64,000 nucleotides of DNA from the NCBI RefSeq assembly GCF_002024165.1, contig NZ_MWQN01000004.1:496001-560000 (forward strand), given 5' to 3'. Position numbers and translations under genes: made by a program. The notes below the pieces were generated by a model. That model ran no database searches. It was not told where the DNA came from and saw only the letters and a program-made list of their open reading frames with translations. Source of the stretch: Embleya scabrispora (GTDB taxonomy: Bacteria; Actinomycetota; Actinomycetes; Streptomycetales; Streptomycetaceae). This document shows positions 1 through 64,000 of this stretch, one piece after another. Each line of letters starts with the position of its first letter. The first letter of the stretch is position 1.

Positions 1-233
1 CTCGTGCCGTTCTTGCCGGAGATGTTGATCGAGCCGCCCGCCGGGACCGTGTAGGTTCCGTCGGCGACGACGATCCGGTCACCGGGCGCGGCGCCGTTGA
101 TCGCGCTTTGGAGCGCGCTGAGCGAGGTGACCGGTATATCGGCCGCCGACGCGCTGCCCGACAGCGAGGTGGTCAGGGGTACCGCGGCGAGTGCGGCCAC
201 GGCGGAGCCTTTGAGGAACGTGCGTCGTTGCAT
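1..233 (-). CDS. PL6-type polysaccharide lyase paralogue, N-terminal part (cut by window edge)
   Basis: Only the first 77 or so codons are visible; the gene runs off the left end of the window. It starts MQRRTFLKGSA, a twin-arginine-like signal (RRTFL) followed by a hydrophobic stretch and an ASA cleavage region, so the product is exported. The mature start carries SLSALQSAINGAAPGDRIVV and then ADGTYTVP, which match almost word for word the N-terminus of the complete gene just upstream (start 1702). The two are tandem duplicates 35 bp apart in one operon. By relation to that gene it should be a beta-helical PL6 (chondroitinase B/alginate lyase) enzyme. Its catalytic region is outside the window, so the specificity cannot be judged. 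Confidence 0.8.
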   Translation of the reverse strand, partial: MQRRTFLKGSAVAALAAVPLTTSLSGSASAADIPVTSLSALQSAINGAAPGDRIVVADGTYTVPAGGSINISGKNGT

Positions 234-268
234 GGTGCCTCCTGGATCGAAGTGGGGCGGATGCGCGC

Positions 269-1702
269 TCAGTCGGCCCGGGGACCGACGTCGGCCGGGG
301 TCAGCGGTCCGCACCTCGGTGCCCGGCGGAAGTATTCGTGCGCGCCCACGTCGGGCGTCCTGGTGCGGGGCTGACCGTCGATGTCGTGCGTGATGCGCGG
401 CCGGCGCGGCGTGCCGGCGTCGATCGCGGGGCTGCCGGCGGCCGGGCGGGCGATGCCGTACGCGTCCTTCACCAGCTTCGGGTCGACCCGGGTACCGCCG
501 CCCGCGGGGATGTTGCCGTCCGCGGCGGCGCCCCACAGGAGGTTGCCCGTCCAGGTGAAGCGCACGGTGTTGGCCATCGCGACCAGTTGGCCCGTGTCCG
601 CGACGAGCAGGTTGTCGGCGACGGTGACATCGCGCGGCTCGTGCGGGCGCTGGCTCTCGCCGGAGATCGTGCCGCCGTTGTTCACCAGGGTGTTGTGGGC
701 GATCAGGATGCGGTCGGGGGCGTCGTTGCCGCGGCGCGCCTCGGGCGTCTCGCCGGGCAGGTGGTCGCGCTCCGATCCGCTGCCGATCACCAGGGCGCGC
801 CCGGCCAGGCCGGACAGGTGGTTGTTGACGATCACATGGTCGTTGCCGTAGATCCGCACGCCTTCGGTGCCGTCGATGAAGTGGTTGGCCTCCACCCGGT
901 TGCGGTTGCCGTGCCGCAGTACGATCCCGCCGAAACTGTTGCGGATGGTGTTGTGCCGGATGGTGTTGTCCGAGCTCTTCACCGAGATCGCCTCGGGGTC
1001 CCCGTTGGCCCGCTCGAACAGGTTGTACTCCACGATCGCGTGGGCACTGGACAGGGCCCGGGGGCTGACGCCGAGCCGGATCGGTTCGCCGCCGTTGGAG
1101 CCGGTGAAGGTGTGGTCGGAGAAGTGGTTGCGGTACACGTGGACGCGCTGGGCCATCTCCTCGGTGTTCGCGCCCTCGATGCCGAGGTAGATGCCGAGGG
1201 TGCTCTTGCCGTGGAAGTGGTTGTGGTCGACGGTGCTGTCGTCCGCGCGCACCATCACCCAGTGCACGCCCTCGATGTCGGCCAGGTGGATGTCGTTGCG
1301 GGTGAGCCTGATGTGCGCGCAGTCCGGGGGTATGTCCAGCGTGTTCCGCTGCCTGAAGGAGAAGCCGCCGAGGGTGATGTGCTTCGACGCTTCGAAGACG
1401 AAGCTGTGCTCGCCTTCCAGGATGACGCCGCCCTGCGTCCGAGCCGCGATGGTGATCGGCGCGCGCTCGGTGCCCTGCTTGTTCCGAATGGTGAGCGGGC
1501 GGTCCGAGGGGACGGTGTAGGTCCCGTCGGCCACCACGATCCGGTCGCCGGGTCGGGCCCGGTCGATCGCGGCCTGAAGCTCGTCCAGGGTGCGGACGGC
1601 CCTGGGGGCCGCGCTCGCGCTCGCGGTCAGCGCTCCGCCGACGGGGGCGGCGGTCAGCGCCACCCCTGCCGCGGTACCCATCAGGAACGTGCGGCGTTGC
1701 AT
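269..1702 (-). CDS. Secreted PL6-family polysaccharide lyase (chondroitinase B/alginate lyase type)
   Basis: The 477-residue protein begins MQRRTFLMGTAAG, a Tat-like signal ending near ASA. The rest is a right-handed beta-helix: repeated short strands with N-x-F or N-x-I turns, such as NHFHGKS, RNHFSDH, EANHFIDG and NNHLSGL. HGK near residue 165 and GGEPIRLG near residue 205 fit the conserved Lys and Arg regions of PL6 lyases, which cleave uronic-acid polymers by beta-elimination. The C-terminus ends AIDAGTPRRPRI then DIDGQPR and DVGAHEY, the usual closing motif of secreted beta-helix proteins. It lies 51 bp downstream of the fucosidase gene, in the same operon as the importer. Substrate (chondroitin, alginate or another uronan) is not decided by the sequence. 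Confidence 0.8.
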   Translation of the reverse strand: MQRRTFLMGTAAGVALTAAPVGGALTASASAAPRAVRTLDELQAAIDRARPGDRIVVADGTYTVPSDRPLTIRNKQGTERAPITIAARTQGGVILEGEHSFVFEASKHITLGGFSFRQRNTLDIPPDCAHIRLTRNDIHLADIEGVHWVMVRADDSTVDHNHFHGKSTLGIYLGIEGANTEEMAQRVHVYRNHFSDHTFTGSNGGEPIRLGVSPRALSSAHAIVEYNLFERANGDPEAISVKSSDNTIRHNTIRNSFGGIVLRHGNRNRVEANHFIDGTEGVRIYGNDHVIVNNHLSGLAGRALVIGSGSERDHLPGETPEARRGNDAPDRILIAHNTLVNNGGTISGESQRPHEPRDVTVADNLLVADTGQLVAMANTVRFTWTGNLLWGAAADGNIPAGGGTRVDPKLVKDAYGIARPAAGSPAIDAGTPRRPRITHDIDGQPRTRTPDVGAHEYFRRAPRCGPLTPADVGPRAD

Positions 1703-1753
1703 GGTGCCTCCGTGAGGATGTGGTGGAGGTACGGACGGTGTTCCGGCCGGCGA

Positions 1754-3130
1754 TCAGCCGGCGGTCGGGGCGTCCCGGGTGGTGTCCTCGGCGTCCTGGC
1801 TCGCCTGGGCGTCCAGGAACAGTTCGATGACGGGTACGGGGGTGTCGGGGCGGCCGACCGGGATCTGAAGCGTCAGCGTTCCGGCGGGCTGGCCGCCCAT
1901 CTCGGTGTTGACCGCGGGCCGGTCCGGGTCGATGTGGACCGGGACGATCTCGGACGCGTCGCCCAGCAGTTGGGCGTAGCGTACCCGGCCGGCCAGGCCC
2001 GGCAGGTGCAGGTGCCGCGGCGGCCAGGCGAACAGGTGCACGTAGAGCCGGTCGCCGCGCTGGGTGTACCGGCATTCGGCGGGGGCGGTGTACGAGGACG
2101 GGCCGCAGCCGCGGATCGACCGCTCGTGCAGCCGCGTCCACCGGCCGATCTCGTCGAGGATGGCGGTGTCGCGCGGGTCGAGCGCGCCGCGGCCGTCGGG
2201 CCCCACGTTGAGCAGCAGGTTGCCGCCCTTGGACACTCCGTCGACGAGCATTCGGATCAGCAGGTCGGGGCTCTTGTGGTCCCGGTTGTCCCGGTCGTAG
2301 CCCCAACTGCCGTTGAGCGTCTGGCAGGCCTCCCACACCACGGGTCGCCCGTTCTCCGTCATGGGACCGGAGGGCTGGTACTGCTCGGGGGTGACGAAGT
2401 CGCCGGGAAGGCCGGTCCGGTCGTTGACGAGGACGTGCGGCTGCAGTTCGCGAATCGTCTTCAGGAGCTGCGGAGAGTCCCAGTCGTCGGGCCCCTTGCC
2501 GCCCCACCAGCTGCGTCCGACGTACGAGAAGTCGAAGAACAGGTAGTCGATCCGTCCGAACGAGGTCAGCAGTTCGCGGACCTGGCCGTGCAGATAGCGC
2601 TGGTACTCGCGGATGTCCCGGTCGGCGTTGGCGGCCTTGAACGCCTCGTCGTCGCGCTGCGGGTGGGTGCCGTCCACGGGGAAGGACGGGTGGTGCCAGT
2701 CGATCAGCGAGTAGTAGAGGCCGACCTTGAGCCCCTCGGCGCGGCACGCCTCGACGAACGGTCCCACCAGGTCGCGGCCGTACGGGGTGTTGGTGACCTT
2801 GTACTCGGTGAGGGCGCTGTCCCACAGGCAGAAGCCGTCGTGGTGCTTGGTGGTGAGCACGACATAGCGCATGCCCGCCGCCTTGGCCGCCCTGGCCCAC
2901 TCGGCGGGGTCGTAGCGGTCGGGGTCGAAGTGGTCGAAGTACACCTGGTACTGCTCGTCGGTCAGTTCCTCGCGGTTCTTCACCCACTCGTGCCGTGCGG
3001 CGAGGGAGTACAGACCCCAGTGCACGAACATGCCGAACCTGGCGGTGGTGAACCAGTTCGTGTCCGGGCCGGCCTCGGGTTCCGGGGTCGCGGACGGACG
3101 CGCCTGCGGGGTGTCAGCGCTCGCGGTCAT
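1754..3130 (-). CDS. GH29 alpha-L-fucosidase
   Basis: The 458-residue protein has the GH29 opening NWFTTARFGMFVHWG, then the TKHHDGFCLWDS block near residue 100 that is diagnostic of the family, and WAYDRDN-like and SKGGNLLLNVGPDG blocks near residues 275-310. The nucleophile Asp should lie in the strand YLFFDF near residue 200. GH29 enzymes remove terminal alpha-L-fucose from glycans by a retaining mechanism. No signal peptide is visible: the N-terminus is a Pro/Ala-rich linker, so the enzyme is probably intracellular and acts on imported oligosaccharides. It is 48 bp downstream of the inner permease gene and 51 bp upstream of the PL6 lyase gene, which places it in the same operon. Confidence 0.9.
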   Translation of the reverse strand: MTASADTPQARPSATPEPEAGPDTNWFTTARFGMFVHWGLYSLAARHEWVKNREELTDEQYQVYFDHFDPDRYDPAEWARAAKAAGMRYVVLTTKHHDGFCLWDSALTEYKVTNTPYGRDLVGPFVEACRAEGLKVGLYYSLIDWHHPSFPVDGTHPQRDDEAFKAANADRDIREYQRYLHGQVRELLTSFGRIDYLFFDFSYVGRSWWGGKGPDDWDSPQLLKTIRELQPHVLVNDRTGLPGDFVTPEQYQPSGPMTENGRPVVWEACQTLNGSWGYDRDNRDHKSPDLLIRMLVDGVSKGGNLLLNVGPDGRGALDPRDTAILDEIGRWTRLHERSIRGCGPSSYTAPAECRYTQRGDRLYVHLFAWPPRHLHLPGLAGRVRYAQLLGDASEIVPVHIDPDRPAVNTEMGGQPAGTLTLQIPVGRPDTPVPVIELFLDAQASQDAEDTTRDAPTAG

Positions 3131-3178
3131 GGGGTATCGCTCTTTCTCGTCTGGAGGTGGGGCCGACAGGTGTGCGGG

Positions 3179-4045
3179 TCAGCCCTTGAGTGCCCCGGAG
3201 GACAGGCCGCTGACGAAGGACCGCTGGAAGAACAGGAAGACGATCACCGAGGGCAGCAGCGCCAGCAGCGAGGCCGCCATCACCACGCCGGGGGTCACGG
3301 CCGGGTCGATCCGCAGGGTCCGCAGCGCCAGCGGCAGCGTGTACGAGGACGAGTCGGTGGCCACGAGCAGGGGCAGCAGGTACTGGTCCCAGATCATGGT
3401 GAAGCCGAAGACCCCGATCACGCCGAGCGCGGGTTTGCACATGGGCAGGATGATCTGGGCGAAGATCCGGAAGTCCCCGGCGCCGTCGATGCGCGCCGCC
3501 TCCTCCAGTTCGCGCGGCACGTCCTTCATGAACTCGGTCATCACGAGGATGGAGAACCCCCAGGCGCCCAGCGGAACGATCATTCCGGCGAGGGTGCCGA
3601 TGAGGTTGAAGTGCACGACCGGCAGGTCGGCGAGCACGACGGACAGCGGGATGGCCAGGATCTCCTCGGGCAGCATCAGCGTCGCCAGGATGGCGACGAA
3701 CGCCAGCGTCATTCCGGGGAAGACCTTCCTGGCCAGCGCGTATCCGGCCAGGACGGAGACGGACACCTGGAGCAGCAGCCCGAAGCCGACGACGAAGAAG
3801 GAGTTCAGCAGATACTTCAGCACCCCTTGGTCGAAGGCGATGTCGAAGTTCTCCAGGGTGAAGCCGGAGGGCACGATGCTCAGTTGCGTCGGGTCCTTGA
3901 TGTCGCCGAAGGCACCGACGAGCAGGGCCAGCAGCGGGCCCGCGAACATGGTCAGGACCAGGAGGTAGACGACGGCCTTGAGGATCCGTCCGCCGATGCT
4001 GCGGCTCTCGGTCAGGCCCAGCGCGGTTTCGGTCGACTCGCTCAC
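3179..4045 (-). CDS. Carbohydrate ABC transporter permease (MalG type)
   Basis: This is a 288-residue inner-membrane permease with about six membrane segments and the EAA loop near the C-terminal third (ELEEAARIDGAGDFRIFAQI), where the ATPase docks. I start it at the GTG at 4045, because a GGAGGGAGA ribosome site lies just upstream and the GTG overlaps the TGA of the preceding permease by 4 bp (GTGA). A longer open frame upstream lies in the other permease and is not used. It ends RSFVSGLSSGALKG, typical of the MalG/LacG group. No ATPase gene is present in this operon; CUT1 importers of streptomycetes commonly share one MsiK-type ATPase encoded elsewhere. Confidence 0.9.
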   Translation of the reverse strand: MSESTETALGLTESRSIGGRILKAVVYLLVLTMFAGPLLALLVGAFGDIKDPTQLSIVPSGFTLENFDIAFDQGVLKYLLNSFFVVGFGLLLQVSVSVLAGYALARKVFPGMTLAFVAILATLMLPEEILAIPLSVVLADLPVVHFNLIGTLAGMIVPLGAWGFSILVMTEFMKDVPRELEEAARIDGAGDFRIFAQIILPMCKPALGVIGVFGFTMIWDQYLLPLLVATDSSSYTLPLALRTLRIDPAVTPGVVMAASLLALLPSVIVFLFFQRSFVSGLSSGALKG

Positions 4046-5013
4046 TTGCTCTCCCTCCGCCGCAGCAGTTGGACGATGATGGTCAGGATCAGCGTCGCGG
4101 CGAACAGCAGGACCGCTCCCGCCGCACCGACACCGAGCCGGTTCTGCTCGAGTCCGAGCTTGTAGATGAGGGTCATGACGACCTCGGTGGAGCCGTTGGG
4201 CCCCCCGTTGGTCAGCAGGAACACCTCGGTGAACACCCGCAGTCCGCGGATCGCGGCGAGGATGAACAGGATCGAGAACACCGAACGCAGCCCGGGCACC
4301 GTCACGTGCCGCACCCGCTGCCACCGGGAGGCGCCGTCGACCCTGGCCGCCTCGTACAGACCGCGGTCCACACTCGTCAGACCGGCGAGGAAGATCATCA
4401 TGTCGTACGGAGCGCCGCGCCAGATGCCGGTGACCATGATGGACGCCATCGAGGTGTCGGGGTCGTTGATGAACCCCGAGGGGCCCATTCCCGCCAGGGC
4501 GAGAATGGAGTTGAGCATGCCGTCGCCGGTCGGGTGGTACATGATCCGCCACAGTTCGGCGACGACCGCCATCGGCACCACCACGGGAAGGAACGCGGCG
4601 GAGCGCACGAATCCCAGTCGACGGCTCTGCCCCTCCATCAGCAGCGCCAGTGCGAAGCCGAGCGCCATCGCGCCGAAGGTCTGGCCGACGGCGAGCACGA
4701 TCGTGTGCCACACGGCCTCGCGGAACCCGTGGGACTGCAACACCGTGCTGTAGTTGTCGGTGCCGACCCAGCGGTTTCCCAGGTAGGGCTGAACCTCCTG
4801 GAAGGACATGGTCACCGCGTTGACCATGGGGATGAACTTGAAGTAGAGCGAGAGGATCAGCGCCGGGGCGAGGAACAGCCACGGCGTCCACCACCGGCCT
4901 CCTCTGCGGCCGCGCACCCGGCGGTCGGCGGCCCCGCCACCCCGGCGGCCCACTTTTCGCGGGGCGGGGCCGGTCGCCGGCAGGGCGGCCGGATCCGCCT
5001 GGTCGAGGCTCAT
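4042..5013 (-). CDS. Carbohydrate ABC transporter permease (MalF/UgpA type)
   Basis: The 323-residue permease has a basic cytoplasmic N-terminus (RKVGRRGGG, RGRRGGRWW), a first helix WLFLAPALILSLYF, five further membrane segments, and the EAA-type loop LYEAARVDGASRWQRVRHVTV near residue 235. It forms the heterodimeric channel with the adjacent permease. The start at 5013 overlaps the stop of the binding-protein gene as ATGA, so translation is probably coupled. Together with the lipoprotein upstream it makes a CUT1-type oligosaccharide importer feeding the fucosidase and lyase products into the cell. Confidence 0.9.
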   Translation of the reverse strand: MSLDQADPAALPATGPAPRKVGRRGGGAADRRVRGRRGGRWWTPWLFLAPALILSLYFKFIPMVNAVTMSFQEVQPYLGNRWVGTDNYSTVLQSHGFREAVWHTIVLAVGQTFGAMALGFALALLMEGQSRRLGFVRSAAFLPVVVPMAVVAELWRIMYHPTGDGMLNSILALAGMGPSGFINDPDTSMASIMVTGIWRGAPYDMMIFLAGLTSVDRGLYEAARVDGASRWQRVRHVTVPGLRSVFSILFILAAIRGLRVFTEVFLLTNGGPNGSTEVVMTLIYKLGLEQNRLGVGAAGAVLLFAATLILTIIVQLLRRRESK

Positions 5014-6338
5014 GACGCGGCGATCCCCTGTTCCTTGAGGATGTCGGCGAGCTGCTTGTCGAGCTCGCGCAACTTGGCGTTGATGTCGAGACCGCAGTCC
5101 GCCATCAGCGCGTTCACCGCGTCCGCCGTCACCTGTCGCACCGGCGTCCAGTTCGGGATGGAGGGCGCGTAGCGCCCGGAGTCCTGGTACACCTGGGCGT
5201 AGGTCTTCCAGCGCGGGTCGGTGCGGATCTGGGCGATGTCCACGTTGGTGTTGACGGGGATCTGCACGGTGTAGCCGGTGGTGCCCTCCATGCCCTTCTT
5301 CTGGCCCTCGACGGAGACCGCGAAGCTCGCGAAGGCGTCCTGGCCGGCGCGGTTGTCGGAGCCGGCCATCAGGTAGACGGAGCTGCCCTCGGCGAGGACG
5401 GTGGCGTCCTTCGGGCCCTTGGGCATCGGCACGACCTCGTACTTGTCCGCGCCGAGCGACTTGTCGAAGCGCGGCAGCAGGTACGGGCCGACGACGTACA
5501 TCCCGGCCTTGCCCGCCTCGAACGTCTCGTTCGTCGGCGGGGTGTCCATGGTCACGGCGCCGGGCTGGATCGCCTTGGTCTTGCACCCGAGGTCGCGGAA
5601 CCACTGCATGGCCTGCACCGATGCAGGGGTGGTCATCGCCGGCTTGTACTTGCCCTTGCCGGTCTCGGTGATGAAGTCGCCGCCCGCGGCCCAGAGGAAG
5701 TTGGAGAAGTACCAGGAGGCGTAGCCGCGCTTGGTGGACAGCGGCGCGGCGAGCCCGGCGGTGTTGTTCTTGCCGTCGCCGTCGGGGTCCTGGGTGGTGA
5801 AGGCCGCGGCCATCGCGGCGAACTCGTCCCAGGTCCGCGGGGGCTCGAGCTTGAGCTTCTCGCGCCAGTCCTTGCGGATGAGCAGCGCGGACGCCTGCGC
5901 GGAGATGGGGAGGCCGTACTGCTTGCCGTCCAGGCTCTTCCCGGACTGGAGCCCCTGACCGATGATCTGGGCGCTGTCCTTGATCTTGCCCATGTCGATC
6001 TCGCGGAGCAGACCCTGGCTGTGCATGGTCCCGATCTGCGTCGCGTCGTTCATGACGATGTCGGGAAGCTTCTTCTGGGCGGCGCGCTGCTGCAGTTTGG
6101 TCTCGAAGTCGTCGAAGATGGCCGTGACCTCGACCTTGAAGCCGGTGGCCTTCTCGAAGGCGGCGGCCAGTTCCTGCGCGCCCTTCTCGCCCGGTCCGCC
6201 CGGCGTCGTCCGGGTCCAAAGTTCGAGAGGCGCCTTGGAGTTCTGCTTGGCATCCACTCCCGCAGGCCCGGATGTACAGCTGGTGAGGATCAGGGCGGAG
6301 GCGAGGGCCCCGGCACCGATCCATCGCGACCTTTGCAT
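5010..6338 (-). CDS. Extracellular sugar-binding lipoprotein of the ABC importer
   Basis: The 442-residue product starts MQRSRWIGAGALASALILTS followed by the lipobox Cys (LTSC), so it is a lipid-anchored solute-binding protein. The start at 6338 has a GGAG ribosome site seven bases upstream. The mature part has the SBP_bac_1 layout: an LELWTRT strand, an AAAFEKATGFKV helix, LPDIVMNDA, and later WDEFAAMAAAF and AGKAGMYVVGPY. It is the first gene of a six-gene operon (binding protein, two permeases, GH29, two PL6-type genes). A LacI-type palindrome lies about 36 bp upstream of its start. The ligand is most likely an oligosaccharide released by the lyases. Confidence 0.9.
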   Translation of the reverse strand: MQRSRWIGAGALASALILTSCTSGPAGVDAKQNSKAPLELWTRTTPGGPGEKGAQELAAAFEKATGFKVEVTAIFDDFETKLQQRAAQKKLPDIVMNDATQIGTMHSQGLLREIDMGKIKDSAQIIGQGLQSGKSLDGKQYGLPISAQASALLIRKDWREKLKLEPPRTWDEFAAMAAAFTTQDPDGDGKNNTAGLAAPLSTKRGYASWYFSNFLWAAGGDFITETGKGKYKPAMTTPASVQAMQWFRDLGCKTKAIQPGAVTMDTPPTNETFEAGKAGMYVVGPYLLPRFDKSLGADKYEVVPMPKGPKDATVLAEGSSVYLMAGSDNRAGQDAFASFAVSVEGQKKGMEGTTGYTVQIPVNTNVDIAQIRTDPRWKTYAQVYQDSGRYAPSIPNWTPVRQVTADAVNALMADCGLDINAKLRELDKQLADILKEQGIAAS

Positions 6339-6814
6339 GACTACTCCTGTTTTCGCCGGATCACCGTGGCCTGGAAAGCGCTTGCTGGGACGGTAACGGG
6401 GTCCGATTCGCCGGTCAATAGTCCGATGAATACGAGAGGTTTCAACAGCCGATGAGAAGACTCGTCCGGCACGCTCCCGCACCGCCCCCACGTGATCCGA
6501 CGGGCGGGAAAGACGGCCCGGCACCTGTGGATGGGCTCTTACGCGCGCATTTTGGGCCCCGACGGGAACGGCGAGTAGTCGTCCGAGTCGAGAAGATCGA
6601 GCAGTCAAGGTCACAGCGATGACATTTCAATGATCCGATGTATGGTTTCCGTGAGCTTCGGGCCGGACAACACACAGGCCGGGCCGCGCCGAACCCGGAC
6701 CAGGCCGTACCAATCGCGACATTCCGTCAGACGTTTGCCACCGCATCCGAGCAGGGACCGCCGATCGTCCGGCTGTCGGTCCACGATCGGACAGGCCGAG
6801 GAGACCGACCCGCC
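6339..6814. other. Divergent intergenic region between importer operon and dehydrogenase
   Basis: This 476-bp gap separates two divergent genes and should hold both promoters. It contains the LacI-like palindrome near its left end. A comparatively AT-rich patch around 6605-6655 is a reasonable place for the plus-strand promoter. I see no convincing small gene: the short open frames in both directions have no ribosome site and no family features. Confidence 0.5.
6374..6385. promoter_or_regulatory. LacI-family-like operator upstream of the importer operon
   Basis: The 12-bp near-palindrome GAAAGCGCTTGC has a perfect central AAGCGCTT (6376-6383) and five of six matching arm positions. It lies 36 bp upstream of the start of the binding-protein gene, where a repressor would block transcription. 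This form is known for LacI-family regulators of sugar operons in actinomycetes. No LacI-family gene is visible in the window; the only nearby regulator is of the FCD/GntR type, so the cognate regulator is probably elsewhere. Confidence 0.5.
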
Positions 6815-7825
6815 ATGAACGAACCGGCCACCGTACCGACCGCGCTGTTGGTCATGGAGGAAGCACGCCGGGCCGACGTCTACCCGCCCGAAGTGCTGGC
6901 CGGGCTCGGCCGGCTCGTGCACTGGCAGGGTCCGCCCCTCACCCGGCAGGAGCTCGACGCGGACCCGGATGTGCTGCGGGACGTCGACCTTTTGCTCACG
7001 GGCTGGGGCGCACCCGTCCTGGACGACGCCCTCCTGTCACATGCCCCTCGGCTGCGGGCGGTTCTCGTCGCGGCGGGATCCGTCCGGCATCTGACGACTC
7101 CCGCCTTCTGGGAACGCGACATCCCGATCGTCTCGGCCGCCGCGGCCAACGCCGTTCCGGTGGCGGAGTTCACCCTCGCCCATGTCCTGCTCGGACTGAA
7201 GCAGGCCCACCACATCGCGCGGGAGGTGGCACACCACCGCCGCTTCCCCACCAATCCCGACGTCCCGGGCGCCTACCGGTCACGGGTGGGCCTGTTGGGG
7301 CTCGGGCACATAGGCCGGCTCGTCGCCGCCCACCTGGCCCGCTTCGACGTCGAGGTCCTCGCCACGGATCCCGTCGCCTCCTCGGACACCGCCGAGCGCG
7401 CGGGGGTCCGGCTGGTCTCCATCGACGAACTCTTCGCCGGCTGCCACGTCGTCAGCCTCCACGCGCCGCTGCTGCCCGAGACCCGCGGCTCGATCGGGGC
7501 GCGACTGCTGGGCTCCATGCGGCCGGGCGCGACGCTGATCAACACCGCGCGGGGCGCGCTGATCGACGAGAGCGCCGCCACGGAGGTCCTGCGGGCCAGG
7601 CCCGACCTCACCGCCGTACTCGACGTAACGCACCCCGAGCCCCCGGCCGCCGACTCGCCACTGTTCACCCTTCCCAACGTCGTCCTGACACCGCACCTGG
7701 CCGGCGCCATGGGCGCCGAACGCCACCGCCTCGGTCGGCTCGTGCTCGACGAGGTCCGCCGCCTCACCGAGGGCCGGCCGCTTCGACACGCCATCGACCC
7801 CGCCCACGCCGCGTCATTGGCTTGA
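6815..7825 (+). CDS. D-isomer-specific 2-hydroxyacid dehydrogenase
   Basis: The 336-residue NAD(P)-dependent oxidoreductase has a Rossmann glycine motif (GLLGLGHIGR, near residue 160) and the catalytic triad regions of the family: Arg in NTARGALID, Glu in DVTHPEPP and His in LTPHLAGA. It interconverts a 2-hydroxy acid and a 2-keto acid, as glyoxylate/hydroxypyruvate reductases do. I use the ATG at 6815 because GAGGAGA lies 12-17 bases upstream and the N-terminal domain begins normally there; upstream in-frame sequence is low complexity. It diverges from the polysaccharide operon and is followed by an FCD regulator, so it may handle a keto acid arising from uronate breakdown (inference). Confidence 0.85.
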   Translation: MNEPATVPTALLVMEEARRADVYPPEVLAGLGRLVHWQGPPLTRQELDADPDVLRDVDLLLTGWGAPVLDDALLSHAPRLRAVLVAAGSVRHLTTPAFWERDIPIVSAAAANAVPVAEFTLAHVLLGLKQAHHIAREVAHHRRFPTNPDVPGAYRSRVGLLGLGHIGRLVAAHLARFDVEVLATDPVASSDTAERAGVRLVSIDELFAGCHVVSLHAPLLPETRGSIGARLLGSMRPGATLINTARGALIDESAATEVLRARPDLTAVLDVTHPEPPAADSPLFTLPNVVLTPHLAGAMGAERHRLGRLVLDEVRRLTEGRPLRHAIDPAHAASLA

Positions 7826-7921
7826 CGCCCGCGGGCACCGCCGGCCGGGGCCGAGCAGTGGGATCGGCGACATCGCGCGAGGTCATGCTCCACCGCGTGC
7901 CGGGGTCCGGGCAAGCGGAAT

Positions 7922-7950
7922 CGGCACCGACGCGGTCCGCGTCGGTGCCG
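7922..7950. terminator. Bidirectional hairpin terminator
   Basis: A perfect 12-bp inverted repeat (7922-7933 with 7939-7950, five-base loop) lies between two converging genes, the dehydrogenase and the FCD regulator. No T-run follows, which is usual for actinomycete terminators. Confidence 0.8.
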
Positions 7951-7975
7951 GGTGGGCCGGCCGGGCCCGACCGCG

Positions 7976-8647
7976 TCAGGCCACCTTGCGCAGCCACTGC
8001 TCGACGCCCGCGATGTGCGCCGTCGACCACGCTCGCGCGGCCTCGGCGTCGGCGCTCTCCAGCGCGTCCACGATCGCCTGGTGCTCGCGCACCGTACGCT
8101 CCCACGAACCGCTCTGGGTCAGGCCGCGCCAGTGCCGGGCGCGCATCGTGGGACTGGACAGCGAGTCCAGCAGCGAGCACAGCACGGGATTGCCGCTGAA
8201 GCCCGCGATCGCCCGATGGAACCGCAAATCCTGCTCGATCAGTTGCTCGGTGGTGGGCCGCGGCTCGTCGACCTGCGCGAGGCGGCGCAGCTCGGCGACC
8301 CCCGCGACGTCGATCCGGGTCGCGGCGAGCGCGGTCGCGGCGGGTTCCAGGATCCGTCTGACCTGGAGGAAGTCGAGCACGCTCTTGTCGTGGTGGAAGT
8401 CCACGACGAACCCGATCGCGCCCATCAACAGACCGGGTTCCAGACTGGTCACATAGGTGCCGTCGCCCTGCCGTACGTCCAGGATCTGGATCAGCGACAA
8501 CGCCTTGACCGCCTCGCGCAGCGAGTTGCGCGACAACCCCAGCGTGGTGGCCAGGTCCGCCTCTTTCGGAAGCTTGTCGCCGGGCCGAAGCTCCCCGGAG
8601 ACGATCATCTCCTTGATCCTGTCGATGGCCTCGTCCGTCACAGCCAT
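7976..8647 (-). CDS. FadR/GntR-family transcriptional regulator (FCD domain)
   Basis: The 223-residue protein has an N-terminal winged helix (IKEMIVSGELRPGDKLP, then LGLSRNSLREAVKAL, the GntR recognition helix) and a C-terminal all-helical FCD ligand domain with the expected metal/ligand residues: the Asp and His of DLRFHRAI, and a later His in REHQAIV. I start at 8647 because GGAGGG lies upstream of that ATG; an upstream extension lacks any conserved sequence. FCD regulators sense small organic acids, often uronate-pathway intermediates. Its position beside the dehydrogenase and the lyase operon suggests it controls them, but no shared operator could be shown. Confidence 0.85.
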   Translation of the reverse strand: MAVTDEAIDRIKEMIVSGELRPGDKLPKEADLATTLGLSRNSLREAVKALSLIQILDVRQGDGTYVTSLEPGLLMGAIGFVVDFHHDKSVLDFLQVRRILEPAATALAATRIDVAGVAELRRLAQVDEPRPTTEQLIEQDLRFHRAIAGFSGNPVLCSLLDSLSSPTMRARHWRGLTQSGSWERTVREHQAIVDALESADAEAARAWSTAHIAGVEQWLRKVA

Positions 8648-8838
8648 GCCGATGATCCCTCCAGAGGTCCGATGACTTCCAGTATGACGGCCGGGCGAAC
8701 GAGAAGACAGGCTGGTCGGAGCAGCACTCATCGGCCGCTCGTAGGTCGTCCCGCACCTGCGGGGCCCTCAGCCATCCGATCTCCGGGGCGTTCCGGGAAC
8801 GACCCCTGTCGACGACGCCCGGCCCCCGACACGGCGAA

Positions 8839-8866
8839 CGAGGCCGCGGCGGGAGCCGCGGCCTCG
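8839..8866. terminator. Hairpin terminator after the M4 protease gene
   Basis: A perfect 12-bp stem (8839-8850 with 8855-8866, loop GGGA) lies 43 bp past the stop of the minus-strand protease gene and upstream of the FCD regulator, which reads in the same direction. Confidence 0.75.
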
Positions 8867-8908
8867 TCTCGGGACGGGTGCCGGATGCCTATCGGGGTGC
8901 GTTCGGCA

Positions 8909-10450
8909 TCACGGGCAGGTCGGGTCACCGGGCTGGGCCGGGACGCTGACCGCGTTCCAGGCGGCCTTGGTCTTGTTGAACAGGCCGCAGGTGGAGTCGA
9001 GCGCCTTGGCGGACTTCAGGGTCGCGGTGCGGTACTTCTTGTAGGTCATGCCGCTCGTCTTGAGCAACATGCCGCCGTAGAAGATCTTGCCCGCGGTCTG
9101 GATTCCGGTACCCGTGAGTTGCGTGTTGTTGCAGGTCGGGCTGCTGGGCTTGCCACCGCCGGGGTTCGTGCCCTCGGCGAGCAGGTAGAACCAGTGGTTC
9201 AGCGGCCCGGCCGCCGCGTGGGTCTCGGTGCCCGGGATCGAGGCGCTGTAGCAGTTCGGGTTGTTGCTGATCTGCGAGGGGTTGTACATGTTGCGGATCG
9301 GGCCGCTGCCGACCAGGTTGACCGTCTCGCCGACCAGGTAGTCCGGGCGGTCGTAGGGCGAGGGCTCGTTGGTGTACGCCTCGGTGAGCGCGCCGAAGAT
9401 GTCGCCGGTGCCCTCACCCAGACCGGCCTCGGAGCCGGCGCCGCCGGGAGTGAACTGGTCTATGCCGTGCCCGAATTCGTGGCCCACGACGTCCATGGAC
9501 GCGATCCACTGGTTGCTCTGGTTGTGGCCGATCTGGATCTGCGAGCCGGTCCAGTAGGCGTTGATCGCGGGCAGTCCGACACGTACCGGCCAGCTTCCGC
9601 CGGAGCCGTTGTGACCGTTGCGACCGAGCCAGTCGCGGAGCATGTTCCATTCCTTCTGCGCGGCCCACAGGGCGTCCACGCAGCCCGTCTCCTTGCTCGT
9701 GGCGTTGCCGTTGCCCCAGGTGTCGGTGGCCTTGGTGAAGACGCCGCCGCTGTAGTCGGAGCAGGACAGGCCGGGCCGGGTCAGGTCGGTCATCTTGTAG
9801 TTGCCGGCGCTGCCGCTGGTGGTGATCGTCAGCGGGTTGGGGCCGTTCCACTGGCTGGTGCCGGTGCCGCCCTTGACGTCGTCGTAGGAGTCGAGCACCT
9901 GCCCCGAGCGGGCGTCGACGAAGACGTGCAGCCGGCTGGGCGCGGTCTCGGTGTTGCCGATCAGCACGGTCTCCCAGGCCAGGTTGGCGGAGCCCTCCCG
10001 GACCCGGACGACCAGGCGTCGCGAGTCGACCTTCTCGACGACCTTGAGCTGCCCACGCGAGACGTTCTCGGCCGCGTCCTTGCCGACCGTCGGCTTGACG
10101 GGGACGTCGATCCGCAGGTCGGTGGCCGACTGTGCGGCCCGGACGGTGCCGTTGCCGTCGGCCAGCACCGCCGCGCTGCCGCCGACCACGGGCAGCCCGC
10201 GGTAGGTGCGCTCGTAGGCCACGGAGTACAGGTTGTCGACCCACGGGGTCACCTGCTGCCGCACGTAACTCTCGTCGGGGCCCTTGGCCAGGACGTCCAG
10301 GCCGCTCGCGGCGGCCATGTCGGCGGCGGACACCGCCGCCGCCAATCCGGGTGCGGGCGGAGGAGTCGCCGCGTTCGACTGGGAGGTGCCGACCACGAGG
10401 CCGGCGAGTAGGGCCAGGACCGACCCGACCGTCACCGTGCTGCGTTTCAT
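8909..10450 (-). CDS. Secreted M4-family (thermolysin-like) metalloprotease
   Basis: The 513-residue preproprotein starts [17 protein letters not shown] with a signal peptide ending near NAA. A PepSY/FTP-type propeptide occupies roughly residues 60-200 and the catalytic domain follows. The zinc site is [11 protein letters not shown] (H324, E325, H328), with a third ligand probably in [11 protein letters not shown] (E346). The substrate-stabilising His is expected in [13 protein letters not shown]. The C-terminal helical domain ends with [10 protein letters not shown]. The usual M4 sequence NEAxSD is replaced by GEGTGD, but the Glu is kept. The gene stands alone with its own terminator and probably serves protein degradation outside the cell. 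Confidence 0.9.
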
Positions 10451-10732
10451 CGAGGCTCCTTGGCTGGAGGACAGGCCTCGACCACGAGTCCGACTCGCGC
10501 CGGCTCCGCGAGGTGAACGGAACCGACCGTCGTGTGCGCCGGGTTCGTGCCCGAGCGAACGAAACGCTCACACAGGCACAAGTCGACCGTCAATGAAATG
10601 CGATCGACGCGGCACAATCTGTCAACAACGCCGCACCCGCCTCTACCGCCCCAACCGGCGGTCCACGAAGGCGAGTCGGCTGGAATCCCGGCCCGCGTAC
10701 GGGTGACGGGGTGCCTACCCTCGGGCGGGTCG

Positions 10733-11674
10733 TCAGGCGCCGGGGTCGGGTTTTATCGGTTCGGTGAGGTGCGCGCGCACCGCTTCCAGTTGCGCGGCGA
10801 ACGCCAGGCCCAGGAACAACGCGATCGAGGTCATGTAAGCCCACAGGATCAACGACACGAACGCGCTGAGCGGCCCGTACACGGAGTCGAACGAGCCGCT
10901 GAAGCGGACGTACAGACCCAGCAGCCACGTCAGCAGCACCCACAAGACCACGTACACCGCCGCCCCGAACGCCAGCCAGGTGAAGCCGGGTTGGCGACGG
11001 CGCGGCGACCACCGGAACACCGCGGACGCCGAGATCAGCGCGAGCACGATGCCCACCGGCCAGCGCATCGTGTTCCCCCACGTCTGCTGGGTGTCGCTCC
11101 ATCCGTAGACGTCGCCGGCCGCTCCGACGATGTCGCGGCCCGCCACGGTCAGCAGTACACCGAGGCCGATCGGGATGCCCACCACGAGCGTCATCACCGC
11201 GGCGCGGCCGTACTTGCGCAGGAACGGACGGTCGCGTTCCACGCCGTAGATCCGGTTGGCGCCCCGCTCGATCTGGCTCATCGCCGTCGCGACGTTGACC
11301 AGCGCGAACAGCAGTCCCAGGGAGAGTGCGGCCGCGCTGCCCTCACCCGCGTCGCGCAGCGTGTCCCGCACGACGGCCGAACTGGGGCCGGTGGACAGCC
11401 GCCCGAGGATCGACGAGACGAACAGACCGAACTTGTCCGTATGCAAGACCCTGGACAGACCGACGACGGCGATCGCGAACGGCAGCACCGACAACACGCC
11501 CTGGAGCGCGAGCGCACGCGAGTGGGTGAACCCGTCCGCATACCGAAACCGGATGAACGCGTTCTTGACCAGCGTCCACCCGCCGTACCGACGCAGCGTC
11601 GCCCACGCCTCGTCGGCCGACAACTCCTCGCCCTTCATGTCCCGCGTCTCGGGAACCCGCATCGCTGTGCCCAT
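10733..11674 (-). CDS. YihY/BrkB-family inner-membrane protein
   Basis: This is a membrane protein of about 313 residues with six hydrophobic segments, including ALALQGVLSVLPFAIAVVG, AAVMTLVVGIPIGLGVLL and a final SLILWAYMTSIALFLGLAF. The pattern and the AxQ(L/I)ERGANRIYGVERDR loop are those of the BrkB/YihY family, whose function is not settled. The start is uncertain: 11674 (MGTAMRV), 11662 and 11638 are all possible and none has a strong ribosome site. A longer open frame would run into the divergent SGNH gene and is not used. Confidence 0.8.
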   Translation of the reverse strand: MGTAMRVPETRDMKGEELSADEAWATLRRYGGWTLVKNAFIRFRYADGFTHSRALALQGVLSVLPFAIAVVGLSRVLHTDKFGLFVSSILGRLSTGPSSAVVRDTLRDAGEGSAAALSLGLLFALVNVATAMSQIERGANRIYGVERDRPFLRKYGRAAVMTLVVGIPIGLGVLLTVAGRDIVGAAGDVYGWSDTQQTWGNTMRWPVGIVLALISASAVFRWSPRRRQPGFTWLAFGAAVYVVLWVLLTWLLGLYVRFSGSFDSVYGPLSAFVSLILWAYMTSIALFLGLAFAAQLEAVRAHLTEPIKPDPGA

Positions 11675-11801
11675 GGGCGACTTCTGCCCGACGACCGCGA
11701 ATCTACGGCGGGATCGCGGTGGATGACCGTTCCTCTCACAGTATGTGATGAAACGATGACGGCCGCCCTGGGCCGGGATTTCAGCGGTTGTACTGAACGG
11801 C

Positions 11802-12650
11802 ATGAACAACCAGACCAACCCCTCCGCCCGCCGTCGGCGCACCGTCCGGTTCACCGCGGGAATCGCCCTCGCCACCGCGACGGGCGTCCTCGGACTCACC
11901 GCCTGCGACGACTCGGACAACAAGAGCACGGCCGGCGTGGGCCCGTCCGATTCGGCCGCGTCCTCGGCCGGCGCCGGCCGGGAGTCCGCCGCGGCCGGGG
12001 ACAAGAACGCGAAGCTCGCCAAGGTGCTGTGGATGGGTGACTCCATCGGCGAGGTCGAGGCCCCCGCACTCGGGGCGGCGATGAAGGCCGGCGGCATCGA
12101 GTTCAAGTCGATCGCCGCCGCCGGCGGCGGTGGTGTCATCGGCGAGGTCGCCGAGCCCACCTGGGAGCAACTGCCCAGGGAACTCGGCTCCTACAAGCCG
12201 AACGTCGTCGTCTACCAGATCACGACCTACGACTGGGGCAAATCGGAGGAACAACACGCGGGCTACGAACGACTGGTCGGGACGGTGACCGACGCGGGCG
12301 CCGAACTCGTCATCGTGTCCGCGCCGCCGTTTCGAATCGACGACTTCTACAAGCCGCACGAGGCGGAGATCAAGTCCGCCCCGAAGTCGGCCAAGGACGT
12401 GGCGGACAAACATCCGGGCAGGGTGCGCTTCCTCGACGCCGCGGCCCTGTGGGGCACCGACGGCGCCGCCGCCAAGGCCCAGCGCAGCAACGACGGCATC
12501 CACTCGTGTCAGCAGGGTGCGGCCGCGTTCGCCCACTGGTTGGGCAAGGAACTCGGCAAGCAGTACTCCTTCACGCCGGCGGCGGCCGACCGCTGGGCCA
12601 CCGGATCGTGGACCGGCGACAAGGTGTACGCACGCCTCGGCTGCAAGTAG
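11802..12650 (+). CDS. SGNH/GDSL-type hydrolase lipoprotein
   Basis: The 282-residue product has a basic N-terminus, a hydrophobic segment ending GLTAC (lipobox), a Ser/Ala/Gly linker, and an SGNH fold from about residue 68. Block I is WMGDSIGE with the nucleophile Ser; the Asp-His block is NDGIHSCQQGAAAFAHWL. It is therefore an anchored esterase/acyltransferase on the outer membrane face. The next gene is an acyltransferase-3 membrane protein. In many bacteria these two domains are fused and O-acetylate envelope polymers; here they are separate, with a hairpin between them. Confidence 0.8.
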   Translation: MNNQTNPSARRRRTVRFTAGIALATATGVLGLTACDDSDNKSTAGVGPSDSAASSAGAGRESAAAGDKNAKLAKVLWMGDSIGEVEAPALGAAMKAGGIEFKSIAAAGGGGVIGEVAEPTWEQLPRELGSYKPNVVVYQITTYDWGKSEEQHAGYERLVGTVTDAGAELVIVSAPPFRIDDFYKPHEAEIKSAPKSAKDVADKHPGRVRFLDAAALWGTDGAAAKAQRSNDGIHSCQQGAAAFAHWLGKELGKQYSFTPAAADRWATGSWTGDKVYARLGCK

Positions 12651-12695
12651 TCGACCCGGGCGACGTGTTCGCCTCCCCCGGCCACAGTTGATCGA

Positions 12696-12727
12696 GGGGC
12701 GGAACGGGCCGGGGCTCGTTCCGCCCC
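12696..12727 (+). terminator. Hairpin between SGNH and acyltransferase genes
   Basis: An 11-bp perfect stem (12696-12706 with 12717-12727, ten-base loop) lies between two genes that read in the same direction. It could end the first transcript or act as a partial attenuator. Confidence 0.6.
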
Positions 12728-12750
12728 CGCGTCTTTCGGAGACCCATCCC

Positions 12751-14028
12751 ATGCCTGCGCAGACTTCCCCTGGGCGTACCCATCGGCGGGTTCCCACGCC
12801 GTCCACGTCGCCCGCGACACCCACGCCGCCCGCGAGCCGGCCCGTCTCCGCGAGAGCGCACATCGGGCCGCTGGACGGTCTGCGCGGTGTGGCGGTCGCG
12901 GCGGTGCTGCTCTTTCACGCCGGACACTTCGGCGGCGGCTTCCTGGGCGTCGACCTGTTCTTCGTGCTGTCCGGGTACCTGATCACCGGGCTGCTGCTCA
13001 AGGAGGCGGCGGCCGGCAACGGCCGCATCGACCTCATCGCGTTCTGGGGCCGCCGGGCCCGCCGCCTGCTGCCCGCGCTCGCCGTCATGGTGTCCGGCAC
13101 CCTGTTGCTGGTGTGGGCGTTCGGCGCGCCGGCGCTGATCCGGAACGCGTTGGACGACGGCCCGTGGGTGGTGGCGAATCTCGCCAACTGGCACTTCATC
13201 GCGGACCGGATGGGCTACTGGAACTCCGGCGACACCCGCGTCTTCGGTCATCTGTGGAGCATCGCCGTCGAGGAGCAGTTCTACCTGTTCTGGCCGGTGC
13301 TCCTGGTCCTGGTGGCCCGCGGCGGGAACGCCGGCCGCAACGTCGCGATCGTCGCGGCAACCGGGGCTCTTGCCTCGCTCGCCCTGATGCTCCACCTCGC
13401 CGATCCGATCGACAGCACCCGGGTGTACGAAGGCACCGACACCCGTGCCTTCTCCCTGCTCCTGGGCGCTGTGATGGCCACCGGGCCGGCCACTCGCGCG
13501 GTGGCCCGACTGGGCGAGCGTTTGGCCGGGTGGATCTCGCTGGCCCTGGTGGGCGGCATCGGCACGTACTGGGTCCTGGCCGACGGAGAGGATTCCCCGT
13601 CACTGTTCCAGGGGGGAATGTTCCTGCACGCCCTGGCCGCCGCCGCGCTCATCTCCTGCCTCACCCGGGCACCGGGCAGCCCTGTCGGCCGAGTCCTGGG
13701 CTGCGCCGCGGTGCGCTGGACCGGTCTGATCTCGTACAGCCTCTACCTGTGGCACTGGCCGGTCTATCTGCTGCTGGACGAGGAACGCCTCGGCTTCTCG
13801 GGCTGGGGGCGGACGGCCGTCATCGTGGCCGTTTCCGTTGCCGCCGCCGTGCTGTCCAAGCTCCTGGTGGAGGATCCGATCCGTTTCCGGGCCCGCTGGG
13901 CGCGCGGTCGGACCGGGGCCGTCGCCCTGGTGGCCACGTTCGCCGCGATGGCGGCCCTGTGGGCGGCCGTACCGGAGCCCCACAGCGGGGCCGACTCCGT
14001 CGATGTCACCCAACTGACCTACGGATAG
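12751..14028 (+). CDS. Acyltransferase-3 family membrane protein (OafA/YrhL type)
   Basis: This is a membrane acyltransferase of about 425 residues. After a Pro/Thr-rich cytoplasmic leader the domain begins HIGPLDGLRGVAVAAVLLFH, with the catalytic His of the family in LLFHAGH, then GVDLFFVLSGYLITGLLL and WGRRARRLLPAL. VFGHLWSIAVEEQFYLFWP near residue 175 is diagnostic. Ten or so helices follow. It carries an acyl group across the membrane for modification of a surface polysaccharide or lipid. The ATG at 12751 follows CGGAGACC. The C-terminal SGNH domain often fused to this family is absent; a stand-alone SGNH lipoprotein precedes it. Confidence 0.85.
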   Translation: MPAQTSPGRTHRRVPTPSTSPATPTPPASRPVSARAHIGPLDGLRGVAVAAVLLFHAGHFGGGFLGVDLFFVLSGYLITGLLLKEAAAGNGRIDLIAFWGRRARRLLPALAVMVSGTLLLVWAFGAPALIRNALDDGPWVVANLANWHFIADRMGYWNSGDTRVFGHLWSIAVEEQFYLFWPVLLVLVARGGNAGRNVAIVAATGALASLALMLHLADPIDSTRVYEGTDTRAFSLLLGAVMATGPATRAVARLGERLAGWISLALVGGIGTYWVLADGEDSPSLFQGGMFLHALAAAALISCLTRAPGSPVGRVLGCAAVRWTGLISYSLYLWHWPVYLLLDEERLGFSGWGRTAVIVAVSVAAAVLSKLLVEDPIRFRARWARGRTGAVALVATFAAMAALWAAVPEPHSGADSVDVTQLTYG

Positions 14029-14050
14029 CGGAAGTTCCGGGACAGTGCGG

Positions 14051-14082
14051 CCGGCCGGCCGCTTGCGCGGTCGGCCGGCCGG
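14051..14082. terminator. Bidirectional hairpin terminator
   Basis: An 11-bp perfect GC-only stem (14051-14061 with 14072-14082) with a ten-base loop lies between the converging acyltransferase and polysaccharide deacetylase genes. Confidence 0.75.
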
Positions 14083-14096
14083 TGTTCGGAGCAGGT

Positions 14097-14915
14097 TCAC
14101 GATTGCGGGAAGCTGTACCGGTATCCCTGCTCGTCGAACCACGCCAGGAGCTTTTCGAGGGCCTGGAAGGACTGTTCGCGATCGCCGCCCCCGTCGTGCA
14201 TCAAAACGGTGGGGCCCTTGGCCAGTTGTTGTTGGACGCGGGTGACGATGGTGTCGACTCCGGGGCGTTGGTAGTCGCTCGGGTCGACGTTCCAACCGAG
14301 GGGACGCATACCGTGGTCGGCGGCGACCCGGCGGCTTTCCGGGGTGAACGCGCCACCGGGTGCGCGGTAGTACCAGATTCGTCGACCTCCCGACGCCTGG
14401 TCGATCATGTTCTTGGCGTCGAGGATCTCCTGCGTCTGGTAGTCGACGGGCTTCTTGTCCATGCCGGTGTCGTGGTGCACCGAGTGATTGCACAGGCGGT
14501 GGCCGGCGTCGACGATCTTTCCGAGCAGTTCGGGGTTGGCCTTGGCGGCGGGTCCCAGGACGCAGAACACGGCCTTGGCGTTGTGCTTCTTCAGCAGCTC
14601 CAGGAAGCGGGGCGTCCATACGGCGTCCGGACCGTCGTCGAGGGTGAGGTTGACCGCCTTGCCGCCGTCCTCCGAGTGCCGCGATATCGAGGGATCGACC
14701 TTGCCGCCCTCCTTCGAGTGCGGGTCGGTCGGCGTTTCGGCATCGGCGGCACCCGGCACGGGCCGGGCCGCCTGGTGGGTGTCGCCGACACGTTGCTTCG
14801 CCGGCGTTTCGGAGCCGCCGGCGCAACTCGCGAGAGCCGCCGCGACCACGACGAGGGCCATCGTCCTGCCCACGCCCTGCACCAAGTCGCCGCGGCGTAT
14901 TCCACCAATCGTCAT
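14097..14915 (-). CDS. Polysaccharide deacetylase lipoprotein (NodB domain, CE4)
   Basis: The 272-residue product starts MTIGGIRRGDLVQG and has a lipobox ALASC, then a linker and a NodB domain. All CE4 motifs are present: LTLDDGPD (catalytic base and metal Asp), HSVHH (metal His pair), YRAPGGAFTP, DPSDY, and VLMHDGGG. It removes N- or O-acetyl groups from peptidoglycan, chitin or a similar polymer at the cell surface. The start at 14915 has AGGAA eight bases upstream. It converges with the acyltransferase gene, so the two could have opposing effects on surface acylation (inference). Confidence 0.88.
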   Translation of the reverse strand: MTIGGIRRGDLVQGVGRTMALVVVAAALASCAGGSETPAKQRVGDTHQAARPVPGAADAETPTDPHSKEGGKVDPSISRHSEDGGKAVNLTLDDGPDAVWTPRFLELLKKHNAKAVFCVLGPAAKANPELLGKIVDAGHRLCNHSVHHDTGMDKKPVDYQTQEILDAKNMIDQASGGRRIWYYRAPGGAFTPESRRVAADHGMRPLGWNVDPSDYQRPGVDTIVTRVQQQLAKGPTVLMHDGGGDREQSFQALEKLLAWFDEQGYRYSFPQS

Positions 14916-15236
14916 GGGTATTCCTGTCTCGATATCCCGGATCCTGATTCGACTGCTCGCCGAGCCAAACACGTTCGGGTATCGAAACCGGAGGCTGTCA
15001 TCGTCTCGTCACATATCCCGCATGGAGCCGTCATCCCGGGACCATAGGGTCGTCATCGAGGCTCTGAGCTGTACGAACAGGCACCGACTCGTCCGCCGGC
15101 CGTCGTAAAGTCGGAGGGCACCGCAGACCGCCGTCCCTGCCTCACCGCACATTCCTCGGACGGCCCGACACGACCCGCATAATCCATATGATCCAGATGA
15201 TCCGTCGGGACGACTCAGCAGGGAATTGTCACCACC
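14916..15236. other. Divergent promoter region, deacetylase and response regulator
   Basis: This 321-bp gap has no gene that I can support. Close to the response regulator start there is a short direct repeat, ATCCATATG then ATCCAGATG (15182-15199), inside a locally AT-rich stretch. It could be a binding site for the regulator itself, but two copies of nine bases are weak evidence. Confidence 0.4.
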
Positions 15237-15944
15237 ATGCCACGCGTATTGCTTATCGAAGACGACCCCGCGGTCCGAAGAGGCGTCGCCATCGCACTGC
15301 GACGGCGCGGCCACGAGGTCGCCGTCGCGCCCACCGGTGAGGCCGGACTCGCCACCCTGGAGGACTTTCGCCCAGACCTCGTCCTGCTGGACCTGATGCT
15401 GCCGGGCATGAACGGCCTGGAGGTGTGCCGCCGGATCCGGGAACGACACCAACTCCCGATCATCATCCTCACCGCGCGCGGCGACGACATGGACGTCGTG
15501 GTCGGCCTGGAGGCGGGCGCGGACGACTACGTCGTCAAGCCGGCAGGCGGCGAGGTCCTGGGGGCCCGCGTCAAGGCCGCCCTGCGCCGCGCCGTTCCCG
15601 CCGACCCCGACGACGGCATCGCCGGGGACCCGACCGCGCCCCGGGTCGACCGCTACGGCGACCTGACGATCGACCGGGCCGCGCTCATCGTGTCCAAGAA
15701 CGGAACCGAACTCACCCTCGCGCCCTCCGAACTCAAACTGCTGCTGTACCTGTCCGCGTCCTCCGGGCGCGTGTACAGCCGCGACATCCTCCTCGAACGG
15801 GTCTGGGAGCACAGCTACGCCGGTGACGCCCGGCTGGTCGACGCGTGCGTGTTGCGCCTGCGCGGGAAGGTCGAGGACGATCCGCGCCACCCCCGCTACG
15901 TGCAGACGGTTCGCGGATTCGGCTACCGCTTCGGTCCGCTGTGA
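15237..15944 (+). CDS. OmpR/PhoB-type response regulator
   Basis: The 235-residue protein has a receiver domain (RVLLIEDDPAVRR acidic pocket; phospho-acceptor Asp in LVLLDLMLPGMNG near residue 52; Thr in ILTARG; Lys in VVKPAG) and a C-terminal winged helix (LTLAPSELKLLLYL, then VWEHSYAGDARLVDACVLRLR and RGFGYRFGPL). It binds DNA after phosphorylation by the kinase encoded next, whose GTG start overlaps this stop by 4 bp. The layout regulator-kinase-lipoprotein resembles envelope-stress systems of actinomycetes in which a lipoprotein modulates the sensor. Confidence 0.92.
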   Translation: MPRVLLIEDDPAVRRGVAIALRRRGHEVAVAPTGEAGLATLEDFRPDLVLLDLMLPGMNGLEVCRRIRERHQLPIIILTARGDDMDVVVGLEAGADDYVVKPAGGEVLGARVKAALRRAVPADPDDGIAGDPTAPRVDRYGDLTIDRAALIVSKNGTELTLAPSELKLLLYLSASSGRVYSRDILLERVWEHSYAGDARLVDACVLRLRGKVEDDPRHPRYVQTVRGFGYRFGPL

Positions 15945-17452
15945 CCGCGTCCGCCGCGCGTTCCGTGCCCGGGTCCTCGCGCGCTCTCGTACGCCGGTTG
16001 TCGCTGCGGGGCCTGCGCCCTCGCCTGGTCGTCGCGTTTCTCCTGGTTGCCGCGTTCAGCGCGCTGATCACTTCCGCGCTGACGTTCGACAAGGCCCGGG
16101 ACGCGATCCTCGACCGCACCGAGGACGCCGCGACCGACGAACTGCGCGCCCAGCTCGACGCGCGCGCGCCCGATCTGGCGTATCCGCCCAGCGCCGAGAA
16201 CCTGCTGGAGTTGACCGTACTGCTCAACCGCGCGGGCACCCCGCGCAACTGGCGCACACACGTGTCGTACCAGGACGGCCCGCTCGTCCCCGCCGAGGCG
16301 CCGGGCGATCCCGGCGCGATCACCGCGGCCCTGCGATCCGCGGTGTTGCGGAAGAACGGCGCGGTGGCCCAGCGCGTCGCGCGGCCCGGCGGCCCGTGGC
16401 TGGTCGTCGGAATGCCGATCCTCCACGCGGGGCCCGAGAACACCCCCACCCGGATCGTGGTGTACGCCGAAATGTCCCTGCGCGGCGAACAGGCCGACAT
16501 CCACGCCCTGGTCACCGCGGCCCGCTACGGCGCGATCCCCGCCGTCGGGCTCGCCCTCGTCCCGGCGCTCGTCGCCGCCGCGCACGTGCTGCGCCCGGTA
16601 CGGCGGCTGCGTGCGGGAGCCCACCGGATCACAGAGGGCGGCCTCGACACCCGCATCCCCGTCCACGGCAACGACGAACTCGCGGACCTGACCGCGACGT
16701 TCAACACCATGGCAGACACCATCGAACGCGACGCCACCGAACTGCGCCGGCTCGAAGCCGGCGCCCGCCGGTTCGCCGCCGACGTCTCGCACGAACTGCG
16801 CACCCCCCTCGCGGCGATGGTCGCCGTCACCGAGGTCCTCGACGAGGACACCGCCCATCTGGACCCCGACACCTCCGAAGCGCTTCGCCTGGTGGCCGAG
16901 GAGACCCGCAAACTCGCGCGCATGGTCGACGACCTCATGGAGATCTCCCGCTTCGACGCGGGCGCCGCGGTCCTGCACACCGACGAGGTCGACGTCGCCG
17001 GCGCGGTACGCCGGACCCTGCGCGCCCGCGGTTGGAGCGACCGGGTCGACACCGAACTCCCCGACGGGATCCGGGTCGTCCTGGACCCTCGGCGCTTCGA
17101 CGTCGCCCTCGCCAACCTGGTCGGAAACGCGCTGCGGCACGGCGGCGACCCCGTCCGGGTCGTGCTGCGCCGCGCCGACGACCGCGTCGCCGTCGATGTC
17201 GTCGACCAAGGCCCCGGCATCGATCCGGCCGTACTCGCGCACATCTTCGACCGCTTCTACAAAGCCGACTCGGCCCGGACCCGATCCGACGGCAGCGGCC
17301 TGGGACTGGCCATCGCGCGCGAGAACATCCACCTGCACGGCGGCACCCTGCGAGCGGCCTCCGCGGCCGGCGAGGGCACCGTGTTCACCATCGAACTCCC
17401 GCTCGTACCACCGGTCGTCGTACCGGATACCCGACGTCCGGAGGATCAGTGA
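15941..17452 (+). CDS. Sensor histidine kinase
   Basis: The kinase has about 503 residues. I start it at the GTG at 15941 that overlaps the response regulator stop (GTGA); a longer open frame starting earlier lies inside the regulator gene. It has one membrane helix near residue 30 (VVAFLLVAAFSALITSAL), an extracytoplasmic domain to about residue 185, a second helix, a HAMP domain, the phosphoacceptor His in FAADVSHELRTPLAAM, and a HATPase domain with NLVGNALRHGG, DQGPGIDP and SDGSGLGLAIA. It phosphorylates the adjacent regulator. The following lipoprotein gene overlaps its stop as GTGA. Confidence 0.92.
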   Translation: MTASAARSVPGSSRALVRRLSLRGLRPRLVVAFLLVAAFSALITSALTFDKARDAILDRTEDAATDELRAQLDARAPDLAYPPSAENLLELTVLLNRAGTPRNWRTHVSYQDGPLVPAEAPGDPGAITAALRSAVLRKNGAVAQRVARPGGPWLVVGMPILHAGPENTPTRIVVYAEMSLRGEQADIHALVTAARYGAIPAVGLALVPALVAAAHVLRPVRRLRAGAHRITEGGLDTRIPVHGNDELADLTATFNTMADTIERDATELRRLEAGARRFAADVSHELRTPLAAMVAVTEVLDEDTAHLDPDTSEALRLVAEETRKLARMVDDLMEISRFDAGAAVLHTDEVDVAGAVRRTLRARGWSDRVDTELPDGIRVVLDPRRFDVALANLVGNALRHGGDPVRVVLRRADDRVAVDVVDQGPGIDPAVLAHIFDRFYKADSARTRSDGSGLGLAIARENIHLHGGTLRAASAAGEGTVFTIELPLVPPVVVPDTRRPEDQ

Positions 17453-18003
17453 AGCTCGCCGTCACCGTGGCCGCCGCCCTCGTGGCCGCCCTCGTCGCCG
17501 GATGCGGCATCTCGACCACGACGCCACACGGAGCCGGTCCGCCGGCCAGGGGTGTTCCCCAGGTCGGCGCCGTTCCCGACCGGGCGCACCTGTTCTTCGT
17601 GTCCGCCGACGGGGTCCAAGCCGTGTCCCGGCCCACCGACACGTCCCTCGACCCCGGCCAGGCGATCGCACTGCTGCTGATGGGACCGACCGAGGCCGAA
17701 CGGCGGCGGGGATTCTCGACCGCCCTGGCGGAGGTGGGCGGCCGGGTCGACGTCGACACCGGGGAGGGCAGCGTCACCCTCACACTACCCCTCGATGCCG
17801 GCCGAGTACCGGTGGACGCGATCCACCAACTCACCTGCACCGCGGCCAACGCCCGCGTTCCGGGCGGCCGCTCCGTCACCGACGTCGACATCAACTTCCG
17901 CGAACTCGGCAAGCCGGGCGTGTGGGGCCCGTTGCACTGCAACATCGCCGGCTACTACGCGCTGCCCGAGCGGCCCTCCCCCCAGGCAAGCCGTTCCGGC
18001 TGA
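17449..18003 (+). CDS. GerMN/LpqB-like lipoprotein coupled to the two-component system
   Basis: The 184-residue product starts at a GTG overlapping the kinase stop and begins VKLAVTVAAALVAALVAGC, a lipoprotein signal with its lipobox Cys at 19. The mature part includes the stretch AIALLLMGPTEAERRRGFST, which resembles the GerMN domain core (LLxGPTxxExxxG) seen in LpqB and sporulation GerM proteins. It ends with conserved-looking Cys residues (LTCTAAN and PLHCNIAG). Strict coupling to the kinase suggests that it senses or modulates the signal at the membrane, as LpqB does for MtrAB. That role is inference. Confidence 0.75.
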   Translation: MKLAVTVAAALVAALVAGCGISTTTPHGAGPPARGVPQVGAVPDRAHLFFVSADGVQAVSRPTDTSLDPGQAIALLLMGPTEAERRRGFSTALAEVGGRVDVDTGEGSVTLTLPLDAGRVPVDAIHQLTCTAANARVPGGRSVTDVDINFRELGKPGVWGPLHCNIAGYYALPERPSPQASRSG

Positions 18004-18067
18004 AACCTCGGGCCACCGGCCCCGACGAGAAGGCGGCCATGAATATGGGCGCGGCGACGGCGTCGCG

Positions 18068-18231
18068 ATGAATCCCGACGACGTCGACCTCGTCCGCCGG
18101 GTCAACGCAATCCTGGAGAACTACCGCGCGGGCGGCACGAACAGCCCATGGATGGCCTCCTACCGGAAGTGGCCGGCCGCGAACCTCTCCGACCCGACCG
18201 CGACCCCGCCCCCGCCCGCTACGTCGACTGA
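18068..18231 (+). CDS. Possible small protein downstream of the lipoprotein (apparent 1-base lesion)
   Basis: From the ATG at 18068 the frame encodes MNPDDVDLVRRVNAILENYR and continues GGTNSPWMASYRKWP with a strong third-position G/C bias, which looks coding. As given, the frame has no stop before the terminator hairpin and would read through it to 18331, overlapping the opposite gene. If one C were missing from the run at 18209-18213, the protein would instead end PARYVD at the TGA at 18229-18231, five bases before the stem. I recognise no family. No good ribosome site is visible. This is a speculative call. Confidence 0.25.
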
Positions 18232-18235
18232 GCGG

Positions 18236-18269
18236 CGCCACGCTCCGGGCGGTCGCCCGGAGCGTGGCG
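18236..18269. terminator. Strong bidirectional hairpin terminator
   Basis: A perfect 15-bp stem (18236-18250 with 18255-18269, loop GGTC) lies between the two-component operon on the plus strand and the duplicated-domain lipoprotein on the minus strand. Confidence 0.85.
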
Positions 18270-18290
18270 TGTCTCCGCGTGTGTCGGTCG

Positions 18291-19661
18291 TCAGCCGGCG
18301 ATCTCGGCCACCTTGGACAGCTGGCCGGTGATCATCGCGGACGGCACCTCGGCCGGGCCGGCCTGTGCGAACGAGGCCATCTGCATGGCGACGTCGCCCT
18401 TCACGGCGACCACGAGGTAGGCGTACAAGCGTCCGTCCGTGGGGTGGTCGTCGCGCATTCGGAACGCCACCGTGTCCGCACCGTGGCGCCCGACGGCGAC
18501 GTCGGTGATCGTGTACCGGTCGACGGTGCCGTCCTCGTTCGTCTCGGAGAACGACGAGCAGACCTTGAGCGCCGCCACGTATGCGTCGAACTCCCGCTTC
18601 AGCACCGCGTGTTGGCTGCTCGACAGTTCGGTGATCACACCCTCGGTGGGTTGCACGGTCGCGTCGAGCGTCGTCTTGCGATACTTCTGCTGGATCGCGG
18701 CGGTGCGCTGGTCGAGCGAGGTGTCCAGCAACGGTGCACAGCGCGGGTCGGACAGTCGCGGCGCGTCCTCCGGCGTCGCGGGTTCCGGGCCGTCGGCCGA
18801 GTACTCGGCCGGAATCTCCTGCGCGTTGAGCAGTGCCGCCGTCAGCGTGTCGGCGGCCGGGATCGTCCTGCTGTCGGCGGTGGGCCGCGCCGGCTTGGAC
18901 GGGGAACTCCCCGTGTCGGGAGGCATCTTGTCGAGCCTGGCGAGCTGGGCGCTCACGAACGGGCCGGTGTCGGCGGGGTCGCCCTTGCCCGGCGTCGCGA
19001 ACGAGGTGACGGCGAGACCGGTGGTGCCCTGGAGAACCAGCGTGTTGACGGCGGTGCCGAGCAGTCGGCCCTTGCCGGAGACGGCGACCTTGTACGAGAC
19101 GCTGTCCTTGCCCCGCACACCGACCTTGACGTCGGTCACGGCGAAGGTCGTGACGTCGCCATTCTCGGTGTAGGTGTAGTGCGCGCAGGAACTCAGCGCC
19201 TTGATGCCGTCGTCGAGTTGCTTCTGCAGCACCTCGCGCGGCGCGCTGGACAGGCTTACGCGCACCGAGTCGTCCGACTCCGGGTCTGCGGGAGCGATGG
19301 CGTACGAACGCTCGGCGTGGCCGACCGGGTGCGACGTGCCGCCACTGCCGAGCGCCACGCACTCGGCGGGGCTGACCACCCGGCCGGGCTTGTCGGGTGA
19401 CCGCTCGTTCGACACCTTGCCGCCGCCGTATCCGGCGGGGATGTCCTTGCCGTCGATGAGTACTGCGGACAGCTGCCGGTCCGTCGCCGGCGTCGCGTTC
19501 TTGTCCCCCTTCCCGCTGTCGGCGGAGGTCGACGCGGACGCGGGCGACTTGTCCTTGGCGTCGCCGCCCGACTTCTCACAGGCCGTGAGGCCGAAGAGCG
19601 CGAGCGCGGTCAGCGGTACAACAACTGTGGTCGCCGCGCGACGCGGCATGGTGGTACTCAC
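18291..19661 (-). CDS. Lipoprotein with two tandem copies of a sensor-like domain
   Basis: The protein has about 456 residues. I start it at the GTG at 19661 (VSTTMPRR), which has GGGGGG just upstream; the ATG at 19649 is the alternative. The signal ends FGLTAC, a lipobox. Two related halves follow a charged Ser/Lys linker. Each has LxAxLxxxxxIPAxY, then a conserved Cys region, a helix with a second Cys (KALSSCAHY in the first, ALKVCSSF in the second), a strand TxFAVTDVKVG or YTITDVAVG, and a final strand with an AxxMASFA-like ending. The pattern resembles extracellular PknH-type sensor domains of actinobacteria, but I could not compare structures. Function unknown. Confidence 0.75.
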   Translation of the reverse strand: MSTTMPRRAATTVVVPLTALALFGLTACEKSGGDAKDKSPASASTSADSGKGDKNATPATDRQLSAVLIDGKDIPAGYGGGKVSNERSPDKPGRVVSPAECVALGSGGTSHPVGHAERSYAIAPADPESDDSVRVSLSSAPREVLQKQLDDGIKALSSCAHYTYTENGDVTTFAVTDVKVGVRGKDSVSYKVAVSGKGRLLGTAVNTLVLQGTTGLAVTSFATPGKGDPADTGPFVSAQLARLDKMPPDTGSSPSKPARPTADSRTIPAADTLTAALLNAQEIPAEYSADGPEPATPEDAPRLSDPRCAPLLDTSLDQRTAAIQQKYRKTTLDATVQPTEGVITELSSSQHAVLKREFDAYVAALKVCSSFSETNEDGTVDRYTITDVAVGRHGADTVAFRMRDDHPTDGRLYAYLVVAVKGDVAMQMASFAQAGPAEVPSAMITGQLSKVAEIAG

Positions 19662-19865
19662 CGTGGACCCCCCGGTTCGGTGTCTGTCGCGGACCACGAC
19701 GCCGCCGTGTATGAACCGCGGGTACCCGTAACCCCCCTGGTGCCGGGTATCCGACGGCGGCGCCGTGCTTGTGATCACGACCCTAAAGCCACGAACCACG
19801 CCCGCCGCCCGCTGTTACCGGAACGGCACAATCCGGGGACACAGGTGAAATCCGGTCCTCCGGCG

Positions 19866-20927
19866 TTACCCGGTCGGGGTTCGGGGGTCGGCCTCGTGGA
19901 GTACTCGGAGCAGTTCCGTCAGGAACTCCTTCGGGCGCTCGATGTGCACGCTGTGTCCCGCGTCCTCGACCACCGCCTCCCGGACCGGGCCGCCGGCCGC
20001 CGCGTAACGGGCCAGGACGGCGCGGGTCTGGGCGATCATCGGCTGGGCCGGGCAGAGGTCCGCGCCGGGCCAGTCGGGGACGGCACCCAGCGCACCCAGG
20101 TGGGCCAGGTCGAAGAGCGAGGTGTCGGAGACGATCACGTCGGCCGCGCCGCGCACCCACAGCACCGGGGGCCTGGCCGCGGCGAGTTCCAGGTCGTCGA
20201 TTCGAAAGTGCGTCGGCGCCAGGCAGTTGAGCACGCCGCGGTCGCCCGGAGCCAGGCCCGGCCACGCCTCGCTGGTGCGGGAGTCGCCCGGGTAGTGGTC
20301 GTCGCCGACCCGCGTGGTGAGCATCGAGGCGACATAGGCGTCGGCCTGCTCCACGGGCGCGTTGACGTAGCAGGCGCCGAACACCGCGCGGGGCGACAGC
20401 GCAGACTCCCCGCCGGTCTCGCCGGCCGCCAGCAGTCGCACGAACTCCGGGTTCGCGGAGCCGCCGCCGGAGCCCGCGCCGTCCGCGCTGTTCAGCCGGC
20501 CGTCGATCCCGTGCGTGCCGCCGAAACCGTAGGGCGAGACCGGATTGACCAGGGTCACCGAACGCAACCGCTCGGCGTGGTCCCGCAGTTGGTGCAGGAC
20601 CACGCCTCCGCCCAGGCTCCAGCCGACCAGGTGTACCCGACCCAGGTCGAGCGCTTCGATCAGCGCGCTCAGATCGTCGCTGAAGTCGCGCAGGCCGCGG
20701 GTCGCGTCCACCGGCAGCGGGTCGGTGTCGCCGAAGCCGCGCAGGTCGAGCGCGATCGGCCGGTAGCGCTCGGGCAGATCGAGCATCGTCCGCCGCCAAA
20801 AGTGCGAGGACGACACGTTGCCGTGCACGAAGATCACCGGCTCACCGGAACGCCCCTCGATCTGCAGGCAGTTGACGGTGAGCCGAGAGGTCGCGATCCG
20901 ACCGGCGGCGATGGTGGGCAGCAGCAT
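19866..20927 (-). CDS. Alpha/beta hydrolase
   Basis: The 353-residue protein has no signal peptide and a standard alpha/beta hydrolase layout. The oxyanion strand is VIFVHGNVSSS, the nucleophile elbow is LVGWSLGGG (GxSxG, Ser near 125), and the catalytic His is in EDAGHSVHIERP near the C-terminus. An Asp for the triad is probably in the RGAADVIVSD region. A longer open frame upstream overlaps the neighbouring lipase and is not used. The ATG at 20927 has AAGGA upstream and lies 11 bp past the stop of the secreted lipase gene, so the two are co-transcribed. Substrate unknown. Confidence 0.85.
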   Translation of the reverse strand: MLLPTIAAGRIATSRLTVNCLQIEGRSGEPVIFVHGNVSSSHFWRRTMLDLPERYRPIALDLRGFGDTDPLPVDATRGLRDFSDDLSALIEALDLGRVHLVGWSLGGGVVLHQLRDHAERLRSVTLVNPVSPYGFGGTHGIDGRLNSADGAGSGGGSANPEFVRLLAAGETGGESALSPRAVFGACYVNAPVEQADAYVASMLTTRVGDDHYPGDSRTSEAWPGLAPGDRGVLNCLAPTHFRIDDLELAAARPPVLWVRGAADVIVSDTSLFDLAHLGALGAVPDWPGADLCPAQPMIAQTRAVLARYAAAGGPVREAVVEDAGHSVHIERPKEFLTELLRVLHEADPRTPTG

Positions 20928-20938
20928 CCTTGAATCCT

Positions 20939-22201
20939 TCAGTCGAGCCAGCCGGCGACCTTGGCCGCGACCGTGGTGTTCCAGCCGAGTTCGAGGTGGT
21001 TGGCGCCGGCGACCAGCGCGGTCCCGCCGACCGTACCGACTCCGGTGGTGTCCAGCGCGCTGGAGACGAAGACCACGCCGTCGCTGGGCCCACGATTCTC
21101 GTTGAAGATCCCGAGGATGCTCGGTGTACCGCCCGCCAGTAGGAAGGTGCGGACCTGGGCGGGGATGCCCGCCTGGTGCAGCGGTGTGATCAACGAGCCC
21201 GCGGCGATGGCGGGTTGGATGCCGGTGCCGTCGGTGTAGAACCCCTGGCCGCCGTAGTACGTGGTGTACCAGTCCTGTTGGCTCTGGTCGACCCCGTACG
21301 TACCGTCCCAGCGGGCCAGCATCTGCCGCTGCCCCGGGTAGTCGTCGTAGCCGCCGGTCGGGGTGAACGCGTACTCCGGGTGGGCCTGATAGGTCCCGTA
21401 GCACGTCATGCGCAGGTGGGGTGAGGGCGCGTTGACCTTGCCGCCGCACTCCGGCCAGATGCTGAAATCGTGCGCCCACCCGTGCGCGAAGGGATAGTCG
21501 TAGCCGCCGTTGGGACCGCCCAGGGTGACCAACCGCCGGACGTCGCCGGCGTACGGCCGCCCCCAGGAGGGCTTGACCGAGGAAACGTACGCCCGGGTGG
21601 ACATCTCTCCCTTGCTCCAGCCGACCAGGTCCACCTGGGAGACGCCCAGTCGGGCGCGGATCAACGCGACCGCGTCGCCCACCTCCTGAGCCTGCATCAG
21701 GTTGTCGCCCTGCTTGTGCGCGAAGCCGATGGCGAAGACCCGGTAGCCCCGCGTGGAGAGGTACTGCATCAGGCCGGTGTTCGGGCAGGACGCCGTCCCG
21801 CACCCGTAGCCGCCCGACTCGCCCGGGTTTGCCCACGCCCGGTCCGGGTTGTCGTTGGCACCGTGCACCAGCAGCACCGGCACCTGATGTGCGCCGCTGT
21901 TCCAGCCGGGCGCGGAGTAGAGCAGGAAGCGCCCGGAATACGGCTGCTTCACCCCGCCGAAGAAGGTCAGGCGTTGACCGTCCTGGTCGCCGCGACCGTC
22001 CGGCGGGTACTGCTCCTGGCGGAATCCGGCGGTGGTGTCGAGATAACGCTCGACGCGCTCCCAGCCGTTGGCCGGCGAACTGTAGCTCGCCTCCATCGTG
22101 AGGTACGCCGGCGCCGCGGCCGAGGCGGTCGGCGCGCCGACGAGCCCGGTCAGCAGCGCGAGCAATACCGCGAGGATCCAGCCGCCCGACTTCCGCGTCA
22201 T
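20939..22201 (-). CDS. Secreted lipase/esterase (alpha/beta hydrolase)
   Basis: The 420-residue preprotein begins MTRKSGGWILAVLLALLTG with a cleavable signal ending near ASAAAP. The core has VPVLLVHGANDNPDRAW (oxyanion region), DLVGWSKGEMSTRAYV (GxSxG elbow with Ser and the unusual SKGE), and a closing region ALVAGANHLELGW with the likely catalytic His. The start at 22201 follows GGAGGAG. Several paired Cys residues (GCGTASCP; PECGG and MTCYG) fit a secreted, disulfide-stabilised enzyme. It is the first gene of a two-gene unit with the intracellular hydrolase. A role in lipid or polyester breakdown is plausible. Confidence 0.82.
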   Translation of the reverse strand: MTRKSGGWILAVLLALLTGLVGAPTASAAAPAYLTMEASYSSPANGWERVERYLDTTAGFRQEQYPPDGRGDQDGQRLTFFGGVKQPYSGRFLLYSAPGWNSGAHQVPVLLVHGANDNPDRAWANPGESGGYGCGTASCPNTGLMQYLSTRGYRVFAIGFAHKQGDNLMQAQEVGDAVALIRARLGVSQVDLVGWSKGEMSTRAYVSSVKPSWGRPYAGDVRRLVTLGGPNGGYDYPFAHGWAHDFSIWPECGGKVNAPSPHLRMTCYGTYQAHPEYAFTPTGGYDDYPGQRQMLARWDGTYGVDQSQQDWYTTYYGGQGFYTDGTGIQPAIAAGSLITPLHQAGIPAQVRTFLLAGGTPSILGIFNENRGPSDGVVFVSSALDTTGVGTVGGTALVAGANHLELGWNTTVAAKVAGWLD

Positions 22202-22559
22202 CGTCAACTCCTCCGCCCGGCGGGCCCGGAGCGGCCCGCCCCGACACGGTAGGCGGGACGGGCGGGCCGGGCCCATGAGGACGACCCACACGACGAGCGG
22301 CCGGAGGTGTGGGTCACACCCCTGGTCCGGCATCGATCGAGCGACGACGTGTCGGCCGGTGCGCCGGAGGATCGCCGTGCTCCGGCGGTCGACGCGACGC
22401 CCGGTGTGGTCCGCGACCATGCCGAGGCCGCGACGAGTGGGGCTCGGCGCCATGGACGAGGCCCGGGTACGGCCATACCGTCGTGCGGATGCACGGCGCT
22501 CCGGCGCGGCGCTCCCGCGCGCTCCGGGCATTTCCCACCACTCTCCGAAGGAGCCGGCG
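22202..22559. other. Divergent intergenic region, nothing recognised
   Basis: This 358-bp gap separates the secreted lipase (minus) from the tannase-like hydrolase (plus) and should contain both promoters. It stays GC-rich. I see no small gene with a ribosome site, no hairpin of note and no clear operator. Confidence 0.4.
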
Positions 22560-23882
22560 ATGGCGGACACCACGGAAGGCGGCGTCGCGCGCGCCGTACG
22601 CCTCGACGCCGGCCGGGCGGTACGCGTGCCGGGCGCCGCACGCCAACAGGCCGTGCGACTCGGAGACTTGACCACCGTCGGCACGACCACCACAGGGCAC
22701 ACCGTCGTCGCGGACTGGGAGAACCTGCACGCGTCCGGAACCCCACGGCCCGAACGGCCGGTGCCGGGACTGCAGATCGACGGCTGCTTCCCCGCCGAGA
22801 CCCGGTTGAATCCGCATCACGGTTGGCACCACGACGCCCAGTTCGTGCTGCGCCTCCCCGACGACTGGAACGGCAAACTGGTCGTCACGGCCGCCCCGGG
22901 GGTCCGACGGCAGTACGCCACCGACCGTGTCATCGCCGACGGGGCGCTCGCCGCGGGCTACGCCTACGCGGCCACCGACAAGGGCAACTCCGGCGCCGAC
23001 TTCCACACCGCGGGACGCCGCCCCGGCGACGCGCTCGTCGACTGGTCCCGGCGCCTGTACGAACTCGCCGTCGCCGCCCGCCTGGTGGTGCGCCGCCACT
23101 ACGGCACGGAAGCGCACCGCACGTACGTCACGGGGATCTCCAACGGCGGCTACCTGACGCGCGCTCAGCTGGAGCGGCACCCGGATCTGTACGACGGCGG
23201 CGTGGACTGGGAGGGCCCGCTGTGGATGGCCGAAGGACCCAACCTGTTCACCTATCTGCCGACGGTCCTGGCCCACTATCCGCGCCACCGGGACGGCGGT
23301 GATCCGGACGCGGCGGCACGGCTGATCGACGCGGGGCTGCCGGCCGGCTCGGAGTTCCTGTGGGACATCCACCACCGGACCTACTGGGATGCCACGCAAC
23401 GCACCTATCGGGCCGTCTTCGACCCGCGCTACCCCGGCCCCGGACGGCCGCCCGCCGGCGTCCCCTTCGCCGGCCCCGGCGAGCCGGGCGCCGACGCCGA
23501 CTACGACTACCCGAACCGCCCCTCCGCGGTGCACGAGGCCGTCGCCCGGGTCGCGCTCACCGGGGCGATCGGCAAGCCGCTGCTCTCCCTGCACGGGACC
23601 CTCGACGCGTTCCTGCCCGTCACGCTGCACTCCGACCGCTACACCGAACTCGTCGCCGCCGCCGGTCGCGGCCGGCTGCACCGCCAGTACCGCATCGAGG
23701 GCGGCAACCACGTCGACGGATTCTGCGACCTCTTCCCTGCTCGGCTACGGCCTCTCCTGCCCGCGTACCGCACCGTGTTCAAGGCCCTCGAAGACTGGGT
23801 CGAGCGCGGCACGAACCCGCCGTCGAACCGTACGGTCGCCTGGAACGACGACGTCGACGACGGCGACATCGGCACGTGGTGA
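22560..23882 (+). CDS. Alpha/beta hydrolase, tannase/feruloyl-esterase or hydroxyalkanoate-oligomer hydrolase-like
   Basis: The protein has about 440 residues; I start it at the ATG at 22560, which has AAGGAG seven bases upstream. No signal peptide is seen. Key features are DDWNGKLVVTAAPG (oxyanion region), an AATDKGNSG loop near residue 142, the nucleophile elbow TYVTGISNGGYLTR (Ser near 195), LLSLHGTLDAFLP (likely Asp) and EGGNHVDGFCD (likely His). The GNWNGKL-like and ATDKG blocks recall tannase-family esterases. The following gene encodes a 3-hydroxybutyrate dehydrogenase, so hydrolysis of 3-hydroxybutyrate oligomers or esters is an attractive but unproved role. Confidence 0.75.
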   Translation: MADTTEGGVARAVRLDAGRAVRVPGAARQQAVRLGDLTTVGTTTTGHTVVADWENLHASGTPRPERPVPGLQIDGCFPAETRLNPHHGWHHDAQFVLRLPDDWNGKLVVTAAPGVRRQYATDRVIADGALAAGYAYAATDKGNSGADFHTAGRRPGDALVDWSRRLYELAVAARLVVRRHYGTEAHRTYVTGISNGGYLTRAQLERHPDLYDGGVDWEGPLWMAEGPNLFTYLPTVLAHYPRHRDGGDPDAAARLIDAGLPAGSEFLWDIHHRTYWDATQRTYRAVFDPRYPGPGRPPAGVPFAGPGEPGADADYDYPNRPSAVHEAVARVALTGAIGKPLLSLHGTLDAFLPVTLHSDRYTELVAAAGRGRLHRQYRIEGGNHVDGFCDLFPARLRPLLPAYRTVFKALEDWVERGTNPPSNRTVAWNDDVDDGDIGTW

Positions 23883-24072
23883 CCCGCGACCGGGGCTTCG
23901 GTGCGGCGCTCGGCGACTCGGCGTTCAGCGGCTCGGCGCTCGGCGCCCCGACGTTCGGGACGCCCGGCGCCACCGCCGCATCCGCAGGCCCGGCATGGTG
24001 CCACGACCCACGGCGCACCCCACAACCATGGCGACGGACTCCATATACCCACCGGCTCGCTTTTCCTACGAT

Positions 24073-24872
24073 ATGGCCATGGCAACCAGTGCGATCACCG
24101 GCGACCTCTCGCCCACTCCCCCGACGACCCCTTCCTCGCCGGACGCGTCGCGTTGGTGACCGGGGCGGCGAGCGGGATCGGACGCGCCTGCGCCCTCGCG
24201 CTCGCCGCCGCCGGCGCGCACGTGCACGTCGTGGACATCGCGGTCGACGCGGCCGAGGCCGTCGCCGAGGAGATCGGCGGCACCGCGCACGGGATCGACC
24301 TGGCCGATCCGGACGCCGTGGACGCCCTGCCGGCCCGGGTGGACATCGTGGTCAACAACGCCGGCCTGCAACACGTGGCGCCCATCCAGGAGTTCCCCCT
24401 CGAACGGTTCACCCTCATCCACAAGGTGATGGTGGAAGCGCCCTTTCGCCTCATGCGCCGCACCATGCCGCACATGTACGCGCGGAACTGGGGGCGCATC
24501 GTCAACATCTCCTCGGTGCACGGTCTGCGGGCGAGCGCGTTCAAGTCGGCGTATGTCAGCGCCAAGCACGCCCTGGAGGGGCTCAGCAAGGTCGCCGCCC
24601 TGGAAGGCGCCCCGCACGGGGTGACCAGCAACTGCGTCTGTCCCGGCTACGTCCGCACGCCGCTGATCGAGGGGCAGATCGCCGCCCAGGCCGCCGCGCA
24701 CGGGATTCCCGCCGACGACGTCGTCCACGACATCCTGCTGGAACGCACGGCGATCAAACGGCTGATCGAACCCGAGGAGGTCGCCGCGGCGGCCCTGTAC
24801 CTGTGCGGACCGCACGCCCGCCACGTCACCGGAACCTCGTTCGTCCTCGACGGCGGCTGGACCGCGCGCTGA
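24073..24872 (+). CDS. 3-hydroxybutyrate dehydrogenase (SDR) with apparent 5' frameshift
   Basis: The body is a classical SDR: VALVTGAASGIGRA cofactor motif, NNAGLQHVAPIQEF (typical of D-3-hydroxybutyrate dehydrogenase), Ser in NISSVHG, YVSAKHALEG with the catalytic Tyr and Lys, and HVTGTSFVLDGGWTAR at the end. It oxidises 3-hydroxybutyrate to acetoacetate with NAD. The natural start, ATG at 24073 or 24079 (MAMATSAITGDLSPTPP), is in a different frame from the body. One extra C in the run at 24118-24122 would join them as PTPPDDPFLAGRVALVTG. The only start in the body's own frame upstream is a GTG at 23901, within low-complexity sequence; an internal GTG at 24157 would cut off the first strand. 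Confidence 0.8.
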
Positions 24873-25043
24873 CGCACGCGTCGGGGTCGCGTCCCGCACG
24901 CCGCCGTGCTCGTCATGGCGTCAACCCATACCCATTGTCGTCCTTTTGTGTCCCATGACACCATGTGCCGTCTCGGCCGGGACGCCATACGGTGGCGCAC
25001 ACACCCCTTCCCTGCCGGCATCTCGGCGGATGGACGGACCACC

Positions 25044-27023
25044 ATGGCACAACAACACCCCGGGCGACCCGCGCGGTTCGCCCGGGACCTCCTCGACCTC
25101 CTCTCCGCGGACGCGCCCGCCGAGGACTTCCGGGCCCTGACCGCGCAGGCCCGCGCGGCCGGTGCCGCACCCGACGACCTCGCGGACCTCGACGACGCCG
25201 CGACGAAGGCCCTGCGCATCCGCGGCACACTGCGCGAACACCGGCGGCGGGAGCGGGAGTTGACCGCCCTGTTCGACACCGCGAGCGACCTGGCGGCGCT
25301 GCGGGACCTGGACTCGGTGCTGCGCTCCATCGTCCGGCGGGCGCGGATGTTGCTGGGCACCGACACCGCGTACCTCACCCTGCCCGACGAGGACGCCGGC
25401 GACACCTACATGCGGGTGACCGACGGATCGGTCTCCCCGATCTTCCAGGCCCTGCGTCTGGGGCTCGGGGACGGGCTCGGCGGCCTCGTCGCGCAGACCG
25501 CGCGGCCGTACGCGACCCCCGACTACCGCACGGACAGCCGTTTCCGGCACGTCGACCGGGTGGACGAGGGAGTGCTGGACGAGGGACTGGTCGCCATCCT
25601 CGGCGTGCCTCTCCTGCTGGGCTCCACGCGCGGGGACGGGGGCAAGGTCGTCGGTGTCCTGATGGCGGCCGATCGGGCGCCGCGCACGTTCGGCGGCGAC
25701 GAAGTGGCGCTGATGAGCTCGCTGGCCACCCACGCGGCGATCGCCATCGACACCGCGCGCGCCATGGCCGACACCCGTGCGGCGCTCGCGGAACTGGCCG
25801 AAGCGAACTCCGTGATCCGGGCCCACGCCAACGCGGTGCAGCGCGCCGAGGAGGCGCACGACAAACTGACCGACCTGGTGCTGCGCGGCGGCGACCTGCC
25901 GGACGTGGCCGCCGCGGTCGCCGAACTCCTCGGCGGGTCGGTCGCCATCCACGACACCGCCGGCCTGGACCTGACCGGCACCGCGACGGATGCCGACTCC
26001 ACCGCGCTCGGCGGCGCCGAACTGGTCCGGGCCGCCGAGGAGTCGCACGCGCTCGGACGCGCGGTGGCGTGGCACGGCGGGTGGGTCTGCGCCGTCCTGG
26101 CCGGGCCCGAGGCGCTCGGCAGCCTGGTGCTGCATCGTGCCGATCTCGACGACGCCGACCGGCACGTCTTCGAGCGGGCCGGTGTCGTGGCCGCGCTCCT
26201 GCTGCTGCTGCGCCGTTCGGTCGCGGAGACCGAGAACCGGGTCCGCGGCGAGTTGCTGGCCGACCTGCTGACCGATCCCGACCGCGATCCCGCGTCCCTG
26301 TCGGCCCGGGCGCGGCGTTCGGGAATCGACCTCGACCGTCCCCACCTGGTCCTCGTCGCCGACACCGCGACCTCGGGCCGGGAGCGGCTCGCGGCGCGTG
26401 CCCGGCAATACCTGTTCGCGGGCAGCGGCGTGACCGCGCAGCACGCCGGGTCCACGGTGTTGCTCCTGCCGGACGACGGCACGCCGCCCGGCGAGGCGGC
26501 CCGACGCGCCGCGAGCCGGCTGGGGGTACGTACCGGAGCGCCGGTCACCGTCGCCGCGGCGGGCCCCGCCGTCGGCGCGCGCGGCATCGCCGCGGCCCAC
26601 TCCGAGGCGGCCCGCTGCCTGCGCGCCCTGATCGTGCTGGGCCGCACCGGCGACGGCGCGTGCGCCGCGGAGCTGGGGTTCCTGGGCGTCGTACTCGGCG
26701 ACCGGCAGGACGTCGACACGTTCGTCGGTGACGCGTTGGGCCCGTTGTTGGCGTACGACGCGCGGCGCGGCACCGAGCTGGTGCGCACGCTCCGGGCCTA
26801 CTTCGCGTGCGGCGGCAGCCTGACCCGCGCCAAGGACGAGCTACACATCCACGTCAACACGGTCGTTCAACGCCTGGACCGCATCGAAGCCCTCCTCGGC
26901 CCGGACTGGAGCCGGCCGCAGCAGGCACTCGAACTGCAACTCGCCCTGCGCCTGCACCAGCTCACCGAACGCCCGCCGGCGGTCGACTCCGAAAGCTGCG
27001 CTCCCCCGCCCGCGGGTCGATGA
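25044..27023 (+). CDS. PucR-family transcriptional regulator with GAF domain
   Basis: The 659-residue protein has a helical N-terminus, a GAF sensor domain at about residues 85-235 (LTALFDTASDLAALRDLDSV to GVPLLLG), a middle GGDEF-like region common in PucR proteins, and a C-terminal helix-turn-helix near residue 600 (GSLTRAKDELHIHVNTVVQR, the PucR/CdaR signature). It binds DNA in response to a small metabolite sensed by the GAF domain. It follows the dehydrogenase in the same direction after 171 bp and most likely controls the hydrolase/dehydrogenase genes. The ATG at 25044 is chosen because conserved sequence begins there; its ribosome site is weak. Confidence 0.85.
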   Translation: MAQQHPGRPARFARDLLDLLSADAPAEDFRALTAQARAAGAAPDDLADLDDAATKALRIRGTLREHRRRERELTALFDTASDLAALRDLDSVLRSIVRRARMLLGTDTAYLTLPDEDAGDTYMRVTDGSVSPIFQALRLGLGDGLGGLVAQTARPYATPDYRTDSRFRHVDRVDEGVLDEGLVAILGVPLLLGSTRGDGGKVVGVLMAADRAPRTFGGDEVALMSSLATHAAIAIDTARAMADTRAALAELAEANSVIRAHANAVQRAEEAHDKLTDLVLRGGDLPDVAAAVAELLGGSVAIHDTAGLDLTGTATDADSTALGGAELVRAAEESHALGRAVAWHGGWVCAVLAGPEALGSLVLHRADLDDADRHVFERAGVVAALLLLLRRSVAETENRVRGELLADLLTDPDRDPASLSARARRSGIDLDRPHLVLVADTATSGRERLAARARQYLFAGSGVTAQHAGSTVLLLPDDGTPPGEAARRAASRLGVRTGAPVTVAAAGPAVGARGIAAAHSEAARCLRALIVLGRTGDGACAAELGFLGVVLGDRQDVDTFVGDALGPLLAYDARRGTELVRTLRAYFACGGSLTRAKDELHIHVNTVVQRLDRIEALLGPDWSRPQQALELQLALRLHQLTERPPAVDSESCAPPPAGR

Positions 27024-27093
27024 TGTGGGGTGGGCGCGCGACGCCCTTCCGAAACCGCTCGGGCACGGTATCCCGCATCGAGGAGGCGGCATC

Positions 27094-27702
27094 ATGACTG
27101 CCACGAACGACCCGCACCACGACGAGACGACGACCGAGGTCGCCGCCGGGACCGCCGCCGCGGCCGAACACCGCCGCGTCGCGGGCGTGTTCACCGAGCG
27201 GGTACGCGGCGTGCCGGCCGCGGCGTGGGACGACCCGGCGCCGTGCGAGGGGTGGACCGCCCGGGACGTGGTGCGCCATCTGGTCGAGTGGTTCCCGGCG
27301 TTCCTCCGATCCGGCGCCGGGATCGAACTGCCGAAGGGGCCGCCGGTGGACGACGATCCGGAGGCCGCCTGGACCGTGCACAACGAGGCGGTGCAAGCCC
27401 TCCTCGACGACCCCGCCGCCGGCGACAAGGTGTTCGCGAACCCGCACACCGGCGAACTCCCGCTGAGCGAGGCGATCGACCGGTTCTACACGGTCGACGT
27501 CTTCCTGCACACCTGGGACCTGGCCCGGGCGACCGGTCAGGACGAGCGACTGGACCCGGCCACGTGCGCCCGACTCCTGGAAGGGATGTTGCCGCTCGAC
27601 GAAGTCCTGCGCGGCAGCGGCCACTACGGTCCCCGGGTCGAGGTCCCCGAGGACGCCGACGCACAAACCCGCCTACTCGCCTTCATCGGCCGCACCCCCT
27701 GA
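27094..27702 (+). CDS. TIGR03086-type (mycothiol-dependent DinB-like) protein
   Basis: The 202-residue protein has the four-helix DinB/maleylpyruvate-isomerase-like fold: an N-terminal helix AAEHRRVAGVFTERV, the signature PAPCEGWTARDVVRHLVEW near residue 50, and a second metal-ligand segment FYTVDVFLHTWDLARATGQD near residue 130 (His-x3-Asp). Proteins of this group bind a divalent metal and in some cases use mycothiol, the actinobacterial thiol, to isomerise or detoxify small molecules. The ATG at 27094 has GAGGAGG upstream. The gene lies 70 bp after the PucR gene and may be co-transcribed. The reaction is unknown. Confidence 0.8.
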   Translation: MTATNDPHHDETTTEVAAGTAAAAEHRRVAGVFTERVRGVPAAAWDDPAPCEGWTARDVVRHLVEWFPAFLRSGAGIELPKGPPVDDDPEAAWTVHNEAVQALLDDPAAGDKVFANPHTGELPLSEAIDRFYTVDVFLHTWDLARATGQDERLDPATCARLLEGMLPLDEVLRGSGHYGPRVEVPEDADAQTRLLAFIGRTP

Positions 27703-27730
27703 CTCTCGGCGCCGCGCGGGTGCCCCGGCT

Positions 27731-27759
27731 CCCGACGCCGGACGGGGTCCGGCGTCGGG
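27731..27759. terminator. Bidirectional hairpin terminator
   Basis: A perfect 13-bp stem (27731-27743 with 27747-27759, loop GGG) sits between the converging DinB-like gene and the zinc-ribbon gene. Confidence 0.85.
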
Positions 27760-27771
27760 CGTGGGCCGGTG

Positions 27772-28737
27772 TCAGGCCTTCGACGAAACGGAGGCGACCG
27801 CCGAGTCGGTGGTCGCCGTACCGCGCTTCGCCGTCACCTTCCGGGCGTCTCGGCGGCGGGACATCGTGGCGCGGGGGCGTGGGATCGCGGCCGGACCGGG
27901 GAGCGCGAAGCTCCGGGTCGAGACCTGAAAACCGCTGACGCACATGACTTGGAGTCGGGCGCCCACTCCCACGGCATCGGGCAATTCCATCGTCGTGGTC
28001 GAACGTCCACCCGGTTCCAACCGGAAGTGCTTTCCGGGCAGCGGCTTGACCGGGCCGCCCTCCACGTCACCGGGGGCAAATCGGAGGTGCATCGCCGTCG
28101 GGGCGACGGCTCGCGGATCCGCGAGCGTCGCGACCTCCAGGACGGCGGAGCCCGCACGGGCGACCAGGCGGACGTCGACCTCGGGCCCGGGTTCGCCGTA
28201 GGGGTTGTGGGCGGTTCGCCCACACGGGTCGCAGGACACGGTGACCCGGTCCATGACGCCGGGGTAGAGGCTGGTGTACACCACACGCTCGCCGTCGTTC
28301 CCGCAGCGACCGCAGGGTTTGGCGGGGCCGACCCGCACGACCCGGTGTGTCGCGATCAGCGCGTCGCAGAGGTGTTCGAACCACCCCGGGTGCTCGATCA
28401 GGCGAGCCAGCGCGTGCGTCCAACGCGACGCGTGCTCGCTCACCTCCCGCTCGAGCGCGGCATCCGTGGCGTCCGGGACACCGCCGCCGGTGTCACCGGT
28501 GACACCGGCGCGTACGGCCGCGAGGATCGAGGCCTGCGCCTCATCGTTGTGCAGGCGCATCGCACGCAGCGATCTCGCGCCCGGATCCGTCGTCCGGTTC
28601 CGGAGTTGCGCGTCCAGATAGTGGTGGATCCGGTCCACCGTCGCGATGTCCTCCAGCCACGATGCGATCCGTGTGGTGGATGCCGCGATCGTGACAGGCT
28701 CGCCGTTGAGCCTGTCACCGTGATGAGTGACGGTCAC
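27772..28737 (-). CDS. Hypothetical protein with a central zinc ribbon
   Basis: I do not recognise this family. The frame is open from 28797, but the GTG at 28737 has GGAGGAACAG directly upstream, so I start there (about 321 residues). The first half is helical (IASWLEDIATVDRIHHYLDA). The middle has two Cys pairs, PCGRCGNDG and SCDPCGRTAHN, about 25 residues apart, which should form a structural zinc ribbon. The C-terminal half is beta-rich (VDVRLVARAGSAVLEV, FRLEPGGRSTTTMELP) and ends in a basic Ser/Thr-rich tail. Such ribbon proteins occur in phage and plasmid gene sets, but nothing around it is phage-like. Confidence 0.6.
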   Translation of the reverse strand: MTVTHHGDRLNGEPVTIAASTTRIASWLEDIATVDRIHHYLDAQLRNRTTDPGARSLRAMRLHNDEAQASILAAVRAGVTGDTGGGVPDATDAALEREVSEHASRWTHALARLIEHPGWFEHLCDALIATHRVVRVGPAKPCGRCGNDGERVVYTSLYPGVMDRVTVSCDPCGRTAHNPYGEPGPEVDVRLVARAGSAVLEVATLADPRAVAPTAMHLRFAPGDVEGGPVKPLPGKHFRLEPGGRSTTTMELPDAVGVGARLQVMCVSGFQVSTRSFALPGPAAIPRPRATMSRRRDARKVTAKRGTATTDSAVASVSSKA

Positions 28738-29014
28738 CTGTTCCTCCGAGTATGAGGCTCGGGCCATTGCCCGGCCGAGTGCTCGGAGCCTGTCCACACT
28801 TCGACGACGCTGTCGAAACGACAGGCCCCGAAAGCCGGTTCACCGCGGGTGCGGCTCCCCGGTGGGGCTGACCAACCCCGGCGACCATCCTGCGCTCGTG
28901 TCGCGTCGTTGCCTAGTGGTTCAGGTGGCGAGACTGCGAGGGTGGGGCCGACAATCTCGGGGCCTGCGCGGATGGAAGCCGGCCCTTCCGGATGCACGTA
29001 TCACCCGATTTCCG

Positions 29015-29848
29015 TCATGGGTGGGGCCACGGGTTGGGCGAGCACGTGGCGCTGCCGGTGACGAGGGTCAACGTCTGCTGCATCATCACCGGCGCGGGGG
29101 CGCCCGACCGCTCACACGTCTCGTGCATGTGGCCGAGGCGATGGCCCACTTCGTGGTTGATCAGCATGCGCCGGTAGTTCGCCAGGTCGTCGCCGTACGT
29201 CGTGGATCCCGTGGCCCACCGCCACGCGCTGATCATCACGCGCCGCGTGGAGGCGACGTTGCACGAGACGCGTTGTTCGCCGGTGTCCAGGCCGTCCTTG
29301 GCACACCACGTGTTGACCGTTCCGGTACTGGCGAGCGTCACGACGAAGTCGGACTTCCCCGAATCCACCCGCTCCAGGGCGATGGTCCCGTCGCCTCCCC
29401 AACTGCGCGTGTCGTTGAGCGTCTCGTGCACGGCGCGCGCGAAGTATGTGGCATCGATCGACAGGCCCTCCTCGATCTGTATGCGATAGCGCAGTACGCG
29501 AGTCCCGCCCCTGGCCTCGTCGTGGCCGGGAACGGTGCGGAACCGTCCCGAAAGCGCGAGGTCGGCCGCTGTCTCCGAGCGTGCCGCGAGCCACTCCCCG
29601 TACGGGCGGGTGTCCGCGGCACCCGTGACGTACTTCTCGTCCTTGTCGTCTTTGTGGTCCGAGAGTCGACAGGCGGTCGTTGCCAGGAGCAGGCCGGACG
29701 CCAGGAGGGCGGCGAGGATCGACTTGAGGGCCGAGTTCACGATGGTTCGGGCTTCCCGTCTGTTGTGGTCCGTCCGCCGCGTCGGGTTTGCATTGCGTTG
29801 CGTTGCGCGGCCGGACGGCGAGCCGGTGACGGCGTACGAATCGTTCAT
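29015..29848 (-). CDS. DUF3152 zinc-metalloprotease-like membrane or lipoprotein
   Basis: The zincin motif NHEVGHRLGHMHE near residue 240 gives the three His ligands (HExxHxxGxxH) and is the hallmark of DUF3152 proteins. A hydrophobic segment ALKSILAALLASGLLLA ending in TTAC could be a lipobox or a signal anchor. Two starts compete: the ATG at 29848 with GGAG eight bases upstream, giving a 36-residue basic cytoplasmic leader, and the GTG at 29740 right before the hydrophobic stretch. I prefer 29848. Two Cys pairs are visible in the exported part (TWCAKD, VSCNVAS; HETCERS, ATCSPN). Substrate unknown. Confidence 0.75.
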   Translation of the reverse strand: MNDSYAVTGSPSGRATQRNANPTRRTDHNRREARTIVNSALKSILAALLASGLLLATTACRLSDHKDDKDEKYVTGAADTRPYGEWLAARSETAADLALSGRFRTVPGHDEARGGTRVLRYRIQIEEGLSIDATYFARAVHETLNDTRSWGGDGTIALERVDSGKSDFVVTLASTGTVNTWCAKDGLDTGEQRVSCNVASTRRVMISAWRWATGSTTYGDDLANYRRMLINHEVGHRLGHMHETCERSGAPAPVMMQQTLTLVTGSATCSPNPWPHP

Positions 29849-30072
29849 CGCACTCCGTCGAGCATCGAGCACGGGCAACGCGCTCCACAGGATCATCCGC
29901 ATCCGCGTCGAAGGCCGCCATGACGGAAGCCACAGCCACCGGCTCGACGAACCCGGGCTTCTCCGAAGCGTGTCCGAGAGGCGGCTCAACTCCCCTCGTC
30001 ACCAAGGCGGTTCCCGCCGAGCCATAACATCACCGAGAGGGGAGATTGCTATTACCCGTGGAATCCGACGTT

Positions 30073-30090
30073 GGGGATCCTGGTATCCCC
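30073..30090. promoter_or_regulatory. Inverted repeat upstream of the trypsin-like protease
   Basis: GGGGAT and ATCCCC form a perfect 6-6-6 inverted repeat centred 55 bp before the protease start, in a locally AT-richer promoter region. It could be an operator, but no regulator is adjacent. Confidence 0.3.
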
Positions 30091-30136
30091 TGTACCCCAC
30101 GTGTGAGATATCGCGTGTCGTCGGAAACGAGGAACT

Positions 30137-30874
30137 TTGCGAATAACCAAGATCGTCCCCGCCCTCTTGGCCGCATTGCTCATGGTGCTCACCCTCGGCG
30201 CCACCGCCACCGCTTCCCCGGCTCCGGTCGAGGCGTCCCACCAGAACGCGTCGGCCGACGGTCCCCGGCCGATCATCGGTGGCGGATACGCACAGAACGC
30301 CCCATGGGCGGCCCGCCTGTTCTCCGCCGGCAGGCAGACCTGTACCTCGACCATCATCGCCCCCACCTGGATCCTGACCGCCAAACACTGCGTCAGCGGC
30401 GGGCAGTTGTCGTTCCGGATCGGCAGCCTGGACCAGAGTTCCGGCGGCACGGTGGCCAACGGCGCCCAGACCTACACCAGTCCGTCTGCGGACCTGGCCC
30501 TGGTCCGCCTCGACCGCTCCGTCTCGGCGACCTACGCCCGACTCGGGCAACCCGGTTCGGTGACGGTGGGTCAGAGCGTCCAGGTGTACGGCTGGGGCGC
30601 GACGTCGCGGTGCGGCCAGGAGATCAACTGCCAGTCGCAGTTCCTGAAAGTCGCCAACGTGACGGTCACCGGCGGTTGCCGCGACGCGTACAACGGCTCG
30701 GCGATCTGCGCCCGTTACGGCAACGGCATCACCGCGGGCGGCGACTCGGGTGGTCCGATGAACGCGAACGGCATTCAGGTCGGCGTCGCGTCCACCAGCG
30801 ACCGACAGAGCACCACCGCCTACACGAACGTGACCGCGTATCGCTCGTGGATCCAGTCCGTCGCGGGCGTGTGA
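30137..30874 (+). CDS. Secreted trypsin-like serine protease (S1 family)
   Basis: The 245-residue precursor starts at a TTG (30137) with GAGGA just upstream, giving LRITKIVPALLAALLMVL, a signal peptide ending near ASPAP. A short propeptide leads to the activation site RPIIGGGYA. The triad is His in ILTAKHCV (Lys replaces the usual second Ala of TAAHC), Asp in ADLALVRL and Ser in GGDSGGPM. Three Cys pairs fit the chymotrypsin fold. The upstream gene is a divergent metalloprotease-like protein. Specificity cannot be fixed from the sequence alone, though the 30-odd residue prosegment and the size are like streptomycete trypsins. Confidence 0.9.
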   Translation: MRITKIVPALLAALLMVLTLGATATASPAPVEASHQNASADGPRPIIGGGYAQNAPWAARLFSAGRQTCTSTIIAPTWILTAKHCVSGGQLSFRIGSLDQSSGGTVANGAQTYTSPSADLALVRLDRSVSATYARLGQPGSVTVGQSVQVYGWGATSRCGQEINCQSQFLKVANVTVTGGCRDAYNGSAICARYGNGITAGGDSGGPMNANGIQVGVASTSDRQSTTAYTNVTAYRSWIQSVAGV

Positions 30875-30889
30875 CCGAGTAGTCGTCAC

Positions 30890-30942
30890 CCCGCCCCCGG
30901 ACCCGCCCTCGCCACCGAACTCCGGGCGGGTCCAGGGGCGGG
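30890..30942 (+). terminator. Long hairpin terminator after the S1 protease
   Basis: A 19-bp stem with one mismatch (30890-30908 with 30924-30942) and a 15-base loop begins 16 bp past the protease stop. It also faces the end of the converging HxlR gene. Confidence 0.85.
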
Positions 30943-30982
30943 AGGCCGTCCGCGACCATCGAAGACGCGCTCCGGCGGGGCC

Positions 30983-31363
30983 TCAGTCACTGTAGGCAAC
31001 GGCTTCGGGCCCGGCGTCGAGGGCGTCGAGGACCGCGTCGCCGTGCGCCCTCGCCCACTCGGTCAGCATGTGGATCGGATCGATCAGCGTCGCCCCGAGC
31101 GCGGTGAGCTCGTACTCGACCCGCGGCGGCACTTCGGCATGGGCCCGGCGGCGAACGAGGCCGTGCGCCTGGAGCCGTCGGAGCGTCTGCGTGAGCACCT
31201 TGCGCGAGATCCCACCGATCAGCCCGACCAGCTCCCCATGACGCACCGGACCCCTGCTCAGGCCGTAGAGCACGACCACCGTCCACTTGTCGGCGATCAA
31301 CTCCACCGCCAAACGCCCCGGACAGTCGGCGAGAAAGGGATCACCGGCCTCGAAACCGCTCAT
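30983..31363 (-). CDS. HxlR-family transcriptional regulator
   Basis: The 126-residue winged-helix protein has the HxlR hallmarks: an N-terminal Cys (LADCPGRLAVELIADKW), the strand-helix VVVLYGLSRGPVRHGELVGL, recognition helix SRKVLTQTLRRLQAHGLVRR, and a wing ending PPRVEYELTALG. HxlR proteins respond to aldehydes, quinones or oxidants, often through that Cys. It diverges from an NADP-dependent quinone-type oxidoreductase 80 bp away, the standard HxlR-target pairing. Confidence 0.9.
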   Translation of the reverse strand: MSGFEAGDPFLADCPGRLAVELIADKWTVVVLYGLSRGPVRHGELVGLIGGISRKVLTQTLRRLQAHGLVRRRAHAEVPPRVEYELTALGATLIDPIHMLTEWARAHGDAVLDALDAGPEAVAYSD

Positions 31364-31372
31364 GGCACCCAA

Positions 31373-31388
31373 GGTACCTGCCGGTACC
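31373..31388. promoter_or_regulatory. Putative HxlR operator
   Basis: GGTACC-TGCC-GGTACC (31373-31388) lies in the divergent promoter between the HxlR gene and its oxidoreductase, 10 bp upstream of the regulator start. The two identical self-complementary halves give dyad symmetry suited to a dimeric regulator. Confidence 0.5.
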
Positions 31389-31443
31389 CATCGAATACCT
31401 AGCCTGGATCTCTCCTTCCGTTTCCCGACACAAGGAGAGAGCC

Positions 31444-32373
31444 ATGCGCGTCGTCACCCAACACACTCACGGCGGTCCCGAGGTGCTCACCATCGTGAAC
31501 GCACCCGAACCCAGTCCCCTCCCGACCGAGGTCCTGGTCCGTGTCAAGGCCATCGGCCTGAACCCGCTGGAGGCGCGCCTGCGGGCCGGCGAGTTCCCGC
31601 TGCTCGGCCGACCGCCGTTCGTCCTGGGCTGGGACATCAGCGGCGTGGTCGAGGACGGCCCGCTGACGTGGCGATTCCGACCCGGCGACGAGGTGTTCGG
31701 GATGCCCCTGTTCCCGCGCGCGGCCAACGCGTATGCCGAGGTCGTCGCCGCCCCGGCGCTGCACCTGGCCCACAAGCCGGCGTCGCTCTCGCACATCGAG
31801 GCCGCAGCGCTGCCGATCGCCGGACTCACGGCCTGGCAGGGCCTCGTCGACCTCGCGGGCGTGACCGGGGGCCACCGCGTCCTGATCCACGGCGGAGGCG
31901 GCGGAGTCGGCCACATCGCGATCCAGGTCGCAAAGGCACGCGGCGCACACGTGGTCACCACGACCGGCGCGAACAAACGGAACTTCGTCGAGGCGCTCGG
32001 CGCCGACGAGGTGATCGACTACACCACGGTCGACTTCACCGAGGCCGCCCGCGACATCGACGTCGTCCTCGACACGATCGGCGGCGACACCGCCCGACGC
32101 TCCCTCGCCGTACTCCGCCCGGGCGGCCACCTGGTGACGGCCGTCGCCGAGGACGACCCGGGCCTGATCGCCACGTACGAAGCAGCCGGCATGCGCTTCA
32201 GCGGGATCGCCGTCGACCCCGACCCCGTCGCCCTACGAGCGCTCGTCGACCTCGTCGAGCGGGGCAGCCTCCGGGTCCACATCCAAAGGACATTCCCCTT
32301 CGAACACGTCACCGACGCCCACCGACACCTCGACGCCGGCCACCTCCAAGGCAAACTCGTCCTCACCATCTGA
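31444..32373 (+). CDS. NADP-dependent oxidoreductase, zinc-free MDR (quinone reductase type)
   Basis: The 309-residue medium-chain reductase has the MDR N-terminal GroES-like domain (VRVKAIGLNPLEARLRAG, GWDISGVVE, FRPGDEVFGMP) and a Rossmann domain with VLIHGGGGGVGHIAIQVAKA. No zinc-ligand Cys/His set is present, so it belongs to the quinone oxidoreductase/enoyl reductase branch. It ends with the typical AHRHLDAGHLQGKLVLTI. AAGGAGAGAG lies upstream of the ATG. The paired HxlR regulator suggests induction by an electrophile such as a quinone or enal. Confidence 0.9.
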   Translation: MRVVTQHTHGGPEVLTIVNAPEPSPLPTEVLVRVKAIGLNPLEARLRAGEFPLLGRPPFVLGWDISGVVEDGPLTWRFRPGDEVFGMPLFPRAANAYAEVVAAPALHLAHKPASLSHIEAAALPIAGLTAWQGLVDLAGVTGGHRVLIHGGGGGVGHIAIQVAKARGAHVVTTTGANKRNFVEALGADEVIDYTTVDFTEAARDIDVVLDTIGGDTARRSLAVLRPGGHLVTAVAEDDPGLIATYEAAGMRFSGIAVDPDPVALRALVDLVERGSLRVHIQRTFPFEHVTDAHRHLDAGHLQGKLVLTI

Positions 32374-32647
32374 CGAGAGACACCAGCGCTCGCCGAGACC
32401 GGAACGGCCTTTCCCGTCGGGCGACCTCGACGGTCCGGTTCATGTGCACCCGGCCATGCCGGGTACCACCGCGGTGGGGCCATACCTGCGGAGCGATGAG
32501 TTCGGGCGGCGGATCGGGTCTGCCCCGACATGAGTCGCATCATCGCCGACCCCTCGGTCTCTCACCGGCGCCGCCCCACCGCGCCGGTGACCTCGACGTC
32601 GACCGCCACGCACCTCTCCTACTCCCACGACATCTGCGGGTGAACCG

Positions 32648-33490
32648 ATGACCACTGTGCACGCCCATGAAATCGCCCTGGGTATCGAGTCGTTCGGTGC
32701 CGACGACGCGCCGCTCGTCCTGCTCGCAGGCGGGACGACGATGCTCTCGTGGCCCGACGCGCTGTGCGAGCGCCTCGCCGCCGGCGGGCGTCGCGTGGTG
32801 CGCTACGACCTGCGCGACAGCGGGGAGTCGACGACAAAGGACCCGGATGCGCCCGCCTACACCCTGCGCGACCTCGCCGCCGACGCGGCGGCCCTGGTCG
32901 ACGCGCTCGGCGGCGGGCCCGCCCACCTCGCCGGGATCGGCGTCGGCGGGATGGTCGCCCAGGTCGCCGTACTCGACCATCCGGGCGCGTTCTCGGCACT
33001 CACCCTGGTCGGCACCCGCGCGGTCGCCCCGGGTCCGGCCGACGACGACCTCCCCGAGCACGACCAGGCGACGATGGGTCGGCTGTTCGCGCGGGCGATG
33101 CCCGATTGGGCCGACCGAGAGGCGGTCGCGCGATTCGCCGCGGACGGCGCCAAGATCCTCGGCAACGACCCCGTCGCCGCGCGCAAAATCGCCGCGCGCA
33201 TCTGGGACCGTACGCCCGGCACCGCGCCCCCGGTCCAGCTGGCCAACCAGATGGGTCTGGTGTTTTCCCGGCTCGACTGCGCCCCCCGCTGGCGCGAGCG
33301 CCTGCCCGGGATCGAGGTCCCCACGCTCGTCGTCCACGGTCGCCGCGACCCGTTCTTCCCCGTCGGCAACGGCGAGGCGATCGCGCGCGAGATCCCCGGG
33401 GCACGGCTGCTCGTCCTCGACGAGGCCGCCACCGCGATCCCCGATACGGCGATCGGCGAGGTCACCGAGGCGATGCTCACGCTCGGATGA
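32648..33490 (+). CDS. Alpha/beta hydrolase
   Basis: The 280-residue cytoplasmic hydrolase has VLLAGGTTMLSWPD (oxyanion region), RYDLRDSGES (strand 4), and the elbow HLAGIGVGGMVAQVAV. At the nucleophile position this reads G-I-G-V-G-G rather than GxSxG, so the usual Ser appears replaced by Gly. VVHGRRDPFFPVGNG carries the expected Asp, but the C-terminal region LLVLDEAATAIPD lacks an obvious catalytic His (usual GxGH). It may be a non-hydrolytic family member or one with altered chemistry. It lies 274 bp downstream of the oxidoreductase. Confidence 0.75.
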   Translation: MTTVHAHEIALGIESFGADDAPLVLLAGGTTMLSWPDALCERLAAGGRRVVRYDLRDSGESTTKDPDAPAYTLRDLAADAAALVDALGGGPAHLAGIGVGGMVAQVAVLDHPGAFSALTLVGTRAVAPGPADDDLPEHDQATMGRLFARAMPDWADREAVARFAADGAKILGNDPVAARKIAARIWDRTPGTAPPVQLANQMGLVFSRLDCAPRWRERLPGIEVPTLVVHGRRDPFFPVGNGEAIAREIPGARLLVLDEAATAIPDTAIGEVTEAMLTLG

Positions 33491-33530
33491 GGGGTTCGAG
33501 CGGTGGTGCGTCCGGACGTCCGCCAATCCG

Positions 33531-34178
33531 TCATTCGGCGAGGGTCGGCGCGGCGTGGGACCAGCGGTGTTCGTCGAGTTCGCGAGCGATGAAGCGGGCG
33601 AGGTCGGTGCGGGTCACCTTGCGGCCGCCCTTGGGGTTGCTCGCGTCGAGGACACGGTAGTTGCCGGTGGGGGGTTCGTCCTGCAATCGGGCGGGCCGTA
33701 CGAAGGTCCAGTCGACGGTGCTTGCGCGGACGATCGTCTCCATCAACCGCATGTCGTCGTACAACTCCCGAACCAGCGGGGTGACGAGATTGCGGTACCA
33801 CCAGGGGAAGTTGGGGTCACGGTGGTGGACTCCCCCCGACGTGACCGCGATCAACCGGGGTACGCCGGCACCTTCCATCGCGGACACCAGCGCCCGCGCC
33901 GCGTCGGAGTAGAGCCCGTGCGCGTGCCGCCCCGGCGGGCCGATCGCGGAGACCACGACGTCGTGGCCCGCCACGGCGGAGCGTACGTCGGCGGCGTCGC
34001 GCACATCGGCCCGCACGACGCTCGACTCCCCCGCACCGGGCGAGTCCTCCGGGGCCGGGGCCTGCCACCGCGCCGGGTCGCGCACCGCGGCGGTGACGTC
34101 GTGGCCCAGTCGCAGGGCCTCGCGGACGACGAGAAGTCCGGTACGGCCGTTGGCTCCGAAGACGATGACGTTGCTCAT
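33531..34178 (-). CDS. NAD(P)H-binding (NmrA-like/atypical SDR) protein
   Basis: The 215-residue protein begins MSNVIVFGANGRTGLLVVRE, with the GxNGxxG motif of NAD(P)-binding atypical SDRs, then VVRADVRDAADVRSAVAGHD and VVVSAIGP. TSGGVHH occupies the position of the active-site strand, and VDWTFVRPARLQD is the common C-terminal block. Proteins of this type are flavin/quinone reductases or redox sensors. It starts 18 bp after the MFS transporter stop, so the two form an operon under the divergent TetR regulator. Confidence 0.85.
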   Translation of the reverse strand: MSNVIVFGANGRTGLLVVREALRLGHDVTAAVRDPARWQAPAPEDSPGAGESSVVRADVRDAADVRSAVAGHDVVVSAIGPPGRHAHGLYSDAARALVSAMEGAGVPRLIAVTSGGVHHRDPNFPWWYRNLVTPLVRELYDDMRLMETIVRASTVDWTFVRPARLQDEPPTGNYRVLDASNPKGGRKVTRTDLARFIARELDEHRWSHAAPTLAE

Positions 34179-34196
34179 GACGATGTCCTCACGTGG

Positions 34197-35690
34197 TCAG
34201 TGGGCTGACGGGATTGAAGGGGCTGAAGGCGTCGACGGGGTCGAAGGTGTCGAAGGTGTCGAAGCGGGTCGCTCGTCGCGTGCGCGAGGCAGCAGGAACA
34301 CAAGGCCCGCGCCGACCAGACAGGTCGCCGCGACCACCAGCGCACCGATCACCAGACCGTCCCCTCCCGCCTCCGGAGCGCCGGTATCATGCGCGGCGAA
34401 GTAGACCGTCCCCAACACCGCGACGCCCAGGGCCGTGGCAAGTTGTTGGAGCGCGTTGAGCGTCCCCGACGCACTGCCCGTCTCGGCGGGTTCGGCCGCC
34501 GCCAGGATCGACCGGACCAGCGTGCCGGAGACCAGTCCCACGCCCAGGCCCACGACCAGGGTCGGTATCGACAACGCCCAGACCGGCGACCCCGACGCGG
34601 CCACCGCCGCGAGGCCGAGCGTGCCGAGCGCCTCGACCCCGAGCCCCAGGTGCAGGAGCGAGCGGCCGAGCCGGGCGGACGCCGCCGGGGCGAAGAGCGA
34701 GGCGAGCCCGATGCCCAGCGCGAGCGGCGACAGGTAGAGCGCGGTTCCCCACGCGGACCGGCCGAGATCGAGTTGGAGGTGGAGGGAGAGGACGAGCAGG
34801 AGCCCGCCGAGGCCGGTGAAGAACGCCGCGGTGACCGCGAGGCCCCCGACGAACGCGGGTTTGCGCAGCAGGCTCGGCACCAGGACCGGCGAGCGGCTGG
34901 TGCGTTGACGTCGGCCGAAGGCGATGAAGGCCGCGATGCCGGCGGCGATCTCCGCGAACGTCCACCACGGCCAACCCGCCTCCCGCCCCTGGATCAGCGG
35001 GTGCACGACGAGCGCGGACCCCACCGCGACCCAGAGCGCACCCGGCGGGTCGATCCGCACGAGTGGATCCCCCGGGTCGGCCGGCATCCACCGCAGCGCC
35101 CCGACCACGGCCGACGCCCCGAGCGGAAGGTTGATCAGGAAGATCAGCCGCCAGTCGAGTCCGGCCGGGTCGAGCGCGATGAGGCCGCCCGCGAGGACGG
35201 GGCCGCCGACGCCGGCAAGCGCCATCACCGGCCCGAACGTCGCGAACGCGCGGCCACGTTCGCGTTCGTCGAACACCGAGGTCAGGACGCCGAACCCCTG
35301 CGGGATCATCAACGCGCCGAGTGCGCCCTGCACCACCCGAGCCGCCACCAGCACGGACGGCGAAGGCGCCGCCGCGCACACCGCGGAGGCCACCGTGAAC
35401 CCGGCGGCGCCGAGCACGAACAGCCGCCGCCGACCCCACCGATCACCCAGGCGCCCGCCGACGATCAGCAGGACACCGAAGGCGAGCGTGTACCCGGCGG
35501 TGAGCCACTGCATCATCGCCGCACCACCGCCCAGCCCGGCGCGGACCGACGGGGCGGCCACGTTCATCACGGTCGCGTCCAGCAGATCCAGGGCCTGGGC
35601 GAGCAGCACCACCGCCAGGACGCGCCATCGACGCGGATCGGCGATCGGCGGCGCCGCAGGGCCGGCCGACGTCGAAGCGGGAACGGTCAC
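34197..35690 (-). CDS. MFS drug-efflux transporter (DHA2, EmrB/QacA type)
   Basis: The 497-residue transporter starts at a GTG (35690) with GAGGAAGA upstream. It has 14 predicted helices. DHA2 signatures are LDLLDATVMNVAAPSV in helix 1, GGRLGDRWGRRRLF (motif A), and the motif C-like stretch LAGVGGPVLAGGLI in helix 5. It should export lipophilic drugs or a natural product by proton antiport. The last 20 residues are a Thr-Pro-Ser repeat. It is divergent from a TetR gene with two palindromic operators between them, a textbook drug-efflux arrangement. Confidence 0.92.
   Translation of the reverse strand: MTVPASTSAGPAAPPIADPRRWRVLAVVLLAQALDLLDATVMNVAAPSVRAGLGGGAAMMQWLTAGYTLAFGVLLIVGGRLGDRWGRRRLFVLGAAGFTVASAVCAAAPSPSVLVAARVVQGALGALMIPQGFGVLTSVFDERERGRAFATFGPVMALAGVGGPVLAGGLIALDPAGLDWRLIFLINLPLGASAVVGALRWMPADPGDPLVRIDPPGALWVAVGSALVVHPLIQGREAGWPWWTFAEIAAGIAAFIAFGRRQRTSRSPVLVPSLLRKPAFVGGLAVTAAFFTGLGGLLLVLSLHLQLDLGRSAWGTALYLSPLALGIGLASLFAPAASARLGRSLLHLGLGVEALGTLGLAAVAASGSPVWALSIPTLVVGLGVGLVSGTLVRSILAAAEPAETGSASGTLNALQQLATALGVAVLGTVYFAAHDTGAPEAGGDGLVIGALVVAATCLVGAGLVFLLPRARDERPASTPSTPSTPSTPSAPSIPSAH
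34210..34263. repeat. 9-bp tandem repeat at the 3' end of the MFS gene
   Basis: Six units of nine bases (consensus GGTGTCGAA; the last two identical) encode the repeating Pro-Ser-Thr tail of the transporter. This is a short minisatellite that may vary in length between strains. Confidence 0.7.
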
Positions 35691-35707
35691 CGAGTCTTCC
35701 TCTCACG

Positions 35708-35762
35708 CTTAACAAACACTGTTCGTCAAGCAGAGTGCCCTTAACGAACAGCATTCGTCAAG
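35708..35762. promoter_or_regulatory. Two TetR-type operators between efflux pump and tetR
   Basis: Two related 23-bp imperfect palindromes, at 35708-35730 and 35740-35762, share the arms CTTAACRAAC and TTCGTCAAG. Their centres are 32 bp apart, three helical turns, so two dimers would bind the same face. They fill the 85-bp gap between the divergent MFS and TetR genes and would silence both. Confidence 0.8.
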
Positions 35763-35775
35763 GTAGGCTCGTGCC

Positions 35776-36609
35776 ATGCCGCAAACCCGCTCCCGCTCCC
35801 GCCCCTCGAAATCCATGCTCGGCTTGGACGCCGTGCTGGCCGCCACCATCGCGCTGGTCGACGAGCTGGGCTGCGAAGCGGTGAGCCTGCGGCGCGTCGC
35901 CCAGGCGCTGGAGACCGGTCCCGCCTCGCTCTATGTGTACGTGCGCGACCGGCAGGAGCTGATGGCGCTCGTCCTCGACCACGCGGTGGCCGACGTGGTC
36001 GTGCCCGACGAGGGGGTCGGGGGCTGGCGTCCCCGCCTCGAACTGCTCGTCGGGCGCATCGTGGCGGCCCTGGCCGCCCACAACGACATCGCCTCCGTCG
36101 GCCTGCGCGACGCCCTCCCCGGCCCGCACGGCCTGCGCCTGACCGAGGAGATGGCGCGCCTGCTCCGAACCGGCGGACTCGACGACGACGCCTGCTCCTG
36201 GGCCATCGACCTGCTCGGCCAGTACATCTACTCCACCGCGCTGGAGAACGCCGGCGCCCCGCAACCCCGACGGGCCCCCACGTCGCCCTCATCCGACACC
36301 GACACGGACACCGGTGCAGGCGCCGACACGGACACCATCACCGACCCGACCGCACCCGAGACGTTCACCGCCCGACTCGACGCCACCTTCCGGACGTTGC
36401 CCGCCGACCGGTACCCCACCCTGCGAGCCCTGGCCCCGAGACTCACCGGCGGCAACCAGGACGCCAGGGCCGCCTGGAAACTCCGCGTGATCATCGACGG
36501 CCTTCTCGCTCAACCCCCTCACCGACCCACATCCCACGGGAACACCCCCACCGCACCGACGCCGGAGCGACCAAGCACCGCCGGCGCGAACCTCAGTGTG
36601 GAATCGTGA
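35776..36609 (+). CDS. TetR-family repressor of the adjacent efflux pump
   Basis: The 277-residue protein has a TetR DNA-binding domain (AATIALVDELGCEAVSLRRV, then LETGPASLYVYVRDRQELM) and the C-terminal domain of the subgroup with a central Asp/Thr-rich insert (residues about 175-195, repeated TDTDTG/TDTITD). It is divergent from the MFS gene across two palindromic operators, so it very likely represses its own gene and the pump until a drug binds. The 3' end overlaps the converging oxidoreductase gene by 17 bp. Confidence 0.88.
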   Translation: MPQTRSRSRPSKSMLGLDAVLAATIALVDELGCEAVSLRRVAQALETGPASLYVYVRDRQELMALVLDHAVADVVVPDEGVGGWRPRLELLVGRIVAALAAHNDIASVGLRDALPGPHGLRLTEEMARLLRTGGLDDDACSWAIDLLGQYIYSTALENAGAPQPRRAPTSPSSDTDTDTGAGADTDTITDPTAPETFTARLDATFRTLPADRYPTLRALAPRLTGGNQDARAAWKLRVIIDGLLAQPPHRPTSHGNTPTAPTPERPSTAGANLSVES

Positions 36610-37606
36610 GTACGATCTTGCCCCGGATGTGTCCGCGGGCGGCGCGTTCGTGCGCCGCCCGGGCGTCCGCGAGCGGGAACGTGCCGTCGATCGCGACGCG
36701 GACCGTGCCGGCGTCGATCAGGCGTGCCAGTTCGGCGAGTTGGGCGCCGTTCGAGCGGACCTGGGTGCCCGTGACCGTGACGCCCAGCTCGGCGGTTTCC
36801 GCTTCGTCGAACTCGCCGAAGAACACCGGGAATTGGGAGCCGCCGCGCTTGAGCGTGCGCAGGAGGCGGCTGCTGTCGGGGCCGCCGACGGTGTCGAGAA
36901 CGAGGTCGATGTCGTGTACGAGGTCCTCGGGTCGGCTCTTGGTGTAGTCGATGAACTCGTCGGCGCCGAGCCCGCGCAGAAACGACTCGTGCGCGCCCGA
37001 TGCCACCGCGACGACCCGTGCGCCCTTCCATTTCGCCAGCTGTAGCGCGAAGTGCCCCACGCCGCCCGCGGCACCGTTGACGAGCACCGTCACGTCGGCG
37101 CCGAGCGGTACCGGACGATGCCTCGCCGCCTGGAACGGCGACGGGTGATCGTGTCCGAGCTCGATCAGGAACTGCCACGCGGTGAGCCCGGCCATGGGTA
37201 CCGCGGCGGCGTGCACGTGGTCGATGCCGGCCGGCTTGAGGGCGAGGTCCGACGCCGGGGCGACCGCGTACTCGGCATAGGTGTGGCCGTCGAAGCCGGG
37301 GAAGCGCAGGAGCCCGAAGACCTCGTCGCCGACGGAGAGGCCGGCCACATCGGCGGCGACGGCCTCGACGACGCCGGACAGATCCGTCCCCGGAATCACG
37401 GGGAGGTCGAACGTCGGCCTCGTTTCCGGAGGCAGGTTGGACATGCCGTCGCGCAGGTACCAGTCGGGCGGATTGATGCCCGCCGCCCGCACGCGGACGA
37501 GCACCTCGCCCGGCCCCGGCTCGGGAATCGGCACCTCCTCGTACCGCAGCACCTCGGGACCGCCGTGCGCATGGAGCCGGATCGCCCTCATCGTGGGTGT
37601 CGGCAT
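36593..37606 (-). CDS. NADP-dependent zinc-free MDR oxidoreductase
   Basis: The 337-residue enzyme starts MPTPTMRAIRLHAHGGPEVL after AGGAG. It has the MDR GroES-like domain (VRVRAAGINPPDWYLRDG, IPGTDLSGVVEAV, VGDEVFGLLRFP) and NGAAGGVGHFALQLAKWKGA in the Rossmann domain. It lacks zinc ligands and ends RGHIRGKIVLTI, so it is a quinone/enone reductase like the one at 31.4 kb, from which it differs by an insert before the nucleotide-binding motif. It diverges from a TetR gene across three regularly spaced operator palindromes. Confidence 0.9.
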   Translation of the reverse strand: MPTPTMRAIRLHAHGGPEVLRYEEVPIPEPGPGEVLVRVRAAGINPPDWYLRDGMSNLPPETRPTFDLPVIPGTDLSGVVEAVAADVAGLSVGDEVFGLLRFPGFDGHTYAEYAVAPASDLALKPAGIDHVHAAAVPMAGLTAWQFLIELGHDHPSPFQAARHRPVPLGADVTVLVNGAAGGVGHFALQLAKWKGARVVAVASGAHESFLRGLGADEFIDYTKSRPEDLVHDIDLVLDTVGGPDSSRLLRTLKRGGSQFPVFFGEFDEAETAELGVTVTGTQVRSNGAQLAELARLIDAGTVRVAIDGTFPLADARAAHERAARGHIRGKIVLTIPH

Positions 37607-37642
37607 CGTTTTCTCCTGTCCAGGCCGCGGGATACGCTTATT

Positions 37643-37698
37643 CGGATCGGCGATCCGCATATGTGGATCACTGATCCGAATATATGGACCACTGAACC
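37643..37698. promoter_or_regulatory. Three 21-bp-spaced operator palindromes
   Basis: Three palindromes lie between the divergent oxidoreductase and TetR genes: a perfect CGGATC-GGC-GATCCG (37643-37657), a perfect GGATC-ACT-GATCC (37665-37677) and a degenerate GGACC-ACT-GAACC (37686-37698). Their starts step by exactly 21 bases, with a shared CGNATA tail. This spacing is two helical turns, so three dimers could line up on one face. Confidence 0.8.
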
Positions 37699-37721
37699 GG
37701 ATAGTCAAGAGGGACGTACGC

Positions 37722-38306
37722 ATGCGGGCCGACGCCAGGAAGAACCGCGACCACGTGCTCGCCGTAGCGGGCACCGCCATCACCGAGCAGGGCATCGACG
37801 TGTCGATGCGCGACATCGCGCGCAGGGCCGATGTCGGACTCGCGACGCTGCTGCGGCACTTCCCGACGCGCGAGGCGTTGCTCGAAGCCCTGCTCCGCAC
37901 GAACTTCGACGAACTGACCGCACAGGCGGCCGAACTCGCCGAGACCTCGGCCCCGCCCGAGGAAGCCCTCGTCTCCTGGGTACGCGACTGTGTCGCGTGG
38001 ACCACCGAGTACCGGGGCGTGACCGTACTGATGGCAGCCGCCATCGCGGACACCGAGTCCGCACTCCACGCCTCGTGCGTCACCCTGCGCGCCGCCGGTG
38101 CGCGGCTCCTCACCCGGGCCCAGGCCGCGGGCACGGCGCGCAGCGACCTCGACGGCGACGACCTGTTCGCTCTGGTGGCCATGCTCGCCTGGCTCGGCGA
38201 CCAACCCGCACTCGCGCCACGCGCCGATCACCTCTTCGACATCGTCGCAAACGCAATCCTGACCGACACGGGCAGCGGCGAGGGCGGCAGGTCACGCACA
38301 CCATGA
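37722..38306 (+). CDS. TetR-family regulator
   Basis: The 194-residue protein has the TetR helix-turn-helix (DHVLAVAGTAITEQGIDVSM, then IARRADVGLATLLRHFPTRE) and a C-terminal ligand domain of the SbtR-like type (EEALVSWVRDCVAWTTEYRG, TLRAAGARLLTRAQAAG). The ATG at 37722 follows AAGAGGGA. It is divergent from the oxidoreductase at 36.6 kb, and three 21-bp-spaced palindromes fill the gap, so it is the likely repressor of both genes. Confidence 0.9.
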   Translation: MRADARKNRDHVLAVAGTAITEQGIDVSMRDIARRADVGLATLLRHFPTREALLEALLRTNFDELTAQAAELAETSAPPEEALVSWVRDCVAWTTEYRGVTVLMAAAIADTESALHASCVTLRAAGARLLTRAQAAGTARSDLDGDDLFALVAMLAWLGDQPALAPRADHLFDIVANAILTDTGSGEGGRSRTP

Positions 38307-38319
38307 GCAGTCCTCACCC

Positions 38320-38520
38320 TTGCCCGGTCCAGCGCCGAACCCGCCGCGCCACGAACTCGCCCTCGCGCACGGGTCGGTGCTGTTCATGACCGCCGTGACC
38401 CAACGCGGCTGGACCCATGCCGTTCCCCGGGAACCCTCGGCCGGCCGCCGCGTCAGTCTCACCTTCCGCCAGTTCGATCCGGGCCCCTCCGCGGACACTC
38501 AGCCCCTCGGCTCGGGCTGA
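38320..38520 (+). pseudogene. Remnant of an AlkB-like 2-oxoglutarate/Fe(II) dioxygenase (3' end)
   Basis: The translated stretch contains LALAHGSVLFMTAVTQRGW, then THAVP, and RRVSLTFRQF. This matches the C-terminal third of AlkB/ALKBH2-type DNA repair dioxygenases: the HGSLLxM strand, a second metal His in WxHxxP, and the final RxxLTFR with the 2-oxoglutarate-binding Arg. The HxD motif and everything before it are missing; upstream lies the end of an intact TetR gene. It overlaps the end of the converging winged-helix gene by 22 bp. I read it as a truncated gene left by a rearrangement. Homology rests on motif recognition only. Confidence 0.6.
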
Positions 38521-39518
38521 TGCCCGCTCCGTTCCGATCCGACCGAAGGTGTCGTCGCGTCGCCGTGGAGAAGGCCGGCTCCCAGTGGGGTCAACGTGTG
38601 CAGGACCGCGGCGCCGGTTCGGATCGTGGAGACCAGTCCGGCGTTGCGCAGCACGGTGGTGTGCTGGCTCGCCGACGGCAGGGAGATGCCGGCGCGGTCG
38701 GCCACCTCGCTGGTGGAGGCGGGGTGGCGCAGGGTGGCCAGTACCGAGGCCCGGGTGCGTCCCAACAGCGGCCCGAGCGTGTCGGAGGCCCGGCCGGGCC
38801 GCTCGCCCAGATGCAGCGGGTAGAACAATTCCATACGCCCGTCGGCGCCGCGCCCGAACATCGGGCTCTGCACGAAGTACGACGGGACGAGCAGCAGACC
38901 GTGCCCGTCGAGCCGGATGTCGCGGGGAGCGCACGGTGCGGGTACGTGGAGAACCGGCGGCTGCCAACGCCAGCGCGGAACGAGCGTGGCCAACATCGCG
39001 TCCACGCCACCGCGCAGCAGCGTCTCGGCGCGCAGCGCCCGGTCGGCGACGGCTTCGGACTGGATCCGTGGCCACAGCGGTGCGAGGGACGAGGCGAAGA
39101 AGCGCCGAGTGTCCTGCGCGAGGGCCTGCCGACCCTTGGGTGTGCCGTCGGCCAGTTCCCGCGACAGGGGTCTGTCCCGGACATGGCGGGGCAGGACGGC
39201 GATTTCGTCCGCCAGTTCGCGGGTCGGCGTCCCGAGGGCGAGTTCGACACCGGTGTTCAGGTCGGGAGCCGAGAGTTGGCAGAAGAAGTCGAATATGCCT
39301 CCCTGCGGAGGGTCGAGGTCCCCGAGGAGTCCTGCCCGTGGGGCCAGGCTCCCCCCGATCCGTTGTCGCCATTCCCGAAGTCCCGTCCGCGACCACGTGA
39401 TTCCGGCCGGTCGGGTGTGCAGGTATCGCACCCCGAGGGCGACTTCGAGCAGAGCGTTGGGCGCGGGAGCGACGACGACCCGGCGGAGATCCGCGTCGGT
39501 GAAATGAAAGCGCAACAC
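38499..39518 (-). CDS. ArsR-like winged-helix regulator with N-terminal DUF5937-type domain
   Basis: The protein has about 339 residues; I start it at the GTG at 39518, which has GGGAGGACGG upstream. The N-terminal two thirds are mixed alpha/beta (LRFHFTDADLRRVVVAP, ALLEVALGVRYL) and include FVQSPMFGRG. The C-terminal 80 residues are an ArsR winged helix: LLGRTRASVLATLRHPASTS, ADRAGISLPSASQHTTVLRN, AGLVSTIR. This two-part layout is common in streptomycetes and is annotated as a regulator of unknown effector. No metal-binding Cys motif is visible. The target is not evident. Confidence 0.8.
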   Translation of the reverse strand: MLRFHFTDADLRRVVVAPAPNALLEVALGVRYLHTRPAGITWSRTGLREWRQRIGGSLAPRAGLLGDLDPPQGGIFDFFCQLSAPDLNTGVELALGTPTRELADEIAVLPRHVRDRPLSRELADGTPKGRQALAQDTRRFFASSLAPLWPRIQSEAVADRALRAETLLRGGVDAMLATLVPRWRWQPPVLHVPAPCAPRDIRLDGHGLLLVPSYFVQSPMFGRGADGRMELFYPLHLGERPGRASDTLGPLLGRTRASVLATLRHPASTSEVADRAGISLPSASQHTTVLRNAGLVSTIRTGAAVLHTLTPLGAGLLHGDATTPSVGSERSGHQPEPRG

Positions 39519-39689
39519 GCCGCACCGTCCTCCCTCGCTCGCCCGGTGCCCGGACCCTGTGGCCGGCAGGTGCGGGGGCACGGCGCCCGCCGCACCCGAC
39601 CGACGTCAGGCTAGCTACCGACTCCTCGCACACGTAAGGCCGTTACCGAGGTTTATGTGTCGACCGCGGAGCGCCGGCCGGGCCCCGCT

Positions 39690-40505
39690 TCACTCCACCC
39701 GGGTCGACGGCGGCCTCGGTGAGCGCGCGGGCGAACGGACGGCGGCCGGCCCGTACGCGGTCGGTGGACGACCGAGCAGGTTTCCGAACGCCGTGGTGAA
39801 CGCGGCGGGATTCTCGTAGCCGAGTGTGGTCGCCACCCGGGAGACCGGCACCCCCGCCGCCAGGTGTCGCAGGGAGTGCAGAACGCAGGCACGCTGTCGC
39901 CATTGGGTGAAACTCAGGCCCGTACCACCCCGAAACATGCGGCCGAGAGTACGTTCACTCACACTCAGGGCGGTCGCCCAGCGAGCCGGCGGGTCGTGAA
40001 TATCGGGCTCGCGGAGAAACGCGTCGCACAACCGGCGCAACCCCGGATCCGCGGGAAGCGGAACATCCAGTGGAAGCGGTGTGAGGTTTCTGATCTCGTG
40101 GAGGAGCAGTTCGATGACGACGGCATCGCGGCCGTGGTCGGGATAGCGGGGCTCCATGTCGACGGCGTCGAGGATGAGCTCCCGCAACAACGCGGAGACG
40201 TCGACGACCCGACAGCGCGAGGGAAACCACGGAACGGCGCTCGGCTCGATGTACAGGCTGCGCGTGGTGACTCCCGTCATGGTGACCTGATGAGCGGTCA
40301 GAGGCGGGATCAGTACCGCACGGTCCGCGGGCACGGTCCAGGTGCCGTCGATCGTCTCCACCTGCATGACGCCGGTGACGGCGTACAGGAACTGGGTCCG
40401 CCGATGCTCGTGGAACGGAAGCAGGTGGTCGTGGGGATAGTCGGTGCCGACGGCCAGCACGGCACGGTCGAGGCCGTCCACCTCGGCGACGGGGATGTTG
40501 CGCAT
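39690..40505 (-). CDS. AraC-family regulator with cupin domain
   Basis: The 271-residue protein has an N-terminal cupin (HLLPFHEHRRTQFLYAVTGV, DRAVLIPPLTAHQVTMTG) and a C-terminal AraC double helix-turn-helix (ALSVSERTLGRMFRGGTGLS, then VSRVATTLGYENPAAFTTAF). It diverges from a TauE/SafE exporter across 92 bp and is the obvious candidate to control it, perhaps by sensing an organosulfur or other anion through the cupin pocket (inference). Confidence 0.88.
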   Translation of the reverse strand: MRNIPVAEVDGLDRAVLAVGTDYPHDHLLPFHEHRRTQFLYAVTGVMQVETIDGTWTVPADRAVLIPPLTAHQVTMTGVTTRSLYIEPSAVPWFPSRCRVVDVSALLRELILDAVDMEPRYPDHGRDAVVIELLLHEIRNLTPLPLDVPLPADPGLRRLCDAFLREPDIHDPPARWATALSVSERTLGRMFRGGTGLSFTQWRQRACVLHSLRHLAAGVPVSRVATTLGYENPAAFTTAFGNLLGRPPTAYGPAAVRSPARSPRPPSTRVE

Positions 40506-40597
40506 ACGGCGAAGCTACTCCCTGCTGTCCGCTCCGCGTAAGAACATGGCGAACGATCGATTGCCCGCCGGCTACGGACGTCCGTAGCGTTCCGGCA

Positions 40598-41404
40598 GTG
40601 CCGACTCTCTTCCTTGTTCTCTTCCTGTTCGGCTGCCTGACCGGCGTCACGACGGTGCTCTTCGGTTTCGGCGGCGGTTTCATCACCGTCCCGGTCGTCT
40701 ACGGCTTCCGGACGGTCACGGCGGATTCCGGTGCCGACGCGATGCATGTCGCGGTGGCGACGTCGACGGCGGTCATGCTCGTGAATGCGTTGACGGCCAC
40801 CCTGGTACAACTGCGCCACGGACGGCTCCGCCGGGAGTACATGTGGCCGCTGCCGGCCTTCGTCGCGATCGGCGCCGCCCTCGGCTCCCTCGCGACCACC
40901 CGGGTCGAAGGCCCGCTGCTGCACGTCCTCTTCGCCGCCTATCTGGCCGTGACGATCATCGACAGCGTGTTGCGAAAGGGATTCCTCGTACCCGCACCCG
41001 CGGTACGACCGGCGCCCCTCGGACGGCTCACCACCACGTTCGGCGGCGCCGGAATAGGCGCGGTCGCCGCGTGCCTGGGCGTGGGCGGCAGCGTCATGAC
41101 GGTTCCGCTCCTGCGGCGCAGGGGCCTCCCCATGGCCGAAGCCGCCGCGATGGCGAACCCACTGAGCCTTCCCGTCGCCGTGGTCGGCAGCGTCGTGTAC
41201 GCGCTCGCCGCCACCTCCTCGGCGCACCCGGGCCGAATCGGCTATGTCGACCTGATCTCCTCCGCGGCCCTGCTCAGCGGGTCACTGCCCACGATCGCCC
41301 TGGTGAAGCGCATCGGCCGACGCGTCCCGGACCGCGTCCACTCCATCGCCTACATCGCCCTACTCGTGGTCGTCCTGCTCGCGATGATCACGACCGGGAT
41401 GTGA
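40598..41404 (+). CDS. TauE/SafE-family membrane exporter
   Basis: The 268-residue protein starts at a GTG and has about eight hydrophobic helices. The family repeats are visible: FGFGGGFITVPVVYGF in the first half and LGVGGSVMTVPLLRRRGLP in the second. These proteins move sulfite, sulfoacetate or related organosulfur anions, though most members are uncharacterised. The AraC regulator is divergent. Downstream lies a DUF899 protein in the same direction. Confidence 0.88.
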   Translation: MPTLFLVLFLFGCLTGVTTVLFGFGGGFITVPVVYGFRTVTADSGADAMHVAVATSTAVMLVNALTATLVQLRHGRLRREYMWPLPAFVAIGAALGSLATTRVEGPLLHVLFAAYLAVTIIDSVLRKGFLVPAPAVRPAPLGRLTTTFGGAGIGAVAACLGVGGSVMTVPLLRRRGLPMAEAAAMANPLSLPVAVVGSVVYALAATSSAHPGRIGYVDLISSAALLSGSLPTIALVKRIGRRVPDRVHSIAYIALLVVVLLAMITTGM

Positions 41405-41511
41405 GTCCGACTGCCTCGGCCGGTCGCGACCCGGGCCGCCCGGCACCGATGAGTTCCGCCGACGATTGCGGTCCACACCTCGGAACAGCTTCGTCCGACC
41501 CGGGAGGAACC

Positions 41512-42276
41512 ATGACCGACCAGAGCACCGGCGCACTGCCTCCGGTCGTCGATCGACGGGAGTGGCGGGCCGCGCTCGACGACCTGCGTGCGCGGGAGAA
41601 GGCCGCCACCCGCGAACTCGACGCCATCGCCGCACAGCGCCGCAGACTGCCGATGGTCGAGCTCCCGGACTACACGCTGATCGGCCCGGACGGCCCCATT
41701 CGGCTGGTCGAGGTATTCGACGGGCGCTCCCAGCTCATCACCTACCACCACATGTGGTCCGAGGGCGCGCAGTGGCAGTGCGGCGGTTGTACCGGACTGA
41801 CGTCGCAGTACGTCCGGCTGGACTTCCTCGACAACTACGATGCCCGCTTCGTCGTCGTGACCAACGGACCCATCGACGAGGCGCTCGCCTACCGGGCCAG
41901 GGTCGGCAACACGATGGACTGGTACTCGTCGGCGGAAAGCTCGTTCGGCGCCGACGTGGACGCGCCGCCCGGCGGCGGCTTCGCGGTGAACGTGTTCCTT
42001 CGCGTCGGCGACACGGTCCACCGCACCTGGCACACCACCGGTCGCGGTACCGAACAGCTCAGCCACACCTTCCCGTTGGTCGACATCCTGCCGTGGGGTC
42101 GGCAGGAGGAATGGCAGGACTCACCCGACGGATGGCCCCAGTCGCCCACCTACTCCAAGTGGCTCGGCTCGCCCGATGTCGCCCGGCTGTACGGCCCGAA
42201 CCCGGACGGCGCCGCCGGGCCCACGGAATCCGCGGACCCGGCGGCGCGAGCCGTGCCGCCGAAGGGAAGGCGATGA
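41512..42276 (+). CDS. DUF899 family thioredoxin-like protein
   Basis: The 254-residue protein starts at the ATG at 41512 after GGGAGG. It shows the DUF899 layout: LRAREKAATRELDAIAAQRR, then RRLPMV, then LVEVFDGRSQLITYHHMW, followed by QCGGCTGLTSQYVRLDFL. The last includes a CxxC pair in a thioredoxin-like fold. It ends with a disordered Pro/Ala tail. Function is unknown; a thiol or selenium redox role is possible. A 29-codon frame begins in its stop codon (ATGA). Confidence 0.85.
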   Translation: MTDQSTGALPPVVDRREWRAALDDLRAREKAATRELDAIAAQRRRLPMVELPDYTLIGPDGPIRLVEVFDGRSQLITYHHMWSEGAQWQCGGCTGLTSQYVRLDFLDNYDARFVVVTNGPIDEALAYRARVGNTMDWYSSAESSFGADVDAPPGGGFAVNVFLRVGDTVHRTWHTTGRGTEQLSHTFPLVDILPWGRQEEWQDSPDGWPQSPTYSKWLGSPDVARLYGPNPDGAAGPTESADPAARAVPPKGRR

Positions 42277-42362
42277 AGCCGCCACGCACCGGCCGGCTGC
42301 CGATCAACGGCCCGAGCCTCTATCACGGTGCCCGATCCTTTCCGGGCCGCCCGAGCGCGTAG
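42273..42362 (+). CDS. Possible 29-residue peptide, translationally coupled
   Basis: The ATG at 42273 overlaps the DUF899 stop as ATGA, with GAAGGGAAGG as an upstream ribosome site. It encodes MKPPRTGRLPINGPSLYHGA and ends RSFPGRPSA. The peptide is basic and Pro-rich, matches no family I know and has no membrane segment. The coupling makes translation likely, but the product may be incidental. Confidence 0.3.
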   Translation: MKPPRTGRLPINGPSLYHGARSFPGRPSA

Positions 42363-42382
42363 GCCCGGCCCGCGCACCGGTC

Positions 42383-43387
42383 CTACGCCGTTCGGAGCCC
42401 GCGCTGCCCGGCGGCGATGCGGTAGGCGCCGGGGGGCATGCCCGTGGCGGCGCGGAAGGCCCGGTTGAACTCGGCGGGTCGGGTGAACCCCCAGCGGGCG
42501 GCGACGGCGTGCACGGGCAGGTGGGCCATGGCGGGGTCGGCCAGGTCCCGCCGGCAGCGGTCCAAGCGCCGGTGGCGGACGTAGGCGCTCGGCGACGTGC
42601 CGTGCGTCCGGAAGATCCGCTGCAGGTAGCGGGTCGAGATCCGGTGGGCCGTCGCGATCGTCGCGGGGCTCAGCTCCGGTACGTGCAGGTGCCGGTCGAC
42701 GAACGAGGTGATCCGCAGGAACAGGACGTGTTGCGAGGAGCCCGACGCCGACGCGCCCTCGCCGTCGGTGTGGTGGGCCAACACGGCCGCGGCCAGGTCG
42801 AGCGCGATATGGCCCAGCCGGGCATGGTCGTCGGGTGTGTAGAGCGCGGGCTCGTCGGCCACGTCGGCCATGAACCGGGCCAGGAGCCGGCCGACTCCGC
42901 GGGTACCGCACAGGGGGGTCGCCAACAGTCGCTCGACCTTGGACTCCGGCACGGGCAGCAGTCGTTTCGGGAACTGCAGCACCACCGACCCGGACGCCGT
43001 GTCAGGGGCCTCGGCGCCGGCGGCGAAGGGGCGGGAGCTGTCGACCAGGACGAGGTCACCGGGCCCCAACGAAGCTTGGTTGTGGGCCTGTTCGACGCCC
43101 TGACGGCCGTGGCGGAGCAGCCCGAACAGGTACACCTCGGGGTCCGAGCGCCGGATCGCCGCCGGCGTGCGCCGGCATACCCGCGATCCGTGGGAGACCG
43201 TGGAAATCCGGACGATCCCCCGGGTCACGATCGACACGCGCGCACCGTGGGCGGGCGGGTTCGGCGGCTCGGGCGGCGCGCCCGTCGATATCGGCGCGCC
43301 CGTCCGCCGCTCCGGCGTGCCCGCCCCCCGCTCCGGAGCGGGGCGGCCGTCCCGGGGTGCCGCCTCTTTGTCGAACACCGTTTCCAT
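42383..43387 (-). CDS. AraC-family regulator (AraC-binding-like domain, HTH_18)
   Basis: The protein has about 334 residues; I start it at the ATG at 43387 after GGGGGAACC. A disordered Pro/Arg/Gly-rich stretch of about 45 residues is followed by a cupin-like domain of the NphR/FeaR type (SDPEVYLFGLLRHGRQGVEQ; GDLVLVDSSRPF) and an HTH_18 domain (LSPATIATAHRISTRYLQRI; FRTHGTSPSAYVRHRRLDRC; AARWGFTRPAEFNRAFR). This is an activator type often found next to catabolic oxygenases, but none is adjacent here. Confidence 0.85.
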   Translation of the reverse strand: METVFDKEAAPRDGRPAPERGAGTPERRTGAPISTGAPPEPPNPPAHGARVSIVTRGIVRISTVSHGSRVCRRTPAAIRRSDPEVYLFGLLRHGRQGVEQAHNQASLGPGDLVLVDSSRPFAAGAEAPDTASGSVVLQFPKRLLPVPESKVERLLATPLCGTRGVGRLLARFMADVADEPALYTPDDHARLGHIALDLAAAVLAHHTDGEGASASGSSQHVLFLRITSFVDRHLHVPELSPATIATAHRISTRYLQRIFRTHGTSPSAYVRHRRLDRCRRDLADPAMAHLPVHAVAARWGFTRPAEFNRAFRAATGMPPGAYRIAAGQRGLRTA

Positions 43388-43772
43388 GGTTCCCCCGTTC
43401 GTAGCGAACAAGATTTCCCGACCGGGCGACTCCCGACGTGCGGGTGACGCCCGACGCGTGGGCGACTCGGCCGTGGCCGGCCCGCGCCCCGGTGCCACCT
43501 CGGATGTCGCGCGGCCCGTCCCCGTGCCCCGGCGCAATCCAGTGGTGGTGGTCGTGCCGCCGGGGACACATCCAAGCCTTCGGGGCGGGGAATTGTTGCG
43601 CAGGCAGGTCGGGCGACCGAAACAATCGTCGGGCGCGACGGATTTCCCGGGGTGATCTTCGGTATCCGGCCGAATTCGCTACTGGTCGGGGCCGGCGGCA
43701 CGTGGGTACCGTTCCGGGTGATGTGGGATTCGGCGTCCCTTCGGCGACGCTCATGGGAGGGAAGGGAAACCG
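43388..43772. other. Divergent intergenic region upstream of the STAND gene
   Basis: This 385-bp gap must contain the promoters of the AraC gene (minus) and the large HTH-STAND-WD40 gene (plus). GGAGGGAAGGG just before 43773 is the ribosome site of the large gene. I see no supported small gene, hairpin or operator. Confidence 0.4.
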
Positions 43773-46700
43773 GTGGCGGGACGTCCGGAGAAACCACTGG
43801 ATCCGGGTGCCGGACCGGTGCAGCGCTTCGCACACGAACTGCGGCGATTACGGGCCGACGCGGGTGGCCCCACGTATCGCGAGATGTCCCGGCAGACCGG
43901 CTGTTCGGTCACCGTGTTGTCCCGTGCGGCGGCCGGTGAGCAGTTGCCGACCCTGAAGGTGGCGCTGGCCTACGCCACCGCGTGCGGCGGGGACCCGGAC
44001 ACGTGGAAGCGGCGATGGCAGGAGGCGGCGGACGAGGATTCGCGACCGCTCGACGACGTCCCGTCGCCCTATCCGGGCCTCGCCCGGTTCGAGATCGAGG
44101 ACGCGGAGCAGTTCTTCGGCCGGGATCGACTGATCGACGACGTTCTCGACCTGGTGCGCACCCGTCGACTGGCCGCGCTCGTCGGAGCTTCGGGCAGCGG
44201 CAAGTCCTCGCTGCTGCGCGCGGGGCTGATACCCCGGCTGCGGCAGTCCGACGGCGACCCGGCCGCCGCGGTCCCGTTCGAGCATCCCCCCGAGATCCGG
44301 ATCCGTACCCCCGGGTCGCATCCCGCCGATGTGCTCACCGCGTTCGCCCCACGGCGCGACGAGGACGGGGACGACGGGGACGGTGACGGGCGCACCGGCG
44401 ACATCGTCGTGATCGTCGACCAATTCGAGGAGATCTTCACGCTCTGCCGGTACCGAGCCGAACGCACCGAGTTCCTGAACGGCCTGATCGCGGCCGTGCA
44501 ACGGCCCGAGAGCGGGGTGCGCGTCGTCATCGCGGTGCGCGCCGACTTCTACGGCCGCTGCGCCGAACACCGGCGCCTCGCCGAAGCGTTGCGCGAAACG
44601 ACCCTCCTGGTGGGCCCCATGACGCCCGCCGAACTGCGTCAGGCCGTCGTCGGGCCCGCCCAGGCGCACGGTCTGATCGTCGAACGGGCCCTGACCGCAC
44701 GGCTGGTGGAGGAGGTGCAGGGCGAACCGGGCGGACTGCCGCTGCTGTCGCACGTGATGCGCGAGATCTGGCGCAGGCGTCGCGCCCGGACCCTCTCGCT
44801 GGAGGCGTACGAGGCCGCGGGTGGCGTCCACGGCGCGATCGCGGCCACCGCGGAACAGGTCTGCTCCCGGCTCTCGGCCGAGCAACTCGTGTTGGTCCGC
44901 CGGGTGTTGCTGCGGCTGATCACGCCGGGCGAGGGAGCGCAGGACACCCGGCGCCCGGCCGCCCGGGCCGAGTTGGAGGCCATCGGCACGGGCGGGCCCG
45001 CCCCGGGGACAGGGCCGACAGAGGGCATCGCGGCGATCCTCGAACAGCTCGTGCGGGCCCGTCTGGTCACCCTCGACGGGGAGAACGTCGATCTTGTCCA
45101 CGAGGCGCTGATCACCGCGTGGCCCCGGCTGCGGGCCTGGATCGACGAGGACCGCGAGGGGATCCTCACCCACCGACGGCTGACGGAGGCGGCCGGCGTC
45201 TGGGCCGACTTCGCGCGCGACCCGGGCACGCTGTACCGGGGAACCCGACTGGCGGTGGCTCGGGAGTGGACCGAGCGGGACCGGCATCGCGACGAACTGA
45301 CCGAGCTCGAAGCGGACTTCCTCGCCGCGAGCATCGCCGCCGAGGACCGCGAGCGGGCGGTGGCCGCCCGGCGCACCCGCCGGCTGCGGTATCTGGCGGC
45401 GGGCCTGGCCCTGCTGCTCGTCGCGGTGACGGTCGTCGGCGGTGTGGCGGTGGAGCAGCGCCGCAGTGCGCTTCGATCACGGGACACCGCGCTGTCGCGC
45501 CAGTTGGCCGCCCAGGCGTTGAACCTGGCCGATTCCCGGCCCGGAACGGCGATGCTGCTGAGTGTGGAGGCGTATCGCACCGCGCATACCGCGGAGGCGC
45601 GCGGCGCGCTGCTGAGCATGTCCACGCGCCGCTTCTACCAGGCCGAGTTGACCGGTCACGTCGATGCGGTGTCGGAGGTGGCATACAGCCCGGACGGCAC
45701 CCTGGCCAGTGTCGGGCGGGACGGGAAGGTCGTACTGTGGGATTCGTTCCGCCGTGTGCGCCTGGCGACGCTGACCGCTCACCCGGGCTGGTTGCGGGCG
45801 GTGGCCTTCAGCCGGGACGGGCGGTCGATGGCCACCGGTGGGGACGACGGCCGGGTCGTGGTGTGGGATGTGGCGCAGCGCAGGCCGAGGGCGGTGATGA
45901 CCGGCTACGGGGCCTCGATCAAGGGCGTCGCGTTCGGCGCCGACGGCCGCACCGTGGCGGCGGCCGGCGACAACGGCACCACCGCGGTGTGGGACGTGGA
46001 GAGCGGGCGGCGCCTGCTGACCCTGACCGGGCACGCCGGCCGGGTGTGGTCGGTGGAGTTCAGCCCGGACGGCCGCACGATCGCCACGTCCGGCGCGGAC
46101 CGCACGGCCCGGCTGTGGCGCGCGGAGGACGGTGCCCCGCTGGCCGCTTTGACCGGCCATACCGACTCCGTCGACTCGGTGGCGTTCAGCCCCGACGGAA
46201 CACTGCTGGCCACGGGCAGCCGGGATCGCACCGCGCAGCTGTGGGACATCGCCCGCGGCACGAGTGTGGCCGTTCTGCGCGGCCACGACGCGGAGGTCAG
46301 GGCCGTGGCCTTCAGCCCCGACGGCCGCACGCTCGCGAGCGCCGGCCAGGACCACATGATCAGGCTGTGGGACACGGCGCGGCATACCCTCGGGGCCACC
46401 TTCGTCGGGCACGGCTCCAACATCTACGCCATCGCCTTCCATCCGCGCGGCGACCGGTTGGCCGTGGCCGGCGAAAGCGGCACGGTTTCCCTGTGGGATC
46501 CCACCAGGCGTCCGCTCGACGGGCACTCGGACCGGGTCAACGACATCGCGTTCAGTCCGGACGGGAGCACCTTGGCCACCGCCGGCACCGATCGGGCCAC
46601 CCTGCTGTGGGACCTGGCTCGCGGCCCCCGCCCACGCGCGCTCGCCCCCGGGACGAGCGCGATCCGGGGCGTCGCCTTCAGTCCCGACGGCCGGACCCTG

Positions 46701-47546
46701 GCCACCGTGGCGGGCGTGTCCCCGGACAGCACCGGCCCCGCCCAACCACCCGACCCCAACGAGCAGGTCCTCACGCTCTTCGACCTCGCGGGCGGCGCCC
46801 CGCCGGAGCGGCTGATCGGCCACGACGAACGGGTGACGGACGTGGCCTTCAGCCCGGACGGCCGCATGATCGCGACGTCGAGCGTCGACAAGACGGTCAT
46901 CGTTCGGGACGCCGCGCGACACACGCCCCTGACCCGACTCGTCGTGGACACCGGCGCCGAGGGCAGCGGCGTCAACGCGGTCGCGTTCAGCCCCGACGGC
47001 CGTACCTTGGCCACCGCCAACTACGACGGGCGCATCACCCTGTGGGATACGGCCCGGTGGGTTCGTACGGCCGTCCTCACCGGACACACCGGACAGGTCC
47101 GCGCGGTGGCCTTCAGCCCCAACGGTCGCACCCTGGCCACCGCCGGCATCGATCAGACCGTGCAGCTGTGGGACCCGGCCCGACGGACCCGGCGGGCCAC
47201 GCTCTTGAATACGGCAGGCGCCTCGATCTCGCTGACCTTCAGTCCCGACAGTCGCATCCTGGCCACGGCCAACGCGGACACGTCCGTGATGATCTGGGAC
47301 GTCGCCGACCGCACCCGTCTGGCCACCCTGACGGGCCACACCGGACAGGTCCGCGCCGTGGCCTTCGGGCCCGACGGTCACACCCTGGCCAGCGGCGGCG
47401 ACGACCACGTCGTCCGCCTGTGGGACACCGACCCCGCCCGCACGGCGACCGACCTGTGCGCCACGCTCGCCCGCGACCTGACCCGGGAGGAATGGCGTCA
47501 GCTGATCCCGGGACGGTCCTACCGACGCACGTGCGGGACGGGGTGA
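43773..47546 (+). CDS. HTH-nSTAND1-WD40 protein (signal-transduction NTPase), TTA-containing
   Basis: The 1257-residue protein starts at a GTG after GGAGGGAAGGG. Domains in order: an XRE-like helix-turn-helix (residues about 15-75, including YREMSRQTGCSVTVLSRAAA); an nSTAND1 NTPase with Walker A GASGSGKSS (138-146) and Walker B IVVIVDQFEEIF; a winged-helix/helical arm; one membrane helix near 540 (YLAAGLALLLVAVTVVGG); and 14 WD40 repeats from about 625 to 1230, most with FSPDGRTLATxxxD and LWD. Fourteen repeats would make two seven-bladed propellers that detect a ligand or partner and trigger the NTPase. Codon 26 is TTA (43848-43850), the rare Leu codon read by bldA tRNA. Confidence 0.9.
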   Translation: MAGRPEKPLDPGAGPVQRFAHELRRLRADAGGPTYREMSRQTGCSVTVLSRAAAGEQLPTLKVALAYATACGGDPDTWKRRWQEAADEDSRPLDDVPSPYPGLARFEIEDAEQFFGRDRLIDDVLDLVRTRRLAALVGASGSGKSSLLRAGLIPRLRQSDGDPAAAVPFEHPPEIRIRTPGSHPADVLTAFAPRRDEDGDDGDGDGRTGDIVVIVDQFEEIFTLCRYRAERTEFLNGLIAAVQRPESGVRVVIAVRADFYGRCAEHRRLAEALRETTLLVGPMTPAELRQAVVGPAQAHGLIVERALTARLVEEVQGEPGGLPLLSHVMREIWRRRRARTLSLEAYEAAGGVHGAIAATAEQVCSRLSAEQLVLVRRVLLRLITPGEGAQDTRRPAARAELEAIGTGGPAPGTGPTEGIAAILEQLVRARLVTLDGENVDLVHEALITAWPRLRAWIDEDREGILTHRRLTEAAGVWADFARDPGTLYRGTRLAVAREWTERDRHRDELTELEADFLAASIAAEDRERAVAARRTRRLRYLAAGLALLLVAVTVVGGVAVEQRRSALRSRDTALSRQLAAQALNLADSRPGTAMLLSVEAYRTAHTAEARGALLSMSTRRFYQAELTGHVDAVSEVAYSPDGTLASVGRDGKVVLWDSFRRVRLATLTAHPGWLRAVAFSRDGRSMATGGDDGRVVVWDVAQRRPRAVMTGYGASIKGVAFGADGRTVAAAGDNGTTAVWDVESGRRLLTLTGHAGRVWSVEFSPDGRTIATSGADRTARLWRAEDGAPLAALTGHTDSVDSVAFSPDGTLLATGSRDRTAQLWDIARGTSVAVLRGHDAEVRAVAFSPDGRTLASAGQDHMIRLWDTARHTLGATFVGHGSNIYAIAFHPRGDRLAVAGESGTVSLWDPTRRPLDGHSDRVNDIAFSPDGSTLATAGTDRATLLWDLARGPRPRALAPGTSAIRGVAFSPDGRTLATVAGVSPDSTGPAQPPDPNEQVLTLFDLAGGAPPERLIGHDERVTDVAFSPDGRMIATSSVDKTVIVRDAARHTPLTRLVVDTGAEGSGVNAVAFSPDGRTLATANYDGRITLWDTARWVRTAVLTGHTGQVRAVAFSPNGRTLATAGIDQTVQLWDPARRTRRATLLNTAGASISLTFSPDSRILATANADTSVMIWDVADRTRLATLTGHTGQVRAVAFGPDGHTLASGGDDHVVRLWDTDPARTATDLCATLARDLTREEWRQLIPGRSYRRTCGTG

Positions 47547-47583
47547 CCCGGATCCGGTCCCGGTCGCGGCCTGCGCCGTCGCG

Positions 47584-48843
47584 TCACCGGGGCTGCGGAC
47601 TCCATTCGAAGAGGAGGATGGTCGCGTCGTCGCGCAGCGGGTTGCGCTGGTGGTCGAGGATGGCGTGGATGAGCAGCCGCAACACCTCCGCCGGGCGCTG
47701 TCCGGCGGAGGAGGAGCCGATGATGAAGTCGGTGAAGCGGTCGAGGCCGAACTCCACACCGTTCGCGTCGCGGGCCTCCACGACGCCGTCGGTGTAGAGC
47801 AGGACACAATCGCCGGGTTCCAGGGTCGCCTCGTAGACGTGCCGGGCCGCCGGGGCGAGCGGGCCGGCCAGGCCGATCGGCGGTTGCGGGGGTCGGTCCA
47901 GCGCCCCGGCGAGTACCCGCTCGGCCCGGATCAACAGTGGCGGAGGATGCCCGCAGTTGACCCAGTGCAGCACCCCGGTCTCCGCGTCGAGCCGACACAT
48001 CACGCCGGTACAGAAGTGGTCGGGCAGCCAGCGGGCGAGCGCCCGGTCGACGGAGCCGACGATGTCGGGCAGGTCGGCCCCGTCCCGGCGGGCGTTGCGC
48101 GCCGCCGCCATGGCGACCGACGTGGTCAGCCCCGCGGTCAGATCGTGACCCATGCCGTCGAGGATCATCGTGTGCAGGATGTTCTTGACCACCGAATGGT
48201 CGAAGGCGTCGCCCGCGACGTCGTACGCGGGTTCCAGGACCGCGGTCGACACGCACCGTCTGCTGCCGATGGTGCGCGGGGGCAGGAAGGCCCACAACAT
48301 CTCCGCGGGCGCCCCCATGGACTCGGTGCGGGTGCGGGCGGCGAGCCAGTCGCTGTAGGCCCGCTTGGAGGTGATCAGCATGGCGAGCAGATGGGCCAGC
48401 ATCCGGCTGCGGCGCATGCGCGCCGCGTCGAGCGAGGCGGTCCGCACTCGCAATACGCCCAGCCGCTCCGCGCCGTCGACCAGGGGCATCCACAGGATCA
48501 GGCCGTCGTCGACCTCGGCCACCCGAGGGGAGACCGTGCGGTACGCCCATCCGGCCGACGTGCCGTCCACCCTCAGCGACTCCGGCGCCTCGTCGAGTGG
48601 CACGAGCAGACGCTGCTGCAGGTCGACGAGGTAGATCGACGCGGTGTCCAGGCCGAGGACGTCGGCACACCGATTCGCCAGCGCGGGCAGCTCGACCGGC
48701 AGTGCGGTCTGCGCCTCGATGATCAGCTCTTCCAGGCGATTCTCGTCGACGGCGCCGTCGGGAACGGAGAACACATGCGGTGTGTCCGACACGAGGACCA
48801 CCCCTTCCTCGCCCAGTTTCACACCGATCCCGCGCTCTCTCAC
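47584..48843 (-). CDS. SpoIIE-type PP2C phosphatase with GAF-like domain
   Basis: The 419-residue protein has a GAF-like N-terminal domain (LANRCADVLGLDTASIYLVD to GVLRVRTASLDA) and a PP2C/SpoIIE phosphatase domain. Typical blocks are YDVAGDAFDHSVV, ILDGMGHDLTAGL (metal Asp), LHWVNCGHPPPLL, DCVLLYTDGVVEARD and NPLRDDATILLFEW. These enzymes dephosphorylate anti-anti-sigma factors. No kinase or antagonist gene is adjacent. It converges with the STAND gene with only 37 bp between. The frame's first GTG (48843) is used; a GTG eight codons later is also possible. Confidence 0.88.
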   Translation of the reverse strand: MRERGIGVKLGEEGVVLVSDTPHVFSVPDGAVDENRLEELIIEAQTALPVELPALANRCADVLGLDTASIYLVDLQQRLLVPLDEAPESLRVDGTSAGWAYRTVSPRVAEVDDGLILWMPLVDGAERLGVLRVRTASLDAARMRRSRMLAHLLAMLITSKRAYSDWLAARTRTESMGAPAEMLWAFLPPRTIGSRRCVSTAVLEPAYDVAGDAFDHSVVKNILHTMILDGMGHDLTAGLTTSVAMAAARNARRDGADLPDIVGSVDRALARWLPDHFCTGVMCRLDAETGVLHWVNCGHPPPLLIRAERVLAGALDRPPQPPIGLAGPLAPAARHVYEATLEPGDCVLLYTDGVVEARDANGVEFGLDRFTDFIIGSSSAGQRPAEVLRLLIHAILDHQRNPLRDDATILLFEWSPQPR

Positions 48844-48957
48844 GCCGACCCATCACACCTGTGAGCAGCCCCGACCGACCACTACGCCGGCGGCTCGATG
48901 TCTCGGGTCTTTTCTATCCAAGCCCTATATATGACTTATTCGGCTTATGAGCATTTT

Positions 48958-48982
48958 GGAATCTTCGGGGTATCTTGCGGTT
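48958..48982 (+). promoter_or_regulatory. Possible ECF-sigma-like promoter for the EF-hand gene
   Basis: GGAAT (48958-48962), 17 bases, then GTT (48980-48982) fits the loose GGAAC-N16/17-GTY pattern of ECF-sigma promoters. It lies in a strikingly AT-rich stretch (about 48908-48995) in otherwise GC-rich DNA, 33 bp upstream of the EF-hand gene start. Confidence 0.3.
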
Positions 48983-49014
48983 GCAAAATCGCGGAGCACC
49001 CTGGAGGAAACGCA

Positions 49015-49536
49015 GTGTCCGATTCACCGCAGCACCGCATCTTCGCCATGTTGGACGTCGACGGCGACGGCGTCATCACCCACGAGGAATACCTCTCACG
49101 GGTGGACCGCGTCGCCTCCGCTGTCGGCCGCGACGCCGACCATCCGACCGTCGCCGCGTCGTGGACCGCTCACGATGCGGTCTTCCGGGACATGGACGCC
49201 GACCGCGACGGGCGCGTGACATTCGAGGAATACCGCACGTGGGTCGGGCACGACGCGTTCGAACGCTATTGCCGATCCGCACTGGGTTCCCTGTTCGACA
49301 TCGCCGACGCCGACGCGGACGGACGCCTGGAGCGGGCCGAATTCCTCCGCTTGCGTACGGCGGGGGGCAACGCGGAAACCGACGCCGCCGCGGCATTCGA
49401 CGCCCTGGACACCGACCGCGACGGACTGGTCGACCGCGACGCCTACTTGGCGGGCATTCGAAGCTTCGTGACCAACGCGGAGTCCCCCATGGCGGCGGCC
49501 TACGGCGTCGCACAGCCGGTGCCGGACCGTTCCTGA
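49015..49536 (+). CDS. EF-hand calcium-binding protein (calerythrin-like)
   Basis: The protein has about 173 residues; the GTG at 49015 has GGAGG upstream. It has four EF-hand loops: DVDGDGVITHEE, DADRDGRVTFEE, DADADGRLERAE and DTDRDGLVDRDA, separated by helices such as FERYCRSALGSLFDIA. Loops 1 to 3 have the position-12 Glu; the fourth has Ala there (DGLVDRDAYL) and may bind weakly. No signal peptide is present, so it is cytoplasmic, like the Cab/calerythrin proteins of streptomycetes that buffer or sense calcium. It has no obvious partner gene. Confidence 0.9.
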   Translation: MSDSPQHRIFAMLDVDGDGVITHEEYLSRVDRVASAVGRDADHPTVAASWTAHDAVFRDMDADRDGRVTFEEYRTWVGHDAFERYCRSALGSLFDIADADADGRLERAEFLRLRTAGGNAETDAAAAFDALDTDRDGLVDRDAYLAGIRSFVTNAESPMAAAYGVAQPVPDRS

Positions 49537-49706
49537 TCCCGCCGGCGAAGTCGTCGACCCGCAGCGGCACGATCCCCGACGGCCGCCGGGCCGAACACAG
49601 GCGGGTTCGGCTCCGGCGTAGTCGGGGCCGCTCGTGCCGCTTCCGGCTTTTGCCCGTGCTCCGATCGACGGATGCGCGGGACTGCCACCACCCTCGCGTT
49701 CGGTGG

Positions 49707-50825
49707 TCAGGATGACTGGACCTCGTCGAAGAGGGCGACGGCGTCGGCCGGATTCGGGCTCACGAGGCGGTCCAGGCCGGCCGCCGTGATCCTGGCCCAC
49801 CGGGCGGCCCGTGCCCACATCCGTTCCTCGAACGCGCGCACGGCCTCGTCCATGTCCCCGGAGCCGGCGGCGATGGACTCGGCGAGTTCGGCGCCGTCCA
49901 ACATCGCCAGGTTCGCGCCCGCCCCCAAGGGCGGCATCAGATGGGCGGCGTCGCCCAGGAGCGTCACCCCGCCGACGTGGGTCCAGGTATGCGACTCGGG
50001 CAGGACGTACAGCGGGCGGTGGGCGAAATGGGTGCCGTGGCGGAGCAGGTCGAGTACGGGAGGGGCCCAACCGTCGAACAGGGCCAACAGGCTTGATCGC
50101 GCGGCCTCGGCGTCGGCCGGTTCCTGGTGCGCGTGCCGGTCCGGCGGCGTGCGGAACTGCGCGTACACCTTGACGTGGCCACCGCTGTTGCGTTGGGCGA
50201 CCAGACCTCGGTTCACGCCGTACACGGCCATGGAGCCGTCGCCGATCATCCGGGCCAGGTCGGGGTGGCGGGTGTCGACGTCGTCCAGGGAGGTCTCGAC
50301 CATGGTGACGCCGGTGTAGTGCGGCGTCACCGACGAGACCGCCGGGCGGACCCGGGACCAGGCACCGTCCGCGCCGACCACGAGGTCGAACGTCTCCTGT
50401 CGCCCGTCCGCGAAACGCACCAGTACGCCGTCCCGGGTCCCCGGCACCACCTCCGCCACACCGCTCCCCCACCGGACGTCGAGAGGGCCGAGCAGCAGGT
50501 CGCGGAGTTGCCCGCGGTCGATCTCGGGATTGGCCCGGTCGTCCGGCCGCGGTCGCCAGTCGCGCACGACGGCCCCGTCCGGGTCCAGGATGCGCATGGC
50601 CTGCCCCTCGGGACGAGACAACGCGCGGAACTCGGCCAGCAACCCGGCCCTGTCCAGCGCGAGTTGGCCCATCCCCTCACGCAGGTCCAGCGTGCCGCCC
50701 GGGGGACGCGCGTCGGGGGCGGGATCACGTTCGAGGAGGGTGACGGGGTGGTCATGGCGGTGCAGGACGCGGGCGAAGGTAAGACCGGCGGGGCCGCACC
50801 CGACTACGGCGATTCGGTGTCTCAT
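49707..50825 (-). CDS. FAD-dependent monooxygenase (TetX/PHBH-like group)
   Basis: The 372-residue flavoprotein begins MRHRIAVVGCGPAGLTFARV (GxGxxG FAD site), has a DLVVGADGAWSRVRPA block (DG motif) near residue 155, and LLGDAAHLMPPLGAGANLAM (GD motif binding FAD ribityl) near 285. Such class A monooxygenases hydroxylate aromatic or polyketide substrates; the TetX-type subgroup can inactivate tetracyclines, but that is not shown here. A clear palindromic operator sits immediately upstream of its start, and the 5' end of what looks like a deleted divergent tetR gene lies just beyond it. Confidence 0.88.
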   Translation of the reverse strand: MRHRIAVVGCGPAGLTFARVLHRHDHPVTLLERDPAPDARPPGGTLDLREGMGQLALDRAGLLAEFRALSRPEGQAMRILDPDGAVVRDWRPRPDDRANPEIDRGQLRDLLLGPLDVRWGSGVAEVVPGTRDGVLVRFADGRQETFDLVVGADGAWSRVRPAVSSVTPHYTGVTMVETSLDDVDTRHPDLARMIGDGSMAVYGVNRGLVAQRNSGGHVKVYAQFRTPPDRHAHQEPADAEAARSSLLALFDGWAPPVLDLLRHGTHFAHRPLYVLPESHTWTHVGGVTLLGDAAHLMPPLGAGANLAMLDGAELAESIAAGSGDMDEAVRAFEERMWARAARWARITAAGLDRLVSPNPADAVALFDEVQSS

Positions 50826-50827
50826 GT

Positions 50828-50859
50828 CGATACACTGTATTGCTCGCTACAGTGCATCG
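50828..50859. promoter_or_regulatory. TetR-type operator at the monooxygenase promoter
   Basis: The arms CGATACACTGTA (50828-50839) and TACAGTGCATCG (50848-50859) form an inverted repeat with 11 of 12 matches across an 8-bp spacer. It ends three bases from the monooxygenase start and lies 12 bp from the start of the tetR remnant on the other side, the usual place for a divergent TetR operator. Confidence 0.75.
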
Positions 50860-50871
50860 CAACATGGGAGC

Positions 50872-50931
50872 GTGACCGTGTGGACCCGGCCGGAACCGCC
50901 GCCCCGCCCCCCGGAAGGCGACATGGGATGA
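50872..50931 (+). pseudogene. Vestigial 5' end of a TetR-family regulator gene
   Basis: From the GTG at 50872 (or 50878, better spaced from GGGAG) the frame encodes VTVWTRPEPPPRPPEGDMG and stops. Openings of the form (M)TVWxRPEPxxRP are common in streptomycete TetR regulators that sit divergent to monooxygenases; here the helix-turn-helix that should follow is gone. The intact operator next to it supports the idea that a functional tetR gene once read rightward from here and was deleted, with a DUF4232 lipoprotein gene now starting eight bases later. Confidence 0.5.
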
Positions 50932-50938
50932 TCGCCGA

Positions 50939-51595
50939 GTGATCACAGCGTGGCGTGGCCGACGGGCGTGGAGTTACGGCCTGCTCGTGTCGGCGGTGGT
51001 GATGGGTGTGGGCGGGTGCGGGGACAAGTCGGGGTCGACCGCAAACGCCGGCGGAGGCGGATCGACGTCCCTGCCGACAGCCCGGGCAGGCGGCGGCACG
51101 CCGCCCGCACCCACGTCCCGAAGCATGCCGACGGCGCCGACCGCCCCGGCCCCGCCCGCCGGTTGTCCGGAGTCCGGTGTGCGGGTCACGGGTGAGGAGC
51201 CCGACGCGGCGATGGGGCTGCGGGCGATGACCCTGACGATGGTCAACTGCGGCGATACGCCCCGCGGCGTCACCGGATATCCGGGCCTTTGGGTCCTGGA
51301 CGCCGACCGAGCCGAGATCGGGGTCGACATCGATCCGGGGGCGGCGTCGATCACCACGATGGAGAGCCTCCAGGCCGAGCCGCAACCGGTGACGCTGCGC
51401 CCCGGCGAGCGGGCGGTCTCGGTGGTCGTATGGCGCAACACCGTCACACAGGCGGTGGGTTCCGGCCAAAACGCCCTCTACCTCGATGTCGAGCCGCTAC
51501 CCGGACAAGCCCGCCAACAGATAGCGGTCCCGGGCGGAATCGACCTCGGCAACACCGGACGCCTGGGCGTCGGCCCCTGGCACACCCCCGGCTGA
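50939..51595 (+). CDS. DUF4232 lipoprotein
   Basis: The 218-residue product starts at a GTG (50939), has a basic N-terminus (ITAWRGRRAWSYG), a hydrophobic segment, and the lipobox MGVGGC. A Gly/Ser/Thr/Pro linker leads to the DUF4232 domain from about residue 75: CPESGVRVTGEEPDAAMGLR, LTMVNCGDTPRGVTGYPGLW, RPGERAVSVVVWRNT. A conserved Cys pair probably forms a disulfide. These surface lipoproteins are abundant in actinobacteria and their role is unknown. Confidence 0.8.
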   Translation: MITAWRGRRAWSYGLLVSAVVMGVGGCGDKSGSTANAGGGGSTSLPTARAGGGTPPAPTSRSMPTAPTAPAPPAGCPESGVRVTGEEPDAAMGLRAMTLTMVNCGDTPRGVTGYPGLWVLDADRAEIGVDIDPGAASITTMESLQAEPQPVTLRPGERAVSVVVWRNTVTQAVGSGQNALYLDVEPLPGQARQQIAVPGGIDLGNTGRLGVGPWHTPG

Positions 51596-51741
51596 TCCAT
51601 CGCCTCCCCCACACCGTGACCGGCATCTCCACGAATCCGGGCCGAGGCGAGTCGCCGCCAAGGATCGACTCGCCGGTAGGCTCGTGCCGTCGAAGTCCGA
51701 GCCGTGGGTGTGGAGTCGGGGGTGCCTTGGCCGCCGGGATC

Positions 51742-52728
51742 GTGGAGTACGAGTCGGCCGTCCCCTGGGAGGGCTTCCTGGCGGAGCCGATCGGTGGTCC
51801 CGCGGCGGCGGGTGTTCTGGTGTTGTCCGGTTCGAGCGGACGGATCGAGCGCGAGCGGTGTCGGCTCTTCGCCCGCGCCGGGGCGACCGCGATGTCGATC
51901 CGGTGGTTCGGCGGGCCCGGGCAGCCGTCGGGCATTCGCGAGGTCGCGCTGGAGACCTTCGTCGCCGCGATCGCGTTGCTGCGTGAGCGCGGCTCGGAGC
52001 GCGTCGGTGTTCTCGGCGTGTCCAAGGGCGCCGAGGCGGCGCTGCTGGTGTCCACCGTCTCGGACTGCGCCGACGCCGTGATCGCGCTCGCCCCGACGTC
52101 GGTCGTCTGGGCCGCTGTCGGCTCCGGCCGGAACCGTCGCGAGCGCCCCTGTCGCTCCGGTTGGACCTGGCAGGGGCGGCCGCTGCCCTTCGTCCCCTAC
52201 GACGAATCCTGGCAGCCGACGGAGCCGGAAGGCGCGCCGGTGTCCGTGCTCGGCTGGTACGAACGCAGCCTGGCGGCACACCCGGACCGGCTCGCCGCCG
52301 CGACCATCCCCGTGGACAGGACCACAGCCGACCTGGTCCTGATCGCGGGCGGCGCGGACCGCATGTGGCCCTCGACGCGTTTCGCCCACGAACTCGCGGA
52401 CCGCTACGCCGCAACCGGCCGCGAAGCAGCCCTCATCTCCCGACCCGACGCGGGCCACCGAACCGTATTCCCGGGCGAGGTGCCTCCACCCCCATCCACC
52501 CGCTTCGACCACGGCGGCACCCCCGAAGCGGACGCCGAACTCGGCGCAGCCGCCTGGCCGACCGTGCGGGCCACCATCCTCGGCAGCCGACCACCGGCCG
52601 GGAAAGCCGGCACCAAGCGGATTGGTCGATCTCCGTCACACAGTCAGTGGTGTGGTGTCGGGGAAGTGCGGGCGAGGCGGGGGAATTCGGTGGTTTGGTC
52701 GCCGAGGGTGAGTAGGCGGTACGTGTAG
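51742..52728 (+). CDS. Acyl-CoA thioester hydrolase/BAAT C-terminal-type alpha/beta hydrolase
   Basis: The protein has about 328 residues; the GTG at 51742 gives VEYESAVPWEGFLAEPI, the usual start for this group, though TTG at 51727 is possible. The fold shows AAGVLVLSGSSGRIERERCR, the nucleophile elbow VGVLGVSKGAEAALL (Ser near 95), LVLIAGGADRMWPS (Asp) and SRPDAGHRTVFPG (His). Members hydrolyse acyl-CoA or related esters. The last 45 residues or so are not family-like and overlap the 3' end of the converging aldolase gene by 85 bp, so the native stop may have been lost. Confidence 0.8.
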   Translation: MEYESAVPWEGFLAEPIGGPAAAGVLVLSGSSGRIERERCRLFARAGATAMSIRWFGGPGQPSGIREVALETFVAAIALLRERGSERVGVLGVSKGAEAALLVSTVSDCADAVIALAPTSVVWAAVGSGRNRRERPCRSGWTWQGRPLPFVPYDESWQPTEPEGAPVSVLGWYERSLAAHPDRLAAATIPVDRTTADLVLIAGGADRMWPSTRFAHELADRYAATGREAALISRPDAGHRTVFPGEVPPPPSTRFDHGGTPEADAELGAAAWPTVRATILGSRPPAGKAGTKRIGRSPSHSQWCGVGEVRARRGNSVVWSPRVSRRYV

Positions 52729-53275
52729 CGGGCCGCGCTTTCCAGGTTTTGGGCCTTGCGTAGCGCGTCCTGGGGGATGTGCCCACCGTGGAGCAGCCGT
52801 GGTGGGCCAGGATCACGCAGTCGCTGTGGCGGCTTGCGGTCGCTGTGGCCTCGGCCAGTTCCGGGGAGCCGTTGGGGTGGAACGGCACACGGCTGATCAC
52901 GGGGGCGTACGCGATGTGGTCGAGGGTGAGTTGGCGGATGCGCTCGCCCATGGCGTCGACGAGCACCGCGTATTCGGGGTGTACGTGCACCACCGCCTCG
53001 ACGTCGGGTCGGGCCAAGTAGGTGTGTTGGTGCAGGCGCCACTCGCTGGACGGCGGCGCCGAACCCGTGTCCGTGCGCGGCTCGCCGTCGAGGCGCACGA
53101 TCGCGAAGTCCCGTTCGGTCAGCCGGTCGAGCCGACTGCCGGCAGCCGTCACCGCGAAGGTGTCGGTGCCGGGCAGCCGGGCGGACAGGTTGCCGCCGCT
53201 CGCCAGGACGAGGCCGCTGTCCACGCACTGCCGGCCGGCGTCGACCAGGGCCGCGAGGATGTGCTCCGCCGTCAT
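52644..53275 (-). CDS. Class II aldolase (sugar-1-phosphate aldolase) with apparent 3' frameshift
   Basis: From the ATG at 53275, overlapping the kinase stop as ATGA, the protein shows the class II aldolase/adducin fold: GLVLASGGNLSARLPGTD (phosphate loop), EWRLHQHTYLARPDVEAVVH with VHVHPEY (zinc His pair), and VILAHHGCSTVG (third zinc His). Beyond that the original frame becomes nonsense, but the next frame continues naturally as HIPQDALRKAQNLESAARYT and ends at 52644. One base lost from the CCC at 52782-52784 explains it. In context it should split 5-deoxy- or 5-methylthio-ribulose 1-phosphate into DHAP and an aldehyde. Without a fix the product would lose its last helices and run to 52433. 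Confidence 0.8.
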
Positions 53276-54492
53276 CGGGGCCCGCGTCCCTCGCCGCCGA
53301 CCACCAGGGCGGACGCGGCTTCGGCGACGCGCGCCGGGGTCAGCGTGGCGCGGTCCACGAGCAGGGTCCGGGACAGCCGCAACATCGCGGCGCCGACGAC
53401 GGCGTACCGATCGTCGTCCAGCGTCTCCAGGTCGCTCACCTTGGCCAATCCCACGGTACGGCGGGCCGCCTCGCAGCCCGCGAAGCCGAACGCGTCCGCG
53501 AGGATGGCCGGCAGCCGCCCGTCGAGGTAGGAGTCGGGGTAGCGCTCCGGCGCGCGCCGCCCCGGCCAGTGCCCGCGCAACCGCGCGGTGAACCCGTCCC
53601 AGCTCGTCGCGAGCGTCCCGAACAGCGCCTCCGCGCGGTCCTGTTCGCCCAGCGCGGCGGCCCGGGCGCCCGCGAAGAGCAGGTTGGCCCACAACATGCC
53701 GAGGTCGAACCCGATCGGCCCGTAGCACGCGAACTCGGGGTCGAACGCCCGCACCGACAGGTCGCCGTCCCGCGCGTCGCCGCGAACGAAGACGCTGCCG
53801 GTGTGCAGGTCGCCGTGCAGCAGGGTTTCCTGCGTGGTGAGGAACGTGTGTTTCATCGCCATCGCGGCCGCCGACCACGCCCGGTCGGCCCGCAGTTCGG
53901 CGTAGGGCGCGTCGAGGGCCGGGCGTACCGAGTTGCGTTCGGCGCCCAGGAAGGGCTCGGTGAACACGAGATCCTCGGTGATCTCGCAGAGTTCCGGATT
54001 GATCGCGGCGGCGGCGCGGGTTCGGAACTCGGCCTCGGTGAGGCTGTGGACCGAGGTGCCGAACGCGACGTCGGCGAGGTATTCGGCGAGTCGCTCGGCG
54101 ACGCCCTCGTGTGCTCCCCCGGCATTGAGCCGGGTGCGGAACACCTCGTGATCGGACAGGTCTTCGAGCGCGAGCACGTACCCCTCGGGGTCGAAGTCGA
54201 GGAGACCGCAGACGTGTTCGGACAGTGCGCCGTGGATCCGCAGGGCGGCGGCCTCCCGCACCGCACGCTGTTCGGTCATCGGCCATTCCGGGCCGACGAG
54301 GCGCACGTACGGCAGCGCCTGCTTCAGCACCAGCCGTCGGCCCGCGGCGTCGGCGCAGACGAAGACGAGGTTGAGGTTGCCGTCGCCGACCTCGGCGACG
54401 GTGAGCGTCGTCGGGTCGATCAGCTCGCGCAGCGTGGCGCGTGCGGCGATGTAGGCGGGGACCTCGGCGGAGGTCAGGATCCGGTCAGCCAT
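53272..54492 (-). CDS. mtnK: S-methyl-5-thioribose (or 5-deoxyribose) kinase
   Basis: The 406-residue protein has the MtnK aminoglycoside-phosphotransferase-like fold: a glycine-poor nucleotide loop AEVGDGNLNLVFVCAD, LVLKQALPYVRLVG with the ATP-binding Lys, catalytic loop ETLLHGDLHTGSVFV (Asp), and metal-binding AFDPEFACYGPIGFDLGML. It phosphorylates C1 of methylthioribose; related enzymes also take 5-deoxyribose. Its gene lies between the sugar permease (8-bp overlap) and the aldolase (ATGA overlap), so the importer, kinase and aldolase are made together. Confidence 0.88.
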   Translation of the reverse strand: MADRILTSAEVPAYIAARATLRELIDPTTLTVAEVGDGNLNLVFVCADAAGRRLVLKQALPYVRLVGPEWPMTEQRAVREAAALRIHGALSEHVCGLLDFDPEGYVLALEDLSDHEVFRTRLNAGGAHEGVAERLAEYLADVAFGTSVHSLTEAEFRTRAAAAINPELCEITEDLVFTEPFLGAERNSVRPALDAPYAELRADRAWSAAAMAMKHTFLTTQETLLHGDLHTGSVFVRGDARDGDLSVRAFDPEFACYGPIGFDLGMLWANLLFAGARAAALGEQDRAEALFGTLATSWDGFTARLRGHWPGRRAPERYPDSYLDGRLPAILADAFGFAGCEAARRTVGLAKVSDLETLDDDRYAVVGAAMLRLSRTLLVDRATLTPARVAEAASALVVGGEGRGPR

Positions 54493-55612
54493 GGGTGCGC
54501 TCCGCGATCGCCGGTGCGGTGGTGGGGACTTCGGGGCCGCTGCCGGGGTTCGGGTCGGCGGAGGCGGGTGTCGCCGCCGCGGCCCGGCGGCGCCGGCCGC
54601 GGCGCAGCGAGAAGGACATCAGCAGGGCGAAGATGAGCACGAGCCCCTTGATCAAGTCCTGCGTGTAGTAGGGCAGTCCGCGCATGGTGAGGCCCTGGAG
54701 GATCAGCCCGATGAACACCGCGCCGACGAACGTGCCGAGCGCGTTGGGCTTCTTGGCGCCCAGAACCGCGTAGCCGACCAGGGTCATGGCGACCGCGTCG
54801 AGCAGCGACGAGTCGCCCGCGGTGACGTCGCCCTGCCGCAGACGCGAGGCGAGGATGATGCCGGCGGTGGCGGCGAGTACGCCGGAGATGGCGTAGGCCG
54901 CGAACTTGTAGCGCTTGACCCGGGTGCCGGCCAGGCGCGCGGCCTCCTCGTTGCCGCCGACGGCGTAGAACACCCGCCCGTGGCGGGTGCGTTGCAGGAA
55001 GACCCACAGCAGCAGGGCGATGACGAGGAAGAGGTAGACGGAGTAGGGGATGCCGAAGAGCTTGTCGCCGTCGATGGCGGTGAAGTCGTCGGTGAACCTG
55101 CCCTTGACCACGGTGCCGTCGCCGAGCTTCATCCCGGTGGTCAGGGTCTGGCCGTCGACGAGCCAGCGTTTGAGGCCCTGGATGGTGAACATGGTGCCGA
55201 GGGTGGCGAGCAGCGGCGGGATGTTCAGGAAGACGACGAGGGTGGCATTGACGCATCCGACGAGCAGGCCGACCAGGAGGCAGATCACGATCGCGCTCGG
55301 GCCGGTGAGTTCGTAGTGGATCATCGCCTCGGCGGCCACCGTGACCGACAGGCCGGTGACCGCGCCGACCGACAGGTCGAGGTCGCCGACGATGGCGGTC
55401 AGCGTCATCCCGAGCGCGGCGATCGCCGCGACCGCCTGGATCTGCAGGATCGACACCGTGTTGTCCCAGGTGCCGAAGCCCGTCGTGGTGGCGGAGAACG
55501 CGATGTAGAGCGTGACGCCCACGAGGATGATCCCGTAGCGCACCACGAAGTCGCCGAGCGCGGCCGGAAGTGGGGTCCGCCGCGCGGTCGATGTCGAGTC
55601 GCGCAGATTCAT
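54485..55612 (-). CDS. Ribose-type ABC transporter permease (RbsC-like)
   Basis: The 375-residue permease has about nine or ten helices with the CUT2 signatures AIAALGMTLTAIVGDLDLSV (near residue 60) and GRVFYAVGGNEEAARLAGTR (near 215). It ends in a basic then Pro/Ala-rich cytoplasmic tail. The ATG at 55612 overlaps the ATPase stop as ATGA. It forms a dimeric channel for a pentose-like substrate. Linkage to MtnA and MtnK suggests methylthioribose or 5-deoxyribose. Confidence 0.9.
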   Translation of the reverse strand: MNLRDSTSTARRTPLPAALGDFVVRYGIILVGVTLYIAFSATTTGFGTWDNTVSILQIQAVAAIAALGMTLTAIVGDLDLSVGAVTGLSVTVAAEAMIHYELTGPSAIVICLLVGLLVGCVNATLVVFLNIPPLLATLGTMFTIQGLKRWLVDGQTLTTGMKLGDGTVVKGRFTDDFTAIDGDKLFGIPYSVYLFLVIALLLWVFLQRTRHGRVFYAVGGNEEAARLAGTRVKRYKFAAYAISGVLAATAGIILASRLRQGDVTAGDSSLLDAVAMTLVGYAVLGAKKPNALGTFVGAVFIGLILQGLTMRGLPYYTQDLIKGLVLIFALLMSFSLRRGRRRRAAAATPASADPNPGSGPEVPTTAPAIAERTHG

Positions 55613-57318
55613 GCGTGGCTTTCCTTTCCGGCCGCGCTCGGCGCTGCCTCCGAGGGCGGGAGTGACGGGGTACGGCGTACGCTCATCGCCGTGATGAGGC
55701 GTTCGCGGCCGGCGTCGCCCAGGGCGAGGTCGGCGGTGATCCGGCCCCGGTCGAGCACCACGATGCGGTCGCCGACCTCGAGGGCCTCGTCCACGTCGGA
55801 GGTGGCGACCAAAACCGCGGCGGTCGCGGCGAGTTCGCGCACGGTGGCGCCGATGTCGTGGCGGGCGTTGATGTCGACGCCGCGGAACGGTTCGTCGAGC
55901 AGCAGTACCCGCGGTTCGCCGAGCAGCCAGCGGCCGATGACCACCTTCTGCTGGTTTCCCCCGGACAGGGTCTCGATCGGCGCGTCGGGTCCGGCGGCCA
56001 CCACGCCGAGGTCGCGCATCATCGTCGCGGTGGCCCGGCGTTCGGCGCCGGTGCGCATCAGGGTGCCCCGGGTGAACATGCCGGCGAAGGGCAGGGTGAG
56101 TTGGGAGCGGATCGGCCAGCCGGGGATGATCGCCTGTTCGTGGCGGGATTCGGGGACGAGGTAGACGCCGCGTTTGATCGCGGCGCCCGGATACCCCGGG
56201 TCGAAGGGGCGACCGTCCAGGGTTCGCCGGCCCGCGCCGATCGACGTGGCACCGAAGATCCATTCGAGCAGTTCGGTCTTGCCGCTGCCGAGCAGACCGA
56301 GCAGCACGGTGACATGGCCGCGGTGCAGTTCGAGGTCGAGGGGGTGCGGGTCGTCCTCTCGCAGGCGAACTCCTTCGAGCGACAATACCGGCTCTCCCGG
56401 CGGGAGTTCGGCGCGCTCGGACTCGGCGGGGGTGCGGTCGAACAGGGCGGTCAGTACGGTCGTCCAGTCGAAGCCCCGCCCGGGTATGGGCTCGAACTCG
56501 CCCTGCATGGCCCCGTCGCGCAGGACGCCGACGCGGTCGCACAGTTGGTCGATCTCGGCGAGTTTGTGGGTGACGAACAGGACGGTCATGCCGTCCGCGG
56601 CGAGCGCGCGCACCAGGTCGAACAGGCGCGCGCTCTCCTCCGCGGACAACGCCGAGGTGGGTTCGTCCAGGATCAGCAGCCTCGGCTTGCGGGACAACGC
56701 CCGCGCCAGGACCAGGAGTTGCCGCTCGGAGACGCCCACGTCGCGCACCGGCGAGCGCAACGTCTGCCGGTCGAAGCGCAGGCCCAGGGTGGCCGCGACC
56801 TCGACGGCCTGGGCCTCGGTCCGGCGCCGGCTGAACAGGATGGGCGAGGATCGGTCGCCGAGCCGGTCCAGGGCGAGGTTCTCCGCGACGGTCATGTCGA
56901 GGATCACCCCGTCGTTGGGGTTCTGATGCACGGTGCCGATGCCGCTGCGCTGGGCGGCGAGCGGGTCGGGGAAGACCACCACCTCGCCGTCGCGCAGGAT
57001 TTCGCCGCCGTCCGGGGACTCCGCGCCCGAAAGGATCTTGATGAGCGTGGACTTGCCCGCGCCGTTGGCGCCCATCAGGCCGTAGATGTCCCCCGCGCCG
57101 ATACGGAGGCCGACCCCGCGCAGCACCCGGTTCGGGCCGTAGCTCTTCGAGATGTCCCGCACTTCGAGGACGGTGTCCCGGCTGCGGTCTCGGCGGTCTT
57201 CGCGTCGGTCGTTTCCGTCCTCGCGTCGGTCGTTTCGCTCGTCGCGTCGGTCGTCGCGTCGATCGTCCTGTGCGTCGAAACGCCCGTCGTCGTGTCCGTC
57301 GTCCTGTCGGGGCCGCAC
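55609..57318 (-). CDS. Ribose-type ABC transporter ATP-binding protein with charged N-terminal extension
   Basis: The 569-residue protein has two ABC domains, as in RbsA. The first has Walker A GLMGANGAGKST and LLILDEPTSALSAEE; the second has GLLGSGKTELL and signature ETLSGGNQQKVVIGRW with LLLDEPFRGVDI. In the first domain the signature reads VGVSERQLLVLA, an altered form usual for the group. It starts at a GTG after AAGGAGG. The first 48 residues are almost only Asp, Arg, Glu and Asn in short repeats (DDRRDERNDRRED), an addition absent from typical RbsA proteins. It powers uptake with the adjacent permease and binding protein. Confidence 0.9.
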   Translation of the reverse strand: MRPRQDDGHDDGRFDAQDDRRDDRRDERNDRREDGNDRREDRRDRSRDTVLEVRDISKSYGPNRVLRGVGLRIGAGDIYGLMGANGAGKSTLIKILSGAESPDGGEILRDGEVVVFPDPLAAQRSGIGTVHQNPNDGVILDMTVAENLALDRLGDRSSPILFSRRRTEAQAVEVAATLGLRFDRQTLRSPVRDVGVSERQLLVLARALSRKPRLLILDEPTSALSAEESARLFDLVRALAADGMTVLFVTHKLAEIDQLCDRVGVLRDGAMQGEFEPIPGRGFDWTTVLTALFDRTPAESERAELPPGEPVLSLEGVRLREDDPHPLDLELHRGHVTVLLGLLGSGKTELLEWIFGATSIGAGRRTLDGRPFDPGYPGAAIKRGVYLVPESRHEQAIIPGWPIRSQLTLPFAGMFTRGTLMRTGAERRATATMMRDLGVVAAGPDAPIETLSGGNQQKVVIGRWLLGEPRVLLLDEPFRGVDINARHDIGATVRELAATAAVLVATSDVDEALEVGDRIVVLDRGRITADLALGDAGRERLITAMSVRRTPSLPPSEAAPSAAGKESHA

Positions 57319-57352
57319 GGGTGCCTCCTTTCCGGTTTCGACCGAGGGTGGG

Positions 57353-58495
57353 TCAGGCGCCCGGCCGGATCGGGGTGATCCACGGCGCCCCGAGCACGTC
57401 CGGGGTGGCCAGTTCGGGCAGCGCCTTGCGCAGCGTGTCCATGTTCGTCACCCCGTTCGCCTTGAGCGTGTCCTGGGTGATCAAGGTCGCGGGGATGGTC
57501 ATCTTCTGCGGCAGGTCGACCTTCCCGGCCGCCGCGATCGAGGCCCGGGCCACGACCGCGCCCACGTTCGCCGGGTCGGTGGCGGCGGTGGCCCGCCACG
57601 GACTGCCGGCCTCGGTCATCAGCTGGATGTCGGCGGTGGAGACGTCCACGCCGTAGACCTTCACCTTGTTCGTCATGCCGTTCTGGCGCAGCGCGATCAG
57701 CGTGCCCTTGGCCAGTTCGTCGTAGGCCGCGAACGCGAGCGTGGTGTCCGGGGCGGCGGACAGCGCCGCGGTGCCCTCGGTCGCGGTGTCGGCGGCCACC
57801 GACTCGGTGTACTTGCCGAAGCGCGCCTTCTGGGTGAACGTCGGGTTGTCCTTGAGGAACTGCTGGTACACCTTGTCGCGGGAGTCGAGCGGCGCGATGC
57901 CGGACACGTTGACGTAGGCGAGCTTGCCGCCCGAGGGGTTGTCCTGCTTCATGTAGCCGAGGATCTTGTCGGCGATCGAGGCGTCGTCCTGCGAGATGTA
58001 GGTGGCCTTGCAGTTGGAGATCGCCACGTCGTAGACGACGACCGGGATCCCCTTGGCGATCGCGTCGTCGATCTTGGGGTTGACCGAGTCGGCGAGGCCG
58101 TGGTCCACGATGATCACGTCGGGCTTGGCGTTGATCGCCTGGTCGAGTTGGCTGACCTGGGTCGCGTTGTTGCCGCGCGCGTCGTAGACGGTGACGCTGC
58201 CACCGGCGGCCTTGATCTGCTTGGTCGCGCCGTCGCCCCACTGCTCGAAGTAGTCGCCGACGCCGGATTGGCGGACGAGCGCCACCTTGAAGTCGCCCTT
58301 CAGCCCGGTGGGCTTGGCCTCGGGCAGTTTGCGCGCGTTGTCGACGGTGCGCTGCGTCGCGCAGTTCCCCGCGCCGCCGGCGGCGCCGGACGCGCCGGGC
58401 TCCGCCTTGTTGTCGTCGGTGCTCTGGGAGCATGCGGCGAGCAGGGACATTCCGACGGCGGCGGCCCCGATCACGCGAATGGCCTTGGATCTCAT
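57353..58495 (-). CDS. Sugar-binding lipoprotein of the ribose-type importer
   Basis: The 380-residue product starts MRSKAIRVIGAAAVGMSLLA with a lipobox LLAAC. The mature part is a two-lobed Peripla_BP_4 protein: KVALVRQSGVGDYFEQWGDG, INAKPDVIIVDHGLADSV, GIPVVVYDVAI, and GVDVSTADIQLMTEAGSPWR. This layout binds free pentoses or related small ligands. The gene lies 10 bp after mtnA and 34 bp before the ATPase gene, so it is the second gene of the salvage operon. Its ligand is probably 5-methylthioribose or 5-deoxyribose (inference from neighbours). Confidence 0.88.
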   Translation of the reverse strand: MRSKAIRVIGAAAVGMSLLAACSQSTDDNKAEPGASGAAGGAGNCATQRTVDNARKLPEAKPTGLKGDFKVALVRQSGVGDYFEQWGDGATKQIKAAGGSVTVYDARGNNATQVSQLDQAINAKPDVIIVDHGLADSVNPKIDDAIAKGIPVVVYDVAISNCKATYISQDDASIADKILGYMKQDNPSGGKLAYVNVSGIAPLDSRDKVYQQFLKDNPTFTQKARFGKYTESVAADTATEGTAALSAAPDTTLAFAAYDELAKGTLIALRQNGMTNKVKVYGVDVSTADIQLMTEAGSPWRATAATDPANVGAVVARASIAAAGKVDLPQKMTIPATLITQDTLKANGVTNMDTLRKALPELATPDVLGAPWITPIRPGA

Positions 58496-58505
58496 GGTGT
58501 TCTCC

Positions 58506-59561
58506 TCACTCGGTGGTCTCGGCCGCGACCGGCCGGGCCGCAGGGGTGTCGCCCGCGGCGACGTCGATGACGCGCGCGTCGGTGACGATCGCCGTGATCA
58601 GATCGGCGGGTGTCACATCGAAGGCGGGGTTGAGGGCGGTGGCGTCGGGCGGGGTCACCCGTACACCGCGGAACAGGCGGACCTCGGCGCCGCCGCGATC
58701 CTCGATCTCGATCGCGTCGCCGTTCGGGGTGTCCCGGTCGATGGTGGTCTCGGGAGCGACCACGAGGAACGGCACCCCGGCCCGGGCCGCGGCCAAGGCC
58801 ACCGCGAACGTGCCGATCTTGTTCGCGGTGTCGCCGTTGGCGGCGATCCGGTCGGCCCCCACGAGGACCGCGTCGATGCCGCCTCGGGCCAGCGTGATCG
58901 CCGCGGCCGAGTCCACGATCACGTCGTACGCCGCGCCCATGCGGCCCAGTTCCCACGCGGTCAGGCGCGCACCCTGGAGCAGCGGGCGCGTCTCGCACGC
59001 GATGGCGCGCACGAGTCGGCCCTCGCGGTGCAGCTTCGCCACCACGCCGAGCGCCGTGCCGTGCTCGACGGCGGCGAGCGCGCCGGTGTTGCAAATGGTC
59101 AGTACGGTCAGCGCGGCCCGGTCCGGAATCAGCCGCGCCAGCGCGTCGGTACCACGTTCGGCCATCGCGACGCAGGCCGCGATGTCCGCGTCCCGTACCC
59201 GCAGCGCGGCGTCCAGGGCGGCGAGCGGGCCGCCCTGTTCCAAGGCGGCGAGCGCGGTGTCCACGCCGTAGGCGAGGTTGACCGCCGTGGGCCGGGCCTC
59301 GCGCAGTTCGGCGATCGCCTGCCGGGCCTGGTCGGCCGGCAGGCTCTGCGCGGCGAGCGCGACGCCCAGGGCGCCGGCCACGCCGAGCGCGGGGGCTCCG
59401 CGTACCGCCAGTCGTTGGATCGCGTCCACCAGGACGTCGAGGTCGTGGATGTCGAGTTCGACGAGGCTGTCGGGCAGCAGGGTTTGGTCGACCAGCCTGA
59501 TGAATCCCCTGCCGGGTTCCCGCTCGGCGTCGTCGGCGGGAATCCAGTCGATCGTGCGCAT
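58506..59561 (-). CDS. mtnA: Methylthioribose-1-phosphate isomerase (MtnA-type)
   Basis: The protein has about 351 residues; I start it at the ATG at 59561 (MRTIDWIP), which matches family N-termini and has GGGAGA upstream. It shows LVDQTLLPDSLVELDIHD, AVRGAPALGVAGALGV, the catalytic Cys in LTICNTGALAAVEHGTALGV, and catalytic Asp in VLVGADRIAANGDTANKIGT. It converts the aldose 1-phosphate to the ketose 1-phosphate; homologues accept both 5-methylthio- and 5-deoxyribose 1-phosphate. As first gene of a six-gene unit with a kinase, an importer and an aldolase, it points to a DHAP-shunt rather than the classical methionine salvage, since no mtnB/C/D genes are present here. Confidence 0.9.
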   Translation of the reverse strand: MRTIDWIPADDAEREPGRGFIRLVDQTLLPDSLVELDIHDLDVLVDAIQRLAVRGAPALGVAGALGVALAAQSLPADQARQAIAELREARPTAVNLAYGVDTALAALEQGGPLAALDAALRVRDADIAACVAMAERGTDALARLIPDRAALTVLTICNTGALAAVEHGTALGVVAKLHREGRLVRAIACETRPLLQGARLTAWELGRMGAAYDVIVDSAAAITLARGGIDAVLVGADRIAANGDTANKIGTFAVALAAARAGVPFLVVAPETTIDRDTPNGDAIEIEDRGGAEVRLFRGVRVTPPDATALNPAFDVTPADLITAIVTDARVIDVAAGDTPAARPVAAETTE

Positions 59562-59639
59562 CCGCCGCGTCTCCCTCTCTACGCGGGACGACCCGTCGAT
59601 GCCTCCGGGGGTCGTCCTCATGATCCGAGTGCGCCGAAG

Positions 59640-59650
59640 TTGTCAGACAA
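59640..59650. promoter_or_regulatory. GntR operator TTGTC-A-GACAA at the mtnA/gntR promoters
   Basis: A perfect 11-bp palindrome lies 17 bp before the regulator start (59667) and 79 bp upstream of mtnA, between the divergent genes. The same palindrome with a T centre recurs at 62600-62610 before the aldolase-dehydrogenase gene, which marks it as the likely binding site of the GntR protein. Confidence 0.75.
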
Positions 59651-59666
59651 TTCGAAGCGTGTCAAG

Positions 59667-60398
59667 ATGTCCGACATGGCGACCCAGACACGGCGGCCGC
59701 TGGCCGACGACATCGTTCGGGAACTCAAGATCGAGATCCGCGACGGCGTCCATCCCGCGGGGGCGCGGTTGCCGACCGAGGCCGATCTGTGCAGGCGGTT
59801 CGGGGTCTCGCGGGCCACGGTGCGCACCGCGCTCAAGGAACTCGACGTGCTCGGCCTGATCCGCACGCAGCAGGGCGCGGGCACGTTCGTGCGCACCCGC
59901 CCCGCGGTACGCGACGGCCTGGAGCGCATGGGCTCGATCACCGAGTCGATCCGGCGCAGCGGCAAGGAACCCGGGCACGAGTACGGGCGGCGCACGCTCC
60001 GCCAGGTGCTGCCCGACGAGGCCGAACGGATGGGTGTTCCGTCCGACACCGAGGCGCTGGAACTGCGCCGCCGGGTGACCGCCGACGGCGACGTGGTCGC
60101 CTACTCCTACGACGTGATCCCGCGCGGCCTGCTGCCGGCCGCGTTCGATCCGGAGGAGCTGAGCGGGTCCTTGTTCGCCTATTTCGAAACCGAGTTGGGC
60201 ATCCATCCGACGCTCGGCCTCGCGAAGGTGCACGCGGTCTCGTCGGCGCACATCGCGTGGGGGCCGGACGCGGCCAAGCACCGACTGTTCGTGCTGCTCG
60301 ACCAGTTGCACTACGACGACGACCACCGGCTGCTCGCGTACTGCAAGACGTACTTCGTCGAGGGCTCCTACGAGTTCCAGTTGGTACGCACGGCCTGA
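59667..60398 (+). CDS. GntR-family regulator with UTRA domain
   Basis: The 243-residue protein has a GntR winged helix (DIVRELKIEIRDGVHPAGAR, FGVSRATVRTALKEL, QGAGTFVRTR) and a UTRA (HutC-type) effector domain from about residue 95 (ERMGSITESIRRSG; LELRRRVTADGDVVAYSYDV; HRLLAYCKTYFVEGSYEFQL). It is divergent from mtnA and very likely represses the salvage genes until a sugar phosphate binds UTRA. ATG at 59667 or 59676 could be the start; neither has a strong ribosome site, so the message may be leaderless or weakly translated. Confidence 0.88.
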   Translation: MSDMATQTRRPLADDIVRELKIEIRDGVHPAGARLPTEADLCRRFGVSRATVRTALKELDVLGLIRTQQGAGTFVRTRPAVRDGLERMGSITESIRRSGKEPGHEYGRRTLRQVLPDEAERMGVPSDTEALELRRRVTADGDVVAYSYDVIPRGLLPAAFDPEELSGSLFAYFETELGIHPTLGLAKVHAVSSAHIAWGPDAAKHRLFVLLDQLHYDDDHRLLAYCKTYFVEGSYEFQLVRTA

Positions 60399-60435
60399 CC
60401 GCGCGGCGCCCCCGGCCCCACCGCGCAAGCCCGCA

Positions 60436-60503
60436 GGCGCTTGGCGCTTGGCGCTTGGCGCCTGGCGCCTGGCGCTTGGCGCTTGGCGCTTGGCGCTTGG
60501 CGC
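60436..60503. repeat. 7-bp tandem repeat (GGCGCTT)n
   Basis: Nine full copies plus a partial copy of GGCGCTT (two read GGCGCCT) fill the space between two converging genes where a terminator would be expected. No other array of this unit is visible in the window. It is likely to vary in copy number. Confidence 0.85.
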
Positions 60504-60590
60504 ACTGCAACGAGCGGGCACGCGCGGGGAGTTCCGCGCGTACCCGCCCCAACCACCCCTACCGTGCCCGTTCCCGGGCCCGGCAGACGC

Positions 60591-62552
60591 TCACACGACC
60601 CGTTCGCTGCCCCCGTCCACGGGGATCTGCGCGCCCGTGGTCGCGGCGAAGTCGTCGGAGCACAGCCGGGTGACCGCCTGCGCCACGGTGGCGCTGCTCA
60701 CCTCGGTACGCAGCAGGTTGCGCCGCTTGTACTCCTCGACCGTCATGCCGTAGTCGGCGGCGCGCTCGGCCAGGATCTCGTCGGTCCACAGGCCGGTGTC
60801 GAAGACCGCGTCGGGGTGCACCACGTTGACCCTGATGCCGTCCGCGGCCCATTCCAGCGCGGCCACTCTGGAAAGCTGCGTGACGGCCGCCTTGGACGCC
60901 GAGTACGCGGCCGCGCCCGGTCCGGGCGCGGGCACGTTGCGGGACGCGATCACCACCACCCGGCCGCCGCGCGGCGCGAGCGCGAGCAGCGGGTGGGCCT
61001 CGCGGAACAGTACGGCGACGGAGTCCACGTTGACCGCCATCGAGGTGCGCCACGCGTCCGCGTCCAGCGCCGAGATCGGCGCACTCGCCTTGAACACGCC
61101 CGCGCTCGCGACCACCATGTCGAGGCCGCCGAACCGCTCGACGGCGGCCCGCAGCGCGCTCTCCACGGCGGCGCGGTCGGTGACGTCCACGACCTGCCCG
61201 AGGTATCCGGCCCCGGGGAGGGTCTGCGTGACGCCGGCGTCGAGGTCCCAGCCGACGACGCTCGCGCCGGCCGCCGCCAGGGCGCGTGCGCACGCCCGGC
61301 CGATGCCCGACGCGGCCCCGGTGACCAGCGCGACCTCGCCGGCGAACACCTGCGGCGCCCCGGCGCGGCGCAGCTTGGCCTGCTCCAGGTCCCAGTATTC
61401 GAGGTCGAAGATGTGCTCTTCGGACGCGGGCCGGTAGCCGCCGAGGCGTTCGCCGACGGTGATCACGTCCATCGTGTGCCGGTAGATGTCGCGGGCGACG
61501 TCGGTGTCCTTCGCGCTGCCGCCGACCGTGAGCATGCCCAGGTCGGGGTCCAGGACGATCCTCGGTGCCGGGTCCAGCGGCTTCAACTCGGTGCCGCGAC
61601 GCCGGTGATGGCGTTCGAAGTACTCCCGGTAGCGGTCGGCGTAGCCGGCCACGTCGCGGCCCACCAGCGGCACCCGCTTGGTGCGGATGACGTGGTCGGG
61701 GGTTGCCGGGCCCCTGGTCGCGACCTCGGCCAGGTCGGCCCGTGCGACGAACCTGGCCGTGTCCTCGTCGGCGTGCCGGGCGACGATCATCGGCCGGCCC
61801 GCGGCCTCGCTGATCTCCCGGCGCAGCAGGGCGAGTTCGACGCTCGTCGGGCGGGCCGGCGCGCGGGCCGGCGCGGGCGCGGCGTCGGCGTGTTCGGCCA
61901 GTCGGCGCTCGGCGCGGGTGATCAGGTCCAGGTGGCGTTCGTACGCCTCGCGGGTGTCGTCGCCGAACGTGAACAGGCCGTGGTTGAGCAGGACGAGGCC
62001 GATGGTCCCGGCGTGTGCCTGGTCGCGCCACACCTCGGCGCAGCGCACGGCGAGGTCGAAGCCGGGCATCACGTACGGGACGATCGCGACGTCGTCGCCG
62101 AACACGTCCCGGATGACCGCCTCGCCGTCGGCGAGGTTGGTCAGGGTCAGGATCGCGTCGGCGTGGCTGTGCTGTACCGCGCGGTGCGGCAACATCGCGT
62201 GCAGCAGCGCCTCGACGGAGGGGTCGGGGGCGGCGGCGTCGAGCAGCGCGCAGCGCAGTTCGTTGACCATCTGGGCATCGCTGAGCGCGGTGACGGTGAG
62301 CAGTTCGCGCAGTCGGGCCAGGCGCAGCGGGGCGAATCCCTCGGGGCCGATCGAGGCCAGGTCGTGGCCGCTGCCCTTGACGTAGAGCACCTCGACCGGC
62401 GCGCCGGTGACATCGGCGATCTCGGCCTTGACGGAGGTGTTGCCGCCGCCGTGCAGCACGAGTGTGGGTTCGCCGCCGATCAGCCGTGAACCGTAGGCGC
62501 ACTGCCCCAGGGGACCGTCGCCGGCGTCCGCGTCGGACCATCGATTGCGCAT
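60591..62552 (-). CDS. Bifunctional class II aldolase/short-chain dehydrogenase
   Basis: The 653-residue fusion has an N-terminal class II aldolase domain (LVLHGGGNTSVKAEI; HSHADAILTL zinc His pair; VLLNHGLFTFG third His) and a C-terminal SDR domain from about residue 400 (EVALVTGAASGIGRACARAL; YSASKAAVTQL with catalytic Tyr and Lys; GAQIPVDGGSERVV). Homologues split rhamnulose 1-phosphate and oxidise the released lactaldehyde. No rhamnose kinase or isomerase is present, while MtnA, MtnK and the same GntR operator are, so this enzyme may process the 5-deoxy sugar phosphate or its aldehyde product. It carries its own promoter region with the operator 48 bp upstream. Confidence 0.85.
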   Translation of the reverse strand: MRNRWSDADAGDGPLGQCAYGSRLIGGEPTLVLHGGGNTSVKAEIADVTGAPVEVLYVKGSGHDLASIGPEGFAPLRLARLRELLTVTALSDAQMVNELRCALLDAAAPDPSVEALLHAMLPHRAVQHSHADAILTLTNLADGEAVIRDVFGDDVAIVPYVMPGFDLAVRCAEVWRDQAHAGTIGLVLLNHGLFTFGDDTREAYERHLDLITRAERRLAEHADAAPAPARAPARPTSVELALLRREISEAAGRPMIVARHADEDTARFVARADLAEVATRGPATPDHVIRTKRVPLVGRDVAGYADRYREYFERHHRRRGTELKPLDPAPRIVLDPDLGMLTVGGSAKDTDVARDIYRHTMDVITVGERLGGYRPASEEHIFDLEYWDLEQAKLRRAGAPQVFAGEVALVTGAASGIGRACARALAAAGASVVGWDLDAGVTQTLPGAGYLGQVVDVTDRAAVESALRAAVERFGGLDMVVASAGVFKASAPISALDADAWRTSMAVNVDSVAVLFREAHPLLALAPRGGRVVVIASRNVPAPGPGAAAYSASKAAVTQLSRVAALEWAADGIRVNVVHPDAVFDTGLWTDEILAERAADYGMTVEEYKRRNLLRTEVSSATVAQAVTRLCSDDFAATTGAQIPVDGGSERVV

Positions 62553-62599
62553 GGGTGCACCGTCCTCGTCCTCTTATTCATCAGACCAACCGAGCCAAT

Positions 62600-62610
62600 T
62601 TGTCTGACAA
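62600..62610. promoter_or_regulatory. GntR operator TTGTC-T-GACAA upstream of the aldolase-dehydrogenase
   Basis: This perfect 11-bp palindrome is 48 bp upstream of the start at 62552 and has the same arms as the site at 59640-59650. It connects this gene to the MtnA operon as one regulon. Confidence 0.75.
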
Positions 62611-62721
62611 CCTAGGAGCTGCCGTGCCCGCGGTCAATACGCGGGTCGGGCGTCCGGTCCGCGCGGCGCCGGGACGGCCGGGCAACCACCGCCCGCCCGA
62701 CGGCCGGCTCGGTCGGGGTGG

Positions 62722-63744
62722 TCAGACGCGGAGCAGGGCCTTGATGGCGCGGCGTTCGTCCATGGCGCGGTATGCCTCGGCGGCCCGGTCGAGGGGCAGC
62801 GTGAGGTCGAAGACCTTGCCGGGGTCGATGCGGCCGTTCCAGATCAGGTCGATCAGCTCCGGCAGGTATTGCCGTACCGGGGCCGGACCGCCGTGCAGGT
62901 GCACGTGGGAGAAGAACAGGTGCCGACCGTCGAGGGACACGTCGTGGGAGACCCCGACGCAGCCGATGTGTCCTCCCGGCCGCGTCGCGCCGATGGCCTG
63001 CATCATCGACTCCTGGGTACCGACCGCCTCGATCACGGAGTGCGCGCCGAGGCCGTCGGTCGACTCCCGGATGCGCGCGACGCCCTCGTCGCCGCGTTCG
63101 GTGACGATGTCGGTCGCCCCGTACTCGATGGCGAGCTTCTGTCGGGACTCGTGGCGGCTCATCGCGATGATCCGCTCGGCGCCGAGTTGCTTCGCGGCGA
63201 GCACCGCCATCAACCCGACCGCGCCGTCGCCGACCACCGCGACCGTCCGGCCCGGCCCGGCCTGCGCGGCGACCGCGCCGAACCAGCCGGTGCCGAGCAC
63301 GTCGGACGCCGCCAGCAGGCTCGGAACCAGCGTGTCGTCGGGCATGCCGGGGGTGGCCACCAAAGTGCCGTCCGCCAGCGGCACGCGCAGCCGCTCCGCC
63401 TGGGAGCCGAGCGCGCCGAGCGATTCGCGGTGGACGCACGAGGACTGGTAGCCCGCGCGGCAGATCTCGCAGGTGTTGTCCGAGGCGAAGAACGACCCCA
63501 CCACGAACTGCCCCGGCCGAACCGAGGTGACCGCGCCGCCGACCTCCTCGACGACGCCGGCGTACTCGTGCCCCATCGGGGCCGGGCCGTCGACGGTCTC
63601 GAGTCCGCGATACGGCCACAGGTCCGACCCGCATACGCACGTAGCCGCCAGTCGGATCACCGCATCGGTCGGGCGGACGATCGCCGGCTCCTCGCGCTCT
63701 TCGACCCGGACGTCGCCGGGGGCATGCATCACGACACCACGCAT
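62722..63744 (-). CDS. Zinc-dependent alcohol dehydrogenase (MDR)
   Basis: The 340-residue enzyme has the catalytic zinc ligands Cys in ATCVCGSDLWPY and His in PMGHEYAGVVEEV, and a nucleotide motif VAVVGDGAVGLMAVLAAKQL. The structural-zinc loop is modified: CEICRAGYQSSC has three Cys where the usual loop has four. AAGGAG precedes the ATG at 63744. It acts on an alcohol or aldehyde with NAD(P). Its gene lies 169 bp upstream of the aldolase-dehydrogenase and reads the same way; it might reduce the aldehyde released by the aldolases, but the operator lies downstream of it, so it may be an independent gene. Confidence 0.85.
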   Translation of the reverse strand: MRGVVMHAPGDVRVEEREEPAIVRPTDAVIRLAATCVCGSDLWPYRGLETVDGPAPMGHEYAGVVEEVGGAVTSVRPGQFVVGSFFASDNTCEICRAGYQSSCVHRESLGALGSQAERLRVPLADGTLVATPGMPDDTLVPSLLAASDVLGTGWFGAVAAQAGPGRTVAVVGDGAVGLMAVLAAKQLGAERIIAMSRHESRQKLAIEYGATDIVTERGDEGVARIRESTDGLGAHSVIEAVGTQESMMQAIGATRPGGHIGCVGVSHDVSLDGRHLFFSHVHLHGGPAPVRQYLPELIDLIWNGRIDPGKVFDLTLPLDRAAEAYRAMDERRAIKALLRV

Positions 63745-64000
63745 GGGGAGTACTCCTTGGCTCGCTGGTCACATACCGGCGGATCGGATACCGACCCGCC
63801 GGCCATTGAAGGACGGCCCGGGGGAACGGACCCGCCGCGCACGCGGTGTCGTTCCGGTATCACCCGCATGCGCGCCGGCGGCGCCCGCCCGACCGCTTTC
63901 ACGGCGCGGCCCGGCGGCGCCACGTCCTCGAGACAACCCGATTCCGCGCGCCGCAGGGAGTCACCGGTGTGGGGTGTACCGGCAGTACATCCCTCGCCGC

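Follow-up and report, generated by a model that had tools for sequence, protein, structure and literature searches.

Results

The window analyzed here, a 64-kb stretch of the genome of the soil actinomycete Embleya scabrispora, carries a tight six-gene unit on the minus strand (52644-59621). It encodes the methylthioribose-1-phosphate isomerase MtnA (58506..59621; TIGR00512, 341 bits, cut-off 279), a methylthioribose (MTR)-type binding lipoprotein (57353..58495; PF13407; best PDB match 4ry8, E 2.5e-61), an RbsA-type ABC ATPase (55609..57318; PF00005), which is found alongside mtnK in relatives, a ribose-type ABC permease (54485..55612; PF02653, 149 bits), the 5-methylthioribose/5-deoxyribose kinase MtnK (53272..54492; TIGR01767, 362 bits, cut-off 275), and a small class II (FucA/DrdA-like) aldolase (52644..53275; PF00596, 124 bits over the first 165 amino acids). 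According to the ORF coordinates, mtnA and the binding protein gene are separated by 10 bp and the binding protein and ATPase genes by 34 bp, and the pairs ATPase/permease, permease/mtnK, and mtnK/small aldolase overlap by 4, 8, and 4 bases, which bears out the short gaps and overlaps described in a sequence-only reading of this DNA. That reading had taken the whole interval 52644-62552 as one unit. The interval holds more than one, and two of its genes had been missed: a GntR/UTRA regulator on the plus strand, divergent from mtnA (59667..60398; PF00392, 65 bits; PF07702, 60 bits), and a separate minus-strand gene for a RhaEW-like protein of 653 amino acids, a class II aldolase fused to a short-chain dehydrogenase (60591..62552; NF006196, 977 bits, cut-off 831). 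A motif search gave two candidate GntR operators, the palindrome TTGTCAGACAA between gntR and mtnA (59640..59650) and the palindrome TTGTCTGACAA 47 bases ahead of the start codon of the fused gene (62600..62610). The neighboring Zn-dependent dehydrogenase (62722-63744) has no match in locus L068 and is therefore not claimed for the cluster. MtnK over the cut-off is present in 9 of 297 genomes of the family and in 2 of 396 genomes of the phylum, our genome counted (the 396-genome phylum samples behind separate counts were treated as one set, since their handles recur).

Kinase, MtnA, and aldolase had been read as the core of a DHAP shunt. The kinase and the isomerase are over their curated cut-offs. 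The frame of the small aldolase is broken in this assembly; it shifts at a homopolymer after the HHGC motif, through either an assembly error or a true mutation. Since the regulator, the fusion, and the broken frame had been overlooked, the third shunt enzyme is less secure than stated. The homologue in a genome of the same genus (G020) is intact, and within the aligned stretches no other net length difference that breaks a frame separates the cluster genes of the two genomes (about 70 bp at the 5' end of the ATPase gene are unaligned). The intact homologue matches DrdA (6btd) and E. coli FucA alike, with 62 bits each. Compared to G020, dN/dS is 0.04 for the binding protein, 0.12 for the fusion, and 0.24 for the first 165 codons of the small aldolase. 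Among the loci fetched, only the same-genus locus L057 gave a high score (456 bits) to this small aldolase.

In the fused protein, the aldolase residues E114, H128, H130, and H191 (metal site kept) and the dehydrogenase residues D436, S537, Y550, and K554 are invariant across nine aligned fusions. Its match to TIGR02632 (RhaD_aldol-ADH) is 464 bits, below the cut-off of 568, and in a tree from which the partial sequence of L073 was left out, it falls into a clade separate from RhaEW (100/100, stem 1.21), with a warning of long branches meeting in this tree. The gene adjoins gntR, mtnA, and mtnK and not a rhamnose locus; another RhaEW-like copy in the same genome adjoins a rhamnose isomerase. 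Fifteen of 81 loci (L057 and L068-L147) are of the GntR type, defined by a GntR match of >100 bits, and 10 of them (one partial) contain the fusion, compared to none of the 30 mtnC/mtnD-type loci, which are the rows hand-labelled B. L078 and L083 have the fusion without that GntR and stand outside this count; L058 and L063, being duplicates of L068 and L074, do not enter the counts. In L069 and L072, both of the GntR type, no aldolase match was found within the fetched stretch, and the Wenjunlia cluster has the fusion and no small-aldolase match. The fusion occupies the place of the small aldolase of other loci, which is new here. In this genome, it is probably the main aldolase, since the small aldolase is under weaker constraint and its frame is broken in the assembly. 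In the phylum sample, the fused clade had seemed exclusive to mtnK (2 of 2 genomes >700 bits), but the class sample contradicted this: the clade is present in 5 of 394 genomes, and the 4 besides our own are without mtnK over the cut-off.

Exact TTGTCNGACAA occurs twice in the 64 kb, at the promoter regions of the fused gene and of the importer-kinase operon, and none of 300 simulated windows held two exact sites. In the 11-Mb genome, it is found at four places, two of them at this cluster, and the backwards control pattern is also found at four; when one mismatch was tolerated, at least two matches turned up in 8 of 100 shuffled windows. In view of these weaker controls, the evidence of the palindrome is its location, not its number. 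Corresponding positions in L057, L068, L069, L074, L081, L111, and L113 carry the pattern that was defined in the window, and in L082, L111, and L113 a small aldolase gene lies next to gntR, together with a site of this type. No TTGTNNNACAA site was found in L072. The count of the relaxed TTGTNNNACAA is partly fitted, since the pattern was widened after sites with one or two mismatches had been seen in L075, L076, L082, L086, L087, and L088, whereas exact TTGTCNGACAA was defined from the window alone. The other two TTGTCNGACAA places (L193 and L194) were rejected as linked sites; by eye, they lie near a 2-isopropylmalate-synthase-like frame and near FecCD-type permease frames, with no evident link. 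New here is that, across several genera, the fused gene and the importer-kinase operon carry one and the same palindrome in their promoter regions.

The closest solved structure to the binding protein, by sequence as well as by fold, is 4ry8, entitled 5-methylthioribose transporter solute binding protein TLET_1677 (211 bits in the PDB sequence search; 38% identity). The best chain named ribose-binding, 4wt7, reached 57 bits, and chains named D-ribose-binding protein reached at most 35 bits. The binding protein is placed in the MTR-binding family, at an identity to 4ry8 of only 38%, and import is well supported. The importer genes are linked to mtnK/mtnA as one unit, and the arrangement is kept in relatives. 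A synteny search, as proposed with the sequence-only reading, found the linkage of importer and mtnK conserved both in GntR/aldolase loci and in mtnC/mtnD loci of actinobacteria, including Streptomyces, and of other bacteria. Since the importer is common to both kinds of loci, MTR is the simplest substrate for both, and the cluster most likely imports MTR or 5-deoxyribose.

The absence of mtnB/C/D had been noted before. Indeed, mtnC and mtnD are not in the cluster; they are, however, present elsewhere in the genome, on contig C1, with an mtnA of their own. The genome encodes an MTA phosphorylase (428 bits, cut-off 306), this second MtnA (397 bits, cut-off 279), MtnC (217 bits, cut-off 128), and the acireductone dioxygenase MtnD (109 bits, cut-off 27), and none of its five PF01048 proteins is over the cut-off for MTA/SAH nucleosidase. 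With a phosphorylase-based salvage set and no nucleosidase over the cut-off, free MTR would come mostly from outside. Together with the binding protein family and the shared importer, this supports the earlier suggestion that the organism scavenges sugar from its surroundings.

Discussion

The core of this cluster is of a known kind, since both an ABC importer for MTR and shunt clusters that include sugar transporters are already published. In the DHAP shunts of Bacillus thuringiensis (DrdK-DrdI-DrdA) and E. coli ATCC 25922 (mtnK-mtnA-ald2-permease), as far as the available text of the sources goes, kinase, isomerase, and class II aldolase are also encoded in one operon, in some cases with a transporter gene. 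The use of exogenous sugar is likewise not a new idea: it was proposed in 2018 for 5-deoxyribose, with four drawn clusters that contain sugar transporters, in the part of PMC6079011 available, and E. coli is reported to grow on exogenous 5'-deoxynucleosides as well as on derivatives of these (PMC6079011, PMC12632272). In contrast to these shunts, the cluster described here has an MTR-type ABC importer rather than one permease, a GntR/UTRA regulator with a palindrome, and a second aldolase that is fused to a dehydrogenase, next to a frame-broken small aldolase. The MTR importer MtrACB was predicted in gammaproteobacteria and Bacillus cereus (PMC3228920, citing Rodionov 2004, in the excerpt available). 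Both MtrACB and the 4ry8 protein resemble our system in the linkage of binding protein, ATPase, and permease to mtnK/mtnA, and homologues of all three importer genes are found in loci of Raoultella (L140), Klebsiella (L147), and Planomicrobium (L131). The MtrACB importer, as described there, goes with methionine salvage, whereas the importer here goes with aldolases and a GntR regulator; methionine salvage loci combine mtnK with mtnC/mtnD, neither of which is in the cluster. The fusion shares the two-domain order and the catalytic motifs with RhaEW, the rhamnulose-phosphate aldolase/lactaldehyde dehydrogenase (PMC3870299, as far as available), but differs in its separate clade, its score below the TIGR02632 cut-off, and its position outside any rha locus.

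We consider it likely that the cluster is a GntR-controlled catabolic set for exogenous MTR, and probably also for 5-deoxyribose, in which a fused oxidizing aldolase yields DHAP and acid products. In this model, which is built on gene content, protein families, conserved synteny, the shared palindrome, and the intact catalytic motifs of the fusion, we infer substrate, direction, products, and regulation. The ABC importer would bring in the free sugar, as the family of its binding protein suggests, and MtnK and MtnA, assigned at family level over curated cut-offs, would convert it to the sugar 1-phosphate and the ketose 1-phosphate. The fused enzyme, alone or with the small aldolase, would split the ketose phosphate into DHAP and a fragment of two carbons; the dehydrogenase domain of the fused enzyme would accept the hydride, using NAD+. 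In sum, 5-deoxyribose would yield DHAP and acetate, and MTR would yield DHAP and methylthioacetate, which amounts to an oxidative DHAP shunt. GntR may repress both transcription units via TTGTCNGACAA until sugar phosphate appears. Several points speak against the model: the fused clade also occurs in genomes without mtnK over the cut-off, L069 and L072 gave no aldolase match, some controls for the palindrome are weaker, and the identity to 4ry8 is only 38%. Rhamnulose phosphate differs in its C4 stereochemistry, which also counts against this role of the fused enzyme. It is on rhamnulose phosphate that RhaEW-type enzymes are proven (PMC3870299, in the text available).

It is unlikely, in our view, that the cluster is an ordinary DHAP shunt in which the small DrdA/FucA-like aldolase is the sole relevant one, its broken frame stems from a sequencing error, and the fusion, a neighbor by chance, serves another sugar. 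A one-base homopolymer difference is a common assembly error, the small aldolase gene overlaps mtnK by 4 bases, the intact homologue matches DrdA about as well as FucA, and, in the class sample, 4 of the 5 genomes that have the fused clade are without mtnK over the cut-off. However, the palindrome is common to both promoter regions, the Wenjunlia cluster has the fusion and gave no small-aldolase match, the genome has another RhaEW-like copy next to a rhamnose isomerase, and outside the genus no fetched locus scored high with the small aldolase.

That MtnK and MtnA hand imported MTR on to the chromosomally encoded salvage route for its sulfur, with the aldolases playing a minor role, is distinctly improbable. 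The genome does have mtnC, mtnD, and a second mtnA, and a binding protein homologue and mtnK occur with mtnC and/or mtnD in 29 of the 30 B-labelled loci (L125 is without the importer); yet the salvage genes lie on another contig with their own mtnA, and a duplicate mtnA beside aldolases, together with one shared palindrome, argues for a separate catabolic fate. It is rather improbable that the true substrate is some other sugar released in antibiotic or nucleoside turnover, either another 5-substituted ribose or a deoxypentose, such as 5-halo- or 5-amino-deoxyribose. The rarity of the cluster and the promiscuity described for MtnK and DrdA-type enzymes (PMC6079011, in the part available) would fit such a sugar, but the family of the binding protein points to MTR.

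Within the preferred model of an oxidative catabolic set, the order of the two reactions of the fused enzyme may be reversed. It is imaginable, as a tentative and somewhat doubtful proposal, that the dehydrogenase oxidizes C4 of 5-deoxyribulose 1-phosphate before cleavage. The oxidized compound is, by formula and with the C3 configuration left aside, 3-hydroxy-2,4-pentadione 5-phosphate, the substrate of LsrF, the 3-hydroxy-2,4-pentadione-5-phosphate thiolase of AI-2 breakdown. Fusion and LsrF are found together in seven loci, five of them with mtnK; our genome (G000) gave no match to the LsrF model NF006081. Loss of the aldolase site in fusions beside LsrF was considered and rejected: the site is kept in L074, L081, the Propionibacteriaceae-type locus L086, and L087, and the sequence of L073 is without that part. 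Where LsrF is present, the diketone phosphate would be converted to DHAP and acetyl-CoA (methylthioacetyl-CoA from MTR), and toxic acetaldehyde would be avoided; in this genome, without LsrF, the aldolase domain would cut the diketone by water to DHAP and acetate. By analogy, RhaEW itself may work oxidation first, which would explain why it gave no DHAP without NAD+, an observation from which its authors concluded that the dehydrogenase is essential for the aldolase (PMC3870299, in the text available). Our literature search found no paper joining LsrF and 5-deoxyribose and, among the matches listed, none joining RhaEW with mtnK or drdA.

Radical-SAM enzymes and polyamine synthesis leave by-products from which 5-deoxyribose and methylthioribose arise, and little is known of the organisms that consume these sugars in soil. 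An importer dedicated to them and governed by its own regulon would establish both sugars as genuine growth substrates that pass from one organism to another. The fusion and its repeated pairing with LsrF allow a direct test of whether the DHAP shunt and the breakdown of AI-2 converge on one diketone phosphate; if so, a waste sugar of radical-SAM enzymes and the quorum signal AI-2 would share one breakdown intermediate.

Importer and probable origin of the substrate

The closest solved relative of the cluster's binding protein in a sequence search was 4ry8 (E = 2.5e-61), titled 5-methylthioribose (MTR) transporter solute binding protein TLET_1677, followed by 5ulb. A model of the binding protein built from 14 aligned sequences (mean pLDDT of 84) also ranked 4ry8 first, with 38% identity, and ribose-binding proteins came after it with about 20% identity to the model. 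The genes for an MTA phosphorylase and an acireductone dioxygenase lie on contig C1 of the own genome, together with mtnC and a second mtnA. MTA phosphorylase yields the sugar phosphate directly, and free MTR is not formed. None of the five PF01048 proteins of the genome reached the cut-off of the MTA/SAH nucleosidase model (169 bits); two of them scored 28.8 and 26.6 bits, and the remaining three gave no nucleosidase row at E values up to 1e-15. Because of the phosphorylase route and the lack of a PF01048 protein above the nucleosidase cut-off, the MtnK of the cluster has no evident intracellular source of free MTR. Together with 4ry8 as the best relative, this supports the earlier view, from the sequence-only reading, that the importer scavenges the free sugar from the surroundings. 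The core of this view is already published in kind: an ABC importer for MTR, mtrACB, was proposed for gammaproteobacteria and Bacillus cereus (PMC3228920).

Another locus of the own genome (L184; C1:6019000-6037500) carries, over about 12 kb, mtnD, mtnC, an amidohydrolase-like frame, and the second mtnA, along with a uridine-phosphorylase-like enzyme (153 bits, below the cut-off) and, by eye, a nucleoside-type ABC importer. Perhaps intact nucleosides such as MTA are imported and salvaged by this gene set.

Gene cluster and distribution

The window spans C4:496001-560000; the genome measures 11.0 Mb and is assembled into eight contigs. It does contain the single minus-strand unit described before, with six genes from mtnA (59621) to the small class II aldolase (52644) and overlaps or gaps of no more than 34 bp. 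MtnK and MtnA of this unit both exceed curated cut-offs in a profile search. A GntR/UTRA regulator (family match) is divergent from mtnA, and beyond gntR, on the minus strand, lies the gene of a fused class II aldolase-short-chain dehydrogenase (SDR) of 653 aa (profile and domain matches). The frame of the small aldolase is lost directly after the HHG motif. In G020, a genome of the same genus with identical cluster content (genes of 92.7 to 100% identity), the small aldolase is intact, and this break is the sole net frame-breaking difference in the cluster genes over the aligned stretches. A Zn-dependent dehydrogenase is encoded upstream of the fused gene (window positions 62722-63744); it is kept in G020, where it was partly fetched, and had no match in the Wenjunlia locus L068.

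MtnK above the cut-off is rare, with 9 of 297 family genomes and 2 of 396 genomes of a phylum sample, the own genome included in both. A six-MtnK alignment scanned against named genomes matched at least 594 stretches, 573 of which encode a relative; the best 80 of these 573 plus the same-genus locus L057 made up a set of 81 loci. The conserved synteny raised in the sequence-only reading was found: the cluster is kept in G020, and the importer and mtnK occur together with a GntR homologue (>100 bits) in 15 of the 81 loci, here called GntR-type. Another 30 loci (B loci) contain mtnC and/or mtnD, and 29 of them have a binding-protein match. The weak class II aldolase match in most B loci is probably mtnB.

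A candidate operator

Two candidate GntR sites, the only exact matches to one palindrome in the window, are TTGTCAGACAA in the gntR-mtnA intergenic gap and TTGTCTGACAA 47 bases upstream of the start of the fused gene. First-order simulated windows contained the palindrome 0.017 times on average, and 0 of 300 had two; with one mismatch tolerated, the window count was still 2, a count reached or exceeded in 8 of 100 shuffles. Since the palindrome is found at four places genome-wide, two of them at the cluster, and a backwards control likewise at four, only its location is informative. L057, L068, L069, L074, and L081 carry the exact motif before mtnA, the fused gene, or both, and L111 and L113 carry it before mtnA and a small aldolase; in L117, it is also found off target. 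A wider motif, TTGTNNNACAA, partly fitted to the observed sites, is near a relevant gene in 14 of the 15 GntR-type loci, where all 22 sites are so placed, and in none of the 30 B loci; the 66 loci that are not GntR-type have 10 sites across 8 loci, and one of these sites, in L126, falls in the range set around named genes. A partial literature search found no fused aldolase/dehydrogenase and importer operon behind one palindrome.

The fused aldolase/dehydrogenase

The fusion is present in 10 of the 15 GntR-type loci (partial in L073) and, above 200 bits, in 0 of the 30 B loci. A small aldolase takes its place in L082, L111, and L113, and neither was matched in the stretches fetched for L069 and L072. 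In a tree of 41 fusions, which carries a long-branch warning, eight mtnK-linked fusions form a single clade (100/100, stem 1.21) and four more (L075, L076, L078, and L088) a separate one; because of these two clades, fusions seem to have joined mtnK clusters twice. A second fusion in the own genome, with 39% identity, adjoins rhamnose isomerase. The window fusion retains all expected metal-site and SDR residues in the alignment. Its model (mean pLDDT of 85) matches the class II aldolase domain 3m4r with a TM of 0.93 by target; it also matches SDR alcohol dehydrogenases, one of which, a 2-keto-3-deoxyfuconate 4-dehydrogenase, is at rank 44. According to the paper on RhaEW proper, that enzyme cleaves rhamnulose phosphate and oxidizes lactaldehyde, forms no DHAP without NAD+, and is always found within rha loci (PMC3870299).

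Fusions at E values up to 1e-130 were found in 5 of 394 genomes of a class sample, the own genome included. None of the other four has mtnK above the cut-off, which contradicts a fusion exclusive to mtnK clusters. In L201 (8474-15569), the family scan identified the neighbors of the fusion as genes for E1 beta and E2 of the pyruvate-dehydrogenase type, along with a PfkB kinase and an FBA-type aldolase; L202 and L203 have the fusion in a matching gene set, E2 included, as judged by eye only. In L204 (8901-19501), genes for LsrF (the AI-2 breakdown thiolase), an FGGY kinase, an ABC importer, and a GlpD-type dehydrogenase accompany the fusion, all on one strand.

LsrF and a possible oxidation-first route

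LsrF at the equivalog level (cut-off of 297 bits) shares a locus with the fusion in L086 (458 bits), L204 (467), L074 of genome G402 (473), and L227 of genome G476 (490). In L073, L081, and L087, LsrF was recognized by phmmer to the L086 protein only, again with the fusion in the same locus. The two genes adjoin or are one gene apart in L074, L081, L086, L087, and L227, and they are separated by two genes in L204 and by about 7 kb in L073, where a site of the wider motif lies upstream of lsrF. In the phylum sample, 39 of 396 genomes have an LsrF-family match above the cut-off. The two top-scoring ones, G476 and G402, both have LsrF beside the fusion; in G533, one genome of the remaining 37, no fusion was found within 16 kb. 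A ribulose-phosphate 3-epimerase-like gene is next to lsrF in L073 and L227, and L227 has a three-gene run of LsrF, this epimerase-like gene, and the fusion (667-4692).

The NCBIfam name of LsrF contains 3-hydroxy-2,4-pentadione 5-phosphate. By formula, oxidation of 5-deoxyribulose 1-phosphate at C4 gives this very compound, and therefore, an oxidation-first route is plausible. LsrF is absent from the own genome in the profile search, so the LsrF-based route has no direct application there.

Possible fates of the ketose phosphate

In the MtnK tree, the 18 A rows require three changes and the 30 B rows two; the downstream module mostly tracks the kinase lineage, but seems to have switched more than once. 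Matches to dhaK and dhaL (dihydroxyacetone kinase) directly follow mtnK in L086 (11717-13424) and L087 (11512-13325), and the dhaK of L086 exceeds the cut-off. Three Microbacteriaceae loci (L110, L116, and L120) combine importer, mtnK, and mtnA with a RuBisCO-like protein, and their fetched stretches (a short contig in L116) gave no mtnC or mtnD match; salvage there possibly proceeds via the RuBisCO-like enzyme. A split transketolase is encoded in the mtnK-importer loci L075, L076, L078, L083, and L088, all except L078 also with a short RuBisCO-like protein; a TTGTCCTACAA site precedes the split transketolase gene in both L075 and L076. The transketolase/RuBisCO-like loci are candidates for a further fate of the ketose phosphate.
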